Shown here piece by piece: positions 1 through 64,000 of a DNA stretch of 64,000 nt. The stretch is taken from contig NZ_LMGK01000006.1 in the NCBI RefSeq assembly GCF_001427125.1, positions 97,375 through 161,374 on the forward strand. The letters run 5' to 3'. Made by a program: the position numbers and the translations under genes. The number at the start of each line of letters is the position of its first letter. Position 1 is the stretch's first letter. The DNA comes from Pseudomonas sp. Root562 (GTDB lineage Bacteria > Pseudomonadota > Gammaproteobacteria > Pseudomonadales > Pseudomonadaceae). Below the pieces are notes generated by a model. The model ran no database searches, was not told where the DNA came from, and worked only from the letters and a program-made list of their open reading frames with translations.

Positions 1-701
1 GCGGAGAGGTCGGCGTTGCTGCGTTCCAGTTCGAGCAGGCGGTTGCGCGGCACATAGCCTTCGGCCGCCAGCACGCGGGTGCCTTGCAGTTCCTGGTTGA
101 GGAAGTTGATCTGCGAGGCGCGGGCGCCATAGACCTGCTGCAGACCCTTGAGCTGGACTGCCGATGCCGCGAGGTTTTCCTGGAGGATGCTGATTTCGCC
201 AGCGAGGCCGGCGCGCCGTGTATCCAGCAAGCGCTGTTGCAAATTCATGGCGGCGACCAGACGGGGGTCATTGCCGAATCGCTTGAGCAATTCGGGATCG
301 AAGGTCACCACGTCGCGCCCGTCCCGTTCCGCTTCCAGGCGGTTTTCGACGGTCTTGCTGACGATGTACTGGGCGCTTACGGCACCCTGTTCGGCAACGG
401 CGCGCAGTGAGTCGAGGCGGACGACTTCCTGGCCTTGTTTCACGGCATCGCCTTCGCGGACAAAAATGGCTTCCACCGTGCCGCCGCTCAGATGTTGTAC
501 GGCTTTACGGTTGCTGGTGACTTTTACCGTGCCTGTCGCAACCACGCCGGCATCCAACGGCGCCAGCCAGGACCACAGGAGGAAACCGCCGAAGCCGGCC
601 AGCACCAGCCACATGCCCCGGCGCAGGGGTTTGCCGACGTCCAGATCGACCTCGTTTCTGGGGTCGGCGTGAATCAGGTCCGTGTGTGGGCTCATCTGCA
701 T
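1..701 (-). CDS. Type I secretion periplasmic adaptor, HlyD/PrtE family (partial)
   Basis: This is the N-terminal part of a membrane-fusion protein that would link the inner-membrane ABC exporter to a TolC-like outer-membrane channel. The gene runs off the left edge, so about 233 residues are visible. They show a short cytoplasmic tail, one membrane segment at about residues 30-48, and a biotinyl-lipoyl-like hairpin strand (VQHLSGGTVEAIFVREGDAV). A long Gln/Leu/Arg-rich coiled coil follows. The chosen ATG lies 7 bp after the stop of the exporter gene, preceded by a GGGAG ribosome site; an ATG two codons later is the alternative. It forms an operon with the exporter. The likely substrate is the divergent giant RTX peroxidase. 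The family is clear; the AprE/PrtE subgroup is inferred. Confidence 0.9.
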   Translation of the reverse strand, partial: MQMSPHTDLIHADPRNEVDLDVGKPLRRGMWLVLAGFGGFLLWSWLAPLDAGVVATGTVKVTSNRKAVQHLSGGTVEAIFVREGDAVKQGQEVVRLDSLRAVAEQGAVSAQYIVSKTVENRLEAERDGRDVVTFDPELLKRFGNDPRLVAAMNLQQRLLDTRRAGLAGEISILQENLAASAVQLKGLQQVYGARASQINFLNQELQGTRVLAAEGYVPRNRLLELERSNADLS

Positions 702-708
702 GATCGGG

Positions 709-2445
709 TCACTCCCGTGCTTTAACGGAGGCCAGCGGAGTCGATGCGCCTGCAGGCATCACACTGGCCTTGCGCAGCGCTGCGAATACTTCGTCCCGTG
801 TGCCCAGCATCTGCACGCCGCCATCGCGCAGCATCAGCACCTTATCGACGGCGCAGAGTACGTTCGGGCGGTGGGAAATCAGAATGACGGTGGCGCCACG
901 CTTCTTCAGCTGGCCCAAAGCATCAACCAGAGCCTTTTCACCGACGTCGTCGAGGTTGGCGTTCGGCTCGTCCAGCACAATCAGATTGGGCTCTCCGTAC
1001 AGCGCGCGGGCCAGGGCGATGCGCTGTTTCTGGCCGCCGGAAAGGGGGCTGCCATCGGTACCCAGGCGGGTCTCATAACCCTGCGCAAAACGCAGGATCA
1101 TCTCGTGCACCCCTGTCGTCCTCGCGGCCTGGATGACCGCGTCGCTGTCCACTTCACCAAAGCGCGCAATGTTTTCGGCGATGGTGCCTTCGAACAGTTC
1201 CACGTCCTGTGGCAGGTAGCCGAGCCAGGGTCCGAGTTCGCCTTTGTTCCAGGTGAATATGTCCGCGCCGTCAAGGCGCACTTTGCCGGCCTGTGTCGGC
1301 CAGACGCCGACCAGCAAGCGGGCGAGGGTGGATTTTCCCGAGGCGGATGGGCCGATAACCCCGAGGCTTTCGCCCGGCGAAAGGTTAAAACTTACCCCGC
1401 GCAAAATCGTGTTGCTGGTGCCGGGTGAGCCTGCATACACATTCTCCACCCCGAGCATGCCCAGCGGACGCTGCAGCGGCATGCTGGGTGGTCGGCGCGG
1501 AAAGTCTTCCAGCATCTCGTTGAGCCGGCTCCAGGCCGAGCGGCAACCGAGCAGTTGTTTCCATGACGCGATGACTTGTTCCACCGGGGCCAGTGCGCGG
1601 CCGGTGAGGATCGAGCACGCAATCATCATCCCGGGGGTAATCTTGCCTTCGATGGCCAGCAACGCACCTGCGCCGAGGATCAGTGACTGCAAGGTGATGC
1701 GCACGAAACGCCCGATGCTGCTGATCAGCGCGGCGCGATCGGAGGCCAGGGTCTGCATTTCCAGGATGCGCAAATGGCTTTGGTACCAGCGTTTGCCAAT
1801 CGACGGCAGCATGCCCATGGCCTCGATGACTTCAGCGTTACGCAGGTTGTTGTTGGCGTAGCAGGCGGAAGAGAGGGCGGCATGATTGGCTTCGGCCAGG
1901 GGTTTCTGCGTGGCCTTTTCGGTGAGATAGGCCAGGCCCACCAGAATCAGTGATCCGATCAGGGTGACCAGTCCAAGCAGTGGGTGGATCAGGTAGGCAA
2001 CCAGCAAATAGATCGGCGTCCACGGTGCATCGAAGAAAGCGAACAGGGCATTGCCGGTGATGAACTGTCGAACCTGTGAGAGATCTTGCAGGGCCTGGGC
2101 TGGATTGCCTCCGGCGCGATTCAGATTACGCTCGAATGCGGCGGTGAAAACGCGTCGGTTGAGGTCCATGTCCAGGCAATTGCCGACCCGGATCAGCACT
2201 CGGGTGCGGACCAGTTCCAGCGTGGACATCAGCAGGAACAGCCCGATCACCAGTAACGTCAACATCGTCAAAGTGGTGACGTTTCGACTGACCAGTGCCC
2301 GATCATAGACCTGGAGCATGTACACGGCTGGCGTCAACATCATGACGTTTATCACGCCGCTGAACGCGGCCAGCGAATAAAAACTGCGGCGCAGGCGAAA
2401 AATCGCGGCGGCAAGTTCGGAGCGGACGTTCGACTGCTTCTGCAT
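709..2445 (-). CDS. Type I secretion ABC transporter (permease-ATPase fusion), PrtD/AprD-like
   Basis: This 578-residue inner-membrane exporter has its transmembrane domain in residues about 20-300 and its nucleotide-binding domain after about 330. Walker A is GPSASGKST at 365-373, the ABC signature LSGGQKQR at 468-475, Walker B LIVLDEP at 488-494, and the switch histidine lies in ISHRP near 525. Length and order match PrtD/AprD exporters, which lack the N-terminal C39-like domain of HlyB. It would use ATP to export an unfolded RTX protein recognised by a C-terminal signal. It is the first gene of a minus-strand operon with the adaptor. It is divergent from the giant RTX peroxidase gene across a 694-bp gap, which suggests a dedicated secretion system. 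The TolC-like partner is not in the window. Confidence 0.95.
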   Translation of the reverse strand: MQKQSNVRSELAAAIFRLRRSFYSLAAFSGVINVMMLTPAVYMLQVYDRALVSRNVTTLTMLTLLVIGLFLLMSTLELVRTRVLIRVGNCLDMDLNRRVFTAAFERNLNRAGGNPAQALQDLSQVRQFITGNALFAFFDAPWTPIYLLVAYLIHPLLGLVTLIGSLILVGLAYLTEKATQKPLAEANHAALSSACYANNNLRNAEVIEAMGMLPSIGKRWYQSHLRILEMQTLASDRAALISSIGRFVRITLQSLILGAGALLAIEGKITPGMMIACSILTGRALAPVEQVIASWKQLLGCRSAWSRLNEMLEDFPRRPPSMPLQRPLGMLGVENVYAGSPGTSNTILRGVSFNLSPGESLGVIGPSASGKSTLARLLVGVWPTQAGKVRLDGADIFTWNKGELGPWLGYLPQDVELFEGTIAENIARFGEVDSDAVIQAARTTGVHEMILRFAQGYETRLGTDGSPLSGGQKQRIALARALYGEPNLIVLDEPNANLDDVGEKALVDALGQLKKRGATVILISHRPNVLCAVDKVLMLRDGGVQMLGTRDEVFAALRKASVMPAGASTPLASVKARE

Positions 2446-2703
2446 GTTGATAATCCCTCTCCGAAATCCGGTTTGCGATGAGGCAAGGCAGCTTGTGCAA
2501 GTGTTGTGCCGGCCCCTAGATGTAGGGGCATGGTCGGCTCATCGACGCAAGTTGTAGCGCTCTCGAAAAAGTTCAAAAAATATTTTCCTTCTGCCTTGGA
2601 GCGTAGGTGGCGTTTGTTTCTCTAGCGATACAGTTTTAAATAACATTTCGCTCTACAGATAATCTTGAATTTCTATATATCCTTTAAGAACAATTAGTTG
2701 AGT

Positions 2704-2717
2704 ACCCAAATTTGGGT
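2704..2717. promoter_or_regulatory. 14-bp perfect palindrome (candidate operator)
   Basis: ACCCAAATTTGGGT is a perfect palindrome in the AT-rich divergent region. It lies 36 bp upstream of a -35-like TTGACA. A dimeric regulator could bind it. GATC and seven T follow, so a weak terminator is the alternative. The cognate factor is unknown. Confidence 0.4.
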
Positions 2718-2739
2718 GATCTTTTTTTGTGCCGAAATA

Positions 2740-2768
2740 TTGACAGCTAGTTGCTATGGAACTTTAGT
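2740..2768 (+). promoter_or_regulatory. Candidate sigma70 promoter for the RTX peroxidase gene
   Basis: A perfect -35 TTGACA (2740-2745) is followed after 17 bp by TTTAGT (2763-2768), a 4/6 match to the -10 box. A long 5' leader of about 360 nt to the start at 3140 would result. Assigned from sequence only. Confidence 0.4.
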
Positions 2769-3139
2769 CATGGTTGGGGAGACGCCCTCCTGAAGCCTGC
2801 CATCGCTTTGGCAACGCAGGCCACGGTGTTTCTTGAAGGAGCACAGCATGTCGAGCATCTCGTTCTACCTCGCAGTCACGGAGCTACTCCGGAAGTTCGC
2901 TTCGACTTCCAGATTCCATGGGCCACCAACGGCTCGGAATCGCTCTGGCTGATTACTCAGCGAGCAATTGAAAACGCGAATTCCAGGCGCGCATTCACCG
3001 GCGCAGAGAACGGCTTTGCCTGTTCCATGCCTGCTCTCGCCAAACACTGAAACAAAGAACTGCGCAAGCCAGCACGTGACTTGGCGCGGGCGGATTTCTT
3101 CGTCCCGAGCCTTTCCCATATAGATCGAGGGCAATCGAA

Positions 3140-6100
3140 ATGGCCAATTTCAACAAGTCGGATCTGGAGTTCATCCTCAAGCAAATCTTCATCGCGGAAG
3201 CGCATGCGGCCGGCACCAGCCTCAGTGATTTGCTACCCAACAGTCAGGTGCCTTTCGGCCTGCGTACCGTCGATGGCAGCTACAACAACCTGGTCGCCGG
3301 GCAAACCGAATTTGGCGCTGCGGACAACTCCTTCCTGCGTCTACTGGACGCCTCCTACAGAGCGGCTTATGCCGGGACCGGGACGGTAGTTGACGCGCAG
3401 CCACGGATTATCAGTAACCTGATCAACGACCAGACCGCCAACAACCCGGCCGCCGTTGCAGCCAACGGTGGCGCCGACCCGGTGATCAGTCCCGGGCTGG
3501 ACGGCGTGTTCGGTACCGACGACGACAAAGAAGTGTTCTTCATTCCCAACGAGTCGCCGGACGTCGGCCTGACCGCCGGCTTCAACTCGTGGATGACCTT
3601 TTTCGGCCAGTTCTTCGACCACGGCCTGGACCTGGTTACAAAGAGCAGTACCGACATCGTTTTTATCCCGCTGCAGCCCGATGATCCATTGTATGTACCG
3701 GGCGGCCCAACCAACTTCATGGTGTTGTCACGTGCCGTGCGTACCGCCGGCGTGGACGGTGTCGTCGGCACGGCCGATGATGGGCAGCCCAACACCACCT
3801 CGCCGTTCGTTGATCAGAGCCAGACGTACAGCTCGCACCCGTCGCATCAGGTGTTTCTGCGTGAATACATGCTCAATGCGGCTGGCGAGCCGGTTGCCAC
3901 GGGGCGCTTGATTACCAACCGCGATCTCGGCGCCGATGGCAAGTTCGGCACGGCCGATGATGGCGACGGCGCGAGTGGTGGCATGGCGACCTGGGCAGTG
4001 GTCAAAGCCCAGGCCCGTGACATTCTCGGCATTAACCTCACCGATGCTGATGTGCACAGCGTGCCGCTGCTGGCGACCGATGCATATGGCAATTTCATTC
4101 GCGGGCCGAGCGGCATGCCGCAGGTGGTGATGCGCGTCAGTAACGGTGCCGACGGTATCGCCGGAACAGCTGATGACGTTACTCAACTGGTCGAAGGCAA
4201 CCGGGATGCGCCGATCAGTCTGGCCAGCGCCGTGAGCACCGGGCATGCCTTCCTCGACGACATCGCCCACAATGCCGCGCCGGTCGTGGTCGGTGGGAAT
4301 TTGCAGGCGGACGGCGACACCGATGTCGGCAATGCGCAGCCCGCTGGCCCCGGTGGCAACAACCTGACCTATGACAACGAATTGCTCGATGCCCACTACA
4401 TTGCCGGCGATGGCCGGGTCAACGAGAACATCGGCCTGACGGCTGTACACCATGTGTTCCACTCGGAACACAACCGCCTGGTCGAGCAATCCAAGCAAAC
4501 CATATTGGCCGCGGGCGATCTGGCGTTCCTCAATGAGTGGTTGGTGGATGACGTCGCCGCGATGCCGGCTTCGCTTGCCGAAATCGCAGCGTTGGTGTGG
4601 GACGGCGAGCGCCTGTTCCAGGCCGCCAAGTTCGGCACCGAGATGCAGTACCAGCACTTGGTTTTCGAAGAGTTTGCGCGGACCGTCCAGCCGCAGATCG
4701 ATGAATTCCTCGCACCCAACGGCTATGACACCTCGATCAATCCGGCCATCCTCGCCGAGTTCGCCCACGTGGTGTACCGCTTTGGTCACTCGATGTTGAC
4801 TGAAACGGTCGATCGCTTCGACCCAGAGTTCAATCCGCTGCTCACTGACCCTGACAACCCGGACTCGCAAATGGGCCTGATCGCGGCCTTCCTCAACCCG
4901 CTCGCCTTCGCGGGCAGTGGCGCGACGGCGGACGAAGCGGCAGGCGCGATCATTCGCGGTGTGACCCGCCAACTGGGCAACGAAATCGACGAATTCGTCA
5001 CCGAAGCCTTGCGCAACAACCTGCTGGGGCTGCCGCTCGATTTGCCGGCCCTGAACCTGGCGCGCGGTCGCGACACAGGCATTCCGACGTTGAACGAGGC
5101 GCGGCGTGAATTCTACGAAATGACGGGCGACAGCCAGCTCAAGCCGTACATCAGCTGGGCGGATCTGGCCAATAACCTCAAGCACCCTGAATCGTTGGTC
5201 AATTTCATCGCAGCCTTCGGCACCCACGGGGCCTTGACGGCGGCCGATGTCGATACGCTGGTCGAGATGCGTGCGATTGCCGCGGCCCTGGTGTTTGGCG
5301 GCAGCGCGGTCATCAACGCCGGTACTGCCGATGAGCGTACCTTTACCGCCACTGAAGCGGATCGTCTGGACTTTCTCAACAGTTCGGGCATCTACGCCAT
5401 GGTCAACGGTGTGACCACCACCGGTGTCGACGACATCGACTTCTGGGTCGGTGGCCTCGCCGAGCAGAAGATGCCGTTTGGCGGGATGCTCGGCTCTACC
5501 TTCAACTTCGTGTTTGAAACCCAGATGGAGGCGTTGCAGAACGGCGACCGGTTCTACTATCTGTCGCGCGTTGCAGGCCTGAACTTCGGCACCGAATTGG
5601 AGAACAACTCCTTTGCCAAGTTGATCATGCTCAACAGCGATGTTACCCATCTGTCGAACACCGTGTTCCTGACGCCAACGTTCACCCTCGAAGTGAATCA
5701 GGCCAATCAGTTCACTGGCCTGGGTGCGGACGGCCAAGCCGACCCGACGGGCGGCCTGATGATCAACGGCGTGGAAATCGTCAAGCTGGTGGTTCGCGAC
5801 AACCCCGACACGCAGGGGGCAGACAGCAATTTCCTGCAGTACAACGGTGCGGACCATGTGGTATTGGGAGGCACCGCCGGCGATGACATCATCATTTCCA
5901 GTGAAGGCGATGACACGCTTTACGGTGACGGCGGCAACGACCGCCTGGAAGGCGGCGCCGGCAACGACGCGGTCCTGGGCGGCGCCGGTGATGACATCAT
6001 CACCGATTCGTTCGGTGACAACCGTCTGGAAGGCAACGCCGGTAACGACGTGATCATCGCCGGCAGCATGCTGGCCGGGGGCAACCTGATCCTGGGTGGC

Positions 6101-9100
6101 GATGGTCAGGACTTCATCGTCACCACCGAAGACATCAGCACCACCTTCGGCGGCCAGGGCGACGACTTCATCCTTGGTGCCAAGACCAACTTGCCACCGA
6201 CCGGCAACGAAGGTGACGACTGGATCGAGAAGGGCACCCAGGACGGTGCACCTGGCGATAACGCCTCGCCGTTGGCCAACGATGATGTGATCGGCAACGA
6301 CATCTTTATCGGTGGCGCTGGCTTCGACGAAATGATCGGCGAGGGTGGCGATGACATCTTCGTCGGCAGCGATGCCCAGGACAATATGGACGGTATGTCG
6401 GGCTTCGACTGGGTGACCCATAAGAATGACAAGATCGGCGTGACCGTCGACCTGACCATGGCCGCGCTGGCGCAGCCACACGGTAACGCGCCAAATCAAA
6501 ACAACGGGCCGTTCAACCCGGTCGGCGCATCGCCGGCCTCGATCCTCGACCGGTTTGCCGAGGTCGAAGGCTTGTCCGGTTCGAAATTCGGCGATGTGCT
6601 CAAGGGCGATAATGTTGATGCGGTCACCATCGTTGACCACGGTGGTACGACGGGCAGTGCGCTGACCAATGTGGCGTTGATCCGCGGGCTGGAGCAGTTC
6701 CTGGCCGACGCCGGTTTGCCGACCACCGGCTTTGCCACGGGCAATATCATCCTGGGTGGCGATGGCAGCGACCTGATCGAGGGTCGTGGTGGTGATGACC
6801 TGCTCGACGGCGACAAATGGCTTAACGTCAGGATTGCGGTTTATGCCCCTGACGACACCAACCATAGCGGCCCTGAGATCGCCTCCTTCGACAGCATGGT
6901 CGAGATGATCCCGTTCATGATGGACGGTACCTATAACCCGGGTCAGCTCAAGGCCGTGCGGGAAATCCTGCCCGGTACCTCGACAGGCGGAGCCGCCTAC
7001 GACACCGCGATTTTCTCCGGGCAGCAGTCCGAGTATGTGGTGACGCGCGACACCCGCGGTACGCTCAATACAGCGGACGATGTCTGGACGGTGGCCGATA
7101 CCGTAGCAGGGCGCGACGGCACCGATACCCTCCTGCATATCGAACGCCTGCAGTTCTCCGATACCCAGCAAGTGCTGCTGCCGGGGCTCAATGCGCAACC
7201 GGTTGGCAGACCGAACATCGCCGACGCAAACGGCGGGGCGATCACGGTGGGCGACGTGCTGACGGTCAGCGTGGCCGGGGTGAGCGACGCCGACAATATT
7301 GGTGGCAGCCTCAACAACTCCTCGGTGTCCTACTACTGGCAATTCGAGGCGGATCCAGGCAGCGGCGTTTTCGAAGACATCATCTTGTTGCCGGCCGGCG
7401 ACCTGGCGTTCCAGAGTGCCGACGGCACCACGTTCAAGGTCTCGCCCGACCTTGCCGGGTTATCGCTGCGGGTCAAGGCAATCTACCAAGATGGGCATGG
7501 CACTACTGAAGTGGTGTTCTCGCAGCCGACGGCCGTGGTCGTTCCCGGCGCGCCGGTCGTACCGACGTCGCCGACACCCGTGGCCGATGCCACGGCCGGT
7601 GGCGAGGGCCTTCACATGGTCCGCTCCGACCTCAACTTCATCCTCGATCAGATCAAGATTGCCGAGGCTGACGCGGCCGGCCAGGACATGCTCTCGCTGA
7701 TCCCGAACATCCGCGCGCCGTTGGGCCTGCGTGCGGTCGATGGGTCGAACAACAACCTGCTGAACCTGAACGGCAACAACCACACCGAGTACGGTGCTGC
7801 CGATAACCTCTTCCCGCGGCTGAGCGACCCGGTCTTCAATCCGGCAGAAGGTGTACCTGCCGGTTTCTTTGGTCCCGGCTCGCCAGCCATTCCGGGTTCG
7901 TCTTATCAGCAAACCAGCGGCTTTGTGTTTGACTCGCAGCCGCGCACCATCAGTAACCTGATCGTCGACCAGACATCGAACAACCCGGCGGCCTATGCCA
8001 CGGCTTATGACCCTGGGGCCAACGGTCATCTCGACTTTGGCGTAACCGGTAGCGGTAACGACGACGTGCTCAAGGAGGGGGTACGGATCGTCGCCAGCCC
8101 TGGCATGGATGGCCAGTTCGGTACCGGCGACGACCACGATGTGTACCTGTTCGAGAACACCGCGGCGGATGCCGGATTGTCCGCGCCGTTCAATGCCTGG
8201 ATGACCTTCTTCGGGCAGTTCTTCGACCATGGCCTGGACCTGTTGACCAAAGGCGGTTCAGGCACTGTGTTCATCCCGCTGCAACCGGACGACCCGCTGT
8301 ATGTACCGGGCGGCAACACCAATTTCATGGTGTTGACCCGCGCGACCAACCAGCCAGGGGCGGACGGCGTGCTGGGCACGGCCGACGATGTCCGTGAACA
8401 CACCAACACCACCACGCCGTTCGTGGACCAGAACCAGACCTACAGCTCGCATCCCTCGCACCAGGTATTCCTGCGCGGATACGTGATGACAGAGGATGGC
8501 CCCAAAGCGACCGGCAATCTCATCACCAACCGTGACCTTGGGCCGGACGGCAAGTTTGGTACCGCAGACGACAGCGAAATCGGTGGCATGGCGACCTGGA
8601 AAGTGGTCAAGGCGCAGGCACGTGATGTGCTGGGTATCGATCTCACCGACGCCGATATCGACAGCAGTCCGCTGCTGGCGACGGACGCCTATGGCAACTT
8701 CATCAAGGGGCCGAACGGCTTCCCGCAAATTGTCGTTCGGCTTAACAATGGGCTGGACGGTATTGCCGGCAACGCCGATGACGTCACGACCCTCGTCGAA
8801 GGCAATCCGGCCAACCCGATAAGCCTGGTGAACGCGGTACGCACGGGCCATGCCTTCCTCAACGACATCGCCCATAACGCTGTGCCGGTTGTCGTCGGCG
8901 GGGTTTTGCAGGCGGATGGCGATGTCGATGTCGGCAATGCGCAGCCCGTTGGCCCGGGCGGCAACAACCTGACCTACGACAACGAACTGCTTGACGCTCA
9001 CTACATCGCCGGTGATGGCCGGGTCAACGAGAACATCGGCCTGACCGCAGTGCATGCGATCTTCCACGCCGAGCACAATCGATTGGTTGCGCAGACCAAG

Positions 9101-12100
9101 GACACCGTGCTCGATTCCAATGACGTGGCCTTCCTCAACGAGTGGCTGCTCTCGCCGGTTGCTGCCTTGCCGGTCAACCAGGCCGAGATCGATGCGCTGG
9201 TGTGGAATGGCGAGCGCCTGTTCCAGGCGGCCAAGTTCGGCACCGAGATGCAGTATCAGCACCTGGTGTTCGAGGAGTTTGCGCGGACCATCCAGCCTCG
9301 CGTTGACCTGTTCTTCGCACCGACCCAGGTCTATGACGTCGACCTTGATGCCTCGATCGTCGCCGAGTTTGCCCACACCGTGTACCGGTTTGGCCACTCG
9401 ATGCTGACCGAGACTGTCGATCGCTACGACGTCAATTTTGACGTGATTGGCGATCCGAGCAGCGCTGATCCCGATCAGCAACTGGGCTTGATCGCGGCGT
9501 TCCTCAACCCGTTGGCCTATGCCGCCAGTGGCGTGACGCCGGAGGATGCGACCAGTGCGATCGTGCGCGGGGTAACCCGGCAAGCCGGTAACGAAATCGA
9601 CGAGTTCGTCACCGAGGCGCTGCGCAACAACCTGCTGGGCCTGCCTCTTGACCTGCCGGCGATCAACATCGCCCGTGGTCGCGACGTGGGGATTCCCTCG
9701 CTCAATGCGATTCGCCGCGACATCTACAACCAGACCGGAGATACCCAACTCAAGCCGTACAGCAGCTGGGTCGACCTGGTGCAGCACCTCAAGCATCCGG
9801 AGTCGTTGATCAACTTCATCGCGGCTTATGGTACGCACAGCACGATCACGGGGGCGACTACGCTCGAAGGCAAGCGTGCCGCGGCGATGTTGTTGGTGTT
9901 CGGCGATGGCGGGATCAACGAGCCATCCGATCGCCTGGACTTCCTCAACGGCACCGGTACCTGGGCCAACGTAACGCGGGCGGGCAAAGACGGGGTTCTG
10001 GGGACTGCCGACGATCTGAAGGGTGTGACGATCACAGGGGTCGACGCCATCGATCTATGGATTGGTGGCCTGGCCGAAGAGAAAACGCCGTTTGGCGGCA
10101 TGCTCGGCTCGACCTTCAACTTTGTGTTCGAAAATCAAATGGAGAAACTGCAGGACGGCGACCGCTTCTACTACCTGGAGCGCACCTCTGGCCTGTCGAT
10201 GAATGCCGAGCTGGAAAGCAACTCGTTCGCCAAGCTGATCATGGCCAACACCTCGGCCACGCACTTGCCGGGCCTGGTGTTTTCGGACCCGGGCTTCTAT
10301 CTGGAGAGGGATCAGTCCAAGCAGTACAACGATGGCTTGGGCAATGCCGACCCGCTGGACGAGAACGGCCAGCAGGTGGTGTTCCGCGACAACCCGCTGA
10401 CTGCCGGACCGGACACCAACTACATCAAGTACACCGGTGACCAACACATCGTGCTGGGCGGTACCAACGATGCAGACATCCTCATCGCGAGTGAAGGCGA
10501 TGACACCGTCTGGGGTGACGGCGGCAACGACCGCATCGAGGGCGGTGACGGCAACGACCAGCTGCGCGGTGGTGCCGGTGACGACATCATCAGCGATATG
10601 GGCGGCGACGATAACATCCAGGGTGGCGACGGCAACGACGTGCTGCACGGTGGTAACGGCATCAACCTGATCATCGGCGGGTTCGGCAATGACTTCATCG
10701 TGACCGGTGAGGACGCCTCCGAGGCCATTGGTGGACAGGGCAATGACTTTATCCTGGGCAGCAAGGCCAACGAACAGGACATGGGTAACGAAGGCGACGA
10801 CTGGATCGAGAAGGGCACCTCCGACGGTGCGCCTGGCGACAACTTCGATCCGCTGGGCAACGACCCGGTCATCGGCAACGATGTCTTCATCGGTGGCAAC
10901 GAGAACGACAAGTTCAACGGTGAAGGCGGCGACGACATCATGGTCGGCAGTCTCGGCTTTGGTGACCGCTATATCGGTGGCTCGGGCTTTGACTGGGCAA
11001 CCTTCAAGGGGCTCGCCCAGGGCGTGAGCATCGATTACAGCGACCGCTTTTTCGATGTGCCGCCGGTTCCGGGCTCGGGTGCTTCGGCACTGGTGCGTTT
11101 CGACATCATGGAAGGTCTTTCGGGTTCATCGCACGGTGACTTCCTGCGCGGCGACAATCAAGATGCCGCATCGTTACCGGGTGCAGGTGCAACCGGCAGT
11201 GTGCTGACCAACATCAACCTGATCGACGGCCTGGCGGATGTGCTGCCGGCCGGAGCGACGTTCTTCGATGGCGGCAACATCATCCTCGGTGGCAGCGGCA
11301 GCGACCTTATCGAAGGTCGCGGTGGCGACGACATCATCGACGGTGACAAGTGGCTCAACGTACGCATCAGCGTCCGGGCAAATGCCGATGGTACCGGACC
11401 GGAAATCGCTACCTTCGACAGCATGGAGCCACTGGTTCCGTTCATGCTCAACGGTACGTACAACCCGGGTCAGTTGATCATCAAGCGGGAGATTCTGACG
11501 GGCGATGACAGCTTCGACACTGCGGTGTTCTCCGGTAATTCGACGGAATACATCGTTTCTGTCGAGGGCAACACAGTCATCGTGACGGATCTGGTGGCGG
11601 GGCGTGATGGTGTCGATCGCTTGACGGGCATCGAGCGTCTGCAATTCTCTGACCTGGCGCAGTCATCCGGCGTTGGTACTGCCTTGAACGAGGGGCCATC
11701 GGGTCATCTGGCGATTCTCGATGATGCTACCGGTCTGCGTGACGACACGCCTGTGGCCGGCCAGTTGCTGCGCGTCAGCGGTCGTGCCGTACACGATGCG
11801 GACAACGTAAGCGGCGCCAATCCGACCGGTACGTTGTCCGGAGCGGTGGCTTACTACTGGCAGGTGGAAAACATTCCAGGCACGGGGATCTATGAGGACA
11901 TCACCGTTGTTGCCGCCGGCGAAGCCTCGCGGGCGACCGGGACCACCTACCGGGTGACGGACGATGTGGCGGGTCTGAACATTCGCGTTCGGGCGGTGTA
12001 TCAGGATGCCAAGGGCACGCTGGAAATCGTCGACTCGTCGGCGAACAGCGCACCCACCGCGGGGCCGACGGTCACCGGGCTTTTGGTGGAGGACCAAGTG

Positions 12101-14254
12101 TTGACCGCTGACCCATCGAGCATCATCGATCTGGATGGCCTCAGCAATCCGCAGTTCACCTACCAGTGGCAGGCAACCAACGGGGTCAGCTTCGTCGACA
12201 TCGTCGGAGCCACCAGTAGCACGTTCACGCTTGGCCAGGACCAGGCCGGCGACCAGGTGCGGGTGGTGGTCAGTTACGTGGATGACTTTGGTGTATCCGA
12301 GAGCGTGGCGTCCGACCCTTCGGACCCGGTCGCCAACGTCAACGATGCACCCACCGGTGCGTTGCTGATCAGCGATACGACACCGGATCAAGGACAGGTG
12401 TTGACCGCGCTGACTGCCGGGATTGCCGATGAGGATGGGCTGGGCACCTTCAGCTTCCAATGGCAGCAAGGTACTGGCGCTTCCTTCACCGACATTAACG
12501 GCGCGACCGCTGCGACCTTCACCCCGGGCTTTGCGCAGGGCAATCTGCAATTGCGGGTGATCGTGCGCTATACCGACGGCTTCGGTACGCTGGAGACGCT
12601 GACCTCGGCGGCAACCGCTGCCGTTACGGTAACGCCTGGCGTGGTGCTGGTGGGTACCCTTCTTGCTGACACCCTCACCGGTGGCGCGGGTGCCGATGTG
12701 CTTAGTGGCCTGAGCGGCAACGATACGCTCAATGGCCTGGCCGGTAATGACCAACTGCTAGGTGGCCTCGGCAATGACATCCTCAACGGCGGAGACGACA
12801 ACGATATCCTCAACGGCGATATCGGCGACGACTTTCTCAACGGTGGCCTCGGCGCGGATGCCATGAATGGCGGTCTCGGCAACGACACCTTCGTGGTGGA
12901 CAATGTCGGCGACGTTGTCACTGAGATTGCCTTGGGCGGTACCGATCTGGTGCAAACCAGCCTGGCCAGCTACGTGCTGGGTGCCAACCTCGAGAACCTG
13001 GCCTATACCGGTGCGGGCAGCTTTACCGGTACCGGTAATGCGCTGGCCAACATCATCACTGGCGGGGTTGGTAATGACGTCCTCAGTGGCGGGGACGGCA
13101 ACGACACCCTCAACGGCGGGCTTGGCGCGGATGCCATGAACGGCGGTGCCGGCAACGACACCTTCGTGGTGGACAATGTCGGTGACAGCGTCACCGAAGC
13201 GTTGGGCGGTGGTACCGATCTGGTGCAAACCAGCCTGGCCAGCTACCTGCTCGGGGCCAACGTCGAGAACCTGACCTATACGGGGGCAGGTAACTTCACC
13301 GGTACGGGCAATGCGCTGGCTAACACCCTGACCGGCGGGGTGGGTAACGACATCCTCGATGGCGGTGCGGGTGCTGACCAGATGGCAGGGGGCGCTGGCA
13401 ACGACACCTACATCGTCGATGTGGTCGCTGATGGGGTGTTCGAGGTGGCGGGTGGCGGTTCGGATAGCGTGCAGACGACGCTGGCCAGCTACGTGCTTGG
13501 TAATAATGTCGAGAACCTGGCTTACACCGGAGTCAACAACTTCGTCGGTAACGGTAACGGGCTGAACAATAACATCGTCGGCGGGGCAGGTAATGACACC
13601 CTCAACGGCAACAGCGGCAACGACATCCTTACCGGCAACGCAGGTAACGACACGCTCAATGGTGACATCGGCAACGATCAGCTGTTGGGTGGCATAGGCA
13701 CCGATACCCTGAACGGCGGTATCGGCGATGATGGCCTCGACGGTGGTGACGGAAACGATGCCTTGAATGGTGACGCAGGCAACGACACGTTGCTGGGTGG
13801 GCTGGGTAATGACGTGCTCGATGGCGGTACCGGCAACGATCTGCTCCAGGGCGGCGATGGCAGCGACACCCTCAACGGTGGTATCGGTAACGACACATTG
13901 CTGGGCGGTATCGGCAATGACTTTATCGATGGCGGAGTGGGCAACGATAGGGTCACTGGCGGTGCCGGCGACGATGTGATGGTCGCCAGCGTTGGCAACG
14001 ACGTCTTCCTGTTCGCGGCGGGCTTCGGGGCCGACCAGATCATCGGCTTCGATGCCAACGCGGCGGGGGGCCAGGATCTGCTCGATATTTCCGCATTCGG
14101 TGTCACGGCTGCGACCTTTGCCAGCACTGTCATCATCACCGATGTCGGTGCGGATACCCTGCTCAGCTCCGCAGGAGGCGCTGAAACCATCCGCCTGGTC
14201 GGTGTGGCCGATGCGACAACCATCACTGCCTCAGACTTCATTCTGGCTACTTGA
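3140..14254 (+). CDS. Giant secreted RTX protein with two animal-haem-peroxidase domains (PepA-like)
   Basis: This 3704-residue protein has two animal-peroxidase domains at residues about 1-890 and 1490-2420. In each, GQFFDHGLD carries the expected distal His (H161, H1697), and RFGHSML carries the expected proximal haem His (H550, H2086). Nine copies of the PERCAL-type calcium motif (GxDGxxGTxDD) begin at residues 119, 204, 264, 336, 1655, 1740, 1801, 1871 and 2282. RTX nonapeptides follow each peroxidase domain and dominate the C-terminus (about 3170-3614), after Ig-like modules. The protein ends in the hydrophobic DFILAT expected of a type I secretion signal. Pseudomonas putida PepA (PP_2561) has the same two-domain design. 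The likely role is a calcium-dependent extracellular or surface peroxidase or adhesin. Oddly, the REHNR signature reads SEHNR and AEHNR. Confidence 0.93.
5853..6400 (+). repeat. RTX nonapeptide block 1
   Basis: GGxGxDxxx-type repeats such as [16 protein letters not shown] follow the first peroxidase domain. They are expected to fold into a calcium-loaded beta-roll after export. A matching block follows the second domain at about 10440-10960, which supports a whole-unit duplication inside the gene. Confidence 0.85.
12650..13990 (+). repeat. C-terminal RTX repeat array with three longer repeats
   Basis: Dense GGxGNDxLxG nonapeptides contain longer units. Two include the near-identical phrase [12 protein letters not shown] at about 12880 and 13150; a third, diverged unit lies near 13400. 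Each unit continues through 'LVQTSLASY' or 'SVQTTLASY' and an 'ENLxYTG' turn. The block lies immediately before the C-terminal secretion signal, as in other type I RTX substrates. Confidence 0.88.
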
Positions 14255-14284
14255 GGTGAAGTCCAGTCAGCGTTAACCGAGGCG

Positions 14285-14315
14285 GGGAGGGCAATGGATG
14301 CCCTCCCTTTCTTTT
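14285..14315 (+). terminator. Rho-independent terminator of the RTX peroxidase gene
   Basis: A perfect 8-bp stem GGGAGGGC / GCCCTCCC (14285-14292 and 14300-14307) with a 7-nt loop is followed by TTTCTTTT. It lies 31 bp after the stop codon and separates the giant gene from the SDR. Confidence 0.9.
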
Positions 14316-14491
14316 GCCGATGGATGTCGTCTGCCGCTTGCAGTCTGGAAAACTACGCTTGATCGCACTCCCGCAGGATCAGGCAAGTTGTCAGAAGGAT
14401 CTGACTAACTCGCTGCACACCTTTATCCCTAATCTGAACACGTAGCGAGGCACCTCTCGCGTCATCAAGCACTCAGTAAAGGATAGGGATC

Positions 14492-15229
14492 ATGTCGAAC
14501 ATTTCGGAAAAAGTAGTGGTGATCACTGGCGCCAGCAGCGGTATTGGCGAGGCGGCCGCGCGTCTTTTAGCTGGCAAGGGGGCACACGTCGTGCTGGGTG
14601 CACGTCGCACGGATCGCCTCGAAAGCCTCTGCCGTGAGATCAATGCCGCGGGCGGGAGCGCCCAATTCAAGGCGGTTGATGTCACCAGCCGGTCTGACGT
14701 GCAAGCGTTTGTGGATTTTGCCGTCAGCCTCCATGGTCGCGTCGATGTGATCGTCAATAACGCCGGTGTAATGCCTCTGTCGAAGCTTGAAGCGCTGAAG
14801 GTCGCTGAATGGGACCAGATGATCGACGTCAACATTCGCGGCGTCCTGCATGGTATTGCAGCAGGCCTGCCTCTGATGCAGAAGCAGAAATCCGGACAGT
14901 TCATCAATATAGCGTCTATCGGTGCATACACAGTCAGCCCGACAGCCTCTGTTTACTGCGCGACGAAATTTGCGGTACGGGCCATTTCAGAAGGACTGCG
15001 TCAGGAAGTTGGTGGAGACATTCGTGTCACCGTTATTTCGCCGGGGGTCACCGAATCGGAATTGGCCGAGAGCATCTCAGACGAAGGTGGACGGGCCGAG
15101 ATGCGTGAGTTTCGTAAGATCGCACTGCCTGCCCAGGCCATCGCCCGTGCTATTGCCTATGCCATCGAGCAACCTGCCGACGTTGATGTCAGTGAGCTGA
15201 TTGTCCGGCCAACCGCCAGCCCCTATTAA
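14492..15229 (+). CDS. Classical short-chain dehydrogenase/reductase
   Basis: This 245-residue cytosolic NAD(P)-dependent oxidoreductase has the cofactor loop TGASSGIG at 12-19, the structural NNAG at 88-91, and a catalytic triad read as S141, Y154 and K158 (YCATK). The Arg pair after the second strand (GARRTDR) suggests NADP(H). An AAAGGAT-like ribosome site precedes the ATG. A small Atu4866-like gene follows after 25 bp and is probably co-transcribed. The substrate cannot be read from the sequence; SDRs of this subgroup are usually annotated only as oxidoreductases. It has its own leader after the upstream terminator, so it is not part of the RTX transcript. Confidence 0.92.
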   Translation: MSNISEKVVVITGASSGIGEAAARLLAGKGAHVVLGARRTDRLESLCREINAAGGSAQFKAVDVTSRSDVQAFVDFAVSLHGRVDVIVNNAGVMPLSKLEALKVAEWDQMIDVNIRGVLHGIAAGLPLMQKQKSGQFINIASIGAYTVSPTASVYCATKFAVRAISEGLRQEVGGDIRVTVISPGVTESELAESISDEGGRAEMREFRKIALPAQAIARAIAYAIEQPADVDVSELIVRPTASPY

Positions 15230-15254
15230 TGTGGCGAGACTGGAGGAAAAGAAA

Positions 15255-15512
15255 ATGACGGTCAAAAAGTCCGCAGATCAAGACAAATACGTCGGCATGT
15301 GGGTTACGGCAGATGGGCATATTCGCCATGAGCTATTGCCAGGCGGCCGATATGATGAGGCCCGAGGCAAGACAGCGAGCGCCTACCAGGGAAGATATTG
15401 GCTGGAAGGTGACCACATTGAATACGTCGATGACACCGGGTTTACCGCTGATGGCGAGTTCCGGGAGGGGATTTTGTATCACGCAGGCATGATTCTGTAT
15501 CGCGAGGACTAG
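15255..15512 (+). CDS. Small Atu4866-domain protein
   Basis: This 85-residue soluble protein resembles the Agrobacterium Atu4866 family, whose function is unknown. Typical strings are KYVGMWVTADG, HELLPGGRYDEARG, YVDDTGFTADG and YHAGMILYRE. The ATG at 15255 is chosen because GGAGG lies 8 bp upstream; an in-frame upstream extension to 15201 overlaps the SDR end and has no ribosome site. It sits 25 bp after the SDR. The family often neighbours oxidoreductases, so it may act with that SDR, but this is inference. The fold is expected to be a small beta-barrel. Confidence 0.85.
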   Translation: MTVKKSADQDKYVGMWVTADGHIRHELLPGGRYDEARGKTASAYQGRYWLEGDHIEYVDDTGFTADGEFREGILYHAGMILYRED

Positions 15513-15666
15513 AAGCTGACCTTAGCGGTGATGAGCGTCGCTCCATCGAGGCTCATCAGGAATCACCGCGCATGGCGTAAAAAAGTTGTACAAGATCGGT
15601 CCTGATGGCGTAAAAACTATACATTAAGCTATTTTTGTATAGAATTTACAAAAGGCCGAGACGATC
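15513..15666 (+). promoter_or_regulatory. Promoter region of the chalcone-isomerase-like gene with a duplicated motif
   Basis: A block reading ATGGCGTAAAAA plus a TGTACA-type half-site occurs twice, at about 15573-15592 and 15605-15623. The second copy forms a full PplR-type operator (listed separately). The first keeps only the single half-site TGTACA at 15587-15592, with no partner 12 bp to either side. It looks like a decayed tandem duplication. Confidence 0.6.
15618..15641 (+). promoter_or_regulatory. PplR/LitR-type operator upstream of the chalcone-isomerase-like gene
   Basis: TATACA (15618-15623), 12 bp, TGTATA (15636-15641) matches the published PplR1 consensus T(G/A)TACA-N12-TGTA(C/T)A at every position. 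The second half-site runs into a -10-like TATAGAAT, and the ATG follows 25 bp later. This predicts light-inducible transcription of the downstream pair. Confidence 0.8.
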
Positions 15667-16224
15667 ATGAACGTGGCTGATTCCAAGCGTTGCTTTGGAC
15701 ATCGTCTGTCGAGATGCTGGCTGTTCGCGTTGTTGCTGGCGGTACCTTGCTGGGCGGATTGGCGTCCCGCACTGCCAGACGGGCGTCTGTTGGGCAGCGG
15801 CGACTTTACCTGGTTCGGCGTGAGTCTCTACACAGCGCGTTTGTGGAGCCCAGGGATGCCGATGACCTGGGACCAGCCTTTTGCACTCGAACTGGTTTAT
15901 CACCGTGCCCTTTCCCGGGACGCACTGGTTGAGGCCAGCCTCAAGGAAATGCGTCGCATGGCAAAGGCTCGTCCAGATGAGCCCACACTCCAACGCTGGT
16001 CCAGTGAAATGCGTGATGCCTTCGTCGATGTTCGGCCGGGAATGCGCATTACCGGGCTTTACCATCCGGGTAAAGGCTGCACTTTCTTCGTCGACGGCCA
16101 ACTGCGCCGGCGGGTCGAGGACCCTGCATTCGCCCGTGCCTTCTTCGACATTTGGCTGGACCCGCGTACTCGGGACAAAGAACTGCGTCAACGCCTGCTG
16201 GGGATGGCCGGGCCGGCGGAGTGA
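15667..16224 (+). CDS. Exported chalcone-isomerase-like protein
   Basis: This 185-residue protein carries a basic start and a hydrophobic signal segment (WLFALLLAVP), with probable cleavage after CWA near residue 30. The rest matches the chalcone-isomerase-like bacterial family: FGVSLYTARLWSP near the start, RDALVEASLKEMRR in the middle and GCTFFVDG near the end. True chalcone isomerases act on flavonoids, but these bacterial proteins are thought to bind fatty acids or lipids in the periplasm. It is first in a pair with a DUF3833 lipoprotein gene 10 bp downstream. Both are regularly found with Cfa/DUF1365/DUF2878 genes, so a role in modified-lipid handling is likely. A PplR-type operator lies 26 bp upstream. 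Confidence 0.82.
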   Translation: MNVADSKRCFGHRLSRCWLFALLLAVPCWADWRPALPDGRLLGSGDFTWFGVSLYTARLWSPGMPMTWDQPFALELVYHRALSRDALVEASLKEMRRMAKARPDEPTLQRWSSEMRDAFVDVRPGMRITGLYHPGKGCTFFVDGQLRRRVEDPAFARAFFDIWLDPRTRDKELRQRLLGMAGPAE

Positions 16225-16234
16225 GGAGGTTGAG

Positions 16235-16771
16235 ATGCGTCGATTAGCGGTACTGCTCGTTAGCCTGTTGCTGGTCAGCTGTAACAACGTTGGCGTGGAC
16301 CACTACGCGAAGGAGCGACCCGCCCTGGATCTGGTGGCCTTTTTCTCCCGGCCGGTACAGGCTTGGGGGTTGTTCCAGAATCGCTCGGGCGAGGTGGTCA
16401 AACGTTTCCATGTCCAGATTGAAAGTCGCGTCGAAGGACAACAATTGATCCTCGACGAGCGATTTCTCTACAGCGATGGCACGCGTCAGCGGCGTACCTG
16501 GACGCTGGAACGGACCGGTTCCGGGCGTTGGCGTGGCCGTGCGGACGATGTCGTCGGAGAGGCCAGCGGCGAGATCGCGGGCAACGCGCTGCACTGGCGC
16601 TACCGCCTTGACCTGCCGGTTGACGGCCGGCATTGGGAAGTGGATATGGACGACTGGATGTACCTGATGGACGAAGACACGATCATCAATCGCACGACTA
16701 TGAGCAAGCTTGGCGTCGAGTTGGGACAGGTGATCCTGTTCTTTCGTCGCCAGCCGGCGGCATCTCCCTGA
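16235..16771 (+). CDS. DUF3833 family lipoprotein
   Basis: This 178-residue predicted lipoprotein has the lipobox LVSC, with Cys16 as the lipidated residue. Family features include LDLVAFFSRPVQAWGLFQNRSG and DDWMYLMDEDTIINRTTMSKLG. The residues after the Cys are Asn-Asn, so the sorting destination is uncertain, but outer membrane is likely. The start at 16235 follows a GAGGTTGAG ribosome site 10 bp after the chalcone-isomerase-like gene. DUF3833 has no proven biochemical activity; it co-occurs with Cfa-type lipid genes. The gene converges on DUF2878 with only 47 bp between them and no clear terminator. Confidence 0.87.
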   Translation: MRRLAVLLVSLLLVSCNNVGVDHYAKERPALDLVAFFSRPVQAWGLFQNRSGEVVKRFHVQIESRVEGQQLILDERFLYSDGTRQRRTWTLERTGSGRWRGRADDVVGEASGEIAGNALHWRYRLDLPVDGRHWEVDMDDWMYLMDEDTIINRTTMSKLGVELGQVILFFRRQPAASP

Positions 16772-16818
16772 ACCCACGATGGCCGAGCCGAGCAGGCGCT
16801 ATTCGCCCATTGGAAAGA

Positions 16819-17307
16819 TCAGCGCCGAGCCGCCAGTCGCAGGATAAGCGGCATCCATACAGCCCAAAGCGGCGCGAGCAGCAGGACTGTGCCCAAAGTG
16901 CCCCAAGGCAGACCGACACCCGCCAACGATGCGCCGGCGATGTAAGCCGGGGGACCGCCGCACATGCCCAGTAGCGCGCCGTACCAGATGGGATGTCGAG
17001 CCCAGGCCAGGCTATGGCGAAGTCCACTGGCCAGCACCAGCCACAGTACCGCCAGCCATAGAGGTAAGGGGCGCTGGGCAAAATCGAAAACGCCCAGCGC
17101 ACCCAGGCCGGCATCCAGTGCGCAGCCTGCCATTGCCACACAGACCAGCGTGGTTGCTTCCTCGCGCGGCCGCGGGCAAGCAGCCACATGCACCAACAAA
17201 CCTGCCGCCACCGGGAGCAGCAGCCAGGGATGCCGCTCGCTCAGCACGCAAGCCCACCACGCGGCTTGCATCCACAGTGCGTTGCCGATCAACCAGGCCC
17301 GGCTCAT
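16819..17307 (-). CDS. DUF2878 integral membrane protein
   Basis: This is a 162-residue, very hydrophobic protein of about five membrane segments, rich in Trp and Leu (WLIGNALWMQAAWWACV, PLPLWLAVLWLVLASG). The start at 17307 overlaps the stop of the Cfa-like gene by one base (TGATG), so translation is coupled. A longer in-frame reading to 17406 would run inside that gene and is rejected. DUF2878 is of unknown function and is conserved in these lipid-modification operons. It is the last gene of the six-gene minus-strand operon. Confidence 0.85.
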   Translation of the reverse strand: MSRAWLIGNALWMQAAWWACVLSERHPWLLLPVAAGLLVHVAACPRPREEATTLVCVAMAGCALDAGLGALGVFDFAQRPLPLWLAVLWLVLASGLRHSLAWARHPIWYGALLGMCGGPPAYIAGASLAGVGLPWGTLGTVLLLAPLWAVWMPLILRLAARR

Positions 17308-18566
17308 CAGGCACCCGGCAGCGAAGCTCGACGTGCGGCCGGGGCTGCCCAGAGCAGTTGCGCGACGCCAATTGCGCGCTCCTCGAAACCGCCCTGGCAA
17401 TAACACAGGTAGAACTCCCAGAGGCGTTGAAATGTTTCGTCATAGCCCAGCTCAAGCAACGCGGTGCGCGACTGGCGCAAGTTGTCGCGCCAGTGCTGCA
17501 GAGTCCGCGCATAGTCCTGTCCGAAGTCCTCCATGTGCACCAGGTTCAACGTGGTATGGCAACTGGCGGTCTGCAGCATGACGCTCAAGGAGGGCAGGGC
17601 ACCGCCGGGAAAGATATGGCGCTGAATGAAATCCACCGAGCGCTGGGCCTGTTCATAACGCTGGTCGCGAATGGTGATGGCCTGCAACAGCATCAAACCG
17701 TCTTCTTTGAGCAGCGATGCACACCGACGGAAGTAAACCGGCAGATAGCGGTGCCCCACTGCCTCGATCATCTCGATCGAGACCAGTTTGTCGAAGCGTC
17801 CGCGCAGGTCGCGGTAATCCTCGCGCAGGACGGTAATGCGTTCTTGCAGGCCAAGATCGCGGACGCGCTGCACGGTATGGGCGTACTGCGCCTCGGACAA
17901 TGTGGTGGTCGTCACCCGGCACCCGTGACGGGTAGCGGCATGGATCGCCAGGCTACCCCATCCGGTACCGATCTCGAGCAGATGATCGTCGGGGCTCAGC
18001 GCGAGTTTCTCGCAGATACGCTCGAGTTTGTTCAGTTGGCCTTGCTCCAGGCTCTGCTCCAGACTGTCGAACATTGCTGCCGAGTACATCATGGTCGGGT
18101 CCAGCAGCCGCTCGAACAGGGCATTGCCCAAATCGTAATGAGCGAGAATATTGCGCCGCGCGCCTTGCCTGTTGTTTCGATTGAACCAATGCAGCAGGCG
18201 CAGGACCGGTCGACCCAGGCGCGCCAACCCGCCATCAAGGGCGTCGAGCACTTCCAGGTTGGCGACGAAGAGTCGGGTGACCGCCGCCAGGTCCGGCGTT
18301 CGCCAGTAGCCGTGGATGTAAGCTTCACCGGCACCGATCGAGCCGTTGGCAGCCACCATGCCCCAAGCTGCTTCGTCGAAGATCTCGACCTCGGCGTGCA
18401 GTGTGCTGCCGGCATCGCCAAACAGCCACTGTCGGCCCTGATAGATCAGGCGCAGACGTCCTTGGCGCAGGTTGCGCAGTTGGGAGAGCACGGCGCTTCT
18501 GCCCAGGCCGCCGAACAACGGCGCCAAGCCAAAGGATTTACTGACGCTCAGAGTTGGATCGGACAT
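17307..18566 (-). CDS. Cyclopropane-fatty-acyl-phospholipid synthase family SAM methyltransferase (UfaM/Cfa-like)
   Basis: This 419-residue enzyme is expected to transfer a methyl(ene) group from S-adenosylmethionine to an unsaturated acyl chain of membrane phospholipid. The SAM site is LLEIGTGWGSLAIHAA, followed by VTTTTLSEAQYA and KLVSIEMIEAVGHRYLPVYF, all typical of Cfa. The start at 18566 (MSDPTLSV) is chosen because the in-frame extension to 18680 lies inside DUF1365. It overlaps DUF1365 by 29 bp. In P. putida the light-induced ufaM gene is a furan-fatty-acid methylase of this family. With an FAD oxidoreductase and DUF1365 beside it, that role is more likely here than ordinary cyclopropanation, but it is inference. 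Confidence 0.9.
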   Translation of the reverse strand: MSDPTLSVSKSFGLAPLFGGLGRSAVLSQLRNLRQGRLRLIYQGRQWLFGDAGSTLHAEVEIFDEAAWGMVAANGSIGAGEAYIHGYWRTPDLAAVTRLFVANLEVLDALDGGLARLGRPVLRLLHWFNRNNRQGARRNILAHYDLGNALFERLLDPTMMYSAAMFDSLEQSLEQGQLNKLERICEKLALSPDDHLLEIGTGWGSLAIHAATRHGCRVTTTTLSEAQYAHTVQRVRDLGLQERITVLREDYRDLRGRFDKLVSIEMIEAVGHRYLPVYFRRCASLLKEDGLMLLQAITIRDQRYEQAQRSVDFIQRHIFPGGALPSLSVMLQTASCHTTLNLVHMEDFGQDYARTLQHWRDNLRQSRTALLELGYDETFQRLWEFYLCYCQGGFEERAIGVAQLLWAAPAARRASLPGA

Positions 18567-19353
18567 GCTCGGGCTCCTCGTGGAAGTCATGGCCAAGGTC
18601 TTGGCTGCTCTGACGGGTGGTGTGGGCAAAGAGTGGGGTGCGCTTGAGCAACAGGCACATGGCTTGCCAATAAATGGCACTGAGGGTACGCAGGCTCATC
18701 CAGGGGAAGGCCAGTACGTGTCGTCTCAATGCAGCGGCATCCAGCGGCTTGCGCTGCAGCGCCAGATCGGCCTCGAAGACTTTCTGTTCTTCGCGGTGGT
18801 TTTCCATGTGGATGCGCACGTGCGCGCCATCGATGTGGAAGCGCATGTGGTATTGCATGTCCATCGGCAAGAACGGCGAGACATGGAATTGCTTGCTGAC
18901 CGAGAATTGTCGCGGCTGACCGGGCAGCACCGACAGCACATAGTGAAAACGCTCACGCCAAGGTGTGTTACGCACCTCCAGCACAATCGCTGCCAGGAGG
19001 CCATCGCTGTCGTGGCAAAAGTAGAAGCTCACCGGATTGAAAGAAATCCCCCAACTGCGCGGCTGGGTCAGCAAATGAATGGGGCCGCACGGCGCCTGGC
19101 CCAAGGCCTTGGCCACCACTTCGCGCACCGCGTCTTTCAAAGGTATGCCGCGACGAGTCCAGGCTGGCAGGTAATCGGTTTCTCGCCAGCTCAGCGGTGC
19201 CAGCCGAGTAGCACCGAGTAACGGAGACAGGCCCAGCAGCAATTGCTGTTCGTCCAGATCCAGGTAAAGCATGGCGCTGCGATAGCGGAATCCGTGGTAC
19301 CGCGGCATCAGGCGTCGGTGGCTGACCCAACCGTAGCAAAGGCTGCTGTTCAC
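18538..19353 (-). CDS. DUF1365 family protein
   Basis: This 271-residue soluble protein has the family strings MPRYHGFRYRSAMLYLDLDE, GISFNPVSFYFCHD and FHVSPFLPMDMQY. It begins with GTG, overlapping the FAD-oxidoreductase stop as GTGA, a typical coupling. DUF1365 has no established reaction; the Rhodobacter homologue RSP1090 belongs to the singlet-oxygen (RpoE-ChrR) regulon next to a Cfa-like gene. It probably acts with the neighbouring FAD enzyme and methyltransferase on the same acyl substrate. Confidence 0.9.
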   Translation of the reverse strand: MNSSLCYGWVSHRRLMPRYHGFRYRSAMLYLDLDEQQLLLGLSPLLGATRLAPLSWRETDYLPAWTRRGIPLKDAVREVVAKALGQAPCGPIHLLTQPRSWGISFNPVSFYFCHDSDGLLAAIVLEVRNTPWRERFHYVLSVLPGQPRQFSVSKQFHVSPFLPMDMQYHMRFHIDGAHVRIHMENHREEQKVFEADLALQRKPLDAAALRRHVLAFPWMSLRTLSAIYWQAMCLLLKRTPLFAHTTRQSSQDLGHDFHEEPEHVRSNSERQ

Positions 19354-20597
19354 AGGCGCTCCCCGAACCGTTCGGCGACGCCCAAAGCGCTGACCACGCC
19401 ATCCTCATGGAAGCCGTTGGCCCAGTAAGCGCCGCAGAAGTAGCTGTGCTGGTTTCCCTGTAGTTCACCCTGACGTGCCTGGGCCGCCATGGCGGCAAGG
19501 CTGTATTGCGGATGTGCGTAATCGAAGCGTGCCAAAACCTGCGACGGATCCACGCAATCGCCCTGATTGAGGCTTACGCAGAAGGTCACCGGTGCGTCGA
19601 GGCCTTGCAGAATATTCATGTTATAGGTCACGGCGGCCGGCGCGTGTGCCGGGCCGCCGAGACGATAGTTCCAGCTGGCCCAAGCCTTGCGCCGACTGGG
19701 CAACAGGCGCGTGTCGGTGTGCAGCAATACTTCATTGGCGGCATAGGTCAGGGCTCCGAGCACCTCATGCTCGGTGGTCGTCGGTTTCTCCAGCAGCGCC
19801 AGAGCCTGGTCGCTATGGCAGGCGAACACGACTTTGTCGAAGCGTTCCTGGCCCGCGGCGCTGGTGATCACCACCCCGGTATCATCCCGGCGGACGCCCA
19901 TCACCGGGCAATTGAGGCGAATGCGCTCGCTGAAGGTCCAGCACAACGGCTTCACATAACTGCGCGAGCCACCCTCGATCACCCGCCACTGCGGCCGCTG
20001 GCTGATCGAGAGCAGGCCGTGGTTGCGAAAGAAACGCACGAAAAAGTGCAGCGGAAAACGCAGCATATCGGCCCTTGATACCGACCAGATGGCCGACCCC
20101 ATGGGGACGATATAGTGATGGATGAAACGCTGCCCGTAGCCTCGCATGCTCAGGTAGTCGCCAAGGCTTATGGCTTGATCAATGCGGTGGTCGTCAAGGT
20201 CTGTTACCGCCTGGCGGTTGAAGCGCACGATATCGCGCAGCATCCCCCAGAAGCCCGGCGACAGCAGATTGCTGCGCTGTGCGAAAAGGGTGTCCAGATT
20301 ATTGCCGTTGTACTCCAGACCGCTGTCCGGATCGTTCACGGAAAAGCTCATCTCGGTGGGGCGCGAGACGACTCCCAGGCGATCGAGCAAGCGAATGAAG
20401 TTGGGGTAGGTCCAGTCGTTGAAAACGATGAAGCCGGTGTCCACGGCATAGCGCTGGCCCTGCCAATCAATGTCGACAGTATGGGTATGACCGCCAATCC
20501 AGTCAGCCGCTTCGAACACGGTCACCTCATTGCTACGCGACAACAGATAGGCACAGGTCAGCCCAGAAATCCCGCTGCCGATAATGGCGATACGCAT
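19350..20597 (-). CDS. NAD(P)/FAD-dependent oxidoreductase (flavin amine oxidoreductase fold)
   Basis: This 415-residue flavoprotein opens with the Rossmann dinucleotide motif IGSGISGL (6-13), followed by the EAADWIGGHTHT segment and VDTGFIVFND, as in amine-oxidase/desaturase-like enzymes. The C-terminal region keeps FAD-domain features (YFCGAYWANGFHEDGVVSA). It probably oxidises or desaturates a methylated acyl chain, by analogy to furan-fatty-acid pathways. It overlaps DUF1365 by 4 bp and lies 6 bp after the SDR stop, so it belongs firmly to the operon. No membrane segments are seen. Confidence 0.9.
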   Translation of the reverse strand: MRIAIIGSGISGLTCAYLLSRSNEVTVFEAADWIGGHTHTVDIDWQGQRYAVDTGFIVFNDWTYPNFIRLLDRLGVVSRPTEMSFSVNDPDSGLEYNGNNLDTLFAQRSNLLSPGFWGMLRDIVRFNRQAVTDLDDHRIDQAISLGDYLSMRGYGQRFIHHYIVPMGSAIWSVSRADMLRFPLHFFVRFFRNHGLLSISQRPQWRVIEGGSRSYVKPLCWTFSERIRLNCPVMGVRRDDTGVVITSAAGQERFDKVVFACHSDQALALLEKPTTTEHEVLGALTYAANEVLLHTDTRLLPSRRKAWASWNYRLGGPAHAPAAVTYNMNILQGLDAPVTFCVSLNQGDCVDPSQVLARFDYAHPQYSLAAMAAQARQGELQGNQHSYFCGAYWANGFHEDGVVSALGVAERFGERL

Positions 20598-20603
20598 ATG
20601 ACG

Positions 20604-21353
20604 CTATTCCTGTTCGGTTCGCGCCAGTCGACGGCCCAGGGCCAGGCGCCAACGCGCCGGCAGGGCGCCAAGCAAGCGCAGGACGAGAGTGAAGAGGCGT
20701 GGAAAGTTGATCTCCAGCGGTCGTCGCGTCAGGCGCGCGACGACATGCCGCGCAGCGCGGTCGGCCGTCCAGAGTTGTGGCATGGCAAAGGTATTGCGCC
20801 GAGTCAGGGGGGTGTCGATGAACCCCGGGCTGACCAGCGTTACATCAATGCCTTCGGCGTGTAGATCCAGGCGCAGGGATTCAACGAGATAACGCAGGGC
20901 CGCTTTGGACGCGCCATAGGCTCCGGCCCGCGGCAGCGCCAGCCAGGTCACTGAGCTGCCGATCACTACCAGATGGGGTCGGTGCCCGCGGCGCAGCAGT
21001 GGCAGTGCCGCCTGCAAACAGTAGCTGACCGCCAACAGGTTGGTACGCATCACGCGCTCGACTGTCTCGGCCTCGAACTTGCCCGGCACCAGGTATTCGC
21101 AGGTGCCGGCGTTCAGAATCACCAGGTCCAGTGCGCCCCACGCCTGCTCGATGTTGTCGCAAATGGCCGAAACTTGACGCGGGTCAGCCACATCGCCGGT
21201 AGCGAGCAAGGCCCCTGGGTAGCGCAGCACGAGCGGCATCAGTGCTTCCGCCCGCCGCCCACCCAAGGCCACCGAATGGCCTTGCTCCAGAAGCCGTTCA
21301 GCCAGGGCGGCACCAAGGCCGCTGCTGGCCCCTGTCAGCCAGCAGCGACTCAT
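20604..21353 (-). CDS. Short-chain dehydrogenase/reductase of the lipid cassette
   Basis: This 249-residue NAD(P)-dependent SDR has the cofactor loop TGASSGLG at 7-14, NAG at 81-83 and the catalytic residues Y146 and K150 (YGASK), with S133/S134 upstream. The C-terminal 40 residues are Leu/Arg-rich (LFTLVLRLLGALPARWRLALG) and may sit at a membrane surface, which fits a lipid substrate. Its start overlaps the NTF2-like gene stop by 4 bp (ATGA). SDRs of this kind lie in the Rhodobacter and Vibrio RpoE-ChrR lipid clusters. Substrate unknown. Confidence 0.9.
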   Translation of the reverse strand: MSRCWLTGASSGLGAALAERLLEQGHSVALGGRRAEALMPLVLRYPGALLATGDVADPRQVSAICDNIEQAWGALDLVILNAGTCEYLVPGKFEAETVERVMRTNLLAVSYCLQAALPLLRRGHRPHLVVIGSSVTWLALPRAGAYGASKAALRYLVESLRLDLHAEGIDVTLVSPGFIDTPLTRRNTFAMPQLWTADRAARHVVARLTRRPLEINFPRLFTLVLRLLGALPARWRLALGRRLARTEQE

Positions 21354-21772
21354 GCAAGCCTCCCTTTGATCCAGCCGATCACTGCGCCAAGTACGGGAAC
21401 GTGCTCGTAGATCAGGGCACCGGCATCGAAATAGTCGTGGTGCAGGTAGACATGCGTTGCCCAGCGCAGGTGGCTGCAGCCTTGCAGACTGATCGGCTGG
21501 CCACGGGACAGGCGCGGATGACGGAAGTGCAGGTTCCAGCGCAGATAACCTTGACCGGGGGCGGTTTCATCCACGTCCAGGAGTTCGTAGCGGATATCCT
21601 CGACGTTGCTGTACAGGTTTTCAAAATAGCTACGCAGTGCCGGCAGGCCATTGAGTTGGTGCAACGGATCACGAAATTGAACGTTGTTGCTGTACAGCTC
21701 GCCCAGTTTATCCAGGCAATCAGCGTTCAGCGTTGTGAACGTGTCAGCGAAATGGCGGAGATATGCAGACAT
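21350..21772 (-). CDS. NTF2-like/SnoaL-type small protein, first gene of the light-responsive operon
   Basis: This 140-residue protein is a predicted NTF2-like alpha+beta barrel: LGELYSNNVQFRDPLHQLNG, an aromatic mid-region (GYLRWNLHFRHP) and a terminal HHDYFDAGALIYEHVP strand. Such folds bind small hydrophobic ligands or act as isomerases/hydratases. It opens the six-gene operon. A GGAG ribosome site lies just upstream of the ATG, and two tandem PplR-type operator/promoter units lie at 21787-21866. A -10-like TACAAT ends only 18 bp upstream of the start, so the leader would be short. The exact reaction is unknown. Confidence 0.87.
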   Translation of the reverse strand: MSAYLRHFADTFTTLNADCLDKLGELYSNNVQFRDPLHQLNGLPALRSYFENLYSNVEDIRYELLDVDETAPGQGYLRWNLHFRHPRLSRGQPISLQGCSHLRWATHVYLHHDYFDAGALIYEHVPVLGAVIGWIKGRLA

Positions 21773-21791
21773 GGCCGGCTCCAGGCAAAAT

Positions 21792-21815
21792 TGTACAAGT
21801 TGAGAAAACTGTACA
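21792..21815 (-). promoter_or_regulatory. PplR-type operator, proximal copy, with -10 element
   Basis: TGTACA (21792-21797), N12, TGTACA (21810-21815) is a perfect match to the PplR1 consensus. Read on the minus strand, the gene-proximal half-site runs into TACAAT (21795-21790), a 5/6 match to -10. Predicted to drive the lipid operon. Confidence 0.85.
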
Positions 21816-21842
21816 GGTTTACCTGAAGCCTACGGGGAAAAT

Positions 21843-21866
21843 TGTACAAGTCAATATTCTTGTACA
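21843..21866 (-). promoter_or_regulatory. PplR-type operator, distal copy
   Basis: TGTACA (21843-21848), N12, TGTACA (21861-21866) is a second perfect match, exactly 51 bp from the first. The 14-mer AAAATTGTACAAGT is identical in both copies (21787-21800 and 21838-21851), so the whole operator plus -10 has been duplicated in tandem. Confidence 0.85.
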
Positions 21867-21887
21867 CTTTTTGTATCGGTCGTTGCG

Positions 21888-22343
21888 TTACTTGTCTTGA
21901 CCGCCAAGCCTTGCCAGTTGACGGCGAAGATCAGCCACTTCGGTCTCAAGCGACTGAACTCTTTCCAGAGCGGCAATCTTTTCGCTGACGTCGTGCTGTA
22001 TGCCAATGTAGTAGGTCAACTGATCGGCATCGTTGTACACGGGAGTGATAGACAACTCGTTCCAGAACAGGCTGCCATCCTTACGGTAGTTGCGCAGCAC
22101 CTGACGGCAGGGCTGACCGAGGCGGATGGCGTCGCGGATTGCGTTGAGGCTGGCCTGGTCATGATCGGCTCCCTGCAGGAACCGGCAATCCTGATAGAGT
22201 ATTTCGTCGGCACTGTAGCCGGTCAGGCGCTCGAAGGCAGGGTTGGCATAGATGAGAATGCTGTCACTGCCTTCCTGCTCGGCCACGACGATGCCGTCAT
22301 TGGAGGCTTCGACCATAAGTTGCAGGAGTTTGGCGTCAATCAT
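21888..22343 (-). CDS. Short LOV-domain blue-light photoreceptor (PpSB2-LOV-like)
   Basis: This 151-residue flavin photoreceptor has a single LOV/PAS core, with the photo-adduct cysteine at C53 in YQDCRFLQG. The FMN-contacting Asn and Gln segments are NELSITPV and IGIQHDV, and a C-terminal helix (LETEVADLRRQLARL) probably dimerises. The start at 22343 places the Cys at 53, as in P. putida PpSB1-LOV; longer starts at 22403 or beyond would add an atypical extension. At positions where slow PpSB1-LOV has R61 and R66, this protein has H61 and L66, which resembles fast-recovering PpSB2-LOV. It is divergent from the PplR-like gene and lies upstream of the lipid operon. In P. putida such LOV proteins are required for PplR-dependent light induction. 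Confidence 0.92.
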   Translation of the reverse strand: MIDAKLLQLMVEASNDGIVVAEQEGSDSILIYANPAFERLTGYSADEILYQDCRFLQGADHDQASLNAIRDAIRLGQPCRQVLRNYRKDGSLFWNELSITPVYNDADQLTYYIGIQHDVSEKIAALERVQSLETEVADLRRQLARLGGQDK

Positions 22344-22504
22344 GGTCCGGGCTCGCTGTAGTTCGAGGATTTGCCTCACAGCGTAGTCGTCAGCGACAGC
22401 CATGCCTAGATGGCAAGACGCAGGAACCCGGACCGCGATTGGCTGGTTAAATAGCGCCATGCCTGGTTTAGAATGGCGACACACTCAGGATGTAACGACT
22501 TTCA

Positions 22505-23422
22505 ATGACCGAGCCCCTCGAATCCGCCTCCGACGACGCCTTGCTCCCCATGCGCGAAGTCGCCAGCCTGACTGGCGTCAACCCGATCACCCTGCGGGCA
22601 TGGGAGCGTCGCCACGGATTGATCCGACCTGTTCGCACGGTAGGTGGGCATCGCCTGTATTCGCAGCAAGACATCGAACATATACGCAGCATCATGCTCT
22701 GGACCAGCCGAGGTCTGCCAATCAGCAAGATTGGCGCTTTGCTCAACCGGCAGCAGAACACGCCGGAGCTCGCTGTCACAGACGCGGCCGAAGCCCCTCT
22801 GCTCCAATGGCAACAGGCAATTCATCGTGCCACGCAGGCTTTTGATGGCGCCGAGCTGGAGCGCCTTCACGGGCAACTGTTCACGATCTACCCGAAGGCT
22901 ACGGTACTGGCGGCTGTTCTGCTGCCGGTCTGGCGCAGCCTGGCAGTTGGCGATGCTTTCGGTCGACGCAGTCAGTGGCTGTTCCTGGACGCCTTCTTTC
23001 GTGCGCGGTTGTTATTGCGACTGCAGATGAACCCGGGCAACGGTGCTTGCGTGCTGCTGGCCGACGGCTCTGGCCATGCACACGAACTGGAGCTGTTGTG
23101 CGCCGGCTTGTTGATGAGCAACGACCAGCTGCGCATTGAAGTGCTGAGCCCGGGCCAGCCCCTGGAAGAACTGCCATTGCTGTGTACAGCGATTCAGCCC
23201 GCCGCGCTGGTGTTGTTGGTCCAGACGCCACTGCAGGCCGATGCGCACAAGCGACTGCGTGCCCTTCAAATGGGCGTTACGTGCCCATTGGCCTTGGTCG
23301 GCGACGCAGCTGCCGCTTCGTCGTCAGGGCTTCGTGGTTCTTCAATTGCCGTATTGGGCAACGACGAAGCGAGTATTTTGCCCAGGCTGGAAGCCTTGGT
23401 AAGGGGAACGCTGCAAATATGA
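22505..23422 (+). CDS. MerR/LitR-family regulator, class II (PplR-like)
   Basis: This 305-residue regulator has an N-terminal MerR winged helix (residues about 13-65, including LTGVNPITLRAWERRHGL and GGHRLYSQQDI). Its C-terminal region keeps the cobalamin-domain outline (GSGHAHELELLCAGLLM). The Wx9EH motif that holds B12 in CarH/LitR is missing: the matching stretch reads WRSLAVGDAFGRRSQW. This fits class II LitR, which works with a LOV protein rather than adenosyl-B12. It is divergent from the LOV gene (161 bp between starts), which has no TGTACA operator, so autoregulation is not evident. Its expected targets are the three operators at 15618, 21792 and 21843. Confidence 0.92.
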   Translation: MTEPLESASDDALLPMREVASLTGVNPITLRAWERRHGLIRPVRTVGGHRLYSQQDIEHIRSIMLWTSRGLPISKIGALLNRQQNTPELAVTDAAEAPLLQWQQAIHRATQAFDGAELERLHGQLFTIYPKATVLAAVLLPVWRSLAVGDAFGRRSQWLFLDAFFRARLLLRLQMNPGNGACVLLADGSGHAHELELLCAGLLMSNDQLRIEVLSPGQPLEELPLLCTAIQPAALVLLVQTPLQADAHKRLRALQMGVTCPLALVGDAAAASSSGLRGSSIAVLGNDEASILPRLEALVRGTLQI

Positions 23423-23659
23423 ATTTGGCGTTTCAGCTAAGCAGGTTTATCTGAAACGGCATTACTGATTCCGTCCAGCTCCTGCCACGGGTTGGATAGA
23501 GAACCCTTCCTGGGACACTGGGAAATGTGAGGAAACTCCAGTGTTCTGTCTGACTCGGATTGCTCTGCCTTGCAGTTCCTGCAGACGACCTTTGTTTGCG
23601 AAAGAATCCAGTTTCCATGCCATGCAAGGAGTTTTTCAGAGGGTGACATGGTCATGAAA

Positions 23660-23705
23660 CCTCTACAAATACTGTACAGATTTTTCTGTATTGTAGAGGT
23701 TTTTT
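23660..23705 (+). terminator. Terminator-like hairpin after the PplR-like gene
   Basis: CCTCTACAA (23660-23668) pairs with TTGTAGAGG (23691-23699), extended inwards by TACAG/CTGTA with a bulge, then six T (23700-23705). It lies 238 bp after the stop, so it may serve an extended 3' transcript. Confidence 0.65.
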
Positions 23706-23752
23706 GTCCGTTTCCAATCGACTTTGTGAGCAGCTCCACACAAATAGATGAG

Positions 23753-23791
23753 GATTTTCGGTGGTCACTCACGCGGTGCCCACCGAAAATC
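23753..23791. repeat. 12-bp perfect inverted repeat at the amidase 3' end
   Basis: GATTTTCGGTGG (23753-23764) and its exact complement CCACCGAAAATC (23780-23791) are separated by 15 bp, just after the minus-strand amidase stop. There is no T-tract on either side, so a processing or stability hairpin is as likely as a terminator. Confidence 0.6.
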
Positions 23792-23797
23792 TGCACT

Positions 23798-25510
23798 CTA
23801 TTCTGCTGATGACAGCGGCGGGGTACGAGGCGGGATCATTCGTTTCGACCCGCTGGCTTCGAATGCCGAGGCAAAACGCAACAGTGCCGAATCGTCATAG
23901 GCTCGGCCGGCAAACGTCAGGCCTACTGGCATGCCGATATCCGCCATGATGCCCATCGGCACGGTGACTGTCGGCACACCCAGATGCCGGATGGCCAGGT
24001 TGCCATTGGCCACCCATACGCCGTTACTCCAGGCGATGTCGGCAGAGGCCGGGTTGACATCGGCGTCCGCCGGGCCAACATCCGCGACGGTGGGGAACAG
24101 CACTGCGTCCAGGCCCAGCCGATCCATCCAGTCTTCCAGATCGAGTTTGCGCGTCTGCTCGAGCCCACGCAGTCCATCGGGGACGGTACTGATCTGGTCC
24201 CACGGGGTGATACCACGCTCGGCCATCTTCACGTATTCGTCCATGCCGGCAGCGAGGTCGCCCTCACGGTTGGGCAATGTTCCCGGGTCATGGGGGAAAA
24301 TCTTCGGTCCATCGACATCGACCAGTCGATTCAGCTTCGGATCGCCATTGGCTTGCAGGAAATCATCGAAAGCCCACGCAGTGAGATCCCACAATTCATG
24401 GTGCAGGAACTCCTTGGAGACGATGCCGCGATTGAACACCGTCGGCGCACCGGGACGGTCACCTTCGCAATTGGACACCAGCGGAAAATCGACTTCGATG
24501 ACCTCGGCGCCAGCGGCTTCAAGAGCCTTGCGCGCCTGTTGCCAAAGACCGATCACCGACTCGCGGGTATTGATACGTTGGCCGGTCGGGCCACCGATCC
24601 CGGGTGCTTCGCTGGTGCCTGCTTCCGGATCGGCATTGATGTACATGCGCGGCACGCCGAGGCGCTTGCCGGCGAGCGCATCGGGTTGCGCGGCAAGTTC
24701 AAGATAGGAGGCAGGACGTACCGAAGCGACGCTCGGAATCGGCACCCAGGGTTGCATGCGCCACAGGTCGCCACGGGTGTCAGGGTCGTCCGCCACGACC
24801 ACGTCGAGCACCTCCAGCAGGTCGGCCATGGTTCTGGCAAACGGCACGACAACGTCCATGGTCGGTGTCAGCGGCCAGTTGCCGCGCACCGAAATCACGC
24901 CACGCGATGGCGTGTAGGCGCACAAGCCATTGTTGGACGCCGGGCCACGGCCGCTTGACCAGGTTTCCTCGGCCAAACCGAACGCCGCGAAACTGGCGGC
25001 CGTGGCTGTGCCGGCACCGTTCGACGAACCGGAGGCGAACGGGGCGGTGAGGAAGTCGGCGTTGTACGGGCTCTCCGCACGGCCATAGACCCCGCGCTGC
25101 ATTCCGCCGTTGGCCATGGGCGGCATATTGGTCTTACCCAGGCAAATCGCACCGGCGGCGCGCAGTCGTTCGACGGTGAACGCATCGCGATAGGCAATCA
25201 GATCCTTGAACGCTGGGCTGCCCGAAGCAGCCGTCAGGCCCTTGACCAGGTAACTGTCCTTCGCCGTATAAGGAATGCCATCGAGTGGCCCCAGCGTCTC
25301 GCCCCTGGCCCGACGGGCATCGGCAGCTTGCGCTTCCTTGAGCGCGTCCGGGTTGCGCACCACCACGGCATTGAGCGCGGTGTCGGTGTCGGCGCCGTCA
25401 TACGCATCGATCCGGGCGAGGTAGGCCTGGACCAGTTCGACCGACGTGGTCTGGCCGGATTCGAGCGCAGCGCGCAATTGGGCAATGGAAACTTCGGTGA
25501 CTTCAATCAT
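23798..25510 (-). CDS. Amidase-signature family hydrolase
   Basis: This 570-residue enzyme is a member of the amidase signature family, which hydrolyses C-N bonds by a Ser-cisSer-Lys triad. The catalytic Lys lies in GIPYTAKDSY and the Ser-rich loop is ASGSSNGAGTATA. The nucleophile region reads EETWSSGRGPAS where most family members have GTDTGGSIRIPA, so Ser is kept but the flanking glycines differ. No signal peptide is seen, so it is cytosolic. An AGAGCCGGTGG-like ribosome region precedes the ATG. It is a single gene, divergent from the polyamine-binding protein gene. The substrate is unknown; a link to amide or urea catabolism is only a guess. Confidence 0.88.
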   Translation of the reverse strand: MIEVTEVSIAQLRAALESGQTTSVELVQAYLARIDAYDGADTDTALNAVVVRNPDALKEAQAADARRARGETLGPLDGIPYTAKDSYLVKGLTAASGSPAFKDLIAYRDAFTVERLRAAGAICLGKTNMPPMANGGMQRGVYGRAESPYNADFLTAPFASGSSNGAGTATAASFAAFGLAEETWSSGRGPASNNGLCAYTPSRGVISVRGNWPLTPTMDVVVPFARTMADLLEVLDVVVADDPDTRGDLWRMQPWVPIPSVASVRPASYLELAAQPDALAGKRLGVPRMYINADPEAGTSEAPGIGGPTGQRINTRESVIGLWQQARKALEAAGAEVIEVDFPLVSNCEGDRPGAPTVFNRGIVSKEFLHHELWDLTAWAFDDFLQANGDPKLNRLVDVDGPKIFPHDPGTLPNREGDLAAGMDEYVKMAERGITPWDQISTVPDGLRGLEQTRKLDLEDWMDRLGLDAVLFPTVADVGPADADVNPASADIAWSNGVWVANGNLAIRHLGVPTVTVPMGIMADIGMPVGLTFAGRAYDDSALLRFASAFEASGSKRMIPPRTPPLSSAE

Positions 25511-25866
25511 GCGGTTACCACCGGCTCTCTCAAATATGAATTTCTTGACGGATCTGCTTGCGCAGCGTTGCGCGACGCAATCCGGTTTTCAACCTTAAGC
25601 CGCGTATTTTGCACTAAGCCGGGGCAGGGCGCCGCCATTGCCCCTCCATACGGACACGGATAATGGCCATTTCGATCCCCTTTTGGCCGATCGCACGCTG
25701 TGAACGGTCCAGGCTGTCAGCAAGAATCGGTGGCAGGCGGCCGAAGCAGCCGTGTACACAGCTTCCATAACCATAATCTTTTGCTTCCTTTGCTCCAGGC
25801 CACGTTCAAGGCCACTGCCGTTACCGATTATAAAAACCAAACGAGCTGACATTGGGGAACTGATCC
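25511..25866. other. Divergent promoter region between the amidase and the polyamine-binding protein genes
   Basis: This 356-bp stretch has no supported gene. A minus-strand frame (about 25595-25852) has neither family features nor a good start. An AT-rich GATTATAAAAACC near 25829 is a plausible -10 area for the rightward gene. A single TGTACA at about 25752 has no partner. Confidence 0.55.
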
Positions 25867-26967
25867 ATGGACATTATGAAACGCATTCTGGGCGCCACTG
25901 TTTGTGGGCTGACGTTGCTTGCCAGCGCGGTGCAAGCCGAGCAGCGCGAACTGCGGGTGTACAACTGGGCGGACTATATCCTGCCGTCCGTGCCCAAGGA
26001 CTTTGCCGCCAAAACCGGGATCAAAGTGACCTGGGACACCTTCGACACCAACGAGTCACTGGAAGCCAAACTGCTGACCGGTAACTCCGGATACGACCTG
26101 GTGGTGCCGTCGAACCAGTTCATCGAAACCCAGATCAAGGCCGGCGTATTCCAGAAGCTCGACAAGTCCAAACTGCCAAACTGGAAGCACCAGGATCCGG
26201 CACTGCTCAAACTGCTCGACAAGAACGATCCCGGCAATCAATACGGCGTGCCTTACATGTACGGCACCGTGTTGATCGGATTCAACCCGGCCAAGGTCAA
26301 GGCCGCGCTGGGCGAAAATGCCCCGGTAGACAGTTGGGACCTGGTGTTCAAACCCGAGAACATGGAGAAGTTGAAGTCCTGCGGCGTCGCCATGCTCGAC
26401 TCGCCTTCGGAGATCCTGCCGCTGGCCCTGCATTACCTGGGACTGGACCCGAACAGCCAGAACCCGGACGATTACGAAAAGGCCAAGGCCTTGATGCTGA
26501 AGATTCGGCCTTACGTCACCTACTTCAACTCGGCCAAATACATGACCGACATCGCCAACGGTGATATCTGCGTGGCCATTGGTTACTCCGGCAGCTTCTA
26601 CCAGTTTGGCAATCGCGCCAAAGAAGCCGGCAACGGTGTGGTGGTCGACTGGCGTTTGCCGAAGGAGGGGGCGCCGATCTGGTTCGACACGTTTGCCATT
26701 CCAAAAAGCGCGAAAAACGTCGAAGAGGCCCACGAGTTCCTCAACACGCTGCTGGACCCGAACGTCATCGCGCCGATCAGCGACTTCCTCGGTTACCCGA
26801 ATGCCAACAAGGATTCGCTGGCGCTGATCAATAAGGAAATCACCGGCAATCCGAACCTGACACCGACCAGCGAGGCGTTGAAAACCCTGTACGTCGTGCA
26901 GCCGCTGCCGCAGAAACTCGAACGGGTACGGACGCGGGTGTGGACGGCGATCAAGTCGGATAAATAA
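25867..26967 (+). CDS. Periplasmic polyamine-binding protein, PotF/SpuE-like
   Basis: This 366-residue ABC-transport binding protein has a signal peptide ending near residue 24 (SAVQA/EQRE). The mature protein shows the PotF-type core LRVYNWADYILPSVPKDF, GYDLVVPSNQFIETQIKAG, GVPYMYGTVLIGFN, and IAIGYSG-like and WFDTFAIP segments. It should capture putrescine or spermidine in the periplasm. No permease or ATPase gene is adjacent, so it either serves a transporter encoded elsewhere or has a sensing role. The ATG at 25867 follows GGGGAACT; a second ATG three codons later is possible. Transcription probably ends before the REP at 26988. Confidence 0.93.
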   Translation: MDIMKRILGATVCGLTLLASAVQAEQRELRVYNWADYILPSVPKDFAAKTGIKVTWDTFDTNESLEAKLLTGNSGYDLVVPSNQFIETQIKAGVFQKLDKSKLPNWKHQDPALLKLLDKNDPGNQYGVPYMYGTVLIGFNPAKVKAALGENAPVDSWDLVFKPENMEKLKSCGVAMLDSPSEILPLALHYLGLDPNSQNPDDYEKAKALMLKIRPYVTYFNSAKYMTDIANGDICVAIGYSGSFYQFGNRAKEAGNGVVVDWRLPKEGAPIWFDTFAIPKSAKNVEEAHEFLNTLLDPNVIAPISDFLGYPNANKDSLALINKEITGNPNLTPTSEALKTLYVVQPLPQKLERVRTRVWTAIKSDK

Positions 26968-26987
26968 GCCCGGACCACACCTATCCC

Positions 26988-27072
26988 TGTGGGAGCGAGC
27001 CTGCTCCGGGCGGCGACCCGATGATGAGACCTGCCAGTCAACGATAACGTTGAATGACAGCTCGCTCCCATA
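26988..27072. repeat. REP palindrome pair
   Basis: TGTGGGAGCGAGCCTGCTC (26988-27006) and a diverged inverted partner, ACAGCTCGCTCCCATAGG (about 27057-27073), lie between convergent genes. They share the core found at 56.0, 57.0 and 61.5 kb. The arms are less perfect here than at 56 kb. Confidence 0.75.
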
Positions 27073-27082
27073 GGCTGTGACT

Positions 27083-28054
27083 TCAGCCGCGCTGCGCGAC
27101 AGGCTGTTCAGGCTGCGACGCGCGCTGGCCCTTGCGATAAGTCAGCAACACAATCCCGGTCACAACGATCACACCACCCACCACTTGCCCGGCACTGAGC
27201 ATCTGGTCCAACACCACCCAGCCCATCAACAGCGTGGCCAACGGCTCGATGTTCATCACCGGAGCGTTGCGCGGCATGTCCAGGCGCGGCACGCAAATGA
27301 ACAGCACGATAAATCCGGTGCCGTACAGTACAACCAGTGTCGCCAGCGCCAGCCACCCGGTGCTGGTGGCCGGAAGGTTCAAGCCACCAGGCAGGGCGCC
27401 GCTCATACCGGCCAGATTGATACTGCTGAACACGATGAAAATTGTCAGCAGGCTGCGCACCGATCCACGAACCTCGGCCAACTTGTGGTCGGTGATCCAC
27501 AACGCACAGGCAAACACGCTGGCCGCGCAAAAGGCCAGGGTCACGCCCAGCCACCATTGCGGGCCGACACTGGCGTTGTCCGCGAGGCGACCGGGGACAT
27601 CCAGCACAAATACCAGGCCCAGCAAAATCAGGCCCATCAGCGCGGCGGTGCGTGCGGTCGGACGCGGACCTCCCAACGCCCAGGTGAGCAGCGCCAGCAG
27701 AATGGGAAAGACATTGGCCACCAACAGTGCCAACGCCACCGGCACCCGTGCGACCGCGGAATACAGGCACAGGCTTTGGGTAGCGATCAGCAAGCCCAAC
27801 AGCAATTGCCAACGCCAGGCACCCGCCGGCAGGCGCAGCGTCTGGCGTTGCCAAATGACCAAAGCGGCCAATACCAACAACGTCCCGCCCGAGCGCATCA
27901 GAATCGCCAACAACACACCCGCGCCGTCATCGAAGGCAACCCGCGCCGCCACATGGTTGCCCGCAAATGCACAGCCCATGCACAGTAAAATCAGCACGGC
28001 GAGATGGCGTGGGAAGGGCGCAGGCGCTTCTTGGCGGAAGGTTGGTTGGGTCAT
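27083..28054 (-). CDS. DMT-superfamily (EamA) transporter
   Basis: This 323-residue inner-membrane protein has about ten hydrophobic segments in two five-helix halves. The conserved end is PLATLLMGWVVLDQMLSAGQVVGGVIVVTG, typical of EamA permeases, which usually export metabolites or amino acids. The start at 28054 (MTQPTFRQEAP) is preferred to an upstream extension to 28123 that would add an unusual tail. No substrate can be named. It is a single gene, 29 bp from a REP and convergent with the polyamine-binding gene. Confidence 0.9.
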   Translation of the reverse strand: MTQPTFRQEAPAPFPRHLAVLILLCMGCAFAGNHVAARVAFDDGAGVLLAILMRSGGTLLVLAALVIWQRQTLRLPAGAWRWQLLLGLLIATQSLCLYSAVARVPVALALLVANVFPILLALLTWALGGPRPTARTAALMGLILLGLVFVLDVPGRLADNASVGPQWWLGVTLAFCAASVFACALWITDHKLAEVRGSVRSLLTIFIVFSSINLAGMSGALPGGLNLPATSTGWLALATLVVLYGTGFIVLFICVPRLDMPRNAPVMNIEPLATLLMGWVVLDQMLSAGQVVGGVIVVTGIVLLTYRKGQRASQPEQPVAQRG

Positions 28055-28214
28055 GGCAGTGTCTCGAATTGAGTGCGCTCTCAAAAGAAATGAGGTGCGA
28101 ATATTTATTATGTTGTCGTACAACTAGAGGGGTTTGTAACGCATTTGGCTTGCATGAACAAGGTCGAAGGCTTTGGAGAAGGGAGTTTAGCGCCTATTGA
28201 TCGCAAACAATGAG

Positions 28215-29135
28215 TCAAGAGATCGTATGACTTGAAATGGATTGTCCTTCCAGTCGATACAGTTCCTGTTGTACAAAATCGGCAAACAGCTTGATCCGGA
28301 TCGGTGTCAGTACACCAAACGCATGCAGGGAATGGATGGCCAGCGACGGCAACCGATGGCCGGGCATGATCTGCATCAACTCACCGCGATCGAGCTCTTG
28401 CTGGACCGTGCATTTCATCAAATACGCAACGCCCAGGTTTCCCAATGCGGCGGCACGCAAGCCGAATCCCGAGTCCAGACCTATTCGGCCACGGGGCACC
28501 AACGTTTCACCGTTTTCAAAAATGATGGGCAGGGTTCGACCATTGAGTTGATAGCGCACGAAGGGCAGAGCGCGCAGTTCTTCGAGGGTGTGCGGGGTTC
28601 CCCATTCGTCGAGGAACTTCGGTGAGGCCACCAACGCCATGTCGAGTTGGGCGAGGGTACGGCTTTTCAGATCGCTGTCAGACAGGTTGCCGGCGCGGAA
28701 AATCACGTCATAACCTTCACGAATCACATCGACATGGTGGTCGAGCAACGTCAGGTCCAGTTCCACCTCCGGGTGCTCGGCGAGAAACACCGAGCTGATC
28801 CTCGGCATCAGCAATCGTCCGAGGTCACTCGGCATGCTGACCCGCAAATGACCGCGCGCACCCCCGGTGTGGCGCAACGCATCGGCGCAGTCATCGATGG
28901 CCTGCAACAACGGCGCCACACGCTCGAAAAATGCCTGCCCCTCGGGCGTAAGGCTGAGCATCCGCGTGGAGCGGCGAAACAGCTTGGCATTCAGTTCGGA
29001 TTCCAGTCGGGCGATGCTTTTGGAAATGGCCGACGGCGTGGTCCCGGCGTTGCGTGCGGCAGCACTGAAAGAACCGGCTTCCACCGCGCGGACAAAGGCA
29101 ATCAGGCTGGCCGACTGGTTCAACAGGCTGGGCAT
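28215..29135 (-). CDS. LysR-family transcriptional regulator
   Basis: This 306-residue regulator has the N-terminal LysR winged helix (LIAFVRAVEAGSFSAAARNAGTTPSAISKSIARLE) and a type-2 periplasmic-binding effector domain behind it. It is divergent from the SDR at 29236, with 100 bp between starts, the classic arrangement for a LysR regulator and its target. The start at 29135 (MPSLLNQSAS) fits family length; longer in-frame starts exist up to 29222. The effector is unknown. Confidence 0.92.
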   Translation of the reverse strand: MPSLLNQSASLIAFVRAVEAGSFSAAARNAGTTPSAISKSIARLESELNAKLFRRSTRMLSLTPEGQAFFERVAPLLQAIDDCADALRHTGGARGHLRVSMPSDLGRLLMPRISSVFLAEHPEVELDLTLLDHHVDVIREGYDVIFRAGNLSDSDLKSRTLAQLDMALVASPKFLDEWGTPHTLEELRALPFVRYQLNGRTLPIIFENGETLVPRGRIGLDSGFGLRAAALGNLGVAYLMKCTVQQELDRGELMQIMPGHRLPSLAIHSLHAFGVLTPIRIKLFADFVQQELYRLEGQSISSHTIS

Positions 29136-29235
29136 CTTGTGACTCCGAAGCACAACTGATGTGCCTTTTTCTGGACTGGTTGGCGCTGGGGCGAGCGACA
29201 TAATACTGCGCTCCTTCAACAATCGGAGTCAGTAG

Positions 29236-29985
29236 ATGCAACGTCTTCAAGGAAAGGTCGCAGTGATCACCGGCGGCAACAGCGGCATAGGCCTGGCGTC
29301 GGCGTGCCTGTTCGCCAAAGAGGGCGCGCAGGTGATTATCACCGCACGTCGACAAGAAGTGCTGGACGAAGCCGTGCGCCACATCGGTCACGGCGCTTTT
29401 GGCATCAAGGGCGATGTCGCCAGCCTCGAGCACCATGCCGAGGTCGCCGAGCAAGTCCGGGTGCGCTTCGGTGCGTTGGATATCTACATGGCCAACGCCG
29501 GGGTCATCACCCTGACGCCATCGCAGCAGGTCACTCCAGCGGAGTTCGACGCGCAATTCAATATCAACACCCGAGGCGTGTTCTTTGGTGTGCAGTCGAT
29601 CGTGCCGCTGATGCGCGACGCTGGCAGCATCATCCTGACCAGTTCCCTGGCGGCCACGAAAGTGCTCGAAGGGCATGCGGTGTATGCCGGTTCCAAAGCG
29701 GCCATCGGCGCTTTTGCGCGCAGCTGGGCGCTGGAGCTGCGGGCGCGGCGCATACGCGTCAATGTGCTCAGCCCGGGGCCGGTCGATACTGCGATCATCG
29801 GCAAGCTGGGCGTTTCAGAAGAAGCCCGCCCCGGCTTCGAGCAAATGATGGCGGCCATGATTCCCGCCGGTCGACTGGGGGAGGCCGACGAGCTCGCACA
29901 AGCGGCGCTGTACCTGGCCTGCAGCGACAGTTCGTTCGTCAACGGCATCCAATTGCATGTCGACGGCGGCATGTCGCTGGTCTGA
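29236..29985 (+). CDS. SDR-family oxidoreductase divergent from a LysR regulator
   Basis: This 249-residue classical SDR has the cofactor loop TGGNSGIG at 12-19, ANAG at 86-89, and catalytic Y150 and K154 (YAGSK), with S136/S137. It ends in the usual FVNGIQLHVDGGMSLV. The pair ARRQ after the second strand suggests NADP. It is probably induced by the divergent LysR regulator in answer to its substrate or a related quinone or aldehyde. The substrate is not readable. The gene converges on Rof with 8 bp between them. Confidence 0.92.
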   Translation: MQRLQGKVAVITGGNSGIGLASACLFAKEGAQVIITARRQEVLDEAVRHIGHGAFGIKGDVASLEHHAEVAEQVRVRFGALDIYMANAGVITLTPSQQVTPAEFDAQFNINTRGVFFGVQSIVPLMRDAGSIILTSSLAATKVLEGHAVYAGSKAAIGAFARSWALELRARRIRVNVLSPGPVDTAIIGKLGVSEEARPGFEQMMAAMIPAGRLGEADELAQAALYLACSDSSFVNGIQLHVDGGMSLV

Positions 29986-29993
29986 TAACCGCC

Positions 29994-30272
29994 TCAGAAC
30001 GTGCAAACCGCATCGGTAAACACCACCCGGCCGAACTGCGCGTTGGCGTCCAGCGGGGTGATGGCCAACAGTTGATCCAAGCGGATTTCCTGTTGGCCGT
30101 CAGCCGTTTCAAGCTCGAGGAATTCTTCCTTGTCGGCGGACGTTCGCGTAGTCAGCGCCTTCGCTTCCAGGCGGGCGCCATCCTTCAACTCGATGTCCAG
30201 TCGGTAACCGCGCATGCAGGCGATTTCCAGATAGTCGTACAGGTCGCAGTTCATGGGCTGGTAGGTGTTCAT
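29994..30272 (-). CDS. rof: Rho-binding antiterminator (Rof/YaeO-like)
   Basis: This 92-residue Sm-fold-like protein has the family start MNTYQPMNCDLYDYLEIACMRG and the YRLDIELKDG strand. Rof binds the Rho hexamer near its RNA-binding site and reduces Rho-dependent termination. The ATG at 30272 is chosen because the longer in-frame reading to 30434 lies inside the DUF2024 gene. The gene lies 4 bp after the DUF2024 stop and is third in a three-gene operon. The operon link to an exported protein is unusual for an antiterminator. Confidence 0.88.
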   Translation of the reverse strand: MNTYQPMNCDLYDYLEIACMRGYRLDIELKDGARLEAKALTTRTSADKEEFLELETADGQQEIRLDQLLAITPLDANAQFGRVVFTDAVCTF

Positions 30273-30276
30273 TTCG

Positions 30277-30537
30277 TTACTCCTGGCAACCTTGCAGTTT
30301 GAGGATGAAGTAACCCTGCTTGCCGATCGCCGCTGCCACTTCGGGATGGGTCGGTTCGACGTGACAGAACTGGCAGCGGTCCTGGGCGATATCTTCGTCC
30401 TGTATGCCCTGTTCATCAAGGAAGCGGCGGGCATAGGTTTTCGCCAGTTCGGCGTCGTTACGCTCGATCAGCACATCGAAGTGCAGGTAGCGGCCATCTT
30501 TGGTGCGCACGTGGGTATCGAATACGTTCACGCTCAT
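30277..30537 (-). CDS. DUF2024 family protein
   Basis: This 86-residue small soluble protein has the DUF2024 strings VNVFDTHVRTKDG, HFDVLIE and CQFCHVEPTHPE. The CxxCH pattern could hold a metal, but this is not proven. Its start overlaps the stop of the exported protein gene by one base and the Rof gene starts 4 bp later, so the three are co-transcribed. Function unknown. Confidence 0.87.
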   Translation of the reverse strand: MSVNVFDTHVRTKDGRYLHFDVLIERNDAELAKTYARRFLDEQGIQDEDIAQDRCQFCHVEPTHPEVAAAIGKQGYFILKLQGCQE

Positions 30538-31277
30538 TATTTGCTCTCCTTGAGTTTCCAGGTGCCGGGCAACGACAGGTCACCCGAGGCAATGTCATAG
30601 ACGCTGCTGACGCACAGCAATGGGTTGTGCAGGTCGGCATTGACTTTCAGTGCAGCGGTGACGCCGTCGTAGTTGAAACTTTCGGGGAAGCCGACTGCCG
30701 CCAACGGCACATGGATTTTCGCGGCGTTTTTCTCGACGCTCAGGTCGTAGCCGGGGGAGTCGATGTAGATCGGAGCGCCAGGCCAGGTGGCCGGTAACTT
30801 CGGTTTGGCATCCTTGGGAATGTCGCGGACTTTCAAACCGCCAGGCCCACAACTTTCGTCTTTGCTCAGCACCACCCAGTGCGAGTGCCAGAGGCCGCCG
30901 TCGTTATCCTTTTTGCCGTCCTTGTTTTCGTCCAGCTGCGGGGTGTCATCGAAATCCGGGTGAGAGGTCAGCGCCAGGGCCAGGATCCCGGACTTCGCTT
31001 CAAAGCCGACAACGGAACTGTCGAGGCTGGTAGGCCAGACATAACTGAACACCTCGGCCCCGGCAAACGAACCCTTGGCGGTTGGCACGCGACTGCCGGC
31101 CTGGCCATCGACCAATTGTTCGAACACCAGATTGCTGCCTTCCTTGAAAACCCGGGTATTGACCAGATCGAACGCGGCATCGGCTTTGCCTTTGTCGCTT
31201 TGGATGCCTTGTTTGTCATGGGCCACAGCCTGTGTCGCCAGCAGCGTGCCAAGGGTGAGTGCCAGAGCGGTTTTCAT
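30537..31277 (-). CDS. Exported protein of unknown function
   Basis: This is a 246-residue predicted periplasmic protein. The signal peptide MKTALALTLGTLLATQAVA ends near residue 19, followed by a His at the mature N-terminus (HDKQG), which might bind copper in some families. GGLWHSHWVVLSKDESCGPGGL shows a His-rich loop (HSHW) that could bind a metal. The start at 31277 follows GGAGG at the right distance. It is first in an operon with DUF2024 and Rof and divergent from the Cys-rich MarR regulator across 127 bp, so that regulator is a natural candidate to control it. I do not recognise a named family. Confidence 0.75.
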   Translation of the reverse strand: MKTALALTLGTLLATQAVAHDKQGIQSDKGKADAAFDLVNTRVFKEGSNLVFEQLVDGQAGSRVPTAKGSFAGAEVFSYVWPTSLDSSVVGFEAKSGILALALTSHPDFDDTPQLDENKDGKKDNDGGLWHSHWVVLSKDESCGPGGLKVRDIPKDAKPKLPATWPGAPIYIDSPGYDLSVEKNAAKIHVPLAAVGFPESFNYDGVTAALKVNADLHNPLLCVSSVYDIASGDLSLPGTWKLKESK

Positions 31278-31404
31278 GTATGCCTCCGTTTGGAAGTAAA
31301 TTAGGTTTCGAATCGACACCACAAATCCTACGACAAGCCGATATTTTGTCAATAAGGTTTTTATCCGATACTATTTATCAACGCTTTTGATCAGGAATGT
31401 CCTC

Positions 31405-31959
31405 GTGCTTTTTGATTTGCTGGAAAGGTTGTCGAGCCTGACTCGGGTCTGGTTTCGTGAGCACCCGCTGCTGACGGACCTGCAGCCGATCCAGCTCAGC
31501 GCCTTGATGTACCTCGGCCGATGCAACCGCTACTCCGACACGCCGCTGGCGGTGACCGAATATCTGGGACTGACCAAAGGCACGGTGTCGCAATCGCTCA
31601 AGGCTCTGGAAGGCAAAGGACTGCTGACCAAACAGCCAGATGCCCGGGACAAACGCAGCGTGCACCTGAAACTGACGGCTCCGGCACAGGCGTTGCTGGA
31701 CGCCGTGGTGCCACCGGATTTTCTGGTCAATGCCGCCCAGCGCATGGGTGCGCGGGCAGTGGATCTGGAAGGCTTGCTGCTGGAGCTGTTGCGCAACATC
31801 CAGCAAGGTGAAAATGTCCCGAGTTTCGGGCTGTGCCGAACCTGCCGTTTTCATCAGGCAGTGGCGGGTGGAGCGTTTTGCGGACTGACACAGGAACCAC
31901 TGGAATTCACAGAAGTGGATCTGATTTGCCGCGAGCATCAAATTCGCGATCCGGCATGA
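31405..31959 (+). CDS. MarR-family regulator with a C-terminal cysteine cluster
   Basis: This winged-helix regulator has about 184 residues: the HTH is LAVTEYLGLTKGTVSQSLKALEGKGLLTKQPDARDKRSVHLKL, typical of MarR proteins. The C-terminus carries CRTCRFHQAVAGGAFCGL, then LICREH, giving four cysteines (CxxC...C...C) able to bind zinc, iron-sulphur or to sense oxidants. GTG at 31405 is chosen for the AGGA 9 bp upstream; a TTG at 31387 is the alternative. It is divergent from the operon of the exported protein, DUF2024 and Rof. Confidence 0.85.
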   Translation: MLFDLLERLSSLTRVWFREHPLLTDLQPIQLSALMYLGRCNRYSDTPLAVTEYLGLTKGTVSQSLKALEGKGLLTKQPDARDKRSVHLKLTAPAQALLDAVVPPDFLVNAAQRMGARAVDLEGLLLELLRNIQQGENVPSFGLCRTCRFHQAVAGGAFCGLTQEPLEFTEVDLICREHQIRDPA

Positions 31960-32029
31960 GGCGCCATCGTCTGAGATAGACTCAACAGCGACTAGCCGAC
32001 AATGGAGTGACCCCCATGGCAAGACTGCG

Positions 32030-33250
32030 ATGGACTCGCTGATCACCGCCGCCGCCCAGGCGCTGGCAGCGGGGGATCCGCTGGGCGCGCTGGACAGGGT
32101 CGCGTTGCGTGACGATGCACCGGCGCTGGCGTTGCGCGCAATCGCCATGGCGCAACTGGGTGATCTGGTACGGGCCAAAGCACTGGTGCGCCGGGCAATA
32201 CGGGCGTTCGGGCCAAAGGAAGCGCTGGCTCAGGCGCGTTGCATCGTCGCCGAAGCCGAGATCGCATTGGCGTCGCGGGACCTCGGCTGGCCAGTGAAGG
32301 CGCTCGATGCGGCGCGGGTCACGCTGCAAGCTCACGGTGACAGGGTGAACGCGGCCCATGCGCGCTACCTGCACATCCGCCGCCTGTTGCTGATCGGCCA
32401 ATTGGATGACGCCCAGGACAACCTCGCGCAACTTGACCCTTCGACATTGCCACCCGCTTTGCACGCCACCCATGAGCTCGTGGCGGCGGGCATCGCCATG
32501 CGTCACTTGCGCTCACAAGCTGCGCGTGCGGCGTTGGCCCGGGCCAAGTTCGCCGCGCAGCAATCCGGCATTCCCGCGTTGATAGCAGAAGTCGACAGCG
32601 CGCTGCGCTTGCTCGACAGTCCCGCCGCACACTTGATCAGTAATGGTCAGGCGCGACCCTTGTTGCTCGATGACGTCGAAGCATTGCTGGCCTCGACATC
32701 GCTGGTGGTCGATGCCTGCCGGTTCGTCGTGCGCGGTGCGGGCATGTCGGTGTCCCTGTCGAAACGTCCGGTGCTGTTCAACCTCGTACGGACATTGGCC
32801 GAAGCCTGGCCGGAAGATGTTGCGCGAGAAACGCTCATCGCCCGGGCCTTTCGCCTGAAGCTCAGCGATGAATCCCATCGCGCCCGGCTAAGGGTCGAAA
32901 TCGGCCGCTTGCGTGCAGCGCTCAAACCCTTGGCCAACGTGATCGCCACCAAGCGCGGGTTTGCCCTGATCACCCACGTTTCACCTGACGTAGTGCTGCT
33001 TACGCCACCGGTCGAAGAAAAACACGCAGCGGTGTTTGCACTGCTCGCCGACGGCGAAGCGTGGTCGAGTTCAGCACTAGCCCTGGCGCTGGGCAACAGC
33101 CAGCGCAGCGTGCAACGAGTTCTCGAAACACTGGCAGCACAGGGCAAGGTTCAGTCGTTCGGGCATGGGCGCGGGCGGCGCTGGATGACGCCACCAGTGC
33201 CCGGTTTCGCGACGACCTTGTTACTCCCGGTTCCGCTGGCCGGTGGCTAG
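32030..33250 (+). CDS. Helical-repeat protein with a C-terminal winged-helix region
   Basis: This 406-residue protein starts with Ala/Leu-rich helix pairs (ALAAGDPLGALDRVALRDDAPALALRAIAMAQLGDLVRAKAL) that resemble TPR repeats, up to about residue 200. Two winged-helix-like stretches follow: one around RPVLFNLVRTLAEAWPEDVARETLIARAF and one around SSSALALALGNSQRSVQRVLETLAAQGKVQSFGHGRGRRW. The latter reads as a DNA-binding wing. It is probably a transcription factor. It lies 36 bp before a beta-propeller protein gene that it may control. No named family is certain. Confidence 0.7.
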   Translation: MDSLITAAAQALAAGDPLGALDRVALRDDAPALALRAIAMAQLGDLVRAKALVRRAIRAFGPKEALAQARCIVAEAEIALASRDLGWPVKALDAARVTLQAHGDRVNAAHARYLHIRRLLLIGQLDDAQDNLAQLDPSTLPPALHATHELVAAGIAMRHLRSQAARAALARAKFAAQQSGIPALIAEVDSALRLLDSPAAHLISNGQARPLLLDDVEALLASTSLVVDACRFVVRGAGMSVSLSKRPVLFNLVRTLAEAWPEDVARETLIARAFRLKLSDESHRARLRVEIGRLRAALKPLANVIATKRGFALITHVSPDVVLLTPPVEEKHAAVFALLADGEAWSSSALALALGNSQRSVQRVLETLAAQGKVQSFGHGRGRRWMTPPVPGFATTLLLPVPLAGG

Positions 33251-33286
33251 GATGAACGCCACCAAACCCTTTCGAGGAACACCGAA

Positions 33287-33916
33287 ATGAAACAGTCAGC
33301 CGCAGAAATCATTCGTGAATACGGACCTTTTGAAGGTGTAGACGATGTGCATGGCGTGACCTGGGATGGTCAGCAGGTGTGGTTTGCCACTACCGGTAAA
33401 CTCATCGCACTCGACCCTTCAAGCGGCGCAACGGTGCGTTCGCTGGATGTCGCCGCCCACGCCGGCACCGCATTCGATGGCAAGCATTTATTCCAGATCG
33501 CCGAAGACCGCATCCAGAAAATCGACCCGCAAACCGGTCGCGTGCTCTCCACCATCCCGGCCCCCGGTGGAGGCAACGACTCAGGAATGACCTGGGCTGA
33601 AGGCTCGCTGTGGGTGGGGCAATACCGCGAGCGCAAAATCCACCAGATCGACCCCGAGAACGGCAAGATCCTGCGCACCCTCGAATCCAACCGCTTTGTC
33701 ACGGGTGTGACCTTCGTCGATGGCGCGCTCTGGCATGGCACGTCGGAGGCCGAAGAAAGCGAACTGCGGCGCATCGACACGAACACCGGCGAGGTGCTCG
33801 AAAGCCTGAAGATGCCGGAGGGCGTAGGCGTGTCCGGTCTTGAGTACGATGGCGGCGAACGATTTTTCTGCGGTGGCGGCAGCAGCGGGCGGGTGAGGGC
33901 GGTTCGTCGTCCTTGA
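33287..33916 (+). CDS. Beta-propeller protein, glutamine-cyclotransferase/SMP-30-like
   Basis: This 209-residue soluble protein has repeated blades of the pattern 'IxxIDPxTGxxLxT' (KLIALDPSSGATVRSL, RIQKIDPQTGRVLST, KIHQIDPENGKILRTL, LRRIDTNTGEVLESL). Four or five such blades suggest a small propeller. GAGGAACACCGAA precedes the ATG. No signal peptide is seen, so it is cytoplasmic. The substrate or ligand is unknown; it is likely linked to the winged-helix protein just upstream. Confidence 0.75.
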   Translation: MKQSAAEIIREYGPFEGVDDVHGVTWDGQQVWFATTGKLIALDPSSGATVRSLDVAAHAGTAFDGKHLFQIAEDRIQKIDPQTGRVLSTIPAPGGGNDSGMTWAEGSLWVGQYRERKIHQIDPENGKILRTLESNRFVTGVTFVDGALWHGTSEAEESELRRIDTNTGEVLESLKMPEGVGVSGLEYDGGERFFCGGGSSGRVRAVRRP

Positions 33917-34251
33917 TGAAATCCCGGCGTTAAATTGTTTGTGGATGTCGGTCCGCTGACTCATAGGAATCCAGCGTTTCGGTGACGATCGACATCCACT
34001 GCGCCAACTCTCTGCTTCTGAATCAGGCCAGCACCTCGCAAATCCCACCGTCTTCAGACCTTTCCTACGTCCCGCGCTTTCTTCCCGCAATCGATCAAGA
34101 CGTTTCTCGCTGACGCCTCGGAAGCCTCCGGTTTTAGCCCTGCAGCTCATCCGTTAACGTTTTTGAACTGAGTCACTAATTGACGCCGGAATAATGGCTA
34201 ACTAATATCGCGCCACTATTTTGATATTACTTTTGTTTTCGAGGGATCGAC
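33917..34251. other. Intergenic region upstream of the CDI operon
   Basis: This 335-bp stretch holds no gene that I can support. It contains a 10-bp inverted repeat (GTGGATGTCG at 33941-33950, CGACATCCAC at 33990-33999) spaced by 39 bp, and the CDI promoter near its right end. The last 100 bp are AT-rich. Confidence 0.55.
34180..34208 (+). promoter_or_regulatory. Candidate promoter of the CDI operon
   Basis: TTGACG (34180-34185), 17 bp, TAATAT (34203-34208): 5/6 and 4/6 matches to sigma70. The CdiB ATG lies 43 bp downstream of the -10, behind GAGGG. Confidence 0.5.
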
Positions 34252-35958
34252 ATGTTCTCACCCGCCTTCGCGGCGAGGTTGTGCCTGGCTTTGCTGTGCC
34301 TTTCTCCACTGCGTCTTGCTCACGCTGCGCCCACGCCGGGAGATACTGACCTGATTCGCGAACGCCAGGATCGCTTGCTCGAAGAACAGCGCCGGCGCCT
34401 GGAAGAGCTCAAGGAATTGCCCGGCAAAGAAGTCAAGCCCGCGCAACCGACGGCTCCTGTCGATACCCGTTGTTTCCTCATCAAGGACATCGAACTCAAA
34501 GGTGCCGACAGCCTTTCGGCCGACGAAAAAACGCAACTGCTCAAGCCCTACATCGGTCAATGCCTGGGCGTTGCGCAGCTCAATGAACTGCTTAAGGTCA
34601 TCACCGATCGCTACATTGAAAAAGGCTTGGTCACCAGTCGTGCCTACCTGCCGCAACAGGACTTGTCTGGCGGGCACCTAAAGGTATTGGTGGTGGAAGG
34701 CCGGCTCGAAAGCCTGAAAAGTGCGCCCGAAAGCGGCGTGTCCGAGCGTGAATTGGCCATGGCGTTTCCTGGCAAGACCGGTGCGTTGGTTAACTTGCGC
34801 GAGATCGAGCAACTGGTCGATCAGCTCAATCGCCTGCCCTCCAATCAGGCAAAAATGGAGCTGGCCCCCGGCAAGAACGTCGGCGGGAGCGACGTGCTGG
34901 TCACCAACACCGCGCAGAAGCCCTGGCGCGTCGGGCTTTCGCGCAGCAACGACGGCCAGCGCAGCACGGGCGAACAGCAGTGGGGCACGACGTTCGATTG
35001 GGACAGCCCGCTGGGTCTGGCCGATCAGTTGATGTTGCGCGGCGGTCACGACGCGATGACCGACCACCAGCACACCTCCAACAACGCGCTGCTCAATTAC
35101 AACCTGCCCTGGGGCTGGTGGAACTTCAGTTACACCTACAGCCAGAGCGAGTACCGCTCGCAGATCGCTGCCAACGGCTACAACTTCAAGCAGACCGGCG
35201 ACAGCCAGAACCATCAGCTGCGCGCCGAGCGGGTGATCCACCGCGATGCCGTGAGCAAGACTTCGCTCAATGCCGGCCTGTCATACCTGCGTACCAACAA
35301 CTTCATCGAAGACAGCAAGCTGAAGCTCAGCAGCAACCGCATCAGCGAAATGCAGTACGGCATCAATCACGGACGGCGGGTGGGCAGCGCGTTCGTCAAC
35401 CTGGACCTGGGTCTGCAACAAGGCATCGGCGCTTTCGATGCGCAAGGGAACGGCCATCCGGGGCCGGGCCAACCAAACGCACGCTACCGCAAATACACCG
35501 CCACCACGACCTACCTGCAGCCGTTCAAGTTGTGGGGCGAGTCTTTCAGCTTCACCAGCCTGATGACCGGACAACGCAGCGAAGACATTTTGTTCAGCCC
35601 ACAGCGCACCAGTCTCGGCGGTCTGTCGTCGATCCGTGGCTACAAGGATCAATCCCTGTCCGGTGACAGCGGAGGTTACTGGCGCAACGACCTGCGTTGG
35701 ACTCGCCCGGTCAGCGCCGACTGGCTACGCCCGGCGTTCGCCGAATACGGCGCCGGACTTGGCTACGACCAAGGGGTTATTAGAGGTGATCGCTACAACG
35801 GCGATCAGCACGGACGCCTGTCGAGCAATTCGCTGGAGCTGTTCGCCCGTGGCCAGCATTTCGCTGCAAGCGTGACCTTTGCCCACTCCCTGGAACGACC
35901 GGATGCGCTTTACGAGCGCGAAGCACCGATTTACTTCCGCATGGATTTTTTCCTCTAA
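34252..35958 (+). CDS. cdiB: Two-partner secretion outer-membrane transporter (CdiB/ShlB family)
   Basis: This 568-residue Omp85-type transporter has a signal peptide to about residue 25 (LRLAHA/APTP). A Gln/Arg/Glu-rich plug helix (RERQDRLLEEQRRRLEELKE) and a POTRA region (FLIKDIELKGADSLSADEK, then GRLESL) follow, with the 16-stranded barrel behind. The conserved barrel motif IRGYKDQSLSGDSG and the terminal aromatic F-F-L are present. It secretes the giant exoprotein encoded 18 bp downstream, recognising its N-terminal TPS domain. This is the first gene of a cdiBAI-type operon. Confidence 0.92.
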   Translation: MFSPAFAARLCLALLCLSPLRLAHAAPTPGDTDLIRERQDRLLEEQRRRLEELKELPGKEVKPAQPTAPVDTRCFLIKDIELKGADSLSADEKTQLLKPYIGQCLGVAQLNELLKVITDRYIEKGLVTSRAYLPQQDLSGGHLKVLVVEGRLESLKSAPESGVSERELAMAFPGKTGALVNLREIEQLVDQLNRLPSNQAKMELAPGKNVGGSDVLVTNTAQKPWRVGLSRSNDGQRSTGEQQWGTTFDWDSPLGLADQLMLRGGHDAMTDHQHTSNNALLNYNLPWGWWNFSYTYSQSEYRSQIAANGYNFKQTGDSQNHQLRAERVIHRDAVSKTSLNAGLSYLRTNNFIEDSKLKLSSNRISEMQYGINHGRRVGSAFVNLDLGLQQGIGAFDAQGNGHPGPGQPNARYRKYTATTTYLQPFKLWGESFSFTSLMTGQRSEDILFSPQRTSLGGLSSIRGYKDQSLSGDSGGYWRNDLRWTRPVSADWLRPAFAEYGAGLGYDQGVIRGDRYNGDQHGRLSSNSLELFARGQHFAASVTFAHSLERPDALYEREAPIYFRMDFFL

Positions 35959-35976
35959 CTGCCGTACTTCGAGAAC

Positions 35977-38900
35977 ATGCACATGGACGTTCGCCAATAC
36001 GCTTTCCTCGCTCGTCAGTCGTCCGCCCGGGTGAAATCCCGTGATCGATTCTGGGGCATGCCCAAGCGCGGTCTGGCGTTTCTGTTGGCCAACGTCATGT
36101 TCTGGCAACCGATTTGGGCGCAGGCCGACGGCATCGTGGTGGCCAATCCCGGCACCAGTCTTGGTCAGGCAGGCAATGGCGTGCCGATCGTCAACATCGC
36201 CACGCCCAATGGCAGCGGTCTGTCGCATAACCAGTTCGTCGACTACAACGTCGGTGCTCAAGGCGTCATCCTCAACAACGGCTCGACTCAGACTTCGAGC
36301 ACGCAGTTGGGCGGGATCATCATTGGCAACCCCAACCTGAAAAGCAGCGGCTCGGCGCAAACCATCCTCAACGAAGTGGTGGGCGGCAGTCCCAGCCAGT
36401 TGCGCGGTTACACCGAGGTGGCGGGGCAGTCGGCACGGGTGATCGTCGCCAACCCGTATGGCATCAGCTGCAACGGCTGCGGTTTCATCAACACTCCGCG
36501 TGTGACGTTAACCACCGGCAAACCAGTACTCGACGGCAACGGACGCCTGGATCGTTTTCAAGTGGATCAGGGCAGCGTTTCCATCGACGGTGCCGGGCTT
36601 AATGCCAATAACGTCGACCGCTTCGAAATCATCACCCGCAGCGCGAAAATCAACGCCGAGATTCAGGCGAAGAATCTGACCATCATCGCCGGTCGCAACG
36701 ACGTCAACGCCGACAGCCTCAACACCACCGCCCGCGCCGATGACGGCAGTGCCAAGCCGCAACTGGCCATCGATTCGTCGGCGCTGGGCGGTATGTACGC
36801 CGGGGCGATCAAGTTGGTGGGCACCGAGGCCGGTGTCGGGGTGAAACTGGCCGGCAACCTGGCGGCCAGTGGCGGTGATATTCAGATCGATGCCAATGGG
36901 CATCTGAGCCTGGCGCAGACTGCTGCCACGAACGCGGTCAATGTAAGAGCCGCCAGCCTGGACGCCCAGGGGCCGGTCTACGGTAACGCCGTCAATGTGC
37001 AGACTCAGGGCAATCTGGCCGTGCAGCAAAGCGTTGCTGCTCGGGACAGTATCAGCCTGAGTGCCGGTGGTGTGCTGACCAGCAACGGAGTCATCGAGGC
37101 CGGGGTCAATTCCGATAACAGTCGCAATGGCAATGGTGATGTCAGCCTCAGCGCGCAGACGCTGAACAACAGCGGTAAAAGCGTGATTGCCAGTCGTAAT
37201 CTGACGGTGACGACTGCGCAGACCTTGAGCAATCAGGGTGGCACCCTCAGTGGAAAAAACACGACGATCAGCGCCGGCACCCTGGACAACCAGAACAATG
37301 GTCGATTGCTGGGCAACACCAACCTGAATCTGACGGCCGGTCAGGTGTTGAACGCCCGTGGCGTGATCAACAGCGCCGGCAATCTCACGGGCAACATCGG
37401 GCGACTGGTCAACAGTAACGGCGAACTGACCAGCCAGTTGGATACCGTACTGACGGTGACGTCGCTGGATAACGTCGCCGGCCTGATGATGGCGGGCCGT
37501 TTGCTCGACATCACAGCCCTCGGCACTCTCAACAACAGCGCGGGGAAGATTGCTTCCAAGCAATCGTTGAATGTGCGTGCGCAAAATCTCGACAACCGCA
37601 ACGGCGGCCTGATCACTGCTGCGGGAAAGATGAACCTCACGGCCAATGAAGTCGCAAACATTGCGGGGCGTATTTCCGGCAAGGGCGATATCGAGGCGAA
37701 CATCGCCACCCTGAATCAATCGGCTGGCGAGTTAGTGGCCGAAGGCAATCTGTTGCTGACCGGCAACGTACTGGATAACCGCCAGGATGGCCTCGTCGCG
37801 TCGCTCAAAACACTGACCCTGAACGTCGGGCAGATCGATAACCGTGGCGGGTCACTCTCCAGCCAATCGGGGCTGCTGGTCAAAGGGGCAAGGCTGGACA
37901 ACAGTACTAGTGGCAAGGTGTTGTCGGACACCATGTTGAGCCTGAAAGTCGACCAAATCATCAATGACACGTCCGGCCTGATCTTCAGCAAAGGGGCAAG
38001 CACGCTCACCGGTATCGGCCTGAGCAACCGTGGCGGCAAGATCGTCAGTCAAGCCAGCCTTGACTTTGCTTTCGATGGGGTGGTGAACAATCAGCAGGGC
38101 CTGATCAACAGCGAAGGCCAGTTGACCCTGAACACCGGCAGCCTCGACAACCGTTTGGGCAAACTGTCGAGTCTCGAAGACATGGCGTTGACCACTGTTG
38201 GCGCCGCTTTGAATCAGGGCGGCCTGATCGCCACACAAAAAGGTCTGGCACTGGGAAGTGGCAGCCTCGACAACAGCGTTAACGGCGTCATCAGCGCCAA
38301 GGCTGATTCGACGCTGGTCACCGGCGATTTCAACAATAGCAGCGGCGGTAGTCTGGCGACCGATGGTGCCCTGAACGTCACGGCCGGGCACCTGAATAAC
38401 TCCGCCGGGCAAATCGGCAGCCAGCAGCAGCTTGATCTTTCCCTCGCGTCGCTTGAGCAGGATGGTGGCGAACTGTTCAGCAACAACGACCTCAGCCTGG
38501 ACATGAACAATGGTCTGCTGAACAACCAGCGCGGCAGCATCCATACGCCGGGCCAGTTGCTTCTGAAAAACCTGAACGAGGTGAACAACAGCGCGGGTGA
38601 AATTTCCGGTGCCAAGGCCTGGAGCCTGAACGCGCAAAGCCTGAACAACGATGGCGGCAAACTGCTCAGCAATGAAAAGCTCGGTTTTGTCATCGACCGG
38701 GCACTGAGCAACGTCAAAGGCCTGATTGCCGCCGCCAGCCTGGACAGTCGCAGCGCCAGCCTGAACAACGCCGATGGCGATATTCGCGTTCGGGGCGGCG
38801 CCGATCTGCGGGTGACCGACGACTTCGACAATCGGGGCGGTATTGTCATTGCCGATGATGAGCTGTTCATCAAGGCCACGCGCCTGGACAACCGCGACGA

Positions 38901-41900
38901 AGGTCTGGTCGGTGCCATGCAGGCGCTGAATCTGACGGTCGACCGCCTCGACAACCGCAATGGCGAACTGTCGAGCAAGGTCGATGTGAACCTCATCGGT
39001 GATTACCTCGACAACAGCGACAGCGGCTTCATCCTCGCCGGTGGCAATCTCGCGCTGACGGTGGGGCAGGTGATCAACCGCAACAACGGCCTGATATCCG
39101 GTGACGCCGGGCTCACGCTGACCGGGGATAGCCTGGAAAACAGCGGCCGCCTGATCACGCAAAACGATCTGGCGATCACGCTTTCAGCGGATCTGGACAA
39201 CCAAAAGGGCAGTCTCGTCAGCGAAGGTGCATTGGTCATCGATGCCGAACGCCTCGACAACGACGCTGGTACGGTCTCCAGTGCCAAGGCGCTTGTTATC
39301 AATACGCGGGGAGAGGTCAGCAACCAGGGCGGCAAACTGCTGACCGACTCGACACTCACCCTCGACAGCAGCGCGCTGGATAACCAGGCAAAGGGTGTAC
39401 TCAGCAGCAAGGGCGACCTGAGCATCACCACGGGAGTACTCAACAACAGCCAGGCAAGCATTTACTCCGCCGGTCAGTTGAGTCTCAAAGCCGGGCAGCT
39501 GACCAACACCGGTGGCAGCCTCGGTGCAGGCACTTCGCTGCTGGCCGATGTCAGTGGCCTCGATCAGCAGGGCGGCAAACTGTTCAGCAAAGGTGATCTG
39601 AGCCTGGATCTGAAGGGCGGAACGCTGAACAACCAGGACGGCTTCATCAGTGCGCCCGGTCAACTGCTGCTGAAAAACCTGGCTGACGTGAACAACCGCG
39701 GCGGGGAAATTTCCAGCGAGCTGGGGTTCGAGCTGATTGCTGATCAACTGGACAACAGCGCAGGTCAGTTGCTGAGCAACCAGAAGCTGACCCTGCAAAT
39801 CGAAAACGCACTGACCTCGATCAAAGGCAAGATTGCCGCAGCCGCGTTGCAGGTCCGCGCGTCGAGCCTGGATAACAGTGGCGGTGTCCTGCTCAGTGAT
39901 GGCGATCTCAATGTGACCTTCGATGATCTGTTGACCAATCGGGACAATGGCATCATCAAGGCCGCGCAACAACTGAACCTCAACAGCAACGGCCTGGACA
40001 ATCAGGGCGGTACGCTGCTCGGTGGTTCCGGCATCGCCATTGATCTGGGCGTGACACTGGGGGACCTGAACAACCAGCAAGGCTTGATCAATACAAAAGG
40101 TGAGTTGAGCATCGCCCACCTGCGTGACCTGGATAACCGCAATGGCGAAATTTCCAGCCTCACCAGTTTCAGCCTGGCCGGCAACATTCTGGACAACCGC
40201 GGTGGCAATCTGATCAGCAACGATCAATTGCAGCTCGCCGCCGCCGAAGTGAGAAACCAGGGCGGACTGGTGTCCGGGTGGAATGGCGTAACGGTCTCCG
40301 GCGGCACGCTCGACAACAGCCAGGAAGGCACGATCTCCAGTTTGTTGGGCAACCTGGGCATCGATCTGAGTGGCGCGCTGGTCAACCACACCAAAGGCGG
40401 GTTGGCCGGCAAGGGCGAGCTGAGCATCAAGGCGGCCAGCCTCGATAACAGCAACGGCATTGTCACCAGCGGCGGCAAGCAGACGCTGACGATCTCCAAC
40501 GGCACCATCACCAACACCTCAGGTGGCCTTATCGAAAGCAGCGACACGCTGGATATCCATGCGGCGACGCTGAACAACGCAGCTGGCCAGATTACTGCCA
40601 AAAAGGCGATGTCCTTCACCGGTACGCAACTGGACAACACCGGTGGCAGCCTGGTCGGCGAGGACAGCGTAACCCTCGATTTGCTGGGTGCCCTGACCAA
40701 CATCAACGGTGCACTTGGCAGCCGCGGTCCGCTATTGGTCAAGAGGGCGAGTAGCGTCGATAACCGAGGCGGCCAACTGATCAGCCAGTCCCTGTTGAGC
40801 CTGTTGACTTCCGGCGACCTGAACAATGGTCAGGGCGGCACCCTGTCGGCCAGTGGGCAGTTGGATCTCACCGCAGACGGCACTGTTTACAACGACGTCG
40901 ATGGTTTGATTTCCAGTCGTGATGCCGGGGTTTCCATAACGGCCGCCGCGCTGAACAACGCCAGCGGCGCCGTGCAAAGCTGGGGCTTGCTGAGTGTCGA
41001 GGCGGGCAACGGCGCGATTGATAACCAGGGCGGCAAACTCATCGCCCAGACCGGCGATCTTAATATCAATGCGGCCAGCCTCGACAATCGTGGCGGCATG
41101 CTGTCGAGCCTTAAGGGACTGGTGCAAGCCCGCCTTGACGGTGTTTTGCGCAACAGCCAGGGCGGCAAGCTAGAAGGCAGCCGGCTCGACTTGCGAGCGC
41201 TGGGCGGGATCTACAGTGACGGGGGACGCATAGCCGCCAACACCGGCGACATTCTGCTCAACGCGGGCGGCAACACAGTCGACAACAGCAACGGCGGGAT
41301 CTTCGCCAAAGGTCAGGTCGCCGTCGTCGGCGGCTCGATGAACAATAACGCCGGACAGGTCAGCGGCAACGGCATCGATCTGGGGCTGAGCGGCAATCTT
41401 GCCAACCGTGGCGGCCTGGTCGAAAGCGCCGACACCCTGGCCGTGCGTGCCGCCAACCTCGACAATCAGGGCGGCAAACTGCGGGCATTGGGCACCAGCG
41501 GCAAAACCGACTTCCAGATCGGCAGTCAGTTCGATAACCGCAATGGGCTGGTGGAAACCGCCAATCAGCAACTGACAATTGCGACGCCTGGCCTGCTCAA
41601 TGCCGGCGGCTCTGTAACCCATGTTGGCACCGGCCTGTTCGACATCTCGACCGCCAACGTCATGAACGCTGGCGGCGCTCTGATCACTCGCGGTGACCTG
41701 AACCTGAACGCCAACAGCTGGACCAACAGCAGCGTGATTCAGGCGGGTCGTCTGACGGTGAACGTCAACAACTTCAACCAGACCGCCAGCGGCCAGTTGC
41801 TCGCGTCGAACCAGCTTGTAGGGCGGGGTGTGAACTGGAACAACGACGGGTTGATCGCCAGTGATGGCAGCCTCGATATCCAGTTGAGCGGCGGCTATGG

Positions 41901-44900
41901 CGGCAGTGGCCGCATGAGCAGTCTCGGCGACATGCAGGTCGACGCGTCCAGCATCACCCTCAACAGCGCCGCTAGCATTGCCGGCGGTGGCAACACGAGC
42001 GTGGGCGCTCGTGGCGGGTTGTCGGTACTGAACAACTTTGGGCGCCTGAGCGCGAGCAACAACCTGAATCTCAATGCCGGTGCCGTTAACAACTATGGCA
42101 CGTTGGCGGGCGGGACGAGTTTGAAGCTCAGCGCATCGTCATTGCTGAACGATCAAGGTGGTTTCCTGTTCAGTGGCGGCGATATGAAGCTTCGGGGGGG
42201 TAGCTTCAGTAACAGGAATTCCGATGTTTACAGCCTCGGCGCTATTGATATTGCCCGGGATGATGCGGGTAGCCGGGCGGGGTTGGTGGAGAACCTTTCC
42301 GGGACGATGGAGAGCGTTGGCAACTTCTCGATTCGGTCTGATTCGATTGTCAATCGCAGGGATCAGTTCAAGACTGTTTCGGAGATGTATTCGGCGGATA
42401 TTGGGGTTCGTTGTTATGAGTGTGATGAGCTTCCTTTCAGCTGGGCTGAGATGGATTCACATCCGATTGCTTCCCACCTGGTCTGGGAGCAGAAGTTCAG
42501 AGTCAGCATTCTGGAAGGGGAAAGTTCCAAGGCGGCTTCCATCACGTCGGGTAGCAATTTTGACGTGACTGGAGGTTCATTCCTGAACTCGAACTCTTCA
42601 GTCGCGGCTTCCGGAAACATCACCATCAATGTCGCCAGTTTCGAGAACTCCGGGACTGCCACGGGGGACTATGTTTCCCGTAAGTACGTCACGGGTGGGC
42701 AAAATCTTGATCAATGGAGTCAGATCGTCGCGTACAACATGTACAACGACGCTGATTACAATCGGGACCTGCGTTTCTGGAACGCCAATGAAGTTGAGTC
42801 ACGGGTCACTACGCAGGTCGTTCGATACGGGGCCAAGGGGGAGCAAGATAACTGGTTCCAGCGTTTTGGTCCCGTCTTGCTTGGTTTGTACAAACAGTCA
42901 TATGCCGTCGATTTTGGCGACTCCCTGTACGCGAGCGGTGCCAGAACCGACGCCCCCGACTTCATAAAAAACGCCGTCTTCAGCGAAAAAATCATCGCTT
43001 CTGACCCATCCGGATTTGCATCGGCAATCATCCAGGCCGCCGGCAACGTCACCATCAATGCCGTCAACAAGATCACCAACGGTGTTGAGCGCGCCTACAG
43101 TTCGGGCATCTCCGGTACTTCGCGCAATGCTGGCACCGGGGCCACCGGCACTGGCAAAACCACGATCATCAACCTCAACAGCCAGCTTCCACCGGATCTC
43201 GCCCAGCAACAGGTCAACCCGCTGACCTTGCCCGGCTTCAGCCTGCCGGTGGGCGACAACGGATTGTTCCGTCTGAGCGGTAAAGACGGTACCCATCCTG
43301 GCGTTGTAACGAACCCACCTCGGACCATCGCCTCCCTTTCCGGCGATGCGACCCAGCGCTCGGATGCCGCGCCCGTCAGGGACGCCACCGAGTTGCAGTT
43401 CGACGACAACGACCCGGTGTCGGTCAGAGATCGTGAGCTGGCATTGGCCGGCAACCCATCCCTGAACCTCAACAACAAAACTGCGCAGGTGAATGCCGAT
43501 GGCGTGCAACTGCCCGACCGGGGCAACGTCCTGATCAATGCGCCGCGCGTACAGGGCCTGCCCGATACCAGCGTGCGCAGCAACCCTCACAAATACCTGA
43601 TCGAGACCAACCCGGTACTGACCGAACTCAAGCAGTTCATGAGCTCCGATTACCTGCTGGCCAACCTCGGCTACGACCCCGACACCAGTGCCAAGCGCCT
43701 GGGTGACGGTTTCTTCGAACAACGGTTGATCCAGCAGGCCGTGGTCGAGCGTACTGGACAGCGTTTCATCGATGGCCAGACCTCTGACGAGGCCATGTTC
43801 AAGTACCTGATGAACAACGCCATCGCCAGCAAGGACGAACTGAACCTGTCCGTAGGCGTGACCCTGACGGCCCAGCAAGTCGCGGCCCTGACCCACGACA
43901 TCGTCTGGCTCGAAGAGCACGAGGTGAACGGCGAGAAGGTTCTCGTGCCGGTGTTGTACCTGGCCCAGGCCGACAACCGCCTGGCGCCCAATGGCGCGTT
44001 GATTCAGGGGCGCGATGTAACGCTCATCGCAGGGCAGGATCTGAACAACGCAGGGACCTTGCGGGCGACCAACAACCTGGCGGCATCTGCCGGGCAAGAC
44101 CTGACAAACAGCGGCCTGATCGAAGGCGGGAATCGTCTCGACTTGCTGGCAGGCAACAACATCATCAACCAATCGGGCGGCGTGATCGCCGGACGCGACG
44201 TCACCCTGAGTGCCCTTACCGGCGATGTCATCAACGAACGCACCGTCACCCGCACAGGCTTCAGCAACCAGGGCTACACCCAACAGCGCGACTACCTAGA
44301 CAGCGCCGCGCGCATCGAAGCCGCCAACGACCTGACTATTGGCGCGGGCAGGGACGTGCTGAACAAAGGCAGCGTCATCAGTAGCGGTCGTGATACTGAA
44401 ATCGAGGCTGGTCGCGACATCGGCATCGCCGCCGCTGAACAGCAGAGCAGCGACACCGGCGGAATACAAAAGAGTTCGATCACCCAGTTCGGTTCCAGCC
44501 TCGACGCCGGACGCGATATCTCACTGAGTGCTGGCCGCGACGTGAGCATCGTTGCCAGCGATCTCGAGGCCAAACGCAACATCATCCTGGCCGCCGAAGG
44601 CGATTTGACCGTGGCGTCGGCTGCCGACGAAACCCACTCCTACTACAAGACCAAGAAAGTCACCGCCCAGGAGGACCACATCAAACAAATCGCCAGCACC
44701 CTCACGGCTGGCGGCGATGTAGTGTTGAGCGCCGGTAACGACCTGGCGCTGATCTCCAGCCGGATTACGGCGGGGGACGAAGCGTATCTGGTGGCGGGCA
44801 ACAACATCGAGTTGCTGGCGGCGCAGGACAGCGATTACTCACTGTACGACAAAAAGAAAAACGGCAGTTTCGGCCAAAAAGAAACCCGCCGAGATGAAAT

Positions 44901-46995
44901 CACCAAGGTGACTCACGTTGGAAGTGAAATCACCACGGGCGGTGATTTGACGCTGGTCAGTGGTGGGGATCAGCGATATCAGGTGGCCAAGCTCAACAGC
45001 GGTAGTGACCTGGCCCTGCAGAGTGGTGGTGCGATCACGTTTGAGGGTGTGAAGGATCTGCACCAGGAGAGTCACGAGAAGAGCAGCAACAGTCTGGCGT
45101 GGACCAGTGCCAAGGGTAGGGGGAATACCGATGAGACGTTACGGCAGAGCGAGCTTGTCGCGCAGGGTAACCTGGCGATCAAGGCAGTCGATGGCCTGAA
45201 CATCGACATCAAACAGATTGATCAAAAGTCAGTCAGCGAGACCATCGACGCCATGGTGCAGGCTGATCCGCAGCTCGCGTGGCTCAAAGAGGCTGAACAG
45301 CGCGGGGATGTGGATTGGCGCAAGGTTCAGGAGGTGCACGAGAGCTTCAAGTACAGCCATTCTGGACTGGGCCAAGGGGCAATGCTGGCAATCATGATCA
45401 TCGTCACGGCCTTGACGGCTGGCGCCGCTAGTGCCGCGATTGGAACAGCGGCCAACGCGGCGGCAGCTTCCGGTACTGCCATGGCCGCTGCCGGAACTAC
45501 AGCTGCAGGGACAGCTGTCGCGGCAGGCTGGGGAAATGTGGCTCTAACGGCAGTGGTCACTTCGGCGGCCAGTGGGGCGGCGATCAGTACGATTAACAAC
45601 AAGGGTGATCTTGGAGCGGTCATTAAAGACGTGACTTCCAGCGACAGCCTGAAAGGTTATGTGATTGCAGGCGTTAGTGGTGGCATTGCTGGAGAAAATA
45701 TTGCTGTACGCCTGGCTGTCAACTCGGCCCTTCAGACAGTTGCCAACGGTGGTAAATTTAAAGACAACTTGAGCCAAGCCGCAATCGGACTGGTCGCCGA
45801 TATGATGGCTGGGGCCATCTATGGGCAAGTTGGTACCAGCCTGTTAGGAAGTGGTCTACCCACCAAAGTTGCCGTTCATGCCATCGTGGGTGGCTTGATC
45901 GGCGAAGCGGCTGGCGGTGATTTCGTTACTTCCGCGATGGCCGCCGGAGCCAACAAGGCTCTGATCGAGATGGTAGGGGACAAGATCTTCCCGGGCGTCG
46001 CCCACGAGCAAGTATTGGCGATGACTTCTCAGCTCTTGGGTATGACCGTTGCCGCAGCCGCGGGTGGGAGCGACAAGGATCAGCAAGTCGCGGGGTGGGT
46101 GGCACAGCAGGCTACGGTAAATAACTACCTGACTCACAAGGAGGTTGAGAGCTTAATCGAAGAGGCGAAAACCTGCGTCGCAAGCAACAGCTGTGATCAG
46201 GTTCGGAGTAAATTTGCCGATTTGAATGACGCAAACGAAAAACGTTTTGCGCTGTTTTGTCTGGACAATCCTCAAGGATGTGGATCTCCAGAGCTCCAAA
46301 AGTTTGTCGAGGATTACAACGACACGTACGACCTCCTTTCCAAAGCGCGAGCCTCTGACGATATACCTGCCGGGATGAAAAGTGTCCTGGCCACCACGCA
46401 GATGATGAACGCGGTTGCCAAGGTGCGATTGTTGGAAATGGGAGTCGCCTTGGGCCTAATCCAAGCCGGTAACGATGCTGCCGGGCAGGTTGGTATGAGT
46501 GTTGATTCCGAAAATGTAGGTGTTTTTGCCAAATGGGCAGCTATACTTTTTTGGGGTGGGAAGGGTGTTGGAGCAAAAGGGGGAGGAGCTGTTCCGAACC
46601 TTACTGAACGCGGTACGTTAACTAATGTTTTCCCAAATGACCCTGCTATCGCGCAGCGACCAATAAGGACTCTTGTTCAAGACTCATCTGGTCGTTACTG
46701 GCTGCAAACTCCAAGTGGCAGCAAGATAACGCCATCAGGATCATATGATTTTGTAACAATGCCTGATGGAACAGTTCGAGTCAGTAGACCAAATGTTAAT
46801 GAAGCTTTTTCAACTCACCTTGGACTTAGCGGTGGAGGGGACGTCAAATATGCAGGTTCTATACGCTTTGGGAATAATGATGGTCCAAGTCGAGGGACAA
46901 TAAGTCACTGGACTAATGCTTCTGGACATTACAAGCCGCCAGCATCGTTGAGTAGTAACTCCGGGCTGCCAGAAAATTTATTTAATCCGAAGTAG
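35977..46995 (+). CDS. cdiA: CdiA-type filamentous haemagglutinin with C-terminal toxin
   Basis: This 3672-residue effector has an ESPR-like extended signal peptide (KRGLAFLLANVMFWQPIWAQA) and then the TPS domain with NPYGISCNGCGF. Hundreds of FHA-1 beta-helix repeats of about 20 residues ('LDNxxGxLxSxxxLxL') form a long fibre, to about residue 2150. Later come FHA-2-type repeats (AGRDVTLSA, NNLAASAGQD) and a DUF637-like Gly/Ala-rich region (about 3135-3370). The pre-toxin marker ATVNNYLTHKE at 3379 stands for the VENN motif. The final ~290 residues are the toxin part. It acts by contact on neighbouring cells. The toxin family is unassigned; see the separate entry. Confidence 0.93.
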   Translation: MHMDVRQYAFLARQSSARVKSRDRFWGMPKRGLAFLLANVMFWQPIWAQADGIVVANPGTSLGQAGNGVPIVNIATPNGSGLSHNQFVDYNVGAQGVILNNGSTQTSSTQLGGIIIGNPNLKSSGSAQTILNEVVGGSPSQLRGYTEVAGQSARVIVANPYGISCNGCGFINTPRVTLTTGKPVLDGNGRLDRFQVDQGSVSIDGAGLNANNVDRFEIITRSAKINAEIQAKNLTIIAGRNDVNADSLNTTARADDGSAKPQLAIDSSALGGMYAGAIKLVGTEAGVGVKLAGNLAASGGDIQIDANGHLSLAQTAATNAVNVRAASLDAQGPVYGNAVNVQTQGNLAVQQSVAARDSISLSAGGVLTSNGVIEAGVNSDNSRNGNGDVSLSAQTLNNSGKSVIASRNLTVTTAQTLSNQGGTLSGKNTTISAGTLDNQNNGRLLGNTNLNLTAGQVLNARGVINSAGNLTGNIGRLVNSNGELTSQLDTVLTVTSLDNVAGLMMAGRLLDITALGTLNNSAGKIASKQSLNVRAQNLDNRNGGLITAAGKMNLTANEVANIAGRISGKGDIEANIATLNQSAGELVAEGNLLLTGNVLDNRQDGLVASLKTLTLNVGQIDNRGGSLSSQSGLLVKGARLDNSTSGKVLSDTMLSLKVDQIINDTSGLIFSKGASTLTGIGLSNRGGKIVSQASLDFAFDGVVNNQQGLINSEGQLTLNTGSLDNRLGKLSSLEDMALTTVGAALNQGGLIATQKGLALGSGSLDNSVNGVISAKADSTLVTGDFNNSSGGSLATDGALNVTAGHLNNSAGQIGSQQQLDLSLASLEQDGGELFSNNDLSLDMNNGLLNNQRGSIHTPGQLLLKNLNEVNNSAGEISGAKAWSLNAQSLNNDGGKLLSNEKLGFVIDRALSNVKGLIAAASLDSRSASLNNADGDIRVRGGADLRVTDDFDNRGGIVIADDELFIKATRLDNRDEGLVGAMQALNLTVDRLDNRNGELSSKVDVNLIGDYLDNSDSGFILAGGNLALTVGQVINRNNGLISGDAGLTLTGDSLENSGRLITQNDLAITLSADLDNQKGSLVSEGALVIDAERLDNDAGTVSSAKALVINTRGEVSNQGGKLLTDSTLTLDSSALDNQAKGVLSSKGDLSITTGVLNNSQASIYSAGQLSLKAGQLTNTGGSLGAGTSLLADVSGLDQQGGKLFSKGDLSLDLKGGTLNNQDGFISAPGQLLLKNLADVNNRGGEISSELGFELIADQLDNSAGQLLSNQKLTLQIENALTSIKGKIAAAALQVRASSLDNSGGVLLSDGDLNVTFDDLLTNRDNGIIKAAQQLNLNSNGLDNQGGTLLGGSGIAIDLGVTLGDLNNQQGLINTKGELSIAHLRDLDNRNGEISSLTSFSLAGNILDNRGGNLISNDQLQLAAAEVRNQGGLVSGWNGVTVSGGTLDNSQEGTISSLLGNLGIDLSGALVNHTKGGLAGKGELSIKAASLDNSNGIVTSGGKQTLTISNGTITNTSGGLIESSDTLDIHAATLNNAAGQITAKKAMSFTGTQLDNTGGSLVGEDSVTLDLLGALTNINGALGSRGPLLVKRASSVDNRGGQLISQSLLSLLTSGDLNNGQGGTLSASGQLDLTADGTVYNDVDGLISSRDAGVSITAAALNNASGAVQSWGLLSVEAGNGAIDNQGGKLIAQTGDLNINAASLDNRGGMLSSLKGLVQARLDGVLRNSQGGKLEGSRLDLRALGGIYSDGGRIAANTGDILLNAGGNTVDNSNGGIFAKGQVAVVGGSMNNNAGQVSGNGIDLGLSGNLANRGGLVESADTLAVRAANLDNQGGKLRALGTSGKTDFQIGSQFDNRNGLVETANQQLTIATPGLLNAGGSVTHVGTGLFDISTANVMNAGGALITRGDLNLNANSWTNSSVIQAGRLTVNVNNFNQTASGQLLASNQLVGRGVNWNNDGLIASDGSLDIQLSGGYGGSGRMSSLGDMQVDASSITLNSAASIAGGGNTSVGARGGLSVLNNFGRLSASNNLNLNAGAVNNYGTLAGGTSLKLSASSLLNDQGGFLFSGGDMKLRGGSFSNRNSDVYSLGAIDIARDDAGSRAGLVENLSGTMESVGNFSIRSDSIVNRRDQFKTVSEMYSADIGVRCYECDELPFSWAEMDSHPIASHLVWEQKFRVSILEGESSKAASITSGSNFDVTGGSFLNSNSSVAASGNITINVASFENSGTATGDYVSRKYVTGGQNLDQWSQIVAYNMYNDADYNRDLRFWNANEVESRVTTQVVRYGAKGEQDNWFQRFGPVLLGLYKQSYAVDFGDSLYASGARTDAPDFIKNAVFSEKIIASDPSGFASAIIQAAGNVTINAVNKITNGVERAYSSGISGTSRNAGTGATGTGKTTIINLNSQLPPDLAQQQVNPLTLPGFSLPVGDNGLFRLSGKDGTHPGVVTNPPRTIASLSGDATQRSDAAPVRDATELQFDDNDPVSVRDRELALAGNPSLNLNNKTAQVNADGVQLPDRGNVLINAPRVQGLPDTSVRSNPHKYLIETNPVLTELKQFMSSDYLLANLGYDPDTSAKRLGDGFFEQRLIQQAVVERTGQRFIDGQTSDEAMFKYLMNNAIASKDELNLSVGVTLTAQQVAALTHDIVWLEEHEVNGEKVLVPVLYLAQADNRLAPNGALIQGRDVTLIAGQDLNNAGTLRATNNLAASAGQDLTNSGLIEGGNRLDLLAGNNIINQSGGVIAGRDVTLSALTGDVINERTVTRTGFSNQGYTQQRDYLDSAARIEAANDLTIGAGRDVLNKGSVISSGRDTEIEAGRDIGIAAAEQQSSDTGGIQKSSITQFGSSLDAGRDISLSAGRDVSIVASDLEAKRNIILAAEGDLTVASAADETHSYYKTKKVTAQEDHIKQIASTLTAGGDVVLSAGNDLALISSRITAGDEAYLVAGNNIELLAAQDSDYSLYDKKKNGSFGQKETRRDEITKVTHVGSEITTGGDLTLVSGGDQRYQVAKLNSGSDLALQSGGAITFEGVKDLHQESHEKSSNSLAWTSAKGRGNTDETLRQSELVAQGNLAIKAVDGLNIDIKQIDQKSVSETIDAMVQADPQLAWLKEAEQRGDVDWRKVQEVHESFKYSHSGLGQGAMLAIMIIVTALTAGAASAAIGTAANAAAASGTAMAAAGTTAAGTAVAAGWGNVALTAVVTSAASGAAISTINNKGDLGAVIKDVTSSDSLKGYVIAGVSGGIAGENIAVRLAVNSALQTVANGGKFKDNLSQAAIGLVADMMAGAIYGQVGTSLLGSGLPTKVAVHAIVGGLIGEAAGGDFVTSAMAAGANKALIEMVGDKIFPGVAHEQVLAMTSQLLGMTVAAAAGGSDKDQQVAGWVAQQATVNNYLTHKEVESLIEEAKTCVASNSCDQVRSKFADLNDANEKRFALFCLDNPQGCGSPELQKFVEDYNDTYDLLSKARASDDIPAGMKSVLATTQMMNAVAKVRLLEMGVALGLIQAGNDAAGQVGMSVDSENVGVFAKWAAILFWGGKGVGAKGGGAVPNLTERGTLTNVFPNDPAIAQRPIRTLVQDSSGRYWLQTPSGSKITPSGSYDFVTMPDGTVRVSRPNVNEAFSTHLGLSGGGDVKYAGSIRFGNNDGPSRGTISHWTNASGHYKPPASLSSNSGLPENLFNPK
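46111..46992 (+). other. CdiA-CT: variable C-terminal toxin region
   Basis: It starts at the VENN-like ATVNNYLTHKE (residue 3379) and ends at the stop codon. The first half has two Cys pairs (CVASNSC, CLDNPQGC) and helical segments, and probably serves entry or translocation. The last ~90 residues carry the string GGDVKYAGSIRFGNND and then ISHWTNASGHYKPP, with a His early in the segment (FSTHLGLSGG). I do not recognise the catalytic family. Codon use turns AT-rich from about 46530, which suggests horizontal exchange. Confidence 0.7.
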
Positions 46996-47002
46996 ATTTG
47001 AT

Positions 47003-47392
47003 ATGGATGAGCGACAAAGGGCACTATGCGCACAGCTTGTTAAGATGAACTCTGATCAAGCTGCTGATTGGCTAATGACTAAGTATCCGATAGAGTCTGC
47101 TGATTGGGGAGAAGCATTGCTACTGATTCCCCATCGTACGTGGAAGCGGTCTGATCAAAAGCGATTAGCAAAATACTACTTTAGAAAATTACCTTTTTCT
47201 GGGCCAAGAGGGTATGAGTCTTTTGCGGCTATTATGTCTATAAAGTTATTGGTTGATTGTGTAGCGGAGGCTATTCCGGCAGAAGTATCAAGGGTTGAAC
47301 TGTTGCTTTATTATTTGATTCCGATTTTAAATAGGGCGGCTAAAAATGACTCGGACCGCCAGTTAATTAGAGATTTTGTTATGGGGCTTTAG
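47003..47392 (+). CDS. cdiI: Candidate immunity protein of the CdiA toxin
   Basis: This 129-residue protein has no signal peptide and no recognised family: MDERQRALCAQL at the start, a Trp/Lys patch (HRTWKRSDQKRLAKYYFRK) and a hydrophobic helix (VELLLYYLIPIL). The gene lies 7 bp after the cdiA stop with little ribosome site, as in coupled immunity genes. It is clearly AT-richer than the window average. It should bind and block the CdiA-CT in the cytoplasm. Position is the only support. Confidence 0.65.
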   Translation: MDERQRALCAQLVKMNSDQAADWLMTKYPIESADWGEALLLIPHRTWKRSDQKRLAKYYFRKLPFSGPRGYESFAAIMSIKLLVDCVAEAIPAEVSRVELLLYYLIPILNRAAKNDSDRQLIRDFVMGL

Positions 47393-47414
47393 TTGGTTAT
47401 TTGAAATGCTCAAA

Positions 47415-47439
47415 ATATCCCCGGCACTGCCGGGGATAT
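47415..47439. terminator. Hairpin after the immunity gene
   Basis: An 11-bp perfect stem, ATATCCCCGGC / GCCGGGGATAT (47415-47425 and 47429-47439), has an ACT loop. On the minus strand TTTTGAG follows, and on the plus strand GAAAAAAG, so a terminator for the plus-strand operon is weak and the hairpin may mark an element end. Confidence 0.5.
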
Positions 47440-47456
47440 GAAAAAAGCGGAAAAAA

Positions 47457-47468
47457 GGGGACAGATTT
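47457..47468. repeat. GGGGACAGATTT element copy 1
   Basis: GGGGACAGATTT here matches the inverted repeats around the RAYT gene (47817 and 48582). The following bases differ (GAATGG). It lies 9 bp outside the 3' end of the IS4-type fragment. Confidence 0.65.
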
Positions 47469-47477
47469 GAATGGCAC

Positions 47478-47802
47478 TTACTTAACATGTTTAGCATGCC
47501 CGTTTTTCCTGACCTCAGCCCTTGCTGACCGACGTGACTTGGTCAGCAAGGGGTAGGCCTGAGGTCTTCGTTTTATGGCTCGCGGTTCGATACGACCAGG
47601 TCGATTTCCAACGCGTCTTTGCGCTATCAACATCAGTAAGTTCGCCAGACCATCCTCGTCTTCAGGACTCCCATATTGTCGTAGCGCCAGCCATGGCTGA
47701 AGGCTGTGTTTGAAGCTCAGTTCGCGAGGCAAGCAGTCCGCTAACAAAGCCGATTGGGCCATGAGCATTCGGATCAGATTGTGGGCCAACAGATAGACCC
47801 AT
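47478..47802 (-). pseudogene. Truncated IS4-family transposase (C-terminal fragment)
   Basis: About 108 residues resemble the C-terminal end of an IS4-type DDE transposase: LWVYLLAHNLIRMLMAQSALLADCLPRELSFKH, RRVGNRPGRIEPRAIKRRPQAYPLLTK. The N-terminal catalytic part is missing. An ATG at 47840 only gives an in-frame start through unrelated bases, so the gene is not functional. It lies between two copies of GGGGACAGATTT and downstream of the CDI operon, marking insertion and decay there. Confidence 0.8.
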
Positions 47803-47816
47803 AACTCCTTCAAAAC

Positions 47817-47832
47817 GGGGACAGATTTATTT
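47817..47832. repeat. RAYT left inverted repeat (GGGGACAGATTTATTT)
   Basis: This 16-bp sequence is an exact inverse copy of 48582-48597 on the far side of the RAYT gene. The two flank the transposase gene at 57 bp upstream of its start, and directly at its stop. Confidence 0.75.
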
Positions 47833-47888
47833 TTTTCCATTTTTCTCCTTTGCTACGCTGAAAACCTCCATGGAAGGAGACTTGAAAA

Positions 47889-48587
47889 ATGCCCAGAATG
47901 GGACGCCTCGTATTACCCAACTATCCGCACCACGTGGTGCAACGCGGTCATAATCGCCAAGTGGTATTTGCCGTCGCCGAGGATTATCAACGCTATCTGA
48001 CGGATTTACGTGAACTCAAAGATGCATGGGGCGTAAAGGTCTACGCCTACTGTTTGATGACCAACCATGTTCATTTGTTGCTGGCTCCGGGTGACTCTGC
48101 TGGGCTGGGGCAGTTGATGAAAGCCTTGGCAGCGCGTGCGACGCGCTATCGCAATCGACTGGAAGGGCGTTCAGGCACTCTGTGGGAGAGTCAGTACAAA
48201 TCCAGTGTGGTGCAGTCAGATTCCTACCTGCTTGCTTGTTGTCGTTACATTGAATTAAATCCAGTACGTGCTCGCATGGTGGCCGATGCGGTGGATTACC
48301 CATGGTCCAGCTATGGAGCCCGAATCAGTGACAGGCCTGATGACCATTGGCTGGATTTCGACCCATGCTTCACGGCTTTGGGTGACACGGCGATGGAGCG
48401 GCGCCATCAATACGAGCGGGTCATGCAGCAAGCTACTTCTGAGGAGGAGACCAGATTGATTCGGGACGCCTTGCAGCGTGGTCAACTGACGGGGACAAGC
48501 CGTTTTGTGGACGAGGTGGAGCGGATTGTGGGGCAGCGGATAGAGCTGCGTGGGCGAGGCCGACCAAGGAGCGGACTAGGGAAATAA
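47889..48587 (+). CDS. REP-associated tyrosine transposase (RAYT, Y1 family)
   Basis: This 232-residue protein belongs to the IS200/IS605-like Y1 single-strand transposases that mobilise or copy REP-type hairpins. The HUH pair is in MTNHVHLLLAPGD, and the catalytic Tyr is in YIELNPVRARMV. It has the family start MPRMGRLVLPNYPHHVVQRGHNRQ and a basic tail. A GGAGACTTG ribosome site precedes the ATG. Its natural substrate is probably the flanking 16-bp inverted elements rather than the GGGAGCGAGC REPs. It is intact in length. Confidence 0.9.
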   Translation: MPRMGRLVLPNYPHHVVQRGHNRQVVFAVAEDYQRYLTDLRELKDAWGVKVYAYCLMTNHVHLLLAPGDSAGLGQLMKALAARATRYRNRLEGRSGTLWESQYKSSVVQSDSYLLACCRYIELNPVRARMVADAVDYPWSSYGARISDRPDDHWLDFDPCFTALGDTAMERRHQYERVMQQATSEEETRLIRDALQRGQLTGTSRFVDEVERIVGQRIELRGRGRPRSGLGK

Positions 48588-48597
48588 ATCTGTCCCC
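48582..48597. repeat. RAYT right inverted repeat (AAATAAATCTGTCCCC)
   Basis: Exact inverse of 47817-47832. It overlaps the transposase stop codon and is followed by seven T, so it may also end the transcript. Confidence 0.75.
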
Positions 48598-49333
48598 TTT
48601 TTTTGAACAGAGAGTAAAAAGGGGCACCCATTAGCCGGTCTCGAGTCAAGGCTAAAAGCCAACTTGCCCTGCAGCTTTTGTTGCAGGGTTTCTCCTATAA
48701 CTAAACCCGACTGGTTGAACCCGTCGTATCCGTTTCCTCATCGTGGGCTACGGCCGAGTCGTGCCTGACACCCATGTGGATCAAGTGGTAGCGATACACC
48801 CAGCACCGCCCTGGCAGTCACCTGCTCCAGAGAAACGTTGGTGCCGCCAAATGTCCAAAAACGTGTCGCAGATCTGTGGCTCGTGCAAAAGCACCTCCAG
48901 TCTCGACGGGCTCATTTAGCAGACGACCCGGTTACAACAGCCGGTCGCCACTCAGATGGTTCACGCCCTGTCCCTTTTTGGTTGATCTGCTGGAAAGGCG
49001 TTCAGACACTCTGTCCGAACGCCTTGCGATAGCCATTTTCTGACCTCCCAAATCCCCCCATCTTCAGCCGCTTCCTGCAATCCTCCATGTCCTCATTGAA
49101 AACCCTCGGATTTCTGTGATTGCCTGATCAACCCCAACAAAATTTCTTCCGATGAACCCTCCCACTTGCTCGCAGTTATCAACTGGCGTAAACAATGCAC
49201 GCACCGCGCAGGCGCAACTGTGCGGTTTATGCTGCGGATCAGGAGTGATAGACATCAAGGCGCTAAATCACATGTACGACCACACGACGAAGCGAGGCGG
49301 GCGTTGGTAGAGCGACGTCAGTTCAGCGGTGCG
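48598..49333. other. Gene-poor stretch between RAYT and the GlxA-type regulator
   Basis: About 735 bp have no recognisable gene. A 7-bp hairpin CCCTGCA...TGCAGGG (48667-48688) followed by TTTCT may stop RAYT transcription. A second stem of about 9 bp (AAGGCGTTC...GAACGCCTT) lies near 48995-49025. Short frames on the minus strand give no family match that I know; decayed mobile DNA is likely. Confidence 0.55.
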
Positions 49334-50314
49334 ATGAAGGGCAAGAACCTTCGCTACCTCAATGAACAGGAAGGCCATTCAATTCGCGCCCGGGCAGGTT
49401 TTTTGCTGCTGGAGCATTTTTCGTTGCCCGCGTTTACCCAGGCACTCGATACGATTGTCACTGCGAACCTGCTGCGGCCAGAGCTGTTTTCCACCAAGAC
49501 TTTCGGTTTGCGCGAAGGTGAAGTGATCAGCGATTTGGGGTTGGTGATCCGCCCGGATGCGCGCCTCGATCATGGGCAGATTATGCAGCTCGATCTGTTG
49601 GTGATTTGTGGCGGGTATCGAACGGCGCTCCAGGCTGACGACGTGCTGGTCAGTCTTTTGCAAGGGGCCGCCGAAGCAGGCGTGAAGCTGGCAGGGATCT
49701 GGAATGGCGCCTGGTTTGTCGGTCGAGCCGGTTTGCTGGACGGTTATCGCTGCGCGATCCACCCGGAGCATCGTCCCGCGCTGGCGGAAATCGCCAAACT
49801 CACCCAGGTCACCAGCGAAGCGTATGTGGTGGACCGCGATCGTCTGACGGCGTCCAGTCCCAACGGTGCGTTCTACATGGCGCTGGAATGGATCAGAGGT
49901 TTGCACGACAAGGCGCTGACCGACGGTATTGAAGACATACTGGCATTTGAAGCGTCGCGCTATCGACGCATCAAACCCAGCCTCAATGTCTCGGTCAGCG
50001 GCCCGTTGCGCGAGGTGGTCAACCTGATGGATGCCAACCTGGAAGAGCCTTTGGAGATGGAGACGCTTTGTCTGTATGCCGGTCGTTCGCGACGGCAGAT
50101 CGAGCGACTGTTCAAAGAGCAGTTGGGTACGACACCGCAGCGCTATTACATGGATTTGCGCATCACCGAGGCACGCCGGTTGCTGCAGCACACGACCCTG
50201 ACCATCGTCGAAGTCTCCGTCGCCTGTGGCTTCGTTTCACCGAGCCACTTCAGCAAGTGCTACAGCGCCTATTTCGGCTATCGACCGTCCAAGGAAACCC
50301 GGTTGGTGAAGTAA
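49334..50314 (+). CDS. GlxA/CdhR-type AraC-family regulator
   Basis: This 326-residue transcription factor has an N-terminal DJ-1/class-I-amidotransferase-like domain (ARAGFLLLEHFSLPAFTQALDTI, LLVICGGYRT, GIWNGAWFVGRAGLLDG). The expected reactive Cys of amidotransferases is replaced (IWNGAW). The C-terminal AraC pair of HTHs is intact (METLCLYAGRSRRQIERLFKEQLGTTPQRYY, VSVACGFVSPSHFSKCYSAYFGYRPS). The start at 49334 (MKGKNLRYL) fits family length; an in-frame reading to 49166 would add unrelated residues. Homologues control carnitine, choline or arginine catabolism, but the target is not in the window. Confidence 0.9.
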   Translation: MKGKNLRYLNEQEGHSIRARAGFLLLEHFSLPAFTQALDTIVTANLLRPELFSTKTFGLREGEVISDLGLVIRPDARLDHGQIMQLDLLVICGGYRTALQADDVLVSLLQGAAEAGVKLAGIWNGAWFVGRAGLLDGYRCAIHPEHRPALAEIAKLTQVTSEAYVVDRDRLTASSPNGAFYMALEWIRGLHDKALTDGIEDILAFEASRYRRIKPSLNVSVSGPLREVVNLMDANLEEPLEMETLCLYAGRSRRQIERLFKEQLGTTPQRYYMDLRITEARRLLQHTTLTIVEVSVACGFVSPSHFSKCYSAYFGYRPSKETRLVK

Positions 50315-50350
50315 CGGCTCGATGAATGATCGGCAATCACAGCGAGCCGA

Positions 50351-51211
50351 TCATTTCGCCCCGAACAGCATCGTCCAGTAAACCCCTTCATCGCTGCGTG
50401 CGTCCGTCGCAAAGCCCGCACCCACTTGAGTGAACATCGGGTTCATCAGGTTGGCGCAATGCCCGGGGCTGGCGAGCCATCCGGCCATTGCCTTGTTCGC
50501 CGAGCCTTGGCCGGCTGCAATGTTTTCGCCGATCTGCCGACCACGGTAACCGGCGGCGCGCGCCCGGTCCGCAGGGGTGTCGCCATCGGGGTCGCGGTGG
50601 GCGAAGTAGTTACCGTAGGCCATCGCTTTACTGTGGCCTTGCGCGGCAGCCCCGAGACTTGCATCCCAGGACAACGGACGGGCCGCGGCGAAACGCTGGC
50701 GACCGCACAGCCGTGGTTTGGCCCGGGCGGCATTCACTTGCGCCAGCAAAGCTTTGCTAACGGCTCGCGGATCGGCCATTTGACTGTCGAGAACGGGACG
50801 GGCCAATACCACTTGCCACTCACCCCGACTGCGGCTCACACCGATGTCAGCGTACTGGCTATCGAGCAGTGCGGCGCAGTGATCATCCTGCAGCAGTTCA
50901 AACGCCTCTTCGGCATCCTGCGCACCCACCACGCGTATGGAGCGCACGGCGACAGCCTGGTAACCGGATGCCTTCAATCGATCGCGTAAACCGCCACCGT
51001 AACCCACCGGCAATGCCAGGTTTGACTTCAAGGCCAGCGGCGACAAGCGCTGGGCCGGTCGCCGCGAGCAGTCTCGCGGATGGGCACGGTAATCGTTGAT
51101 GGCTTCCACCAGTTGTCGCTCCGCGCCGGCGTGGGCGGGAGGGGCGATCAAGGGCAGTAAAGTAACCAGACACAGCGAAGTGAAGCGCAAGGCGGAGGCG
51201 GTTTGGCGCAT
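50351..51211 (-). CDS. Secreted CAP/SCP-domain protein
   Basis: This 286-residue protein has a signal peptide ending near residue 28 (PPAHA/GAER). The C-terminal CAP domain shows the usual active-cleft strings GHSKAMAYGNYFAHRDPDGDTPADRARAAGYRG, IGENIAAGQGSANKAMAGWLASPGHCANLMNP and YWTMLFG. The N-terminal half (about 30-150) is an extra, less conserved module containing a Cys pair (CSRR, HCAALL). The start at 51211 (MRQTASAL) is chosen by the signal peptide. Functions of bacterial CAP proteins are poorly known. Confidence 0.9.
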   Translation of the reverse strand: MRQTASALRFTSLCLVTLLPLIAPPAHAGAERQLVEAINDYRAHPRDCSRRPAQRLSPLALKSNLALPVGYGGGLRDRLKASGYQAVAVRSIRVVGAQDAEEAFELLQDDHCAALLDSQYADIGVSRSRGEWQVVLARPVLDSQMADPRAVSKALLAQVNAARAKPRLCGRQRFAAARPLSWDASLGAAAQGHSKAMAYGNYFAHRDPDGDTPADRARAAGYRGRQIGENIAAGQGSANKAMAGWLASPGHCANLMNPMFTQVGAGFATDARSDEGVYWTMLFGAK

Positions 51212-51365
51212 GGTGCGGACAGCTCTGAAGAGATGACAACGATAGGGAGGTGGGTTGAACGCCGATCTAAGACTGGGCTTGCGAAACAAGGTTCAAGGGA
51301 CCGCTGCGCTTATTGGCTGCTGAAGCTTTCTGTCCGACGGACGCACTCGATGTTGGCGTTTGTTG

Positions 51366-52154
51366 CTATAACCCATCCCCCAGCGCCTTGAAGTACTCAG
51401 GGCTGTCGCTGATCGAATTGTGCCCCGTCCCCTTGATGATCTGCATCAATGCCACGCCCTTGGCGAAGTGGCTGTACAGCCGTTGCGTGCTGGAATTTGG
51501 AATCACTTCGTCATGTTCGGCGGCAATCAGCCGCGTCGGCACTGCGATGTGTGATGCGTAGCGCCAGGATTCGAATTTGTCCTGCAACAGCCACCGCACC
51601 GGGAACCATCGGAACTGACGGGCGGCGAGCTCTTCGAGGCTGTTGTAAGGCGTGACCAGCAGCAGGCGGGTGGCCGGTCGAGAACTGGCCAATCGCACCG
51701 CGACCCCTGACCCCAGGCTGCGGCCGACCACGATGATGTGCGGATGATCGGCATAGACCTTGTCGAACAAGGTCATGGCGTCGCGGGCAATGGCCTCCTC
51801 GGAGGGCGATCCACTGCTGCCGCCGTAGCCTCGGTAATGCATGAAGTACAGTGCATGGTCCGGGAAGGCCTCGGCGAAGCCGGGCAGGCTGCGGGAAACG
51901 TCTTCGGCATTGCCACCGAAATAAATCAGCGCCTTGGGACCGTCGTGCGAACGCACCGAAACCAGCACCTGCGCGTCATCGACGGGCAGCGTGAGCAATG
52001 TTTGCGCTGAACCAGCGGCGCGGGGTTGCGGGTAGTAGATGAGCGAGCGCTGAAACACGTACAGCGCTGCGCAAAGCGACAGGTACGCTGCGGCAAGGAT
52101 GACAACGAGTAACACCAGGGTTCGGGACATTCGACTAACGTTAGTGGGCGGCAT
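51366..52154 (-). CDS. Membrane-anchored alpha/beta hydrolase
   Basis: This 262-residue hydrolase has an N-terminal membrane anchor (LVLLVVILAAAYLSLCAALYVF). The catalytic strings are IYFGGNAEDVS (oxyanion region), VVGRSLGSGVA (nucleophile Ser), the acid in AAEHDEVIP, and His in GTGHNSI. It resembles YfhR/ABHD-type serine hydrolases. The start at 52154 follows GGAG; an ATG at 52130 is the alternative. It is divergent from the NTP/NDP-type transporter gene, which starts 53 bp away. Substrate unknown. Confidence 0.9.
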   Translation of the reverse strand: MPPTNVSRMSRTLVLLVVILAAAYLSLCAALYVFQRSLIYYPQPRAAGSAQTLLTLPVDDAQVLVSVRSHDGPKALIYFGGNAEDVSRSLPGFAEAFPDHALYFMHYRGYGGSSGSPSEEAIARDAMTLFDKVYADHPHIIVVGRSLGSGVAVRLASSRPATRLLLVTPYNSLEELAARQFRWFPVRWLLQDKFESWRYASHIAVPTRLIAAEHDEVIPNSSTQRLYSHFAKGVALMQIIKGTGHNSISDSPEYFKALGDGL

Positions 52155-52206
52155 TGACGGCTCCGGGGTGCTGTCAGAGTGTAGCTGGCGGTGAAGGAGG
52201 GCACCG

Positions 52207-53460
52207 ATGCCCATCGGTCTCAAGTGGCTCAATGTGTTGCCTGCGGAAAGAGCGGCCCTGGCCCTGGGTTTTGCTTTTCATTTTTGCGTGCTCGCCAGCT
52301 ATTACCTGGTGCGACCGTTGCGCGATGCGCTTGGGCTGGAGGGTGGCGCCGATCAATTGCAGTGGCTGTTCACCGCCACGTTTGCGGTGATGCTGCTGAT
52401 GGTGCCGGTGTTCGGCGCGCTGGCGTCGCGTCTGCCGGCCACGCGCTTCGTGCCGCTGATCTACCGCGTCATTGCCGCCTCGATGCTGGTGTTCGGCCTG
52501 CTGATCGCTAACCACGTCGCGCCAGTGACGGTCGGGCGGGTGTTTTTTGTCTGGATCAGTATCTACAACCTGTTCATCGTCTCGATTTTCTGGAGTGTGC
52601 TGGTCGACCGCTTCTCCAGCGAGCAGGGCCGGCGACTGTTCGGTTGCATCGCCGCCGGTGGCACCCTCGGCACGTTTATCGGGCCGCTGCTCGCGGCGAC
52701 CATGGCCACCCGGCTTGGCCCGGTGGCATTGACCGTTGCGGCGGCACTGTTGCTGGAGATCGCCGTGCATTGCTATCGAGGGCTGCTGGCGCGCACGCAG
52801 TCGCAATCGGGCAAGCCGTTACTCGACGAACGGCGCCTGGGTGGCAGCATGCTCGCCGGCATCACGCTGATCCTGCGGTCCCCGTACCTGTTGGGGCTGG
52901 TGCTGTTCATGCTGCTGCACACCAGCGCGGCGACGCTGTTGTATTTCGAGCAGGGACGGATTGTCGCTGGCAGCTACGCTGATACAGGCAGCCGGACGCA
53001 ATTCTTCGCCATTGTCGATTTGATCGTGTCGGCACTGACCCTGACGTTGCAACTGCTGCTGACCGCACCCTTGATCCGCCTGGTGGGGATCGGCGGTGCG
53101 CTGCTGGCAATGCCGTTGGCGACCATCGTGGCCTTTGCCGCCATGGCAATGGCACCGGTACCGGCCACCGTGGCACTGGCCCAAGGCTTGCGCCGTGCTG
53201 TGGAGTTCGCCCTCGTGCGACCGGCGCGGGAGGTATTGTGGACAGTGGTCAGCCGCGAAGAGAAGTACAAGGCCAAGAATGTTATCGAGACCCTGGTCTA
53301 TCGCGGCGGCGATGCCGCCAGTGGCTGGTTGTCCGCCGGTTTGACGGCGTTGGGCGCAGGATTTGGCCTGGTGGCGCTGGTCATCGTGCCATTTGCCGGG
53401 ATGTGGGGCGGGTTATGTCTGTGGCTGGCTCGGCGCCAGGCGCAACAAGTCGAAACCTGA
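52207..53460 (+). CDS. NTP/NDP exchange transporter family (TLC-like) permease
   Basis: This 417-residue integral membrane protein has about twelve hydrophobic segments. It matches the ATP/ADP-translocase-related family of free-living bacteria: YYLVRPLRDALGLEGGADQLQW, FFVWISIYNLFIVSIFWS, ARVEWTVVSREEKYKAKNVIETLVYRGGD-like segment near the end. The family name derives from nucleotide carriers of intracellular parasites; the true substrate in Pseudomonas is unknown. The aldo/keto reductase follows after 21 bp, so they may share a transcript. Confidence 0.88.
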   Translation: MPIGLKWLNVLPAERAALALGFAFHFCVLASYYLVRPLRDALGLEGGADQLQWLFTATFAVMLLMVPVFGALASRLPATRFVPLIYRVIAASMLVFGLLIANHVAPVTVGRVFFVWISIYNLFIVSIFWSVLVDRFSSEQGRRLFGCIAAGGTLGTFIGPLLAATMATRLGPVALTVAAALLLEIAVHCYRGLLARTQSQSGKPLLDERRLGGSMLAGITLILRSPYLLGLVLFMLLHTSAATLLYFEQGRIVAGSYADTGSRTQFFAIVDLIVSALTLTLQLLLTAPLIRLVGIGGALLAMPLATIVAFAAMAMAPVPATVALAQGLRRAVEFALVRPAREVLWTVVSREEKYKAKNVIETLVYRGGDAASGWLSAGLTALGAGFGLVALVIVPFAGMWGGLCLWLARRQAQQVET

Positions 53461-53481
53461 TTGGCGGGCGAGGGACGATTT

Positions 53482-54426
53482 ATGAGCCATCCTGTGGGGT
53501 ACACCCGTAGAAAAATTCTTACGCTGGCTGCCGGTGTTTCGGCGGTCTTCACGTTCGGTCCGACCGGCGCACAAACTTCGCCGTCGACGGGAACAGGAGG
53601 CAAGAACATGCAGACCCGCGTCATTCCTTCCAGCAAAGAGTCGTTGCCCATTGTCGGCCTGGGCACCTATCGCGGTTTTGACGTGTCCCCGGACGATGCC
53701 GCCTACAAGCAACTGCCTGCGGTGCTTCGCGCATTGTTCGAGAAGGGCGGGACGGTGATCGACAGCTCGCCGATGTACGGCCGTGCCGAACAGACCACCG
53801 GTGAACTGTTGTCCATCCACGAGCCCCGCTCACCAGCGTTTCTGGCAACCAAGGTCTGGACCCGGGGCCGCGAAGAGGGCATCGCGCAGATGGAGCAGTC
53901 GTTCAAGTTGTTGCAGACCGATCGTATCGATCTGATGCAGATCCACAACCTGCTCGACTGGCAAACCCATCTGCCAACATTGCGCCGATGGAAGGAAGAG
54001 GGGCGCATTCGTTACATCGGTATCACCCATTACACCGCATCGGCGTATGAGGAAGTGGAAGCGGTGCTCAAGGCCGAGCCGCTGGATTTCTTGCAGATCA
54101 ACTATGCGCTGGATGATCGCGGTGTCGAAAAACGCATCCTGCCGCTGTGTCGCGAGCGCGGTGTAGCGGTGATTTGCAACCGGCCGTTCGGCGGCGGTGG
54201 CTTGTTGGGGCGACTCAAGGACAAACCGCTACCGGGCTGGGCGGCTCAAGTCGGGGTCAAGAGCTGGCCGCAACTGGCGCTCAAGTTTTTGTTGTCGCAT
54301 TCGGCGGTGACCTGCGTCATTCCCGGCACCGGTAACCCGCGCTACATGGCTGAAAACGCCGGTGCCGGTTTCGGGCCGATGCTCACCGATGCGCAACGGC
54401 ATCAATTGATCGCCATGGTGGATTGA
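53482..54426 (+). CDS. Aldo/keto reductase with a Tat-type leader
   Basis: This 314-residue AKR has its catalytic tetrad in the expected order: D94 and Y99 (IDSSPMYG), K124 (LATKVW), H155 (MQIHNL). Its N-terminus reads YTRRKILTLAAGVSAVF, a twin-arginine signal with A-rich core, so the enzyme is probably exported folded to the periplasm. An ATG at 53608 (MQTRVIP) would give a cytoplasmic form. GAGGGACGATTT precedes the chosen ATG. Its periplasmic cofactor supply is unclear, which makes the leader notable. Confidence 0.88.
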   Translation: MSHPVGYTRRKILTLAAGVSAVFTFGPTGAQTSPSTGTGGKNMQTRVIPSSKESLPIVGLGTYRGFDVSPDDAAYKQLPAVLRALFEKGGTVIDSSPMYGRAEQTTGELLSIHEPRSPAFLATKVWTRGREEGIAQMEQSFKLLQTDRIDLMQIHNLLDWQTHLPTLRRWKEEGRIRYIGITHYTASAYEEVEAVLKAEPLDFLQINYALDDRGVEKRILPLCRERGVAVICNRPFGGGGLLGRLKDKPLPGWAAQVGVKSWPQLALKFLLSHSAVTCVIPGTGNPRYMAENAGAGFGPMLTDAQRHQLIAMVD

Positions 54427-54538
54427 CGAGGGCTCGCTCGATCAGCAGCAGGCACGTTCCTGACTACACTGAGTGAAGCATTCGGATTTAACCTCCCTTG
54501 AACACGACGGCTCGCCTGCGGGCCGTAAGGCCGTGCCT

Positions 54539-55201
54539 ATGCAAGACAACCGCGAACAGCTGCGTACACGCGTGCTCGATCCTGTCGATCGGGTCACGGA
54601 AGTGATTTTTGGCTTGCTGATGGCCATGACTTTCACCGGCACTATCAGTGTTGCGACCGCCAATCAGGAAGAGGAGCGCACCATGATGATTGCCGCGCTC
54701 GGCTGCAACCTGGCCTGGGGGTTGGCGGACGCGGTGATGTATCTGTTGCGCACGGTGATCGAACGCACGCGCAACCGCACACTGTTTGCCGGTTTGCGCG
54801 CGGGCGCGGACGCGAGCACCGGCCAGGCACTGATTGCCGATGCGTTGCCACCGCGTATCGCCACGGCGGCCGGCACCGAAGGCCTGGAAGTGTTGCGCCA
54901 GCGCCTGGTCGCATCGCCGGCCACGCCGAATTATCCAGTCCTGAGGCTGGAGGATTTCAAGGGGGCGCTGGGTGTTTTCCTGTTGGTGGTGCTCGCGACG
55001 TTTCCGCTGGTGGTGCCGTTCCTGCTGCTTGAGCAAACGGGGCTGGCGGTGCGTTTGTCCAACCTGATCGGGCTGGTAGTGCTGTTCGTGGCTGGCTGGT
55101 TGCTGGCGCGATACGCCGGAGCCAAACCCTGGCAGGGCGCGGTGGCGATGGCGGTTGTCGGTGCAGCGCTGATCACGGCAATCATCGCGCTGGGTGGCTG
55201 A
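54539..55201 (+). CDS. Integral membrane protein, VIT-like
   Basis: This 220-residue protein has five or so hydrophobic segments. VTEVIFGLLMAMTFTGTISVATA near the start and LEDFKGALGVFLLVVLATFPLVVPFLL further on resemble the vacuolar iron transporter (VIT1/CCC1) fold. The ATG at 54539 (MQDNREQL) is chosen; a GTG at 54473 in frame adds 22 residues. A metal substrate is possible but not proven. It is between the Tat-AKR and LsfA genes. Confidence 0.72.
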   Translation: MQDNREQLRTRVLDPVDRVTEVIFGLLMAMTFTGTISVATANQEEERTMMIAALGCNLAWGLADAVMYLLRTVIERTRNRTLFAGLRAGADASTGQALIADALPPRIATAAGTEGLEVLRQRLVASPATPNYPVLRLEDFKGALGVFLLVVLATFPLVVPFLLLEQTGLAVRLSNLIGLVVLFVAGWLLARYAGAKPWQGAVAMAVVGAALITAIIALGG

Positions 55202-55330
55202 GCGTGGGCTTGCAGCCTGTCATCATTCGTCTCCTATACTCAGTCGCGTTGACTGGCTCGACAGCCATGCACGAATGCTGTTGCGCGTGCTCTGACAGCA
55301 TCCCTGAAACTCACTTTAAGGAGATCGATC

Positions 55331-55984
55331 ATGACCATTCGCATTGGCGATGAAGCACCGGATTTCACCGCCGACACCACCGAAGGCCCTATCAATTTTC
55401 ACCAGTGGATTGGTGATGGCTGGGCCATTCTGTTTTCCCATCCCAAGGATTTCACACCGGTCTGCACCACTGAACTGGGCTATCTGGCCAAGCTCAAGCC
55501 CGAGTTCGACAAGCGCAACACCAAGATCCTCGGCCTGAGCATCGACCCGGTCAGTGATCACAACAAGTGGGTCGGTGACATTGAAGAAACCCAGGGCAAC
55601 GCCGTCAATTATCCGTTGATCGGCGACGAAAACCTGGTGGTGGCCAAGCTCTATGACATGATCCATCCGAACGCCAGCGGCGGTTCGCGCACCGCTGTGG
55701 ACAACGCCACCGTGCGCTCGGTGTTCCTGGTCGGGCCGGACAAGAAGGTCAAGGCCATGCTGATCTACCCGATGAGTGCCGGGCGTAACTTCGATGAAGT
55801 GCTGCGCCTGCTCGACTCGCTGCAACTCAATGCCAAGCACACCGTGGCTACGCCGGTGAACTGGCGTCCGGGTGAGGACGTGATCATTCCGACGTCGGTG
55901 TCCGATGAGGACGCGAAGAAGAAGTATCCGGATGGGTTCAAGACTTTGAAGCCTTATCTGCGCACCGTGGCGCAGCCCAAGTAA
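55331..55984 (+). CDS. lsfA: 1-Cys peroxiredoxin, Prx6/LsfA-like
   Basis: This 217-residue cytosolic peroxidase reduces hydrogen peroxide and organic peroxides. The peroxidatic cysteine is C45 in DFTPVCTTE. No second redox Cys is present, so it is a 1-Cys enzyme needing an external thiol. The C-terminal Prx6 extension (KKKYPDGFKTLKPYLR) is present. AAGGAGATCG precedes the ATG. P. aeruginosa LsfA is of this kind. Single gene, ending just before a REP pair. Confidence 0.95.
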   Translation: MTIRIGDEAPDFTADTTEGPINFHQWIGDGWAILFSHPKDFTPVCTTELGYLAKLKPEFDKRNTKILGLSIDPVSDHNKWVGDIEETQGNAVNYPLIGDENLVVAKLYDMIHPNASGGSRTAVDNATVRSVFLVGPDKKVKAMLIYPMSAGRNFDEVLRLLDSLQLNAKHTVATPVNWRPGEDVIIPTSVSDEDAKKKYPDGFKTLKPYLRTVAQPK

Positions 55985-56004
55985 TCAGCGGCAGTGACAC
56001 CGCC

Positions 56005-56062
56005 ATCGCGAGCAGGCTCGCTCCCACATTCGATCACCTGTGGGAGCGAGCCTGCTCGCGAT
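56005..56062. repeat. REP inverted pair (REPIN-like)
   Basis: Two 24-bp REPs (56005-56028 and 56039-56062) form a perfect inverted pair around a 10-bp loop. The core is TGTGGGAGCGAGCCTGCTCG. It sits between convergent genes lsfA and the hydrolase. Confidence 0.9.
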
Positions 56063-56083
56063 AGGGCCGGTCCTGCCGGCCTG

Positions 56084-56971
56084 TCAAACCAGATACTTGC
56101 GAAACCACTCCAGCGTCCGATCCCACGCCAGTTTCGCCGCCGCTTCGTCATAACGCGGTGTGGAGTCGTTGTGGAAACCGTGATTGGCGCCCGGGTAGAT
56201 ATACGCTTCATACGTCTTGCCGTTGGCCTTCAGTGCCTGCTCATAAGCCGGCCAGCCTTCATTGATTCGCGTATCCAGTTCGCCAAAGTGCAGCATCACC
56301 GGCGCCCTGATCCGCGGCACATCCTTGGCATCGGGTTGGCGGCCATAAAACGAAACGGCGGCGCCCAGTTCCGGGTAAGCCACCGCCGCCGCATTGGTCA
56401 CGCCACCGCCGTAACAGAACCCGGTGATGCCGACTTTGCCGTTGCCGGCATCATGTTTCATCATCCATTCCACAGCCGCAAAAAAGTCGTTCATGAGCTT
56501 TTGCGGGTCGACCTTTTCCTGTAGCGCGCGACCCTTGTCGTCATTGCCCGGATAGCCACCCACCGAACTCAGGCCATCCGGAGCGAGGGCGATGAAACCG
56601 GCCTTGGCCACACGCCGGGCGACGTCTTCAATGTACGGGTTGAGCCCACGGTTTTCATGCACGACCACTACACCCGCGACCTTGCCGGTGGCTTTGGCCG
56701 GGCGCACCAGATAACCACGTACCTGCCCGTGACCCTTGGGCGACGGGTAGGTGATGTATTCAGCGATGATGTCCGGGTCGGTGAACTCGACTTGCTCGGC
56801 GAGCGCGTAATTCGGGCTCAGGGACGCGAGCAGCGCACTGGCAGTCAAACCACCGAGGGTGAACAGCGCGGCGCGGTCGAGAAATTCGCGGCGGTTGATC
56901 AGGCCATGGGCGTAAAAGTCGTAGAGTTCCAGCAACTGCGGGGCAAAGTCTTTCGCGGTGAGGCGGGTCAT
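56084..56971 (-). CDS. Dienelactone-hydrolase-family protein with Tat-type leader
   Basis: This 295-residue alpha/beta hydrolase has the Cys nucleophile C186 in GFCYGGG, typical of dienelactone hydrolases. The acid is in HFGELDTR and His in GANHGFHND. A twin-arginine segment NRREFLDRAALFTLGGLTASALLAS at 26-50 suggests Tat export, as in related YghX-like proteins. The real substrate is unknown. The gene ends 22 bp from the REP pair. Confidence 0.9.
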   Translation of the reverse strand: MTRLTAKDFAPQLLELYDFYAHGLINRREFLDRAALFTLGGLTASALLASLSPNYALAEQVEFTDPDIIAEYITYPSPKGHGQVRGYLVRPAKATGKVAGVVVVHENRGLNPYIEDVARRVAKAGFIALAPDGLSSVGGYPGNDDKGRALQEKVDPQKLMNDFFAAVEWMMKHDAGNGKVGITGFCYGGGVTNAAAVAYPELGAAVSFYGRQPDAKDVPRIRAPVMLHFGELDTRINEGWPAYEQALKANGKTYEAYIYPGANHGFHNDSTPRYDEAAAKLAWDRTLEWFRKYLV

Positions 56972-57009
56972 CGGTGTGCTTCCTCTTCGGCGGGTTGGAC
57001 ACTACCCCC

Positions 57010-57100
57010 GTAGGAGCGAGCCTGCTCGCGATGGCGGTGTATCAGGCAAACGGATGTTGGATGTGCCGCCGTCATCGCGGGCAAGCCCGCTCCCACAGGG
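57010..57100. repeat. Two REP elements upstream of the dienelactone hydrolase gene
   Basis: GTAGGAGCGAGCCTGCTCGCG (from 57010) and an inverted relative, ATCGCGGGCAAGCCCGCTCCCACAGG (57074-57099), lie 35 bp apart. They separate the glcG 3' end from the hydrolase start. Confidence 0.8.
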
Positions 57101-57131
57101 ATCTGCGGGGGTTGTTAAATGTGCATCGCGA

Positions 57132-57533
57132 TCACTTCAAACACTGCGCCCCGGCTTTCGCCACTTGCGCATCCTGCTCGGCCTTGACGCCCGACACGCC
57201 CACCGCGCCGATCACCTGGCCGTCGACGATAATCGGCACGCCGCCCTCCAGCGATGTCAGCAGTGGCGCCGATAGAAAAGCCGTGCGGCCGCCGTTGACC
57301 ATCTCTTCATAGCCCTTCGATTCCCGCCGACCCAGCGCCGAAGTGCGGGCCTTTTCCGTGGCAATGTAGGCGCTGATGGGCGAAGCGCCGTCGAGGCGTT
57401 CGAGCGCCAAGGGATGGCCGCCGTCATCGACCACCACGATGGTCACCGGCCACTGGTTGGCCTGGGCTTCGGTCCGCGCCGCCGTCAGGATCTGGCTGAC
57501 TTCGGCCTGGCTCAGGATGGCTTTGCTGTTCAT
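57132..57533 (-). CDS. glcG: GlcG/HbpS-family protein of the glycolate operon
   Basis: This 133-residue small protein has the GlcG strings ILTAARTEAQANQWPVTIVVVDDGGHPLALERLDGA and GGVPIIVDGQVIGAVGVSG. The function is not settled; HbpS relatives bind haem. The start at 57533 (MNSKAILSQ) is chosen, as the longer reading to 57857 overlaps glcF. It is last in glcDEFG, 17 bp after glcF. Confidence 0.92.
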   Translation of the reverse strand: MNSKAILSQAEVSQILTAARTEAQANQWPVTIVVVDDGGHPLALERLDGASPISAYIATEKARTSALGRRESKGYEEMVNGGRTAFLSAPLLTSLEGGVPIIVDGQVIGAVGVSGVKAEQDAQVAKAGAQCLK

Positions 57534-57550
57534 GGGCAATCTCCGGGGCG

Positions 57551-58771
57551 TTATTGGGACAGGGCGGCTTCGACCAGTTCGATCCAGTGCCGGACCGGTG
57601 TACGGCCCGCGCCATCGAGGTGCGACTGGCAGCCGATATTGGCCGTGGCGATGACTTCGGGGTAGCCGCTTTCCAGGGCATTCATCTTGTTGTCGCGCAG
57701 TTGTCGGGCCAGTTCCGGCTGGGTCAGCGAATAGGTGCCCGCCGAGCCACAGCATAGATGACCGTCGGGCACGGTCGTCAGATTGAAGCCCAGGCGTATC
57801 AACACCGACTCCACTGCGCCACCGAGTTTCTGCGCGTGCTGCAACGTGCAAGGGCAATGAAACGCCACGCGTCGGGCGTTATGAATGCCGAGTTGTTCCA
57901 GTGGCTCGTTACGCAGTACTTCGACCAGGTCCTTGGCCAGAGCACTGACGGTTTTGGCCTTGTCGGCGTAGGCCGGGTCGCGTTCGAGCAAATGCCCGTA
58001 ATCCTTGATAAATGCACCGCACCCACTGGCCGTTTGCACGATGGCTTCGGCGCCGCTTTCAATGCTGGGCCACCAGGCGTCGATGTTGTGCCGGGCACGG
58101 TCCAGTCCGGTCGCCTGGGCGTCGAGATGATAATCCACGGCACCGCAACAACCGGCTTCGCGGGCCGGCATGACACTGATGCCCAACCGATCGAGCACCC
58201 GCGCAGCGGCGACGTTGGTATTGGGTGACAGCCCCGGTTGTACGCAACCTTCGAGCATCAACACCTGCCTGGCGTGGCGGGTGGTGGGGCGTTTTTTGGT
58301 TGCCGGTGAACTGCGCGGCAATTTGCTTTGCAATGTGCCAGGCAGCAGCGCACGGAACATCTGGCCGCTGTTGACCAGGCCCTTGAACAGGTCCGCATGC
58401 GGCACCAGCGTGCGCAGCCCTTCGCGTAACAGGCGCTGACCAATCGGGCGCGGCACTGCCGCATCGACCACCGCCCGGCCGATGTCCAGCAGGTTGTGAT
58501 AGTCGACGCCGGACGGGCAGGTGGTTTCGCAGTTACGGCACGACAGGCAACGGTCCAGATGTTGCTGGGTTTTCTGCGTGACCTCGTTGCCCTCGAGCAC
58601 TTGCTTGATCAGGTAAATGCGCCCGCGCGGGCCATCCAGTTCATCGCCGAGCAACTGATAGGTAGGGCAAGTGGCATTGCAGAAGCCGCAGTGCACACAG
58701 GTGCGCAGGATGCTGTCGGCTTCTTCGGCGCGGGGCAGTTGGCGAGCATTTTCACTCAGGGTGGTCTGCAT
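57551..58771 (-). CDS. glcF: Glycolate oxidase iron-sulphur subunit GlcF
   Basis: This 406-residue subunit carries two 4Fe-4S motifs, CVHCGFCNATCP (C25, C28, C31, C35) and CLSCRNCETTCP (C75, C78, C81, C85), and two CCG domains later (EAGCCGAVDYH, HLCCGSAGTYS). It passes electrons from the GlcD/E flavins to the respiratory chain during glycolate-to-glyoxylate oxidation at the inner membrane. glcE lies 3 bp upstream. Confidence 0.96.
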   Translation of the reverse strand: MQTTLSENARQLPRAEEADSILRTCVHCGFCNATCPTYQLLGDELDGPRGRIYLIKQVLEGNEVTQKTQQHLDRCLSCRNCETTCPSGVDYHNLLDIGRAVVDAAVPRPIGQRLLREGLRTLVPHADLFKGLVNSGQMFRALLPGTLQSKLPRSSPATKKRPTTRHARQVLMLEGCVQPGLSPNTNVAAARVLDRLGISVMPAREAGCCGAVDYHLDAQATGLDRARHNIDAWWPSIESGAEAIVQTASGCGAFIKDYGHLLERDPAYADKAKTVSALAKDLVEVLRNEPLEQLGIHNARRVAFHCPCTLQHAQKLGGAVESVLIRLGFNLTTVPDGHLCCGSAGTYSLTQPELARQLRDNKMNALESGYPEVIATANIGCQSHLDGAGRTPVRHWIELVEAALSQ

Positions 58772-58774
58772 GGT

Positions 58775-59839
58775 TCAAAGCTCCGCGTACAGACGTCCGG
58801 GGTTGAAAATGCCCCGGGGATCGAGTTGCTGCTTGAGGTTGCGGTGATAGCGCATCAGCCCGTCGGGCAGTGGCTGGAACGGAGTGTCGGTGAGGCCGTG
58901 GCTGTAGCAGGTCACGTGGCCGCCGACTTCCTCGACGACCTGGCGAATGAATGCTGCCTGGGCGTCGGACTTGAGCCAGCGCTGGGCGCCGCCCCAGTCG
59001 ATGAGCTGCTTGCCGGGCAGCGACAGGCGCGGCGTGTTGTTGGGCAAGGACAGCCGCCACAACGGTTGGTCCTCGTCGAAGAAACTCAAGCGCTGTTCAT
59101 TGAGATCCGCCCAGTACGCCGCCTCAAGCAGCTCACCGCCCAAACGGTCATGGGCCGCCGCCACCGAGCCTTCACCGCCCTCGAGCCGCAGCTGCAAGCG
59201 TTCGCCGTCGTGACACGCGGCACTTATTGGCAATGGTTGCTGGCCCCATTCTGCCAGGCGCAACAGCGCGCGCTCAGCGCTCATTTCAAGACTGATGCTC
59301 AAGGCTTGGCGGGGTTTGGGCAAAACCTTGAGCGAGACTTCAGTGATCAAGCCCAGGGTTCCGTAGCTACCGGCCATCAGCCGCGACAGGTCGTAGCCGG
59401 CGACGTTCTTCATCACTTCGCCACCGAAACGCAAATGCTTTCCCTGGCCGGTGATCACCCGTATGCCGAGGACGAAATCGCGTACCGAGCCGGACCAGGG
59501 CCGACGCGGCCCCGACAACCCGCAGGCAATCATGCCGCCAACGGTGGCGCCATCGCCAAAGGCTGGCGGTTCACAGGGCAGCATCTGCTGGGCGGCGTCC
59601 AGCACTTGCTTGAGTTCGGCCAATGGCGTACCGCAGCGCACGGTGATCACCAGTTCAGTCGGGTCGTAACTGACGATGCCGCGATGTGATCGGGTGTCGA
59701 GTATTTCGCCGGCCGTCATGCGCCCGAGAAACGCTTTGCTGTTGGCGCCCTGGATGCGCAACGGCGTGGCGTTTTCCAATGCCTCGTTGACCTGCTCCAG
59801 CAGCAGCGCGCTGTCGTCCAAATCGGCTTTTGCGTACAT
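58775..59839 (-). CDS. glcE: Glycolate oxidase FAD-binding subunit GlcE
   Basis: This 354-residue FAD subunit belongs to the vanillyl-alcohol-oxidase fold (FAD_binding_4): RIQGANSKAFLGR, GDGATVGGMIACGLSGPRRPWSGSVRDFVLGI, GYDLSRLMAGSYGTLGLITEVSLKV. It forms the heteromeric oxidase with GlcD and GlcF. The ATG overlaps the glcD stop by one base (TGATG). Confidence 0.96.
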   Translation of the reverse strand: MYAKADLDDSALLLEQVNEALENATPLRIQGANSKAFLGRMTAGEILDTRSHRGIVSYDPTELVITVRCGTPLAELKQVLDAAQQMLPCEPPAFGDGATVGGMIACGLSGPRRPWSGSVRDFVLGIRVITGQGKHLRFGGEVMKNVAGYDLSRLMAGSYGTLGLITEVSLKVLPKPRQALSISLEMSAERALLRLAEWGQQPLPISAACHDGERLQLRLEGGEGSVAAAHDRLGGELLEAAYWADLNEQRLSFFDEDQPLWRLSLPNNTPRLSLPGKQLIDWGGAQRWLKSDAQAAFIRQVVEEVGGHVTCYSHGLTDTPFQPLPDGLMRYHRNLKQQLDPRGIFNPGRLYAEL

Positions 59840-61338
59840 CAGAAACGCTCCAGGTCAGGGAACGGCAGTTTTCCGGCATGCACGTGCATTGCGCCAAATT
59901 CGGCGCAGCGGTGCAGGGTCGGGATGTTCTTGCCGGGGTTGAGCAAGCCACCGGGGTCGAACGCGGCCTTGATCGCGTGAAACAGGGTCAGCTCATCGCT
60001 GTTGAACTGTGCGCACATCTGATTGATCTTTTCGCGCCCGACACCGTGTTCACCGGTGATGCTGCCGCCGACCTTCACGCACAGCTCCAGAATCTTGCCG
60101 CCCAGGGTTTCGGCACGCTCCAGTTCACCGGGCTGATTGGCATCGAACAGAATCAGCGGGTGCATGTTGCCGTCGCCGGCGTGGAACACATTGGCGACGC
60201 GCAAACCATATTCCGCCGACAGCTCGGCAATGGCCTTGAGCACGCCGGGCAATTCGCGGCGCGGGATGGTGCCGTCCATGCAGTAATAATCCGGTGACAG
60301 GCGACCCACCGCCGGAAAGGCGTTTTTCCGACCGGCCCAGAACCGCACCCGTTCGGCTTCGTCTTTGGCCAGGCGCACTTCGGTGGCGCCAGCCTGTTCC
60401 AACACCTGGCGCACGCGGTCGCAGTCGTCATGCACATCGGCTTCAACGCCGTCGAGTTCGCACAGCAAAATGGCTTCGGCCTCAACCGGATACCCGGCGT
60501 GGATGAAGTCTTCAGCGGCGCGGATAGCCAGGTTATCCATCATCTCCAGGCCACCGGGAATGATCCCGGCAGCGATGATATCGCCGACGGCGCGGCCGGC
60601 TTTTTCCACGGAATCGAATGCCGCCAGCAGTACCTTGGCGGACTGCGGCTTGGGCAACAACTTGACCGTGACTTCGGTGATGACCCCGAGCATGCCTTCG
60701 GAACCGGTGAACAGTGCGAGCAGATCCAAACCCGGTGAGTCTAGGGCGTCGGAGCCCAGCGTCAGGTGTTCGCCATCGACGGTGAGGATGTCCACCTTGA
60801 GCAGGTTGTGCACGGTCAGCCCGTATTTCAAGCAATGCACGCCACCGGCATTTTCCGCGACATTGCCGCCGATGGAACAGGCGATTTGCGAGGAGGGATC
60901 GGGGGCGTAATACAAGCCATAAGGTGCGGCGGCCTGGGAAATCGCCAGGTTACGCACGCCCGGCTGAACCCGCGCAGTGCGGGCTGCGGCGTCGATATGC
61001 AGGATCTGATTGAAGCGCGCCATCACCAGTAGCACGCCTTTTTCCAGCGGCAATGCGCCGCCCGATAAACCGGTCCCGGCACCCCGAGCCACCACTGGCA
61101 CCCGGCGCTCATGGCACAGGCGCAATATCCCTTGAACCTGTGCGATTTCACGCGGCAGCACCACCAGCATCGGCGTGGTGCGGTAGGCGGAAAGCCCATC
61201 GCACTCGTACGGCTTGAGTTCTTCCTGCTGGTGCAGGATTTCCAGGTCGGGCATCTGCGTTTGCAGGGCCTGCAGCAGTGCGTTTTTGTCGACGTCGGGC
61301 AGGGTGCCGTCAACGCGTTCATCGTAAAGAATGTTCAT
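59839..61338 (-). CDS. glcD: Glycolate oxidase catalytic subunit GlcD
   Basis: This 499-residue flavoprotein catalyses oxidation of glycolate (also D-lactate) to glyoxylate. FAD-binding loop VARGAGTGLSGGALPLEKG; substrate-side motifs FHAGDGNMHPLILFD and GGSITGEHGVGREK. The start at 61338 (MNILYDERVDG) gives the known family length; a reading to 61470 adds unrelated residues. First gene of glcDEFG. The regulator glcC is not in the window. Confidence 0.96.
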   Translation of the reverse strand: MNILYDERVDGTLPDVDKNALLQALQTQMPDLEILHQQEELKPYECDGLSAYRTTPMLVVLPREIAQVQGILRLCHERRVPVVARGAGTGLSGGALPLEKGVLLVMARFNQILHIDAAARTARVQPGVRNLAISQAAAPYGLYYAPDPSSQIACSIGGNVAENAGGVHCLKYGLTVHNLLKVDILTVDGEHLTLGSDALDSPGLDLLALFTGSEGMLGVITEVTVKLLPKPQSAKVLLAAFDSVEKAGRAVGDIIAAGIIPGGLEMMDNLAIRAAEDFIHAGYPVEAEAILLCELDGVEADVHDDCDRVRQVLEQAGATEVRLAKDEAERVRFWAGRKNAFPAVGRLSPDYYCMDGTIPRRELPGVLKAIAELSAEYGLRVANVFHAGDGNMHPLILFDANQPGELERAETLGGKILELCVKVGGSITGEHGVGREKINQMCAQFNSDELTLFHAIKAAFDPGGLLNPGKNIPTLHRCAEFGAMHVHAGKLPFPDLERF

Positions 61339-61480
61339 CGGCGCTCGACACTCGGTTTGTTGTTCTGGGATTGCTTGCCTTGGGTTTGTCCCTATCTTTT
61401 CGTCCCTGGTAAAGCGCTTTTCATTCAATAAGTTTTGCCCTGAAACGCAGATACGCAAGTACCACCGCAATCCCGGCCCC

Positions 61481-61505
61481 TGTAGGAGCGAGCCTGCTCG
61501 CGATG
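61481..61505. repeat. Single REP element between glcD and the permease gene
   Basis: TGTAGGAGCGAGCCTGCTCG, same core as at 57010. Lies just downstream of the permease terminator and upstream of glcD. Confidence 0.85.
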
Positions 61506-61525
61506 TACTCCAGAACTGCCCTTCG

Positions 61526-61557
61526 AAGAAAAAGCCCGGAAGGCGAACCTCCCGGGC
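61526..61557 (-). terminator. Rho-independent terminator of the permease gene
   Basis: On the minus strand GCCCGGGAGG, TTCG loop, CCTTCCGGGC (one G-T pair), then TTTTTCTT. It lies 42 bp after the permease stop and separates it from glcD, so glcDEFG has its own promoter or depends on read-through. Confidence 0.9.
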
Positions 61558-61599
61558 AAGGGCTTGAGCTTCAGCGCAGTGAAACCTCGGTCTGTCGGT

Positions 61600-63363
61600 T
61601 CAATTTCCGCCCACCACCATACTGCTGAATGGCGCCACATACGCTTGCAACGTCACCAAACCGCCGACCAGGATCGCCAGAATGATCGAGTGGAAGAACA
61701 CGTATCGCAGGATTTCCCCTTCATGGCCGTACCATCGGGTAGCGGTGGAGGCGACAACAATCGACTGCGCATCGACCATCTTGCCCATCACCCCACCGGA
61801 ACTGTTGGCCGCTGCCATCAACACCGGGCTCAGGCCCAGTTGCTCGGCGGTGACCCGTTGCAAGCCGCCGAACAGCACGTTGGACGCGGTGTCCGAGCCC
61901 GTCAGCGCCACGCCGAGCCAGCCGAGTAATGTGCCGAACATCGGATAGAAGATTCCCGTCGCGGCAAAGGCCAGGCCCATGGTGGCATCCAGCCCGGAGT
62001 AACGGGTGAGGAAACCCAGGGCAAGCATCGCCGTGATGGTGATCAACGAATAGCGCACCACCCACAGGGTTCGCAGGTATTGGTGGATCAATTGCGGGAT
62101 GGAATAGCCCATCAGCAATCCACCGACAATCGCTGCCAGCAGGATCCCGCTGCCGGTGGAGGTGAACCAGGTGAATTTGTAGACCGCCTCTTCGACTTTA
62201 GGCGCTGGCACCACCGGTGGCACTTTTTCGATTTGCTGGTGGATGGTGGTGAAGGTCAGGACCGGGGCGAACACCGGGTTGGCTTCGCGCATCGGCTTGC
62301 CCTGCGGGTCGAGCTTGGCCGAATTGGTGGCCGGATCAATCGCCGGGCGGGTGTCGAACATGTTCTTGAAGCCCTGGGTGCCCCAGGCGAATACGAATAC
62401 CGTGAGGATGATCCACGGCATCCACGCGCGCATTACAGCCTTTTTCGATTCGCTGGAAAACGCCGCGCTCGGCTCGATTTTCGACTCATATTCGGCGTCG
62501 ATCTTCGAGTTATCGACTCGGCCGGTGAGGGCGGCGGACGTGTGCACGGTGGCCGGTTTCCAGACTTTCAGGAAACCGGTCAGGCAGGCCATGGAAATCA
62601 ATGCGGCGATCACGTCCACCAGCATCGGCCCGTGATAGTTGGAAACAAGAAATTGCGGAATGGCAAAACTGACCCCGGTGACCACGATGGCCGGCCAGAT
62701 TTCCAGCATCTTGCGCCACCCGGCAAAGGCCCAGATCAACCAGAACGGTACGATCACCGAGAAGAACGGCAATTGCCGCCCGACCATCATCGACAGCTCC
62801 ATTTCATCCAGCCCGGTGACTTTGGCCAGAGTGATGATTGGCGTGCCCAACGCGCCGAATGCCACCGGCGCGGTGTTGGCGATCAGCGCCAGGCCCGAAG
62901 CCGCCAGCGGCGAAAAGCCCAGGCCGATCAGAATCGCGCCGGTCACCGCCACCGGCGTACCGAAACCGGCCGCGCCCTCGAAGAAAGCGCCGAAGCAGAA
63001 GGCGATCAGCAGCAATTGCAGGCGCCGGTCGTCGGTGATCCGCGCCAGGGAATCCTGCAGCACTTTGAACGAGCCGTTCTCGGTGGTGAGGCGGTGCAGG
63101 AAGATGATGTTCAACACGATCCAGCCAATCGGCAGCAAGCCGTTGGCCGCGCCGTAGAGTGCTGCAGACCCCGCCATGTTGGCCGGCATGCCGAATGCGA
63201 AAATCGCGATCACCAGCGCCGAGGCCAGGGCGAGCAGTGCCGCCAGGTGGGCCTTGACATGGAAAAATGCGAGGGCTGCCAGCATCACCACCACCGGCAC
63301 GGCGGCCATGACGGTGGAGAGTACCGGGTTATTGAACGGATCGTAGATTTGCTGCCAAACCAT
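61600..63363 (-). CDS. L-lactate/glycolate permease, LldP/GlcA family
   Basis: This 587-residue inner-membrane symporter has 12-14 membrane segments. Family strings: WQQIYDPFNNPVLSTVMAAVPVVVMLAALAFF, FGAFFEGAAGFGTPVAVTGAIL and LTGSDTASNVLFGGLQ. LldP-type proteins import lactate and glycolate with protons. Location directly upstream of glcDEFG on the same strand points to glycolate uptake (GlcA role). The ATG at 63363 has a GGTGG upstream. Confidence 0.95.
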   Translation of the reverse strand: MVWQQIYDPFNNPVLSTVMAAVPVVVMLAALAFFHVKAHLAALLALASALVIAIFAFGMPANMAGSAALYGAANGLLPIGWIVLNIIFLHRLTTENGSFKVLQDSLARITDDRRLQLLLIAFCFGAFFEGAAGFGTPVAVTGAILIGLGFSPLAASGLALIANTAPVAFGALGTPIITLAKVTGLDEMELSMMVGRQLPFFSVIVPFWLIWAFAGWRKMLEIWPAIVVTGVSFAIPQFLVSNYHGPMLVDVIAALISMACLTGFLKVWKPATVHTSAALTGRVDNSKIDAEYESKIEPSAAFSSESKKAVMRAWMPWIILTVFVFAWGTQGFKNMFDTRPAIDPATNSAKLDPQGKPMREANPVFAPVLTFTTIHQQIEKVPPVVPAPKVEEAVYKFTWFTSTGSGILLAAIVGGLLMGYSIPQLIHQYLRTLWVVRYSLITITAMLALGFLTRYSGLDATMGLAFAATGIFYPMFGTLLGWLGVALTGSDTASNVLFGGLQRVTAEQLGLSPVLMAAANSSGGVMGKMVDAQSIVVASTATRWYGHEGEILRYVFFHSIILAILVGGLVTLQAYVAPFSSMVVGGN

Positions 63364-63541
63364 GTTCCACCTCTGCTTTTTATTGTTGGATGCGCAGACC
63401 CCGGAGGGGCGGTGGCTTGTAGTATAGGTGGCATTTCGCCGCTGTCAGGTTGAGTGTTCAGAGTCGCGAATCAGCGCGATTGCGGTGCTGAGCTAGGATT
63501 GGCAGTAAGGTCGAAAATCCTGCGACGGGAGGAAAATTGCA

Positions 63542-63778
63542 ATGACTGAGCGCCATCTGGACCACAAGGAGACGCTGTCGAACGGATGCAGCATTCGGGT
63601 CAAAGCCGAGATTTTGAAGGACGGTTCGCTGGGGATGTTCATCGGCGTCTATCGGCCGGACGGCACGCCGATCGACGAAAATCACGACCCGAAACCGCAC
63701 ATGCTGGACATGGAAGCGGCGATGGATTGGGGTATCGATATCGCCAAGGGTATCGGCAACAGTCAGCGAACGTTGTAG
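63542..63778 (+). CDS. Small conserved hypothetical protein
   Basis: This 78-residue soluble acidic protein (MTERHLDHKETLSNGCSIRV, GVYRPDGTPIDENHDPKP, DWGIDIAKGIG) has no recognised family. GGGAGGAAAATTGCA gives a strong ribosome site. It is divergent from the permease gene across 178 bp. The coding pattern and ribosome site support it being real. Confidence 0.75.
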   Translation: MTERHLDHKETLSNGCSIRVKAEILKDGSLGMFIGVYRPDGTPIDENHDPKPHMLDMEAAMDWGIDIAKGIGNSQRTL

Positions 63779-63806
63779 GGATTGGTTTTGGAACAGCGGT
63801 GACGCC

Positions 63807-63870
63807 ATCGCTGGCAAGCCAGCTCCCACAGGGATTGCTGAGATTTTGTGGGAGCTGGCTTGCCGGCGAT
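63807..63870. repeat. REP inverted pair, GGGAGCTGGC type
   Basis: ATCGCTGGCAAGCCAGCTCCC (63807-63830 in full) and its inverse (63847-63870, one mismatch) are separated by 16 bp. The core differs from the other REPs by GCGAGCC to GCTGGCT, a second REP subtype. Confidence 0.88.
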
Positions 63871-63877
63871 GCGTTTC

Positions 63878-64000
63878 TTAGTGCCTGAACATCACATGCC
63901 GAACGACGGTGTAATCCTCGAGCCCATACATCGACATGTCCTTGCCATAGCCAGACAATTTCTGCCCGCCATGGGGCATTTCGCTGACCAGCATGAAGTG
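63878..64000 (-). CDS. Aldehyde dehydrogenase, C-terminal end (partial)
   Basis: Forty residues at the right edge read EMPHGGQKLSGYGKDMSMYG, then LEDYTVVRHVMFRH and stop. This is the conserved end of NAD(P)-dependent aldehyde dehydrogenases, closest to gamma-aminobutyraldehyde dehydrogenase. The rest of the gene lies outside the window. Confidence 0.85.
   Translation of the reverse strand, partial: HFMLVSEMPHGGQKLSGYGKDMSMYGLEDYTVVRHVMFRH

Follow-up and report, generated by a model that had tools for sequence, protein, structure and literature searches.

The gene cassette described here is a conserved member of a known Pseudomonas light regulon, that of the short LOV photoreceptors and class II LitR regulators, which has been published for Pseudomonas mendocina and, as reported in the same paper, for P. 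putida (PMC9758184). The original prediction had regarded the logic of this regulon as unestablished, a view that the publication supersedes. The cassette lies in the window, i.e., the whole 64,000-nucleotide stretch of Pseudomonas sp. Root562 DNA that was analyzed. We favor, with a probability of roughly 80%, the reading that the class II LitR encoded at 22505–23422, or one of its two paralogues, represses a predicted furan fatty acid operon and a chalcone-isomerase (CHI)-like/DUF3833 gene pair in the dark, and that the adjoining short LOV protein relieves this repression in blue light. This reading is favored because exact operators are concentrated in the cassette, with an arrangement that recurs in related cassettes and in a footprinted promoter; because the LOV protein has the adduct cysteine and the LitR lacks a B12 motif; because ufaM is light-induced in P. 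mendocina; and because the three furan genes are usually contiguous and the linked methylases almost always carry Gln in place of His. Close relatives are the basis for predicting the regulation, and family membership for predicting the chemistry. A literature search joining furan fatty acid, blue light, and photoreceptor gave no match. The new elements are a comparative picture of sensor exchange, a residue mark in UfaM, and a structural lead for DUF3833.

Organization of the Cassette

A six-gene operon and a convergent pair beside a short LOV gene and a class II LitR gene had been proposed, and all ten genes were verified at their positions by Pfam (Chalcone_3, DUF3833, DUF2878, CMAS, DUF1365, amine-oxidase-type FAD protein, SDR, SnoaL_2, PAS, and MerR). 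The features are as follows.

15618..15641, predicted exact LitR-type operator preceding the CHI-like/DUF3833 pair (exact pattern match)
15667..16224, plus strand, chalcone-isomerase-like protein with a signal-peptide-like start, assessed by eye (Pfam PF16036, E 4e-13)
16235..16771, plus strand, DUF3833, predicted lipoprotein with a calycin-type barrel (Pfam PF12915; lipobox-like Cys16; structure model)
16819..17307, minus strand, DUF2878, hydrophobic and likely a membrane protein (Pfam PF11086)
17307..18566, minus strand, UfaM-type fatty acyl methylase of the CMAS family (Pfam PF02353; Gln295 at the Cfa His266 position)
18538..19353, minus strand, DUF1365, predicted UfaO-type furan-forming oxygenase (Pfam PF07103; PMC7380195)
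19350..20597, minus strand, FAD oxidoreductase, predicted UfaD-type desaturase (Pfam PF01593; adjoins DUF1365 and CMAS in most class regions)
20604..21353, minus strand, short-chain dehydrogenase, SDR (Pfam PF00106)
21350..21772, minus strand, NTF2/SnoaL-like protein, first gene of the operon (Pfam PF12680)
21792..21815, predicted operator Site 2, between the promoter and the operon ATG (exact pattern match)
21843..21866, predicted operator Site 1, over a TTGACT -35-like hexamer (exact pattern match)
21888..22403, minus strand, short LOV photoreceptor, likely start Met at 22343 (Pfam PAS; Cys53; 7a6p match)
22505..23422, plus strand, class II LitR-type MerR regulator without a B12 motif (Pfam MerR; motif check)

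The minus-strand genes are ordered NTF2-like, SDR, FAD oxidoreductase, DUF1365, CMAS methyltransferase, and DUF2878, and because neighboring genes overlap or are only a few bases apart, they fit a single operon. The CHI-like and DUF3833 genes converge on this operon from the opposite strand, and the LOV and LitR genes are divergent neighbors at its head. Rfam and tRNA scans gave no match within the window.

The cassette resembles the PmlR/PmSB-LOV regulon of P. mendocina and the PplR/PpSB-LOV regulon of P. putida KT2440 in its short LOV protein with Cys53, its class II LitR, its TRTACA-N12-TGTAYA operators, and its ufaM operon with SDR and FAD genes (PMC9758184). In P. mendocina, however, a single nine-gene operon also includes pmlR1 and phrB and the LOV gene is at a separate locus (PMC9758184), whereas in the window the LOV and LitR genes stand at the start of the lipid operon, and a LitR-photolyase cluster is on another contig (L130).

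Operators and Promoters

The published operator consensus is T(G/A)TACA-N12-TGTA(C/T)A (PMC9758184). Six exact matches occur in the 6.2-Mb genome, three of them in the cassette, against none for a reversed-pattern control and about 0.36 per genome expected from base composition at 60% GC. Operators had been expected in both promoters and are found there; the start at 15587 given for the plus-strand pair falls in a solitary half-site (15586–15593), and the full operator begins at 15618. The fourth exact operator precedes the L130 cluster (RudS-like gene, LitR, and photolyase), and the remaining two fall within unrelated ORFs. A search with half-sites only gave 13 matches against 12.5 expected, no excess over chance, and a simple promoter scan gave 3 sites against 2.2 in shuffles and listed no operon promoter.

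Among 24 LitR-LOV-ufa cassettes (23 relatives and the window), 17 have two exact operon operators at a distance of 51 bp, six have a single exact operator, and one has no exact operator; TTGACT is found in 15 and missing from nine. Half-site identity between loci in the 17 two-site cassettes is 94% and 100%, a figure partly built in since the sites were chosen by pattern, although alignment gives the same positions; the spacers are 60% and 40% identical. Likewise, 21 of the 23 core-bearing loci with a CHI match, the window included, have an exact operator ahead of the CHI-like gene. Promoter P6650 of P. mendocina has been footprinted, with Site 1 over TTGACT and Site 2 ahead of the ATG (PMC9758184); the cassette operon promoter shows the same layout, with sites predicted from sequence.

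Across 78 regions around DUF1365 in the host's class, Pseudomonas-type exact N12 operators were found solely in two Pseudomonadaceae regions (5 sites), and each of the other spacings from 6 to 18 gave 0–2 sites in total. Since the other 17 class regions with a LitR match (one also with ChrR) have no exact N12 operator, their LitRs likely use different sites.

The LOV Photoreceptor, LitR, and the Proposed Switch

The LOV protein consists of a single PAS domain with no effector domain; its adduct cysteine is Cys53, numbered from the Met at 22343, and its best match among solved structures is 7a6p, “sensory box protein” (E 6e-72). LitR of 22505–23422 has Pfam matches to MerR HTH models only. A simple pattern search found no [ED]xHxxG B12 motif in it, which argues against a class I LitR/CarH-type B12 photoreceptor, and the motif occurs in none of the 73 LitRs longer than 250 aa from the LOV loci of the best 80 of 282 relatives.

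By analogy with P. mendocina, LitR occupying the two sites in the dark would block RNA polymerase, and blue light would generate a Cys53-FMN adduct in LOV, the lit form of which would bind LitR and free the operators. In a lit gel shift with the P. mendocina proteins, the LitR-LOV complex was still DNA-bound, contrary to the SPR result, and light induces ufaM 25–33-fold in that species (PMC9758184). By analogy with Rhodobacter sphaeroides, derepressed UfaM would methylate cis-vaccenoyl chains, UfaD would then desaturate the methylated chains, and UfaO would insert O2 and thereby close the methyl-furan ring. The product may shield membranes from light-made oxidants, and its induction by light could then amount to the “anticipatory protection” of membranes suggested in the original prediction.

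Predicted Furan Fatty Acid Genes and the CHI-Like/DUF3833 Pair

The R. sphaeroides pathway starts from cis-vaccenoyl chains, which receive a methyl group through UfaM and are next desaturated by UfaD; UfaO, a member of the DUF1365 family, then introduces O2, and a methyl-furan acid results (PMC7380195). The role of DUF1365, described earlier as not established, has thus been published. The window likewise encodes UfaM-, UfaD-, and UfaO-type proteins together, as identified at the family level, and its operon is predicted to specify the furan fatty acid pathway. Genes of the UfaD-UfaO-UfaM type are contiguous on the same strand in 70 of the 78 class regions. Neither DUF1365 nor the CHI-like protein has a solved relative by sequence at E up to 1, and a fold comparison of UfaO, considered as a possible calycin-type barrel, gave no reliable match.

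DUF3833 has no assigned function in the available text of PMC8465259. Its structure model (pLDDT 95.9) shows the ten-stranded up-and-down barrel of calycin/nitrobindin-like proteins, and its lipobox-like Cys16 is almost invariant; on these features the protein is predicted as a lipoprotein with a barrel fold. The 186-aa product of the Rhodobacter operon is presumably also a DUF3833 protein. Together, DUF3833 and the CHI-like protein may handle acyl chains in the envelope.

Alternative Readings

The operon might yield just methylated or cyclopropane fatty acids and not furan ones, which we consider rather improbable. The CMAS family includes cyclopropane synthases, and these are the solved structures closest to the window UfaM; however, UfaD- and UfaO-type genes share its operon, and it falls short of each of the NCBIfam cut-offs for cyclopropane synthases (scores of 260 vs. 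400, 246 vs. 600, and 222 vs. 650). The positions of Cys139 and His266 in Escherichia coli Cfa (6bqc), which we take to hold bicarbonate, are Ala163 and Gln295 in the window protein, and the absence of His from the latter position argues against a cyclopropane fatty acid synthase. When CMAS matches under 900 bp were excluded, Gln was found at the His266 position in 92 of 93 DUF1365-linked proteins vs. two of 16 unlinked ones, the latter not being proven cyclopropane synthases. The Cys139 position was rejected as a divider, with Cys in 10 of 93 linked and four of 16 unlinked proteins.

With the furan pathway as the preferred product, it may still be asked which regulators act on it. The host genome encodes three LitR proteins, with a fourth and weak MerR match set aside, along with two short LOV proteins, so that more than one pair could act at the cassette. 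Light control by paralogous LitR/LOV pairs on other contigs, with the adjacent pair acting mainly elsewhere, is unlikely, although the three PplRs of P. putida act jointly (PMC9758184) and three LOV loci among those of the best 80 of 282 relatives have no adjoining furan core; conversely, the LitR-LOV pair is kept beside the core in 23 relatives. It is a possible, though not the expected, outcome that the CHI-like/DUF3833 pair obeys the same light switch yet is unrelated to furan lipids. The pair has its own promoter and operator, a photolyase-related gene accompanies it in some relatives (L143), and in Rhodobacter no fatty acid was altered by single deletion of any of the operon's three remaining genes (PMC7380195). 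By contrast, 38 of the 42 class genomes that encode DUF3833 also encode DUF1365, vs. 40 of the 232 without DUF3833, kinship being ignored, and the three genomes whose LOV loci have the pair by itself carry DUF1365 at another place.

Distribution and Exchange of Sensors

The cassette is well conserved in close relatives. The best 80 of 282 relatives gave 79 distinct short-LOV loci, of which 24 hold DUF1365; 23 of these belong to Pseudomonas and share the LitR-LOV-operon block of the window, and Thioalkalivibrio denitrificans has LOV, a GTP cyclohydrolase, and the furan core, with no LitR in the stretch examined. A window-like layout occurs in P. monteilii, P. juntendi, and others, and presumably in P. 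putida KT2440. DUF1365 is encoded in 99 of 198 Pseudomonadaceae genomes. LOV matches with E values above about 1e-45, which represent domains within larger proteins, were removed, and 136 of 139 genomes remained; short LOV was then found in 96 of the 99 genomes with DUF1365 vs. 40 of the 99 without (Fisher p 1.5e-19, kinship ignored), and the two genes are at most 13 kb apart in 37 of the 96 genomes with both.

Some furan genes elsewhere answer to other sensors. The ufa genes of R. sphaeroides and R. palustris, which likewise co-encode a CMAS methylase, an FAD protein, and a DUF1365 protein, are under RpoE-ChrR (PMC7380195), whereas the window has LitR-type operators in a genome where ChrR was not found (best match 22.8 bits, cut-off 124.5); membership of the cassette in an RpoE-ChrR singlet-oxygen regulon was therefore rejected. 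The RpoE2-ChrR regulon of Shewanella oneidensis (PMC4336711) and the MerR/ChrR blue-light response of Vibrio cholerae (PMC5241685) also combine a Cfa-like gene and a photolyase in a photo-oxidative regulon, and in V. cholerae a MerR protein, the type to which LitR belongs, shares the regulation. In these systems a sigma/anti-sigma factor answers oxidants, and the available text of the two reports mentions no LOV photoreceptor, unlike the window.

Homologous operons linked to ChrR, a search for which had been proposed, do exist. ChrR is over the cut-off in nine of 274 genomes of the host's class (at a loose threshold, 81 match the model, mostly part of it) and in none of 198 Pseudomonadaceae genomes. 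DUF1365 is present in each of these nine genomes (p 9e-6) and lies no more than 6 kb from ChrR, eight of the nine regions also have UfaM, and an RpoE-type promoter (TGATCC-N16-19-CGTA(A/T)) is present in seven of the nine vs. one of the other 69 regions. A strong short LOV (E <1e-50) occurs in 10 of the 274 genomes, nine with DUF1365 (p 7e-5); no genome has both ChrR and LOV, although these numbers are too small to show strict mutual exclusion. The 78 class core regions comprise nine with ChrR (including L093, which also has a LitR match), eight with a LitR bearing the B12 motif, seven with a LitR without it, and three with LOV plus LitR, and 51 have neither ChrR, LitR, nor LOV within about 9.5 kb; one of the LitR matches, that of L059, is a 163-aa fragment.

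A UfaO tree was built by a quick method from 90 of 102 rows, leaving out 10 near-identical Pseudomonas cassettes and two short proteins, and has many weak forks. LOV-LitR requires two changes on it (both forced by starred branches), ChrR five (four forced), and all neighborhood labels together 22. Region L081 (RpoE-ChrR-RudS-photolyase-NTF2-SDR-UfaD-UfaO-UfaM) falls in a group near Pseudomonas, with a joining support of 86, not starred. The proposal that light sensing here replaces the oxidant sensor thus stands in part: a different sensor on one furan pathway is a real, class-wide pattern, yet it is one among several changes on the tree, and the majority of cores lack a neighboring regulator of these kinds.

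Perspective

As a tentative view, on balance somewhat doubtful, the furan core may be a plug-in membrane defense, the trigger of which was repeatedly exchanged, being a sigma factor for singlet oxygen in some cases and, in others, LitR photoreceptors of the B12 type or a LOV protein that counteracts LitR repression. On this view it would be light and not damage that induces the lipid in Pseudomonas, and a second light-switched operon would supply an envelope carrier (DUF3833 barrel lipoprotein and CHI-like protein) for the modified acyl chains. The His-to-Gln mark may tell UfaM-type methylases from cyclopropane synthases, which are merged in databases. Furthermore, the cassette connects a little-known lipid, which may be protective, with the sensing of light in common members of Pseudomonas, and it places one pathway under contrasting damage-sensing and light-sensing regulators, open to comparison by promoter swaps.

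Genes Upstream of the Cassette

The light-associated cassette region is directly preceded on the forward strand by a gene for a 3704-aa protein, of which six stretches match animal haem peroxidase domains and 14 match RTX calcium-binding repeats. A pair of SDR and Atu4866-family genes ends just upstream of the promoter of the chalcone isomerase (CHI)-like gene, and the scan for exact LitR-type operators (TRTACA-N12-TGTAYA) found none preceding this pair.

Upstream features in the window, from domain matches
3140-14254, +, animal haem peroxidase/RTX protein, 3704 aa
14492-15512, +, SDR, then Atu4866-family protein

A Second Light-type Cluster in the Same Genome

A second light-type cluster is located on another contig of the Root562 genome (L130), where the RudS-like gene encodes a TudS-DUF1722 protein and LitR carries a B12-binding_2 match. 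Compared with the P. mendocina-type operon, the window cassette lacks one half, and this cluster corresponds to the missing half.

Second cluster, from the exact operator scan and domain matches
L130:8474-12803, operator, RudS-like gene, LitR, photolyase, SDR

Variation Among Related Loci

In some relatives, the CHI-DUF3833 run is continued by two further genes, one small and one photolyase-related (DPRP), in a stretch that resembles the cryB portion of the regulon (L143:15401-18353). In Thioalkalivibrio denitrificans, genes for a short LOV protein, GTP cyclohydrolase I, and UfaD-UfaO-UfaM-DUF3833-CHI are grouped (L196:9992-19329); no LitR match occurs across this stretch, and the LOV protein may have another partner.

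Both ChrR-RpoE and a LitR-like match adjoin the furan fatty acid core in one of the 78 class regions around DUF1365 (L093, genome G042), possibly an intermediate. In the RpoE2 promoter listed for the Shewanella cfa/phrB operon (SO_3386; PMC4336711, Table 1), TTGTACAAG lies between the -35 and -10 elements. This is possibly a LitR half-site within an ECF promoter, and dual control of the cfa/phrB operon is therefore possible.
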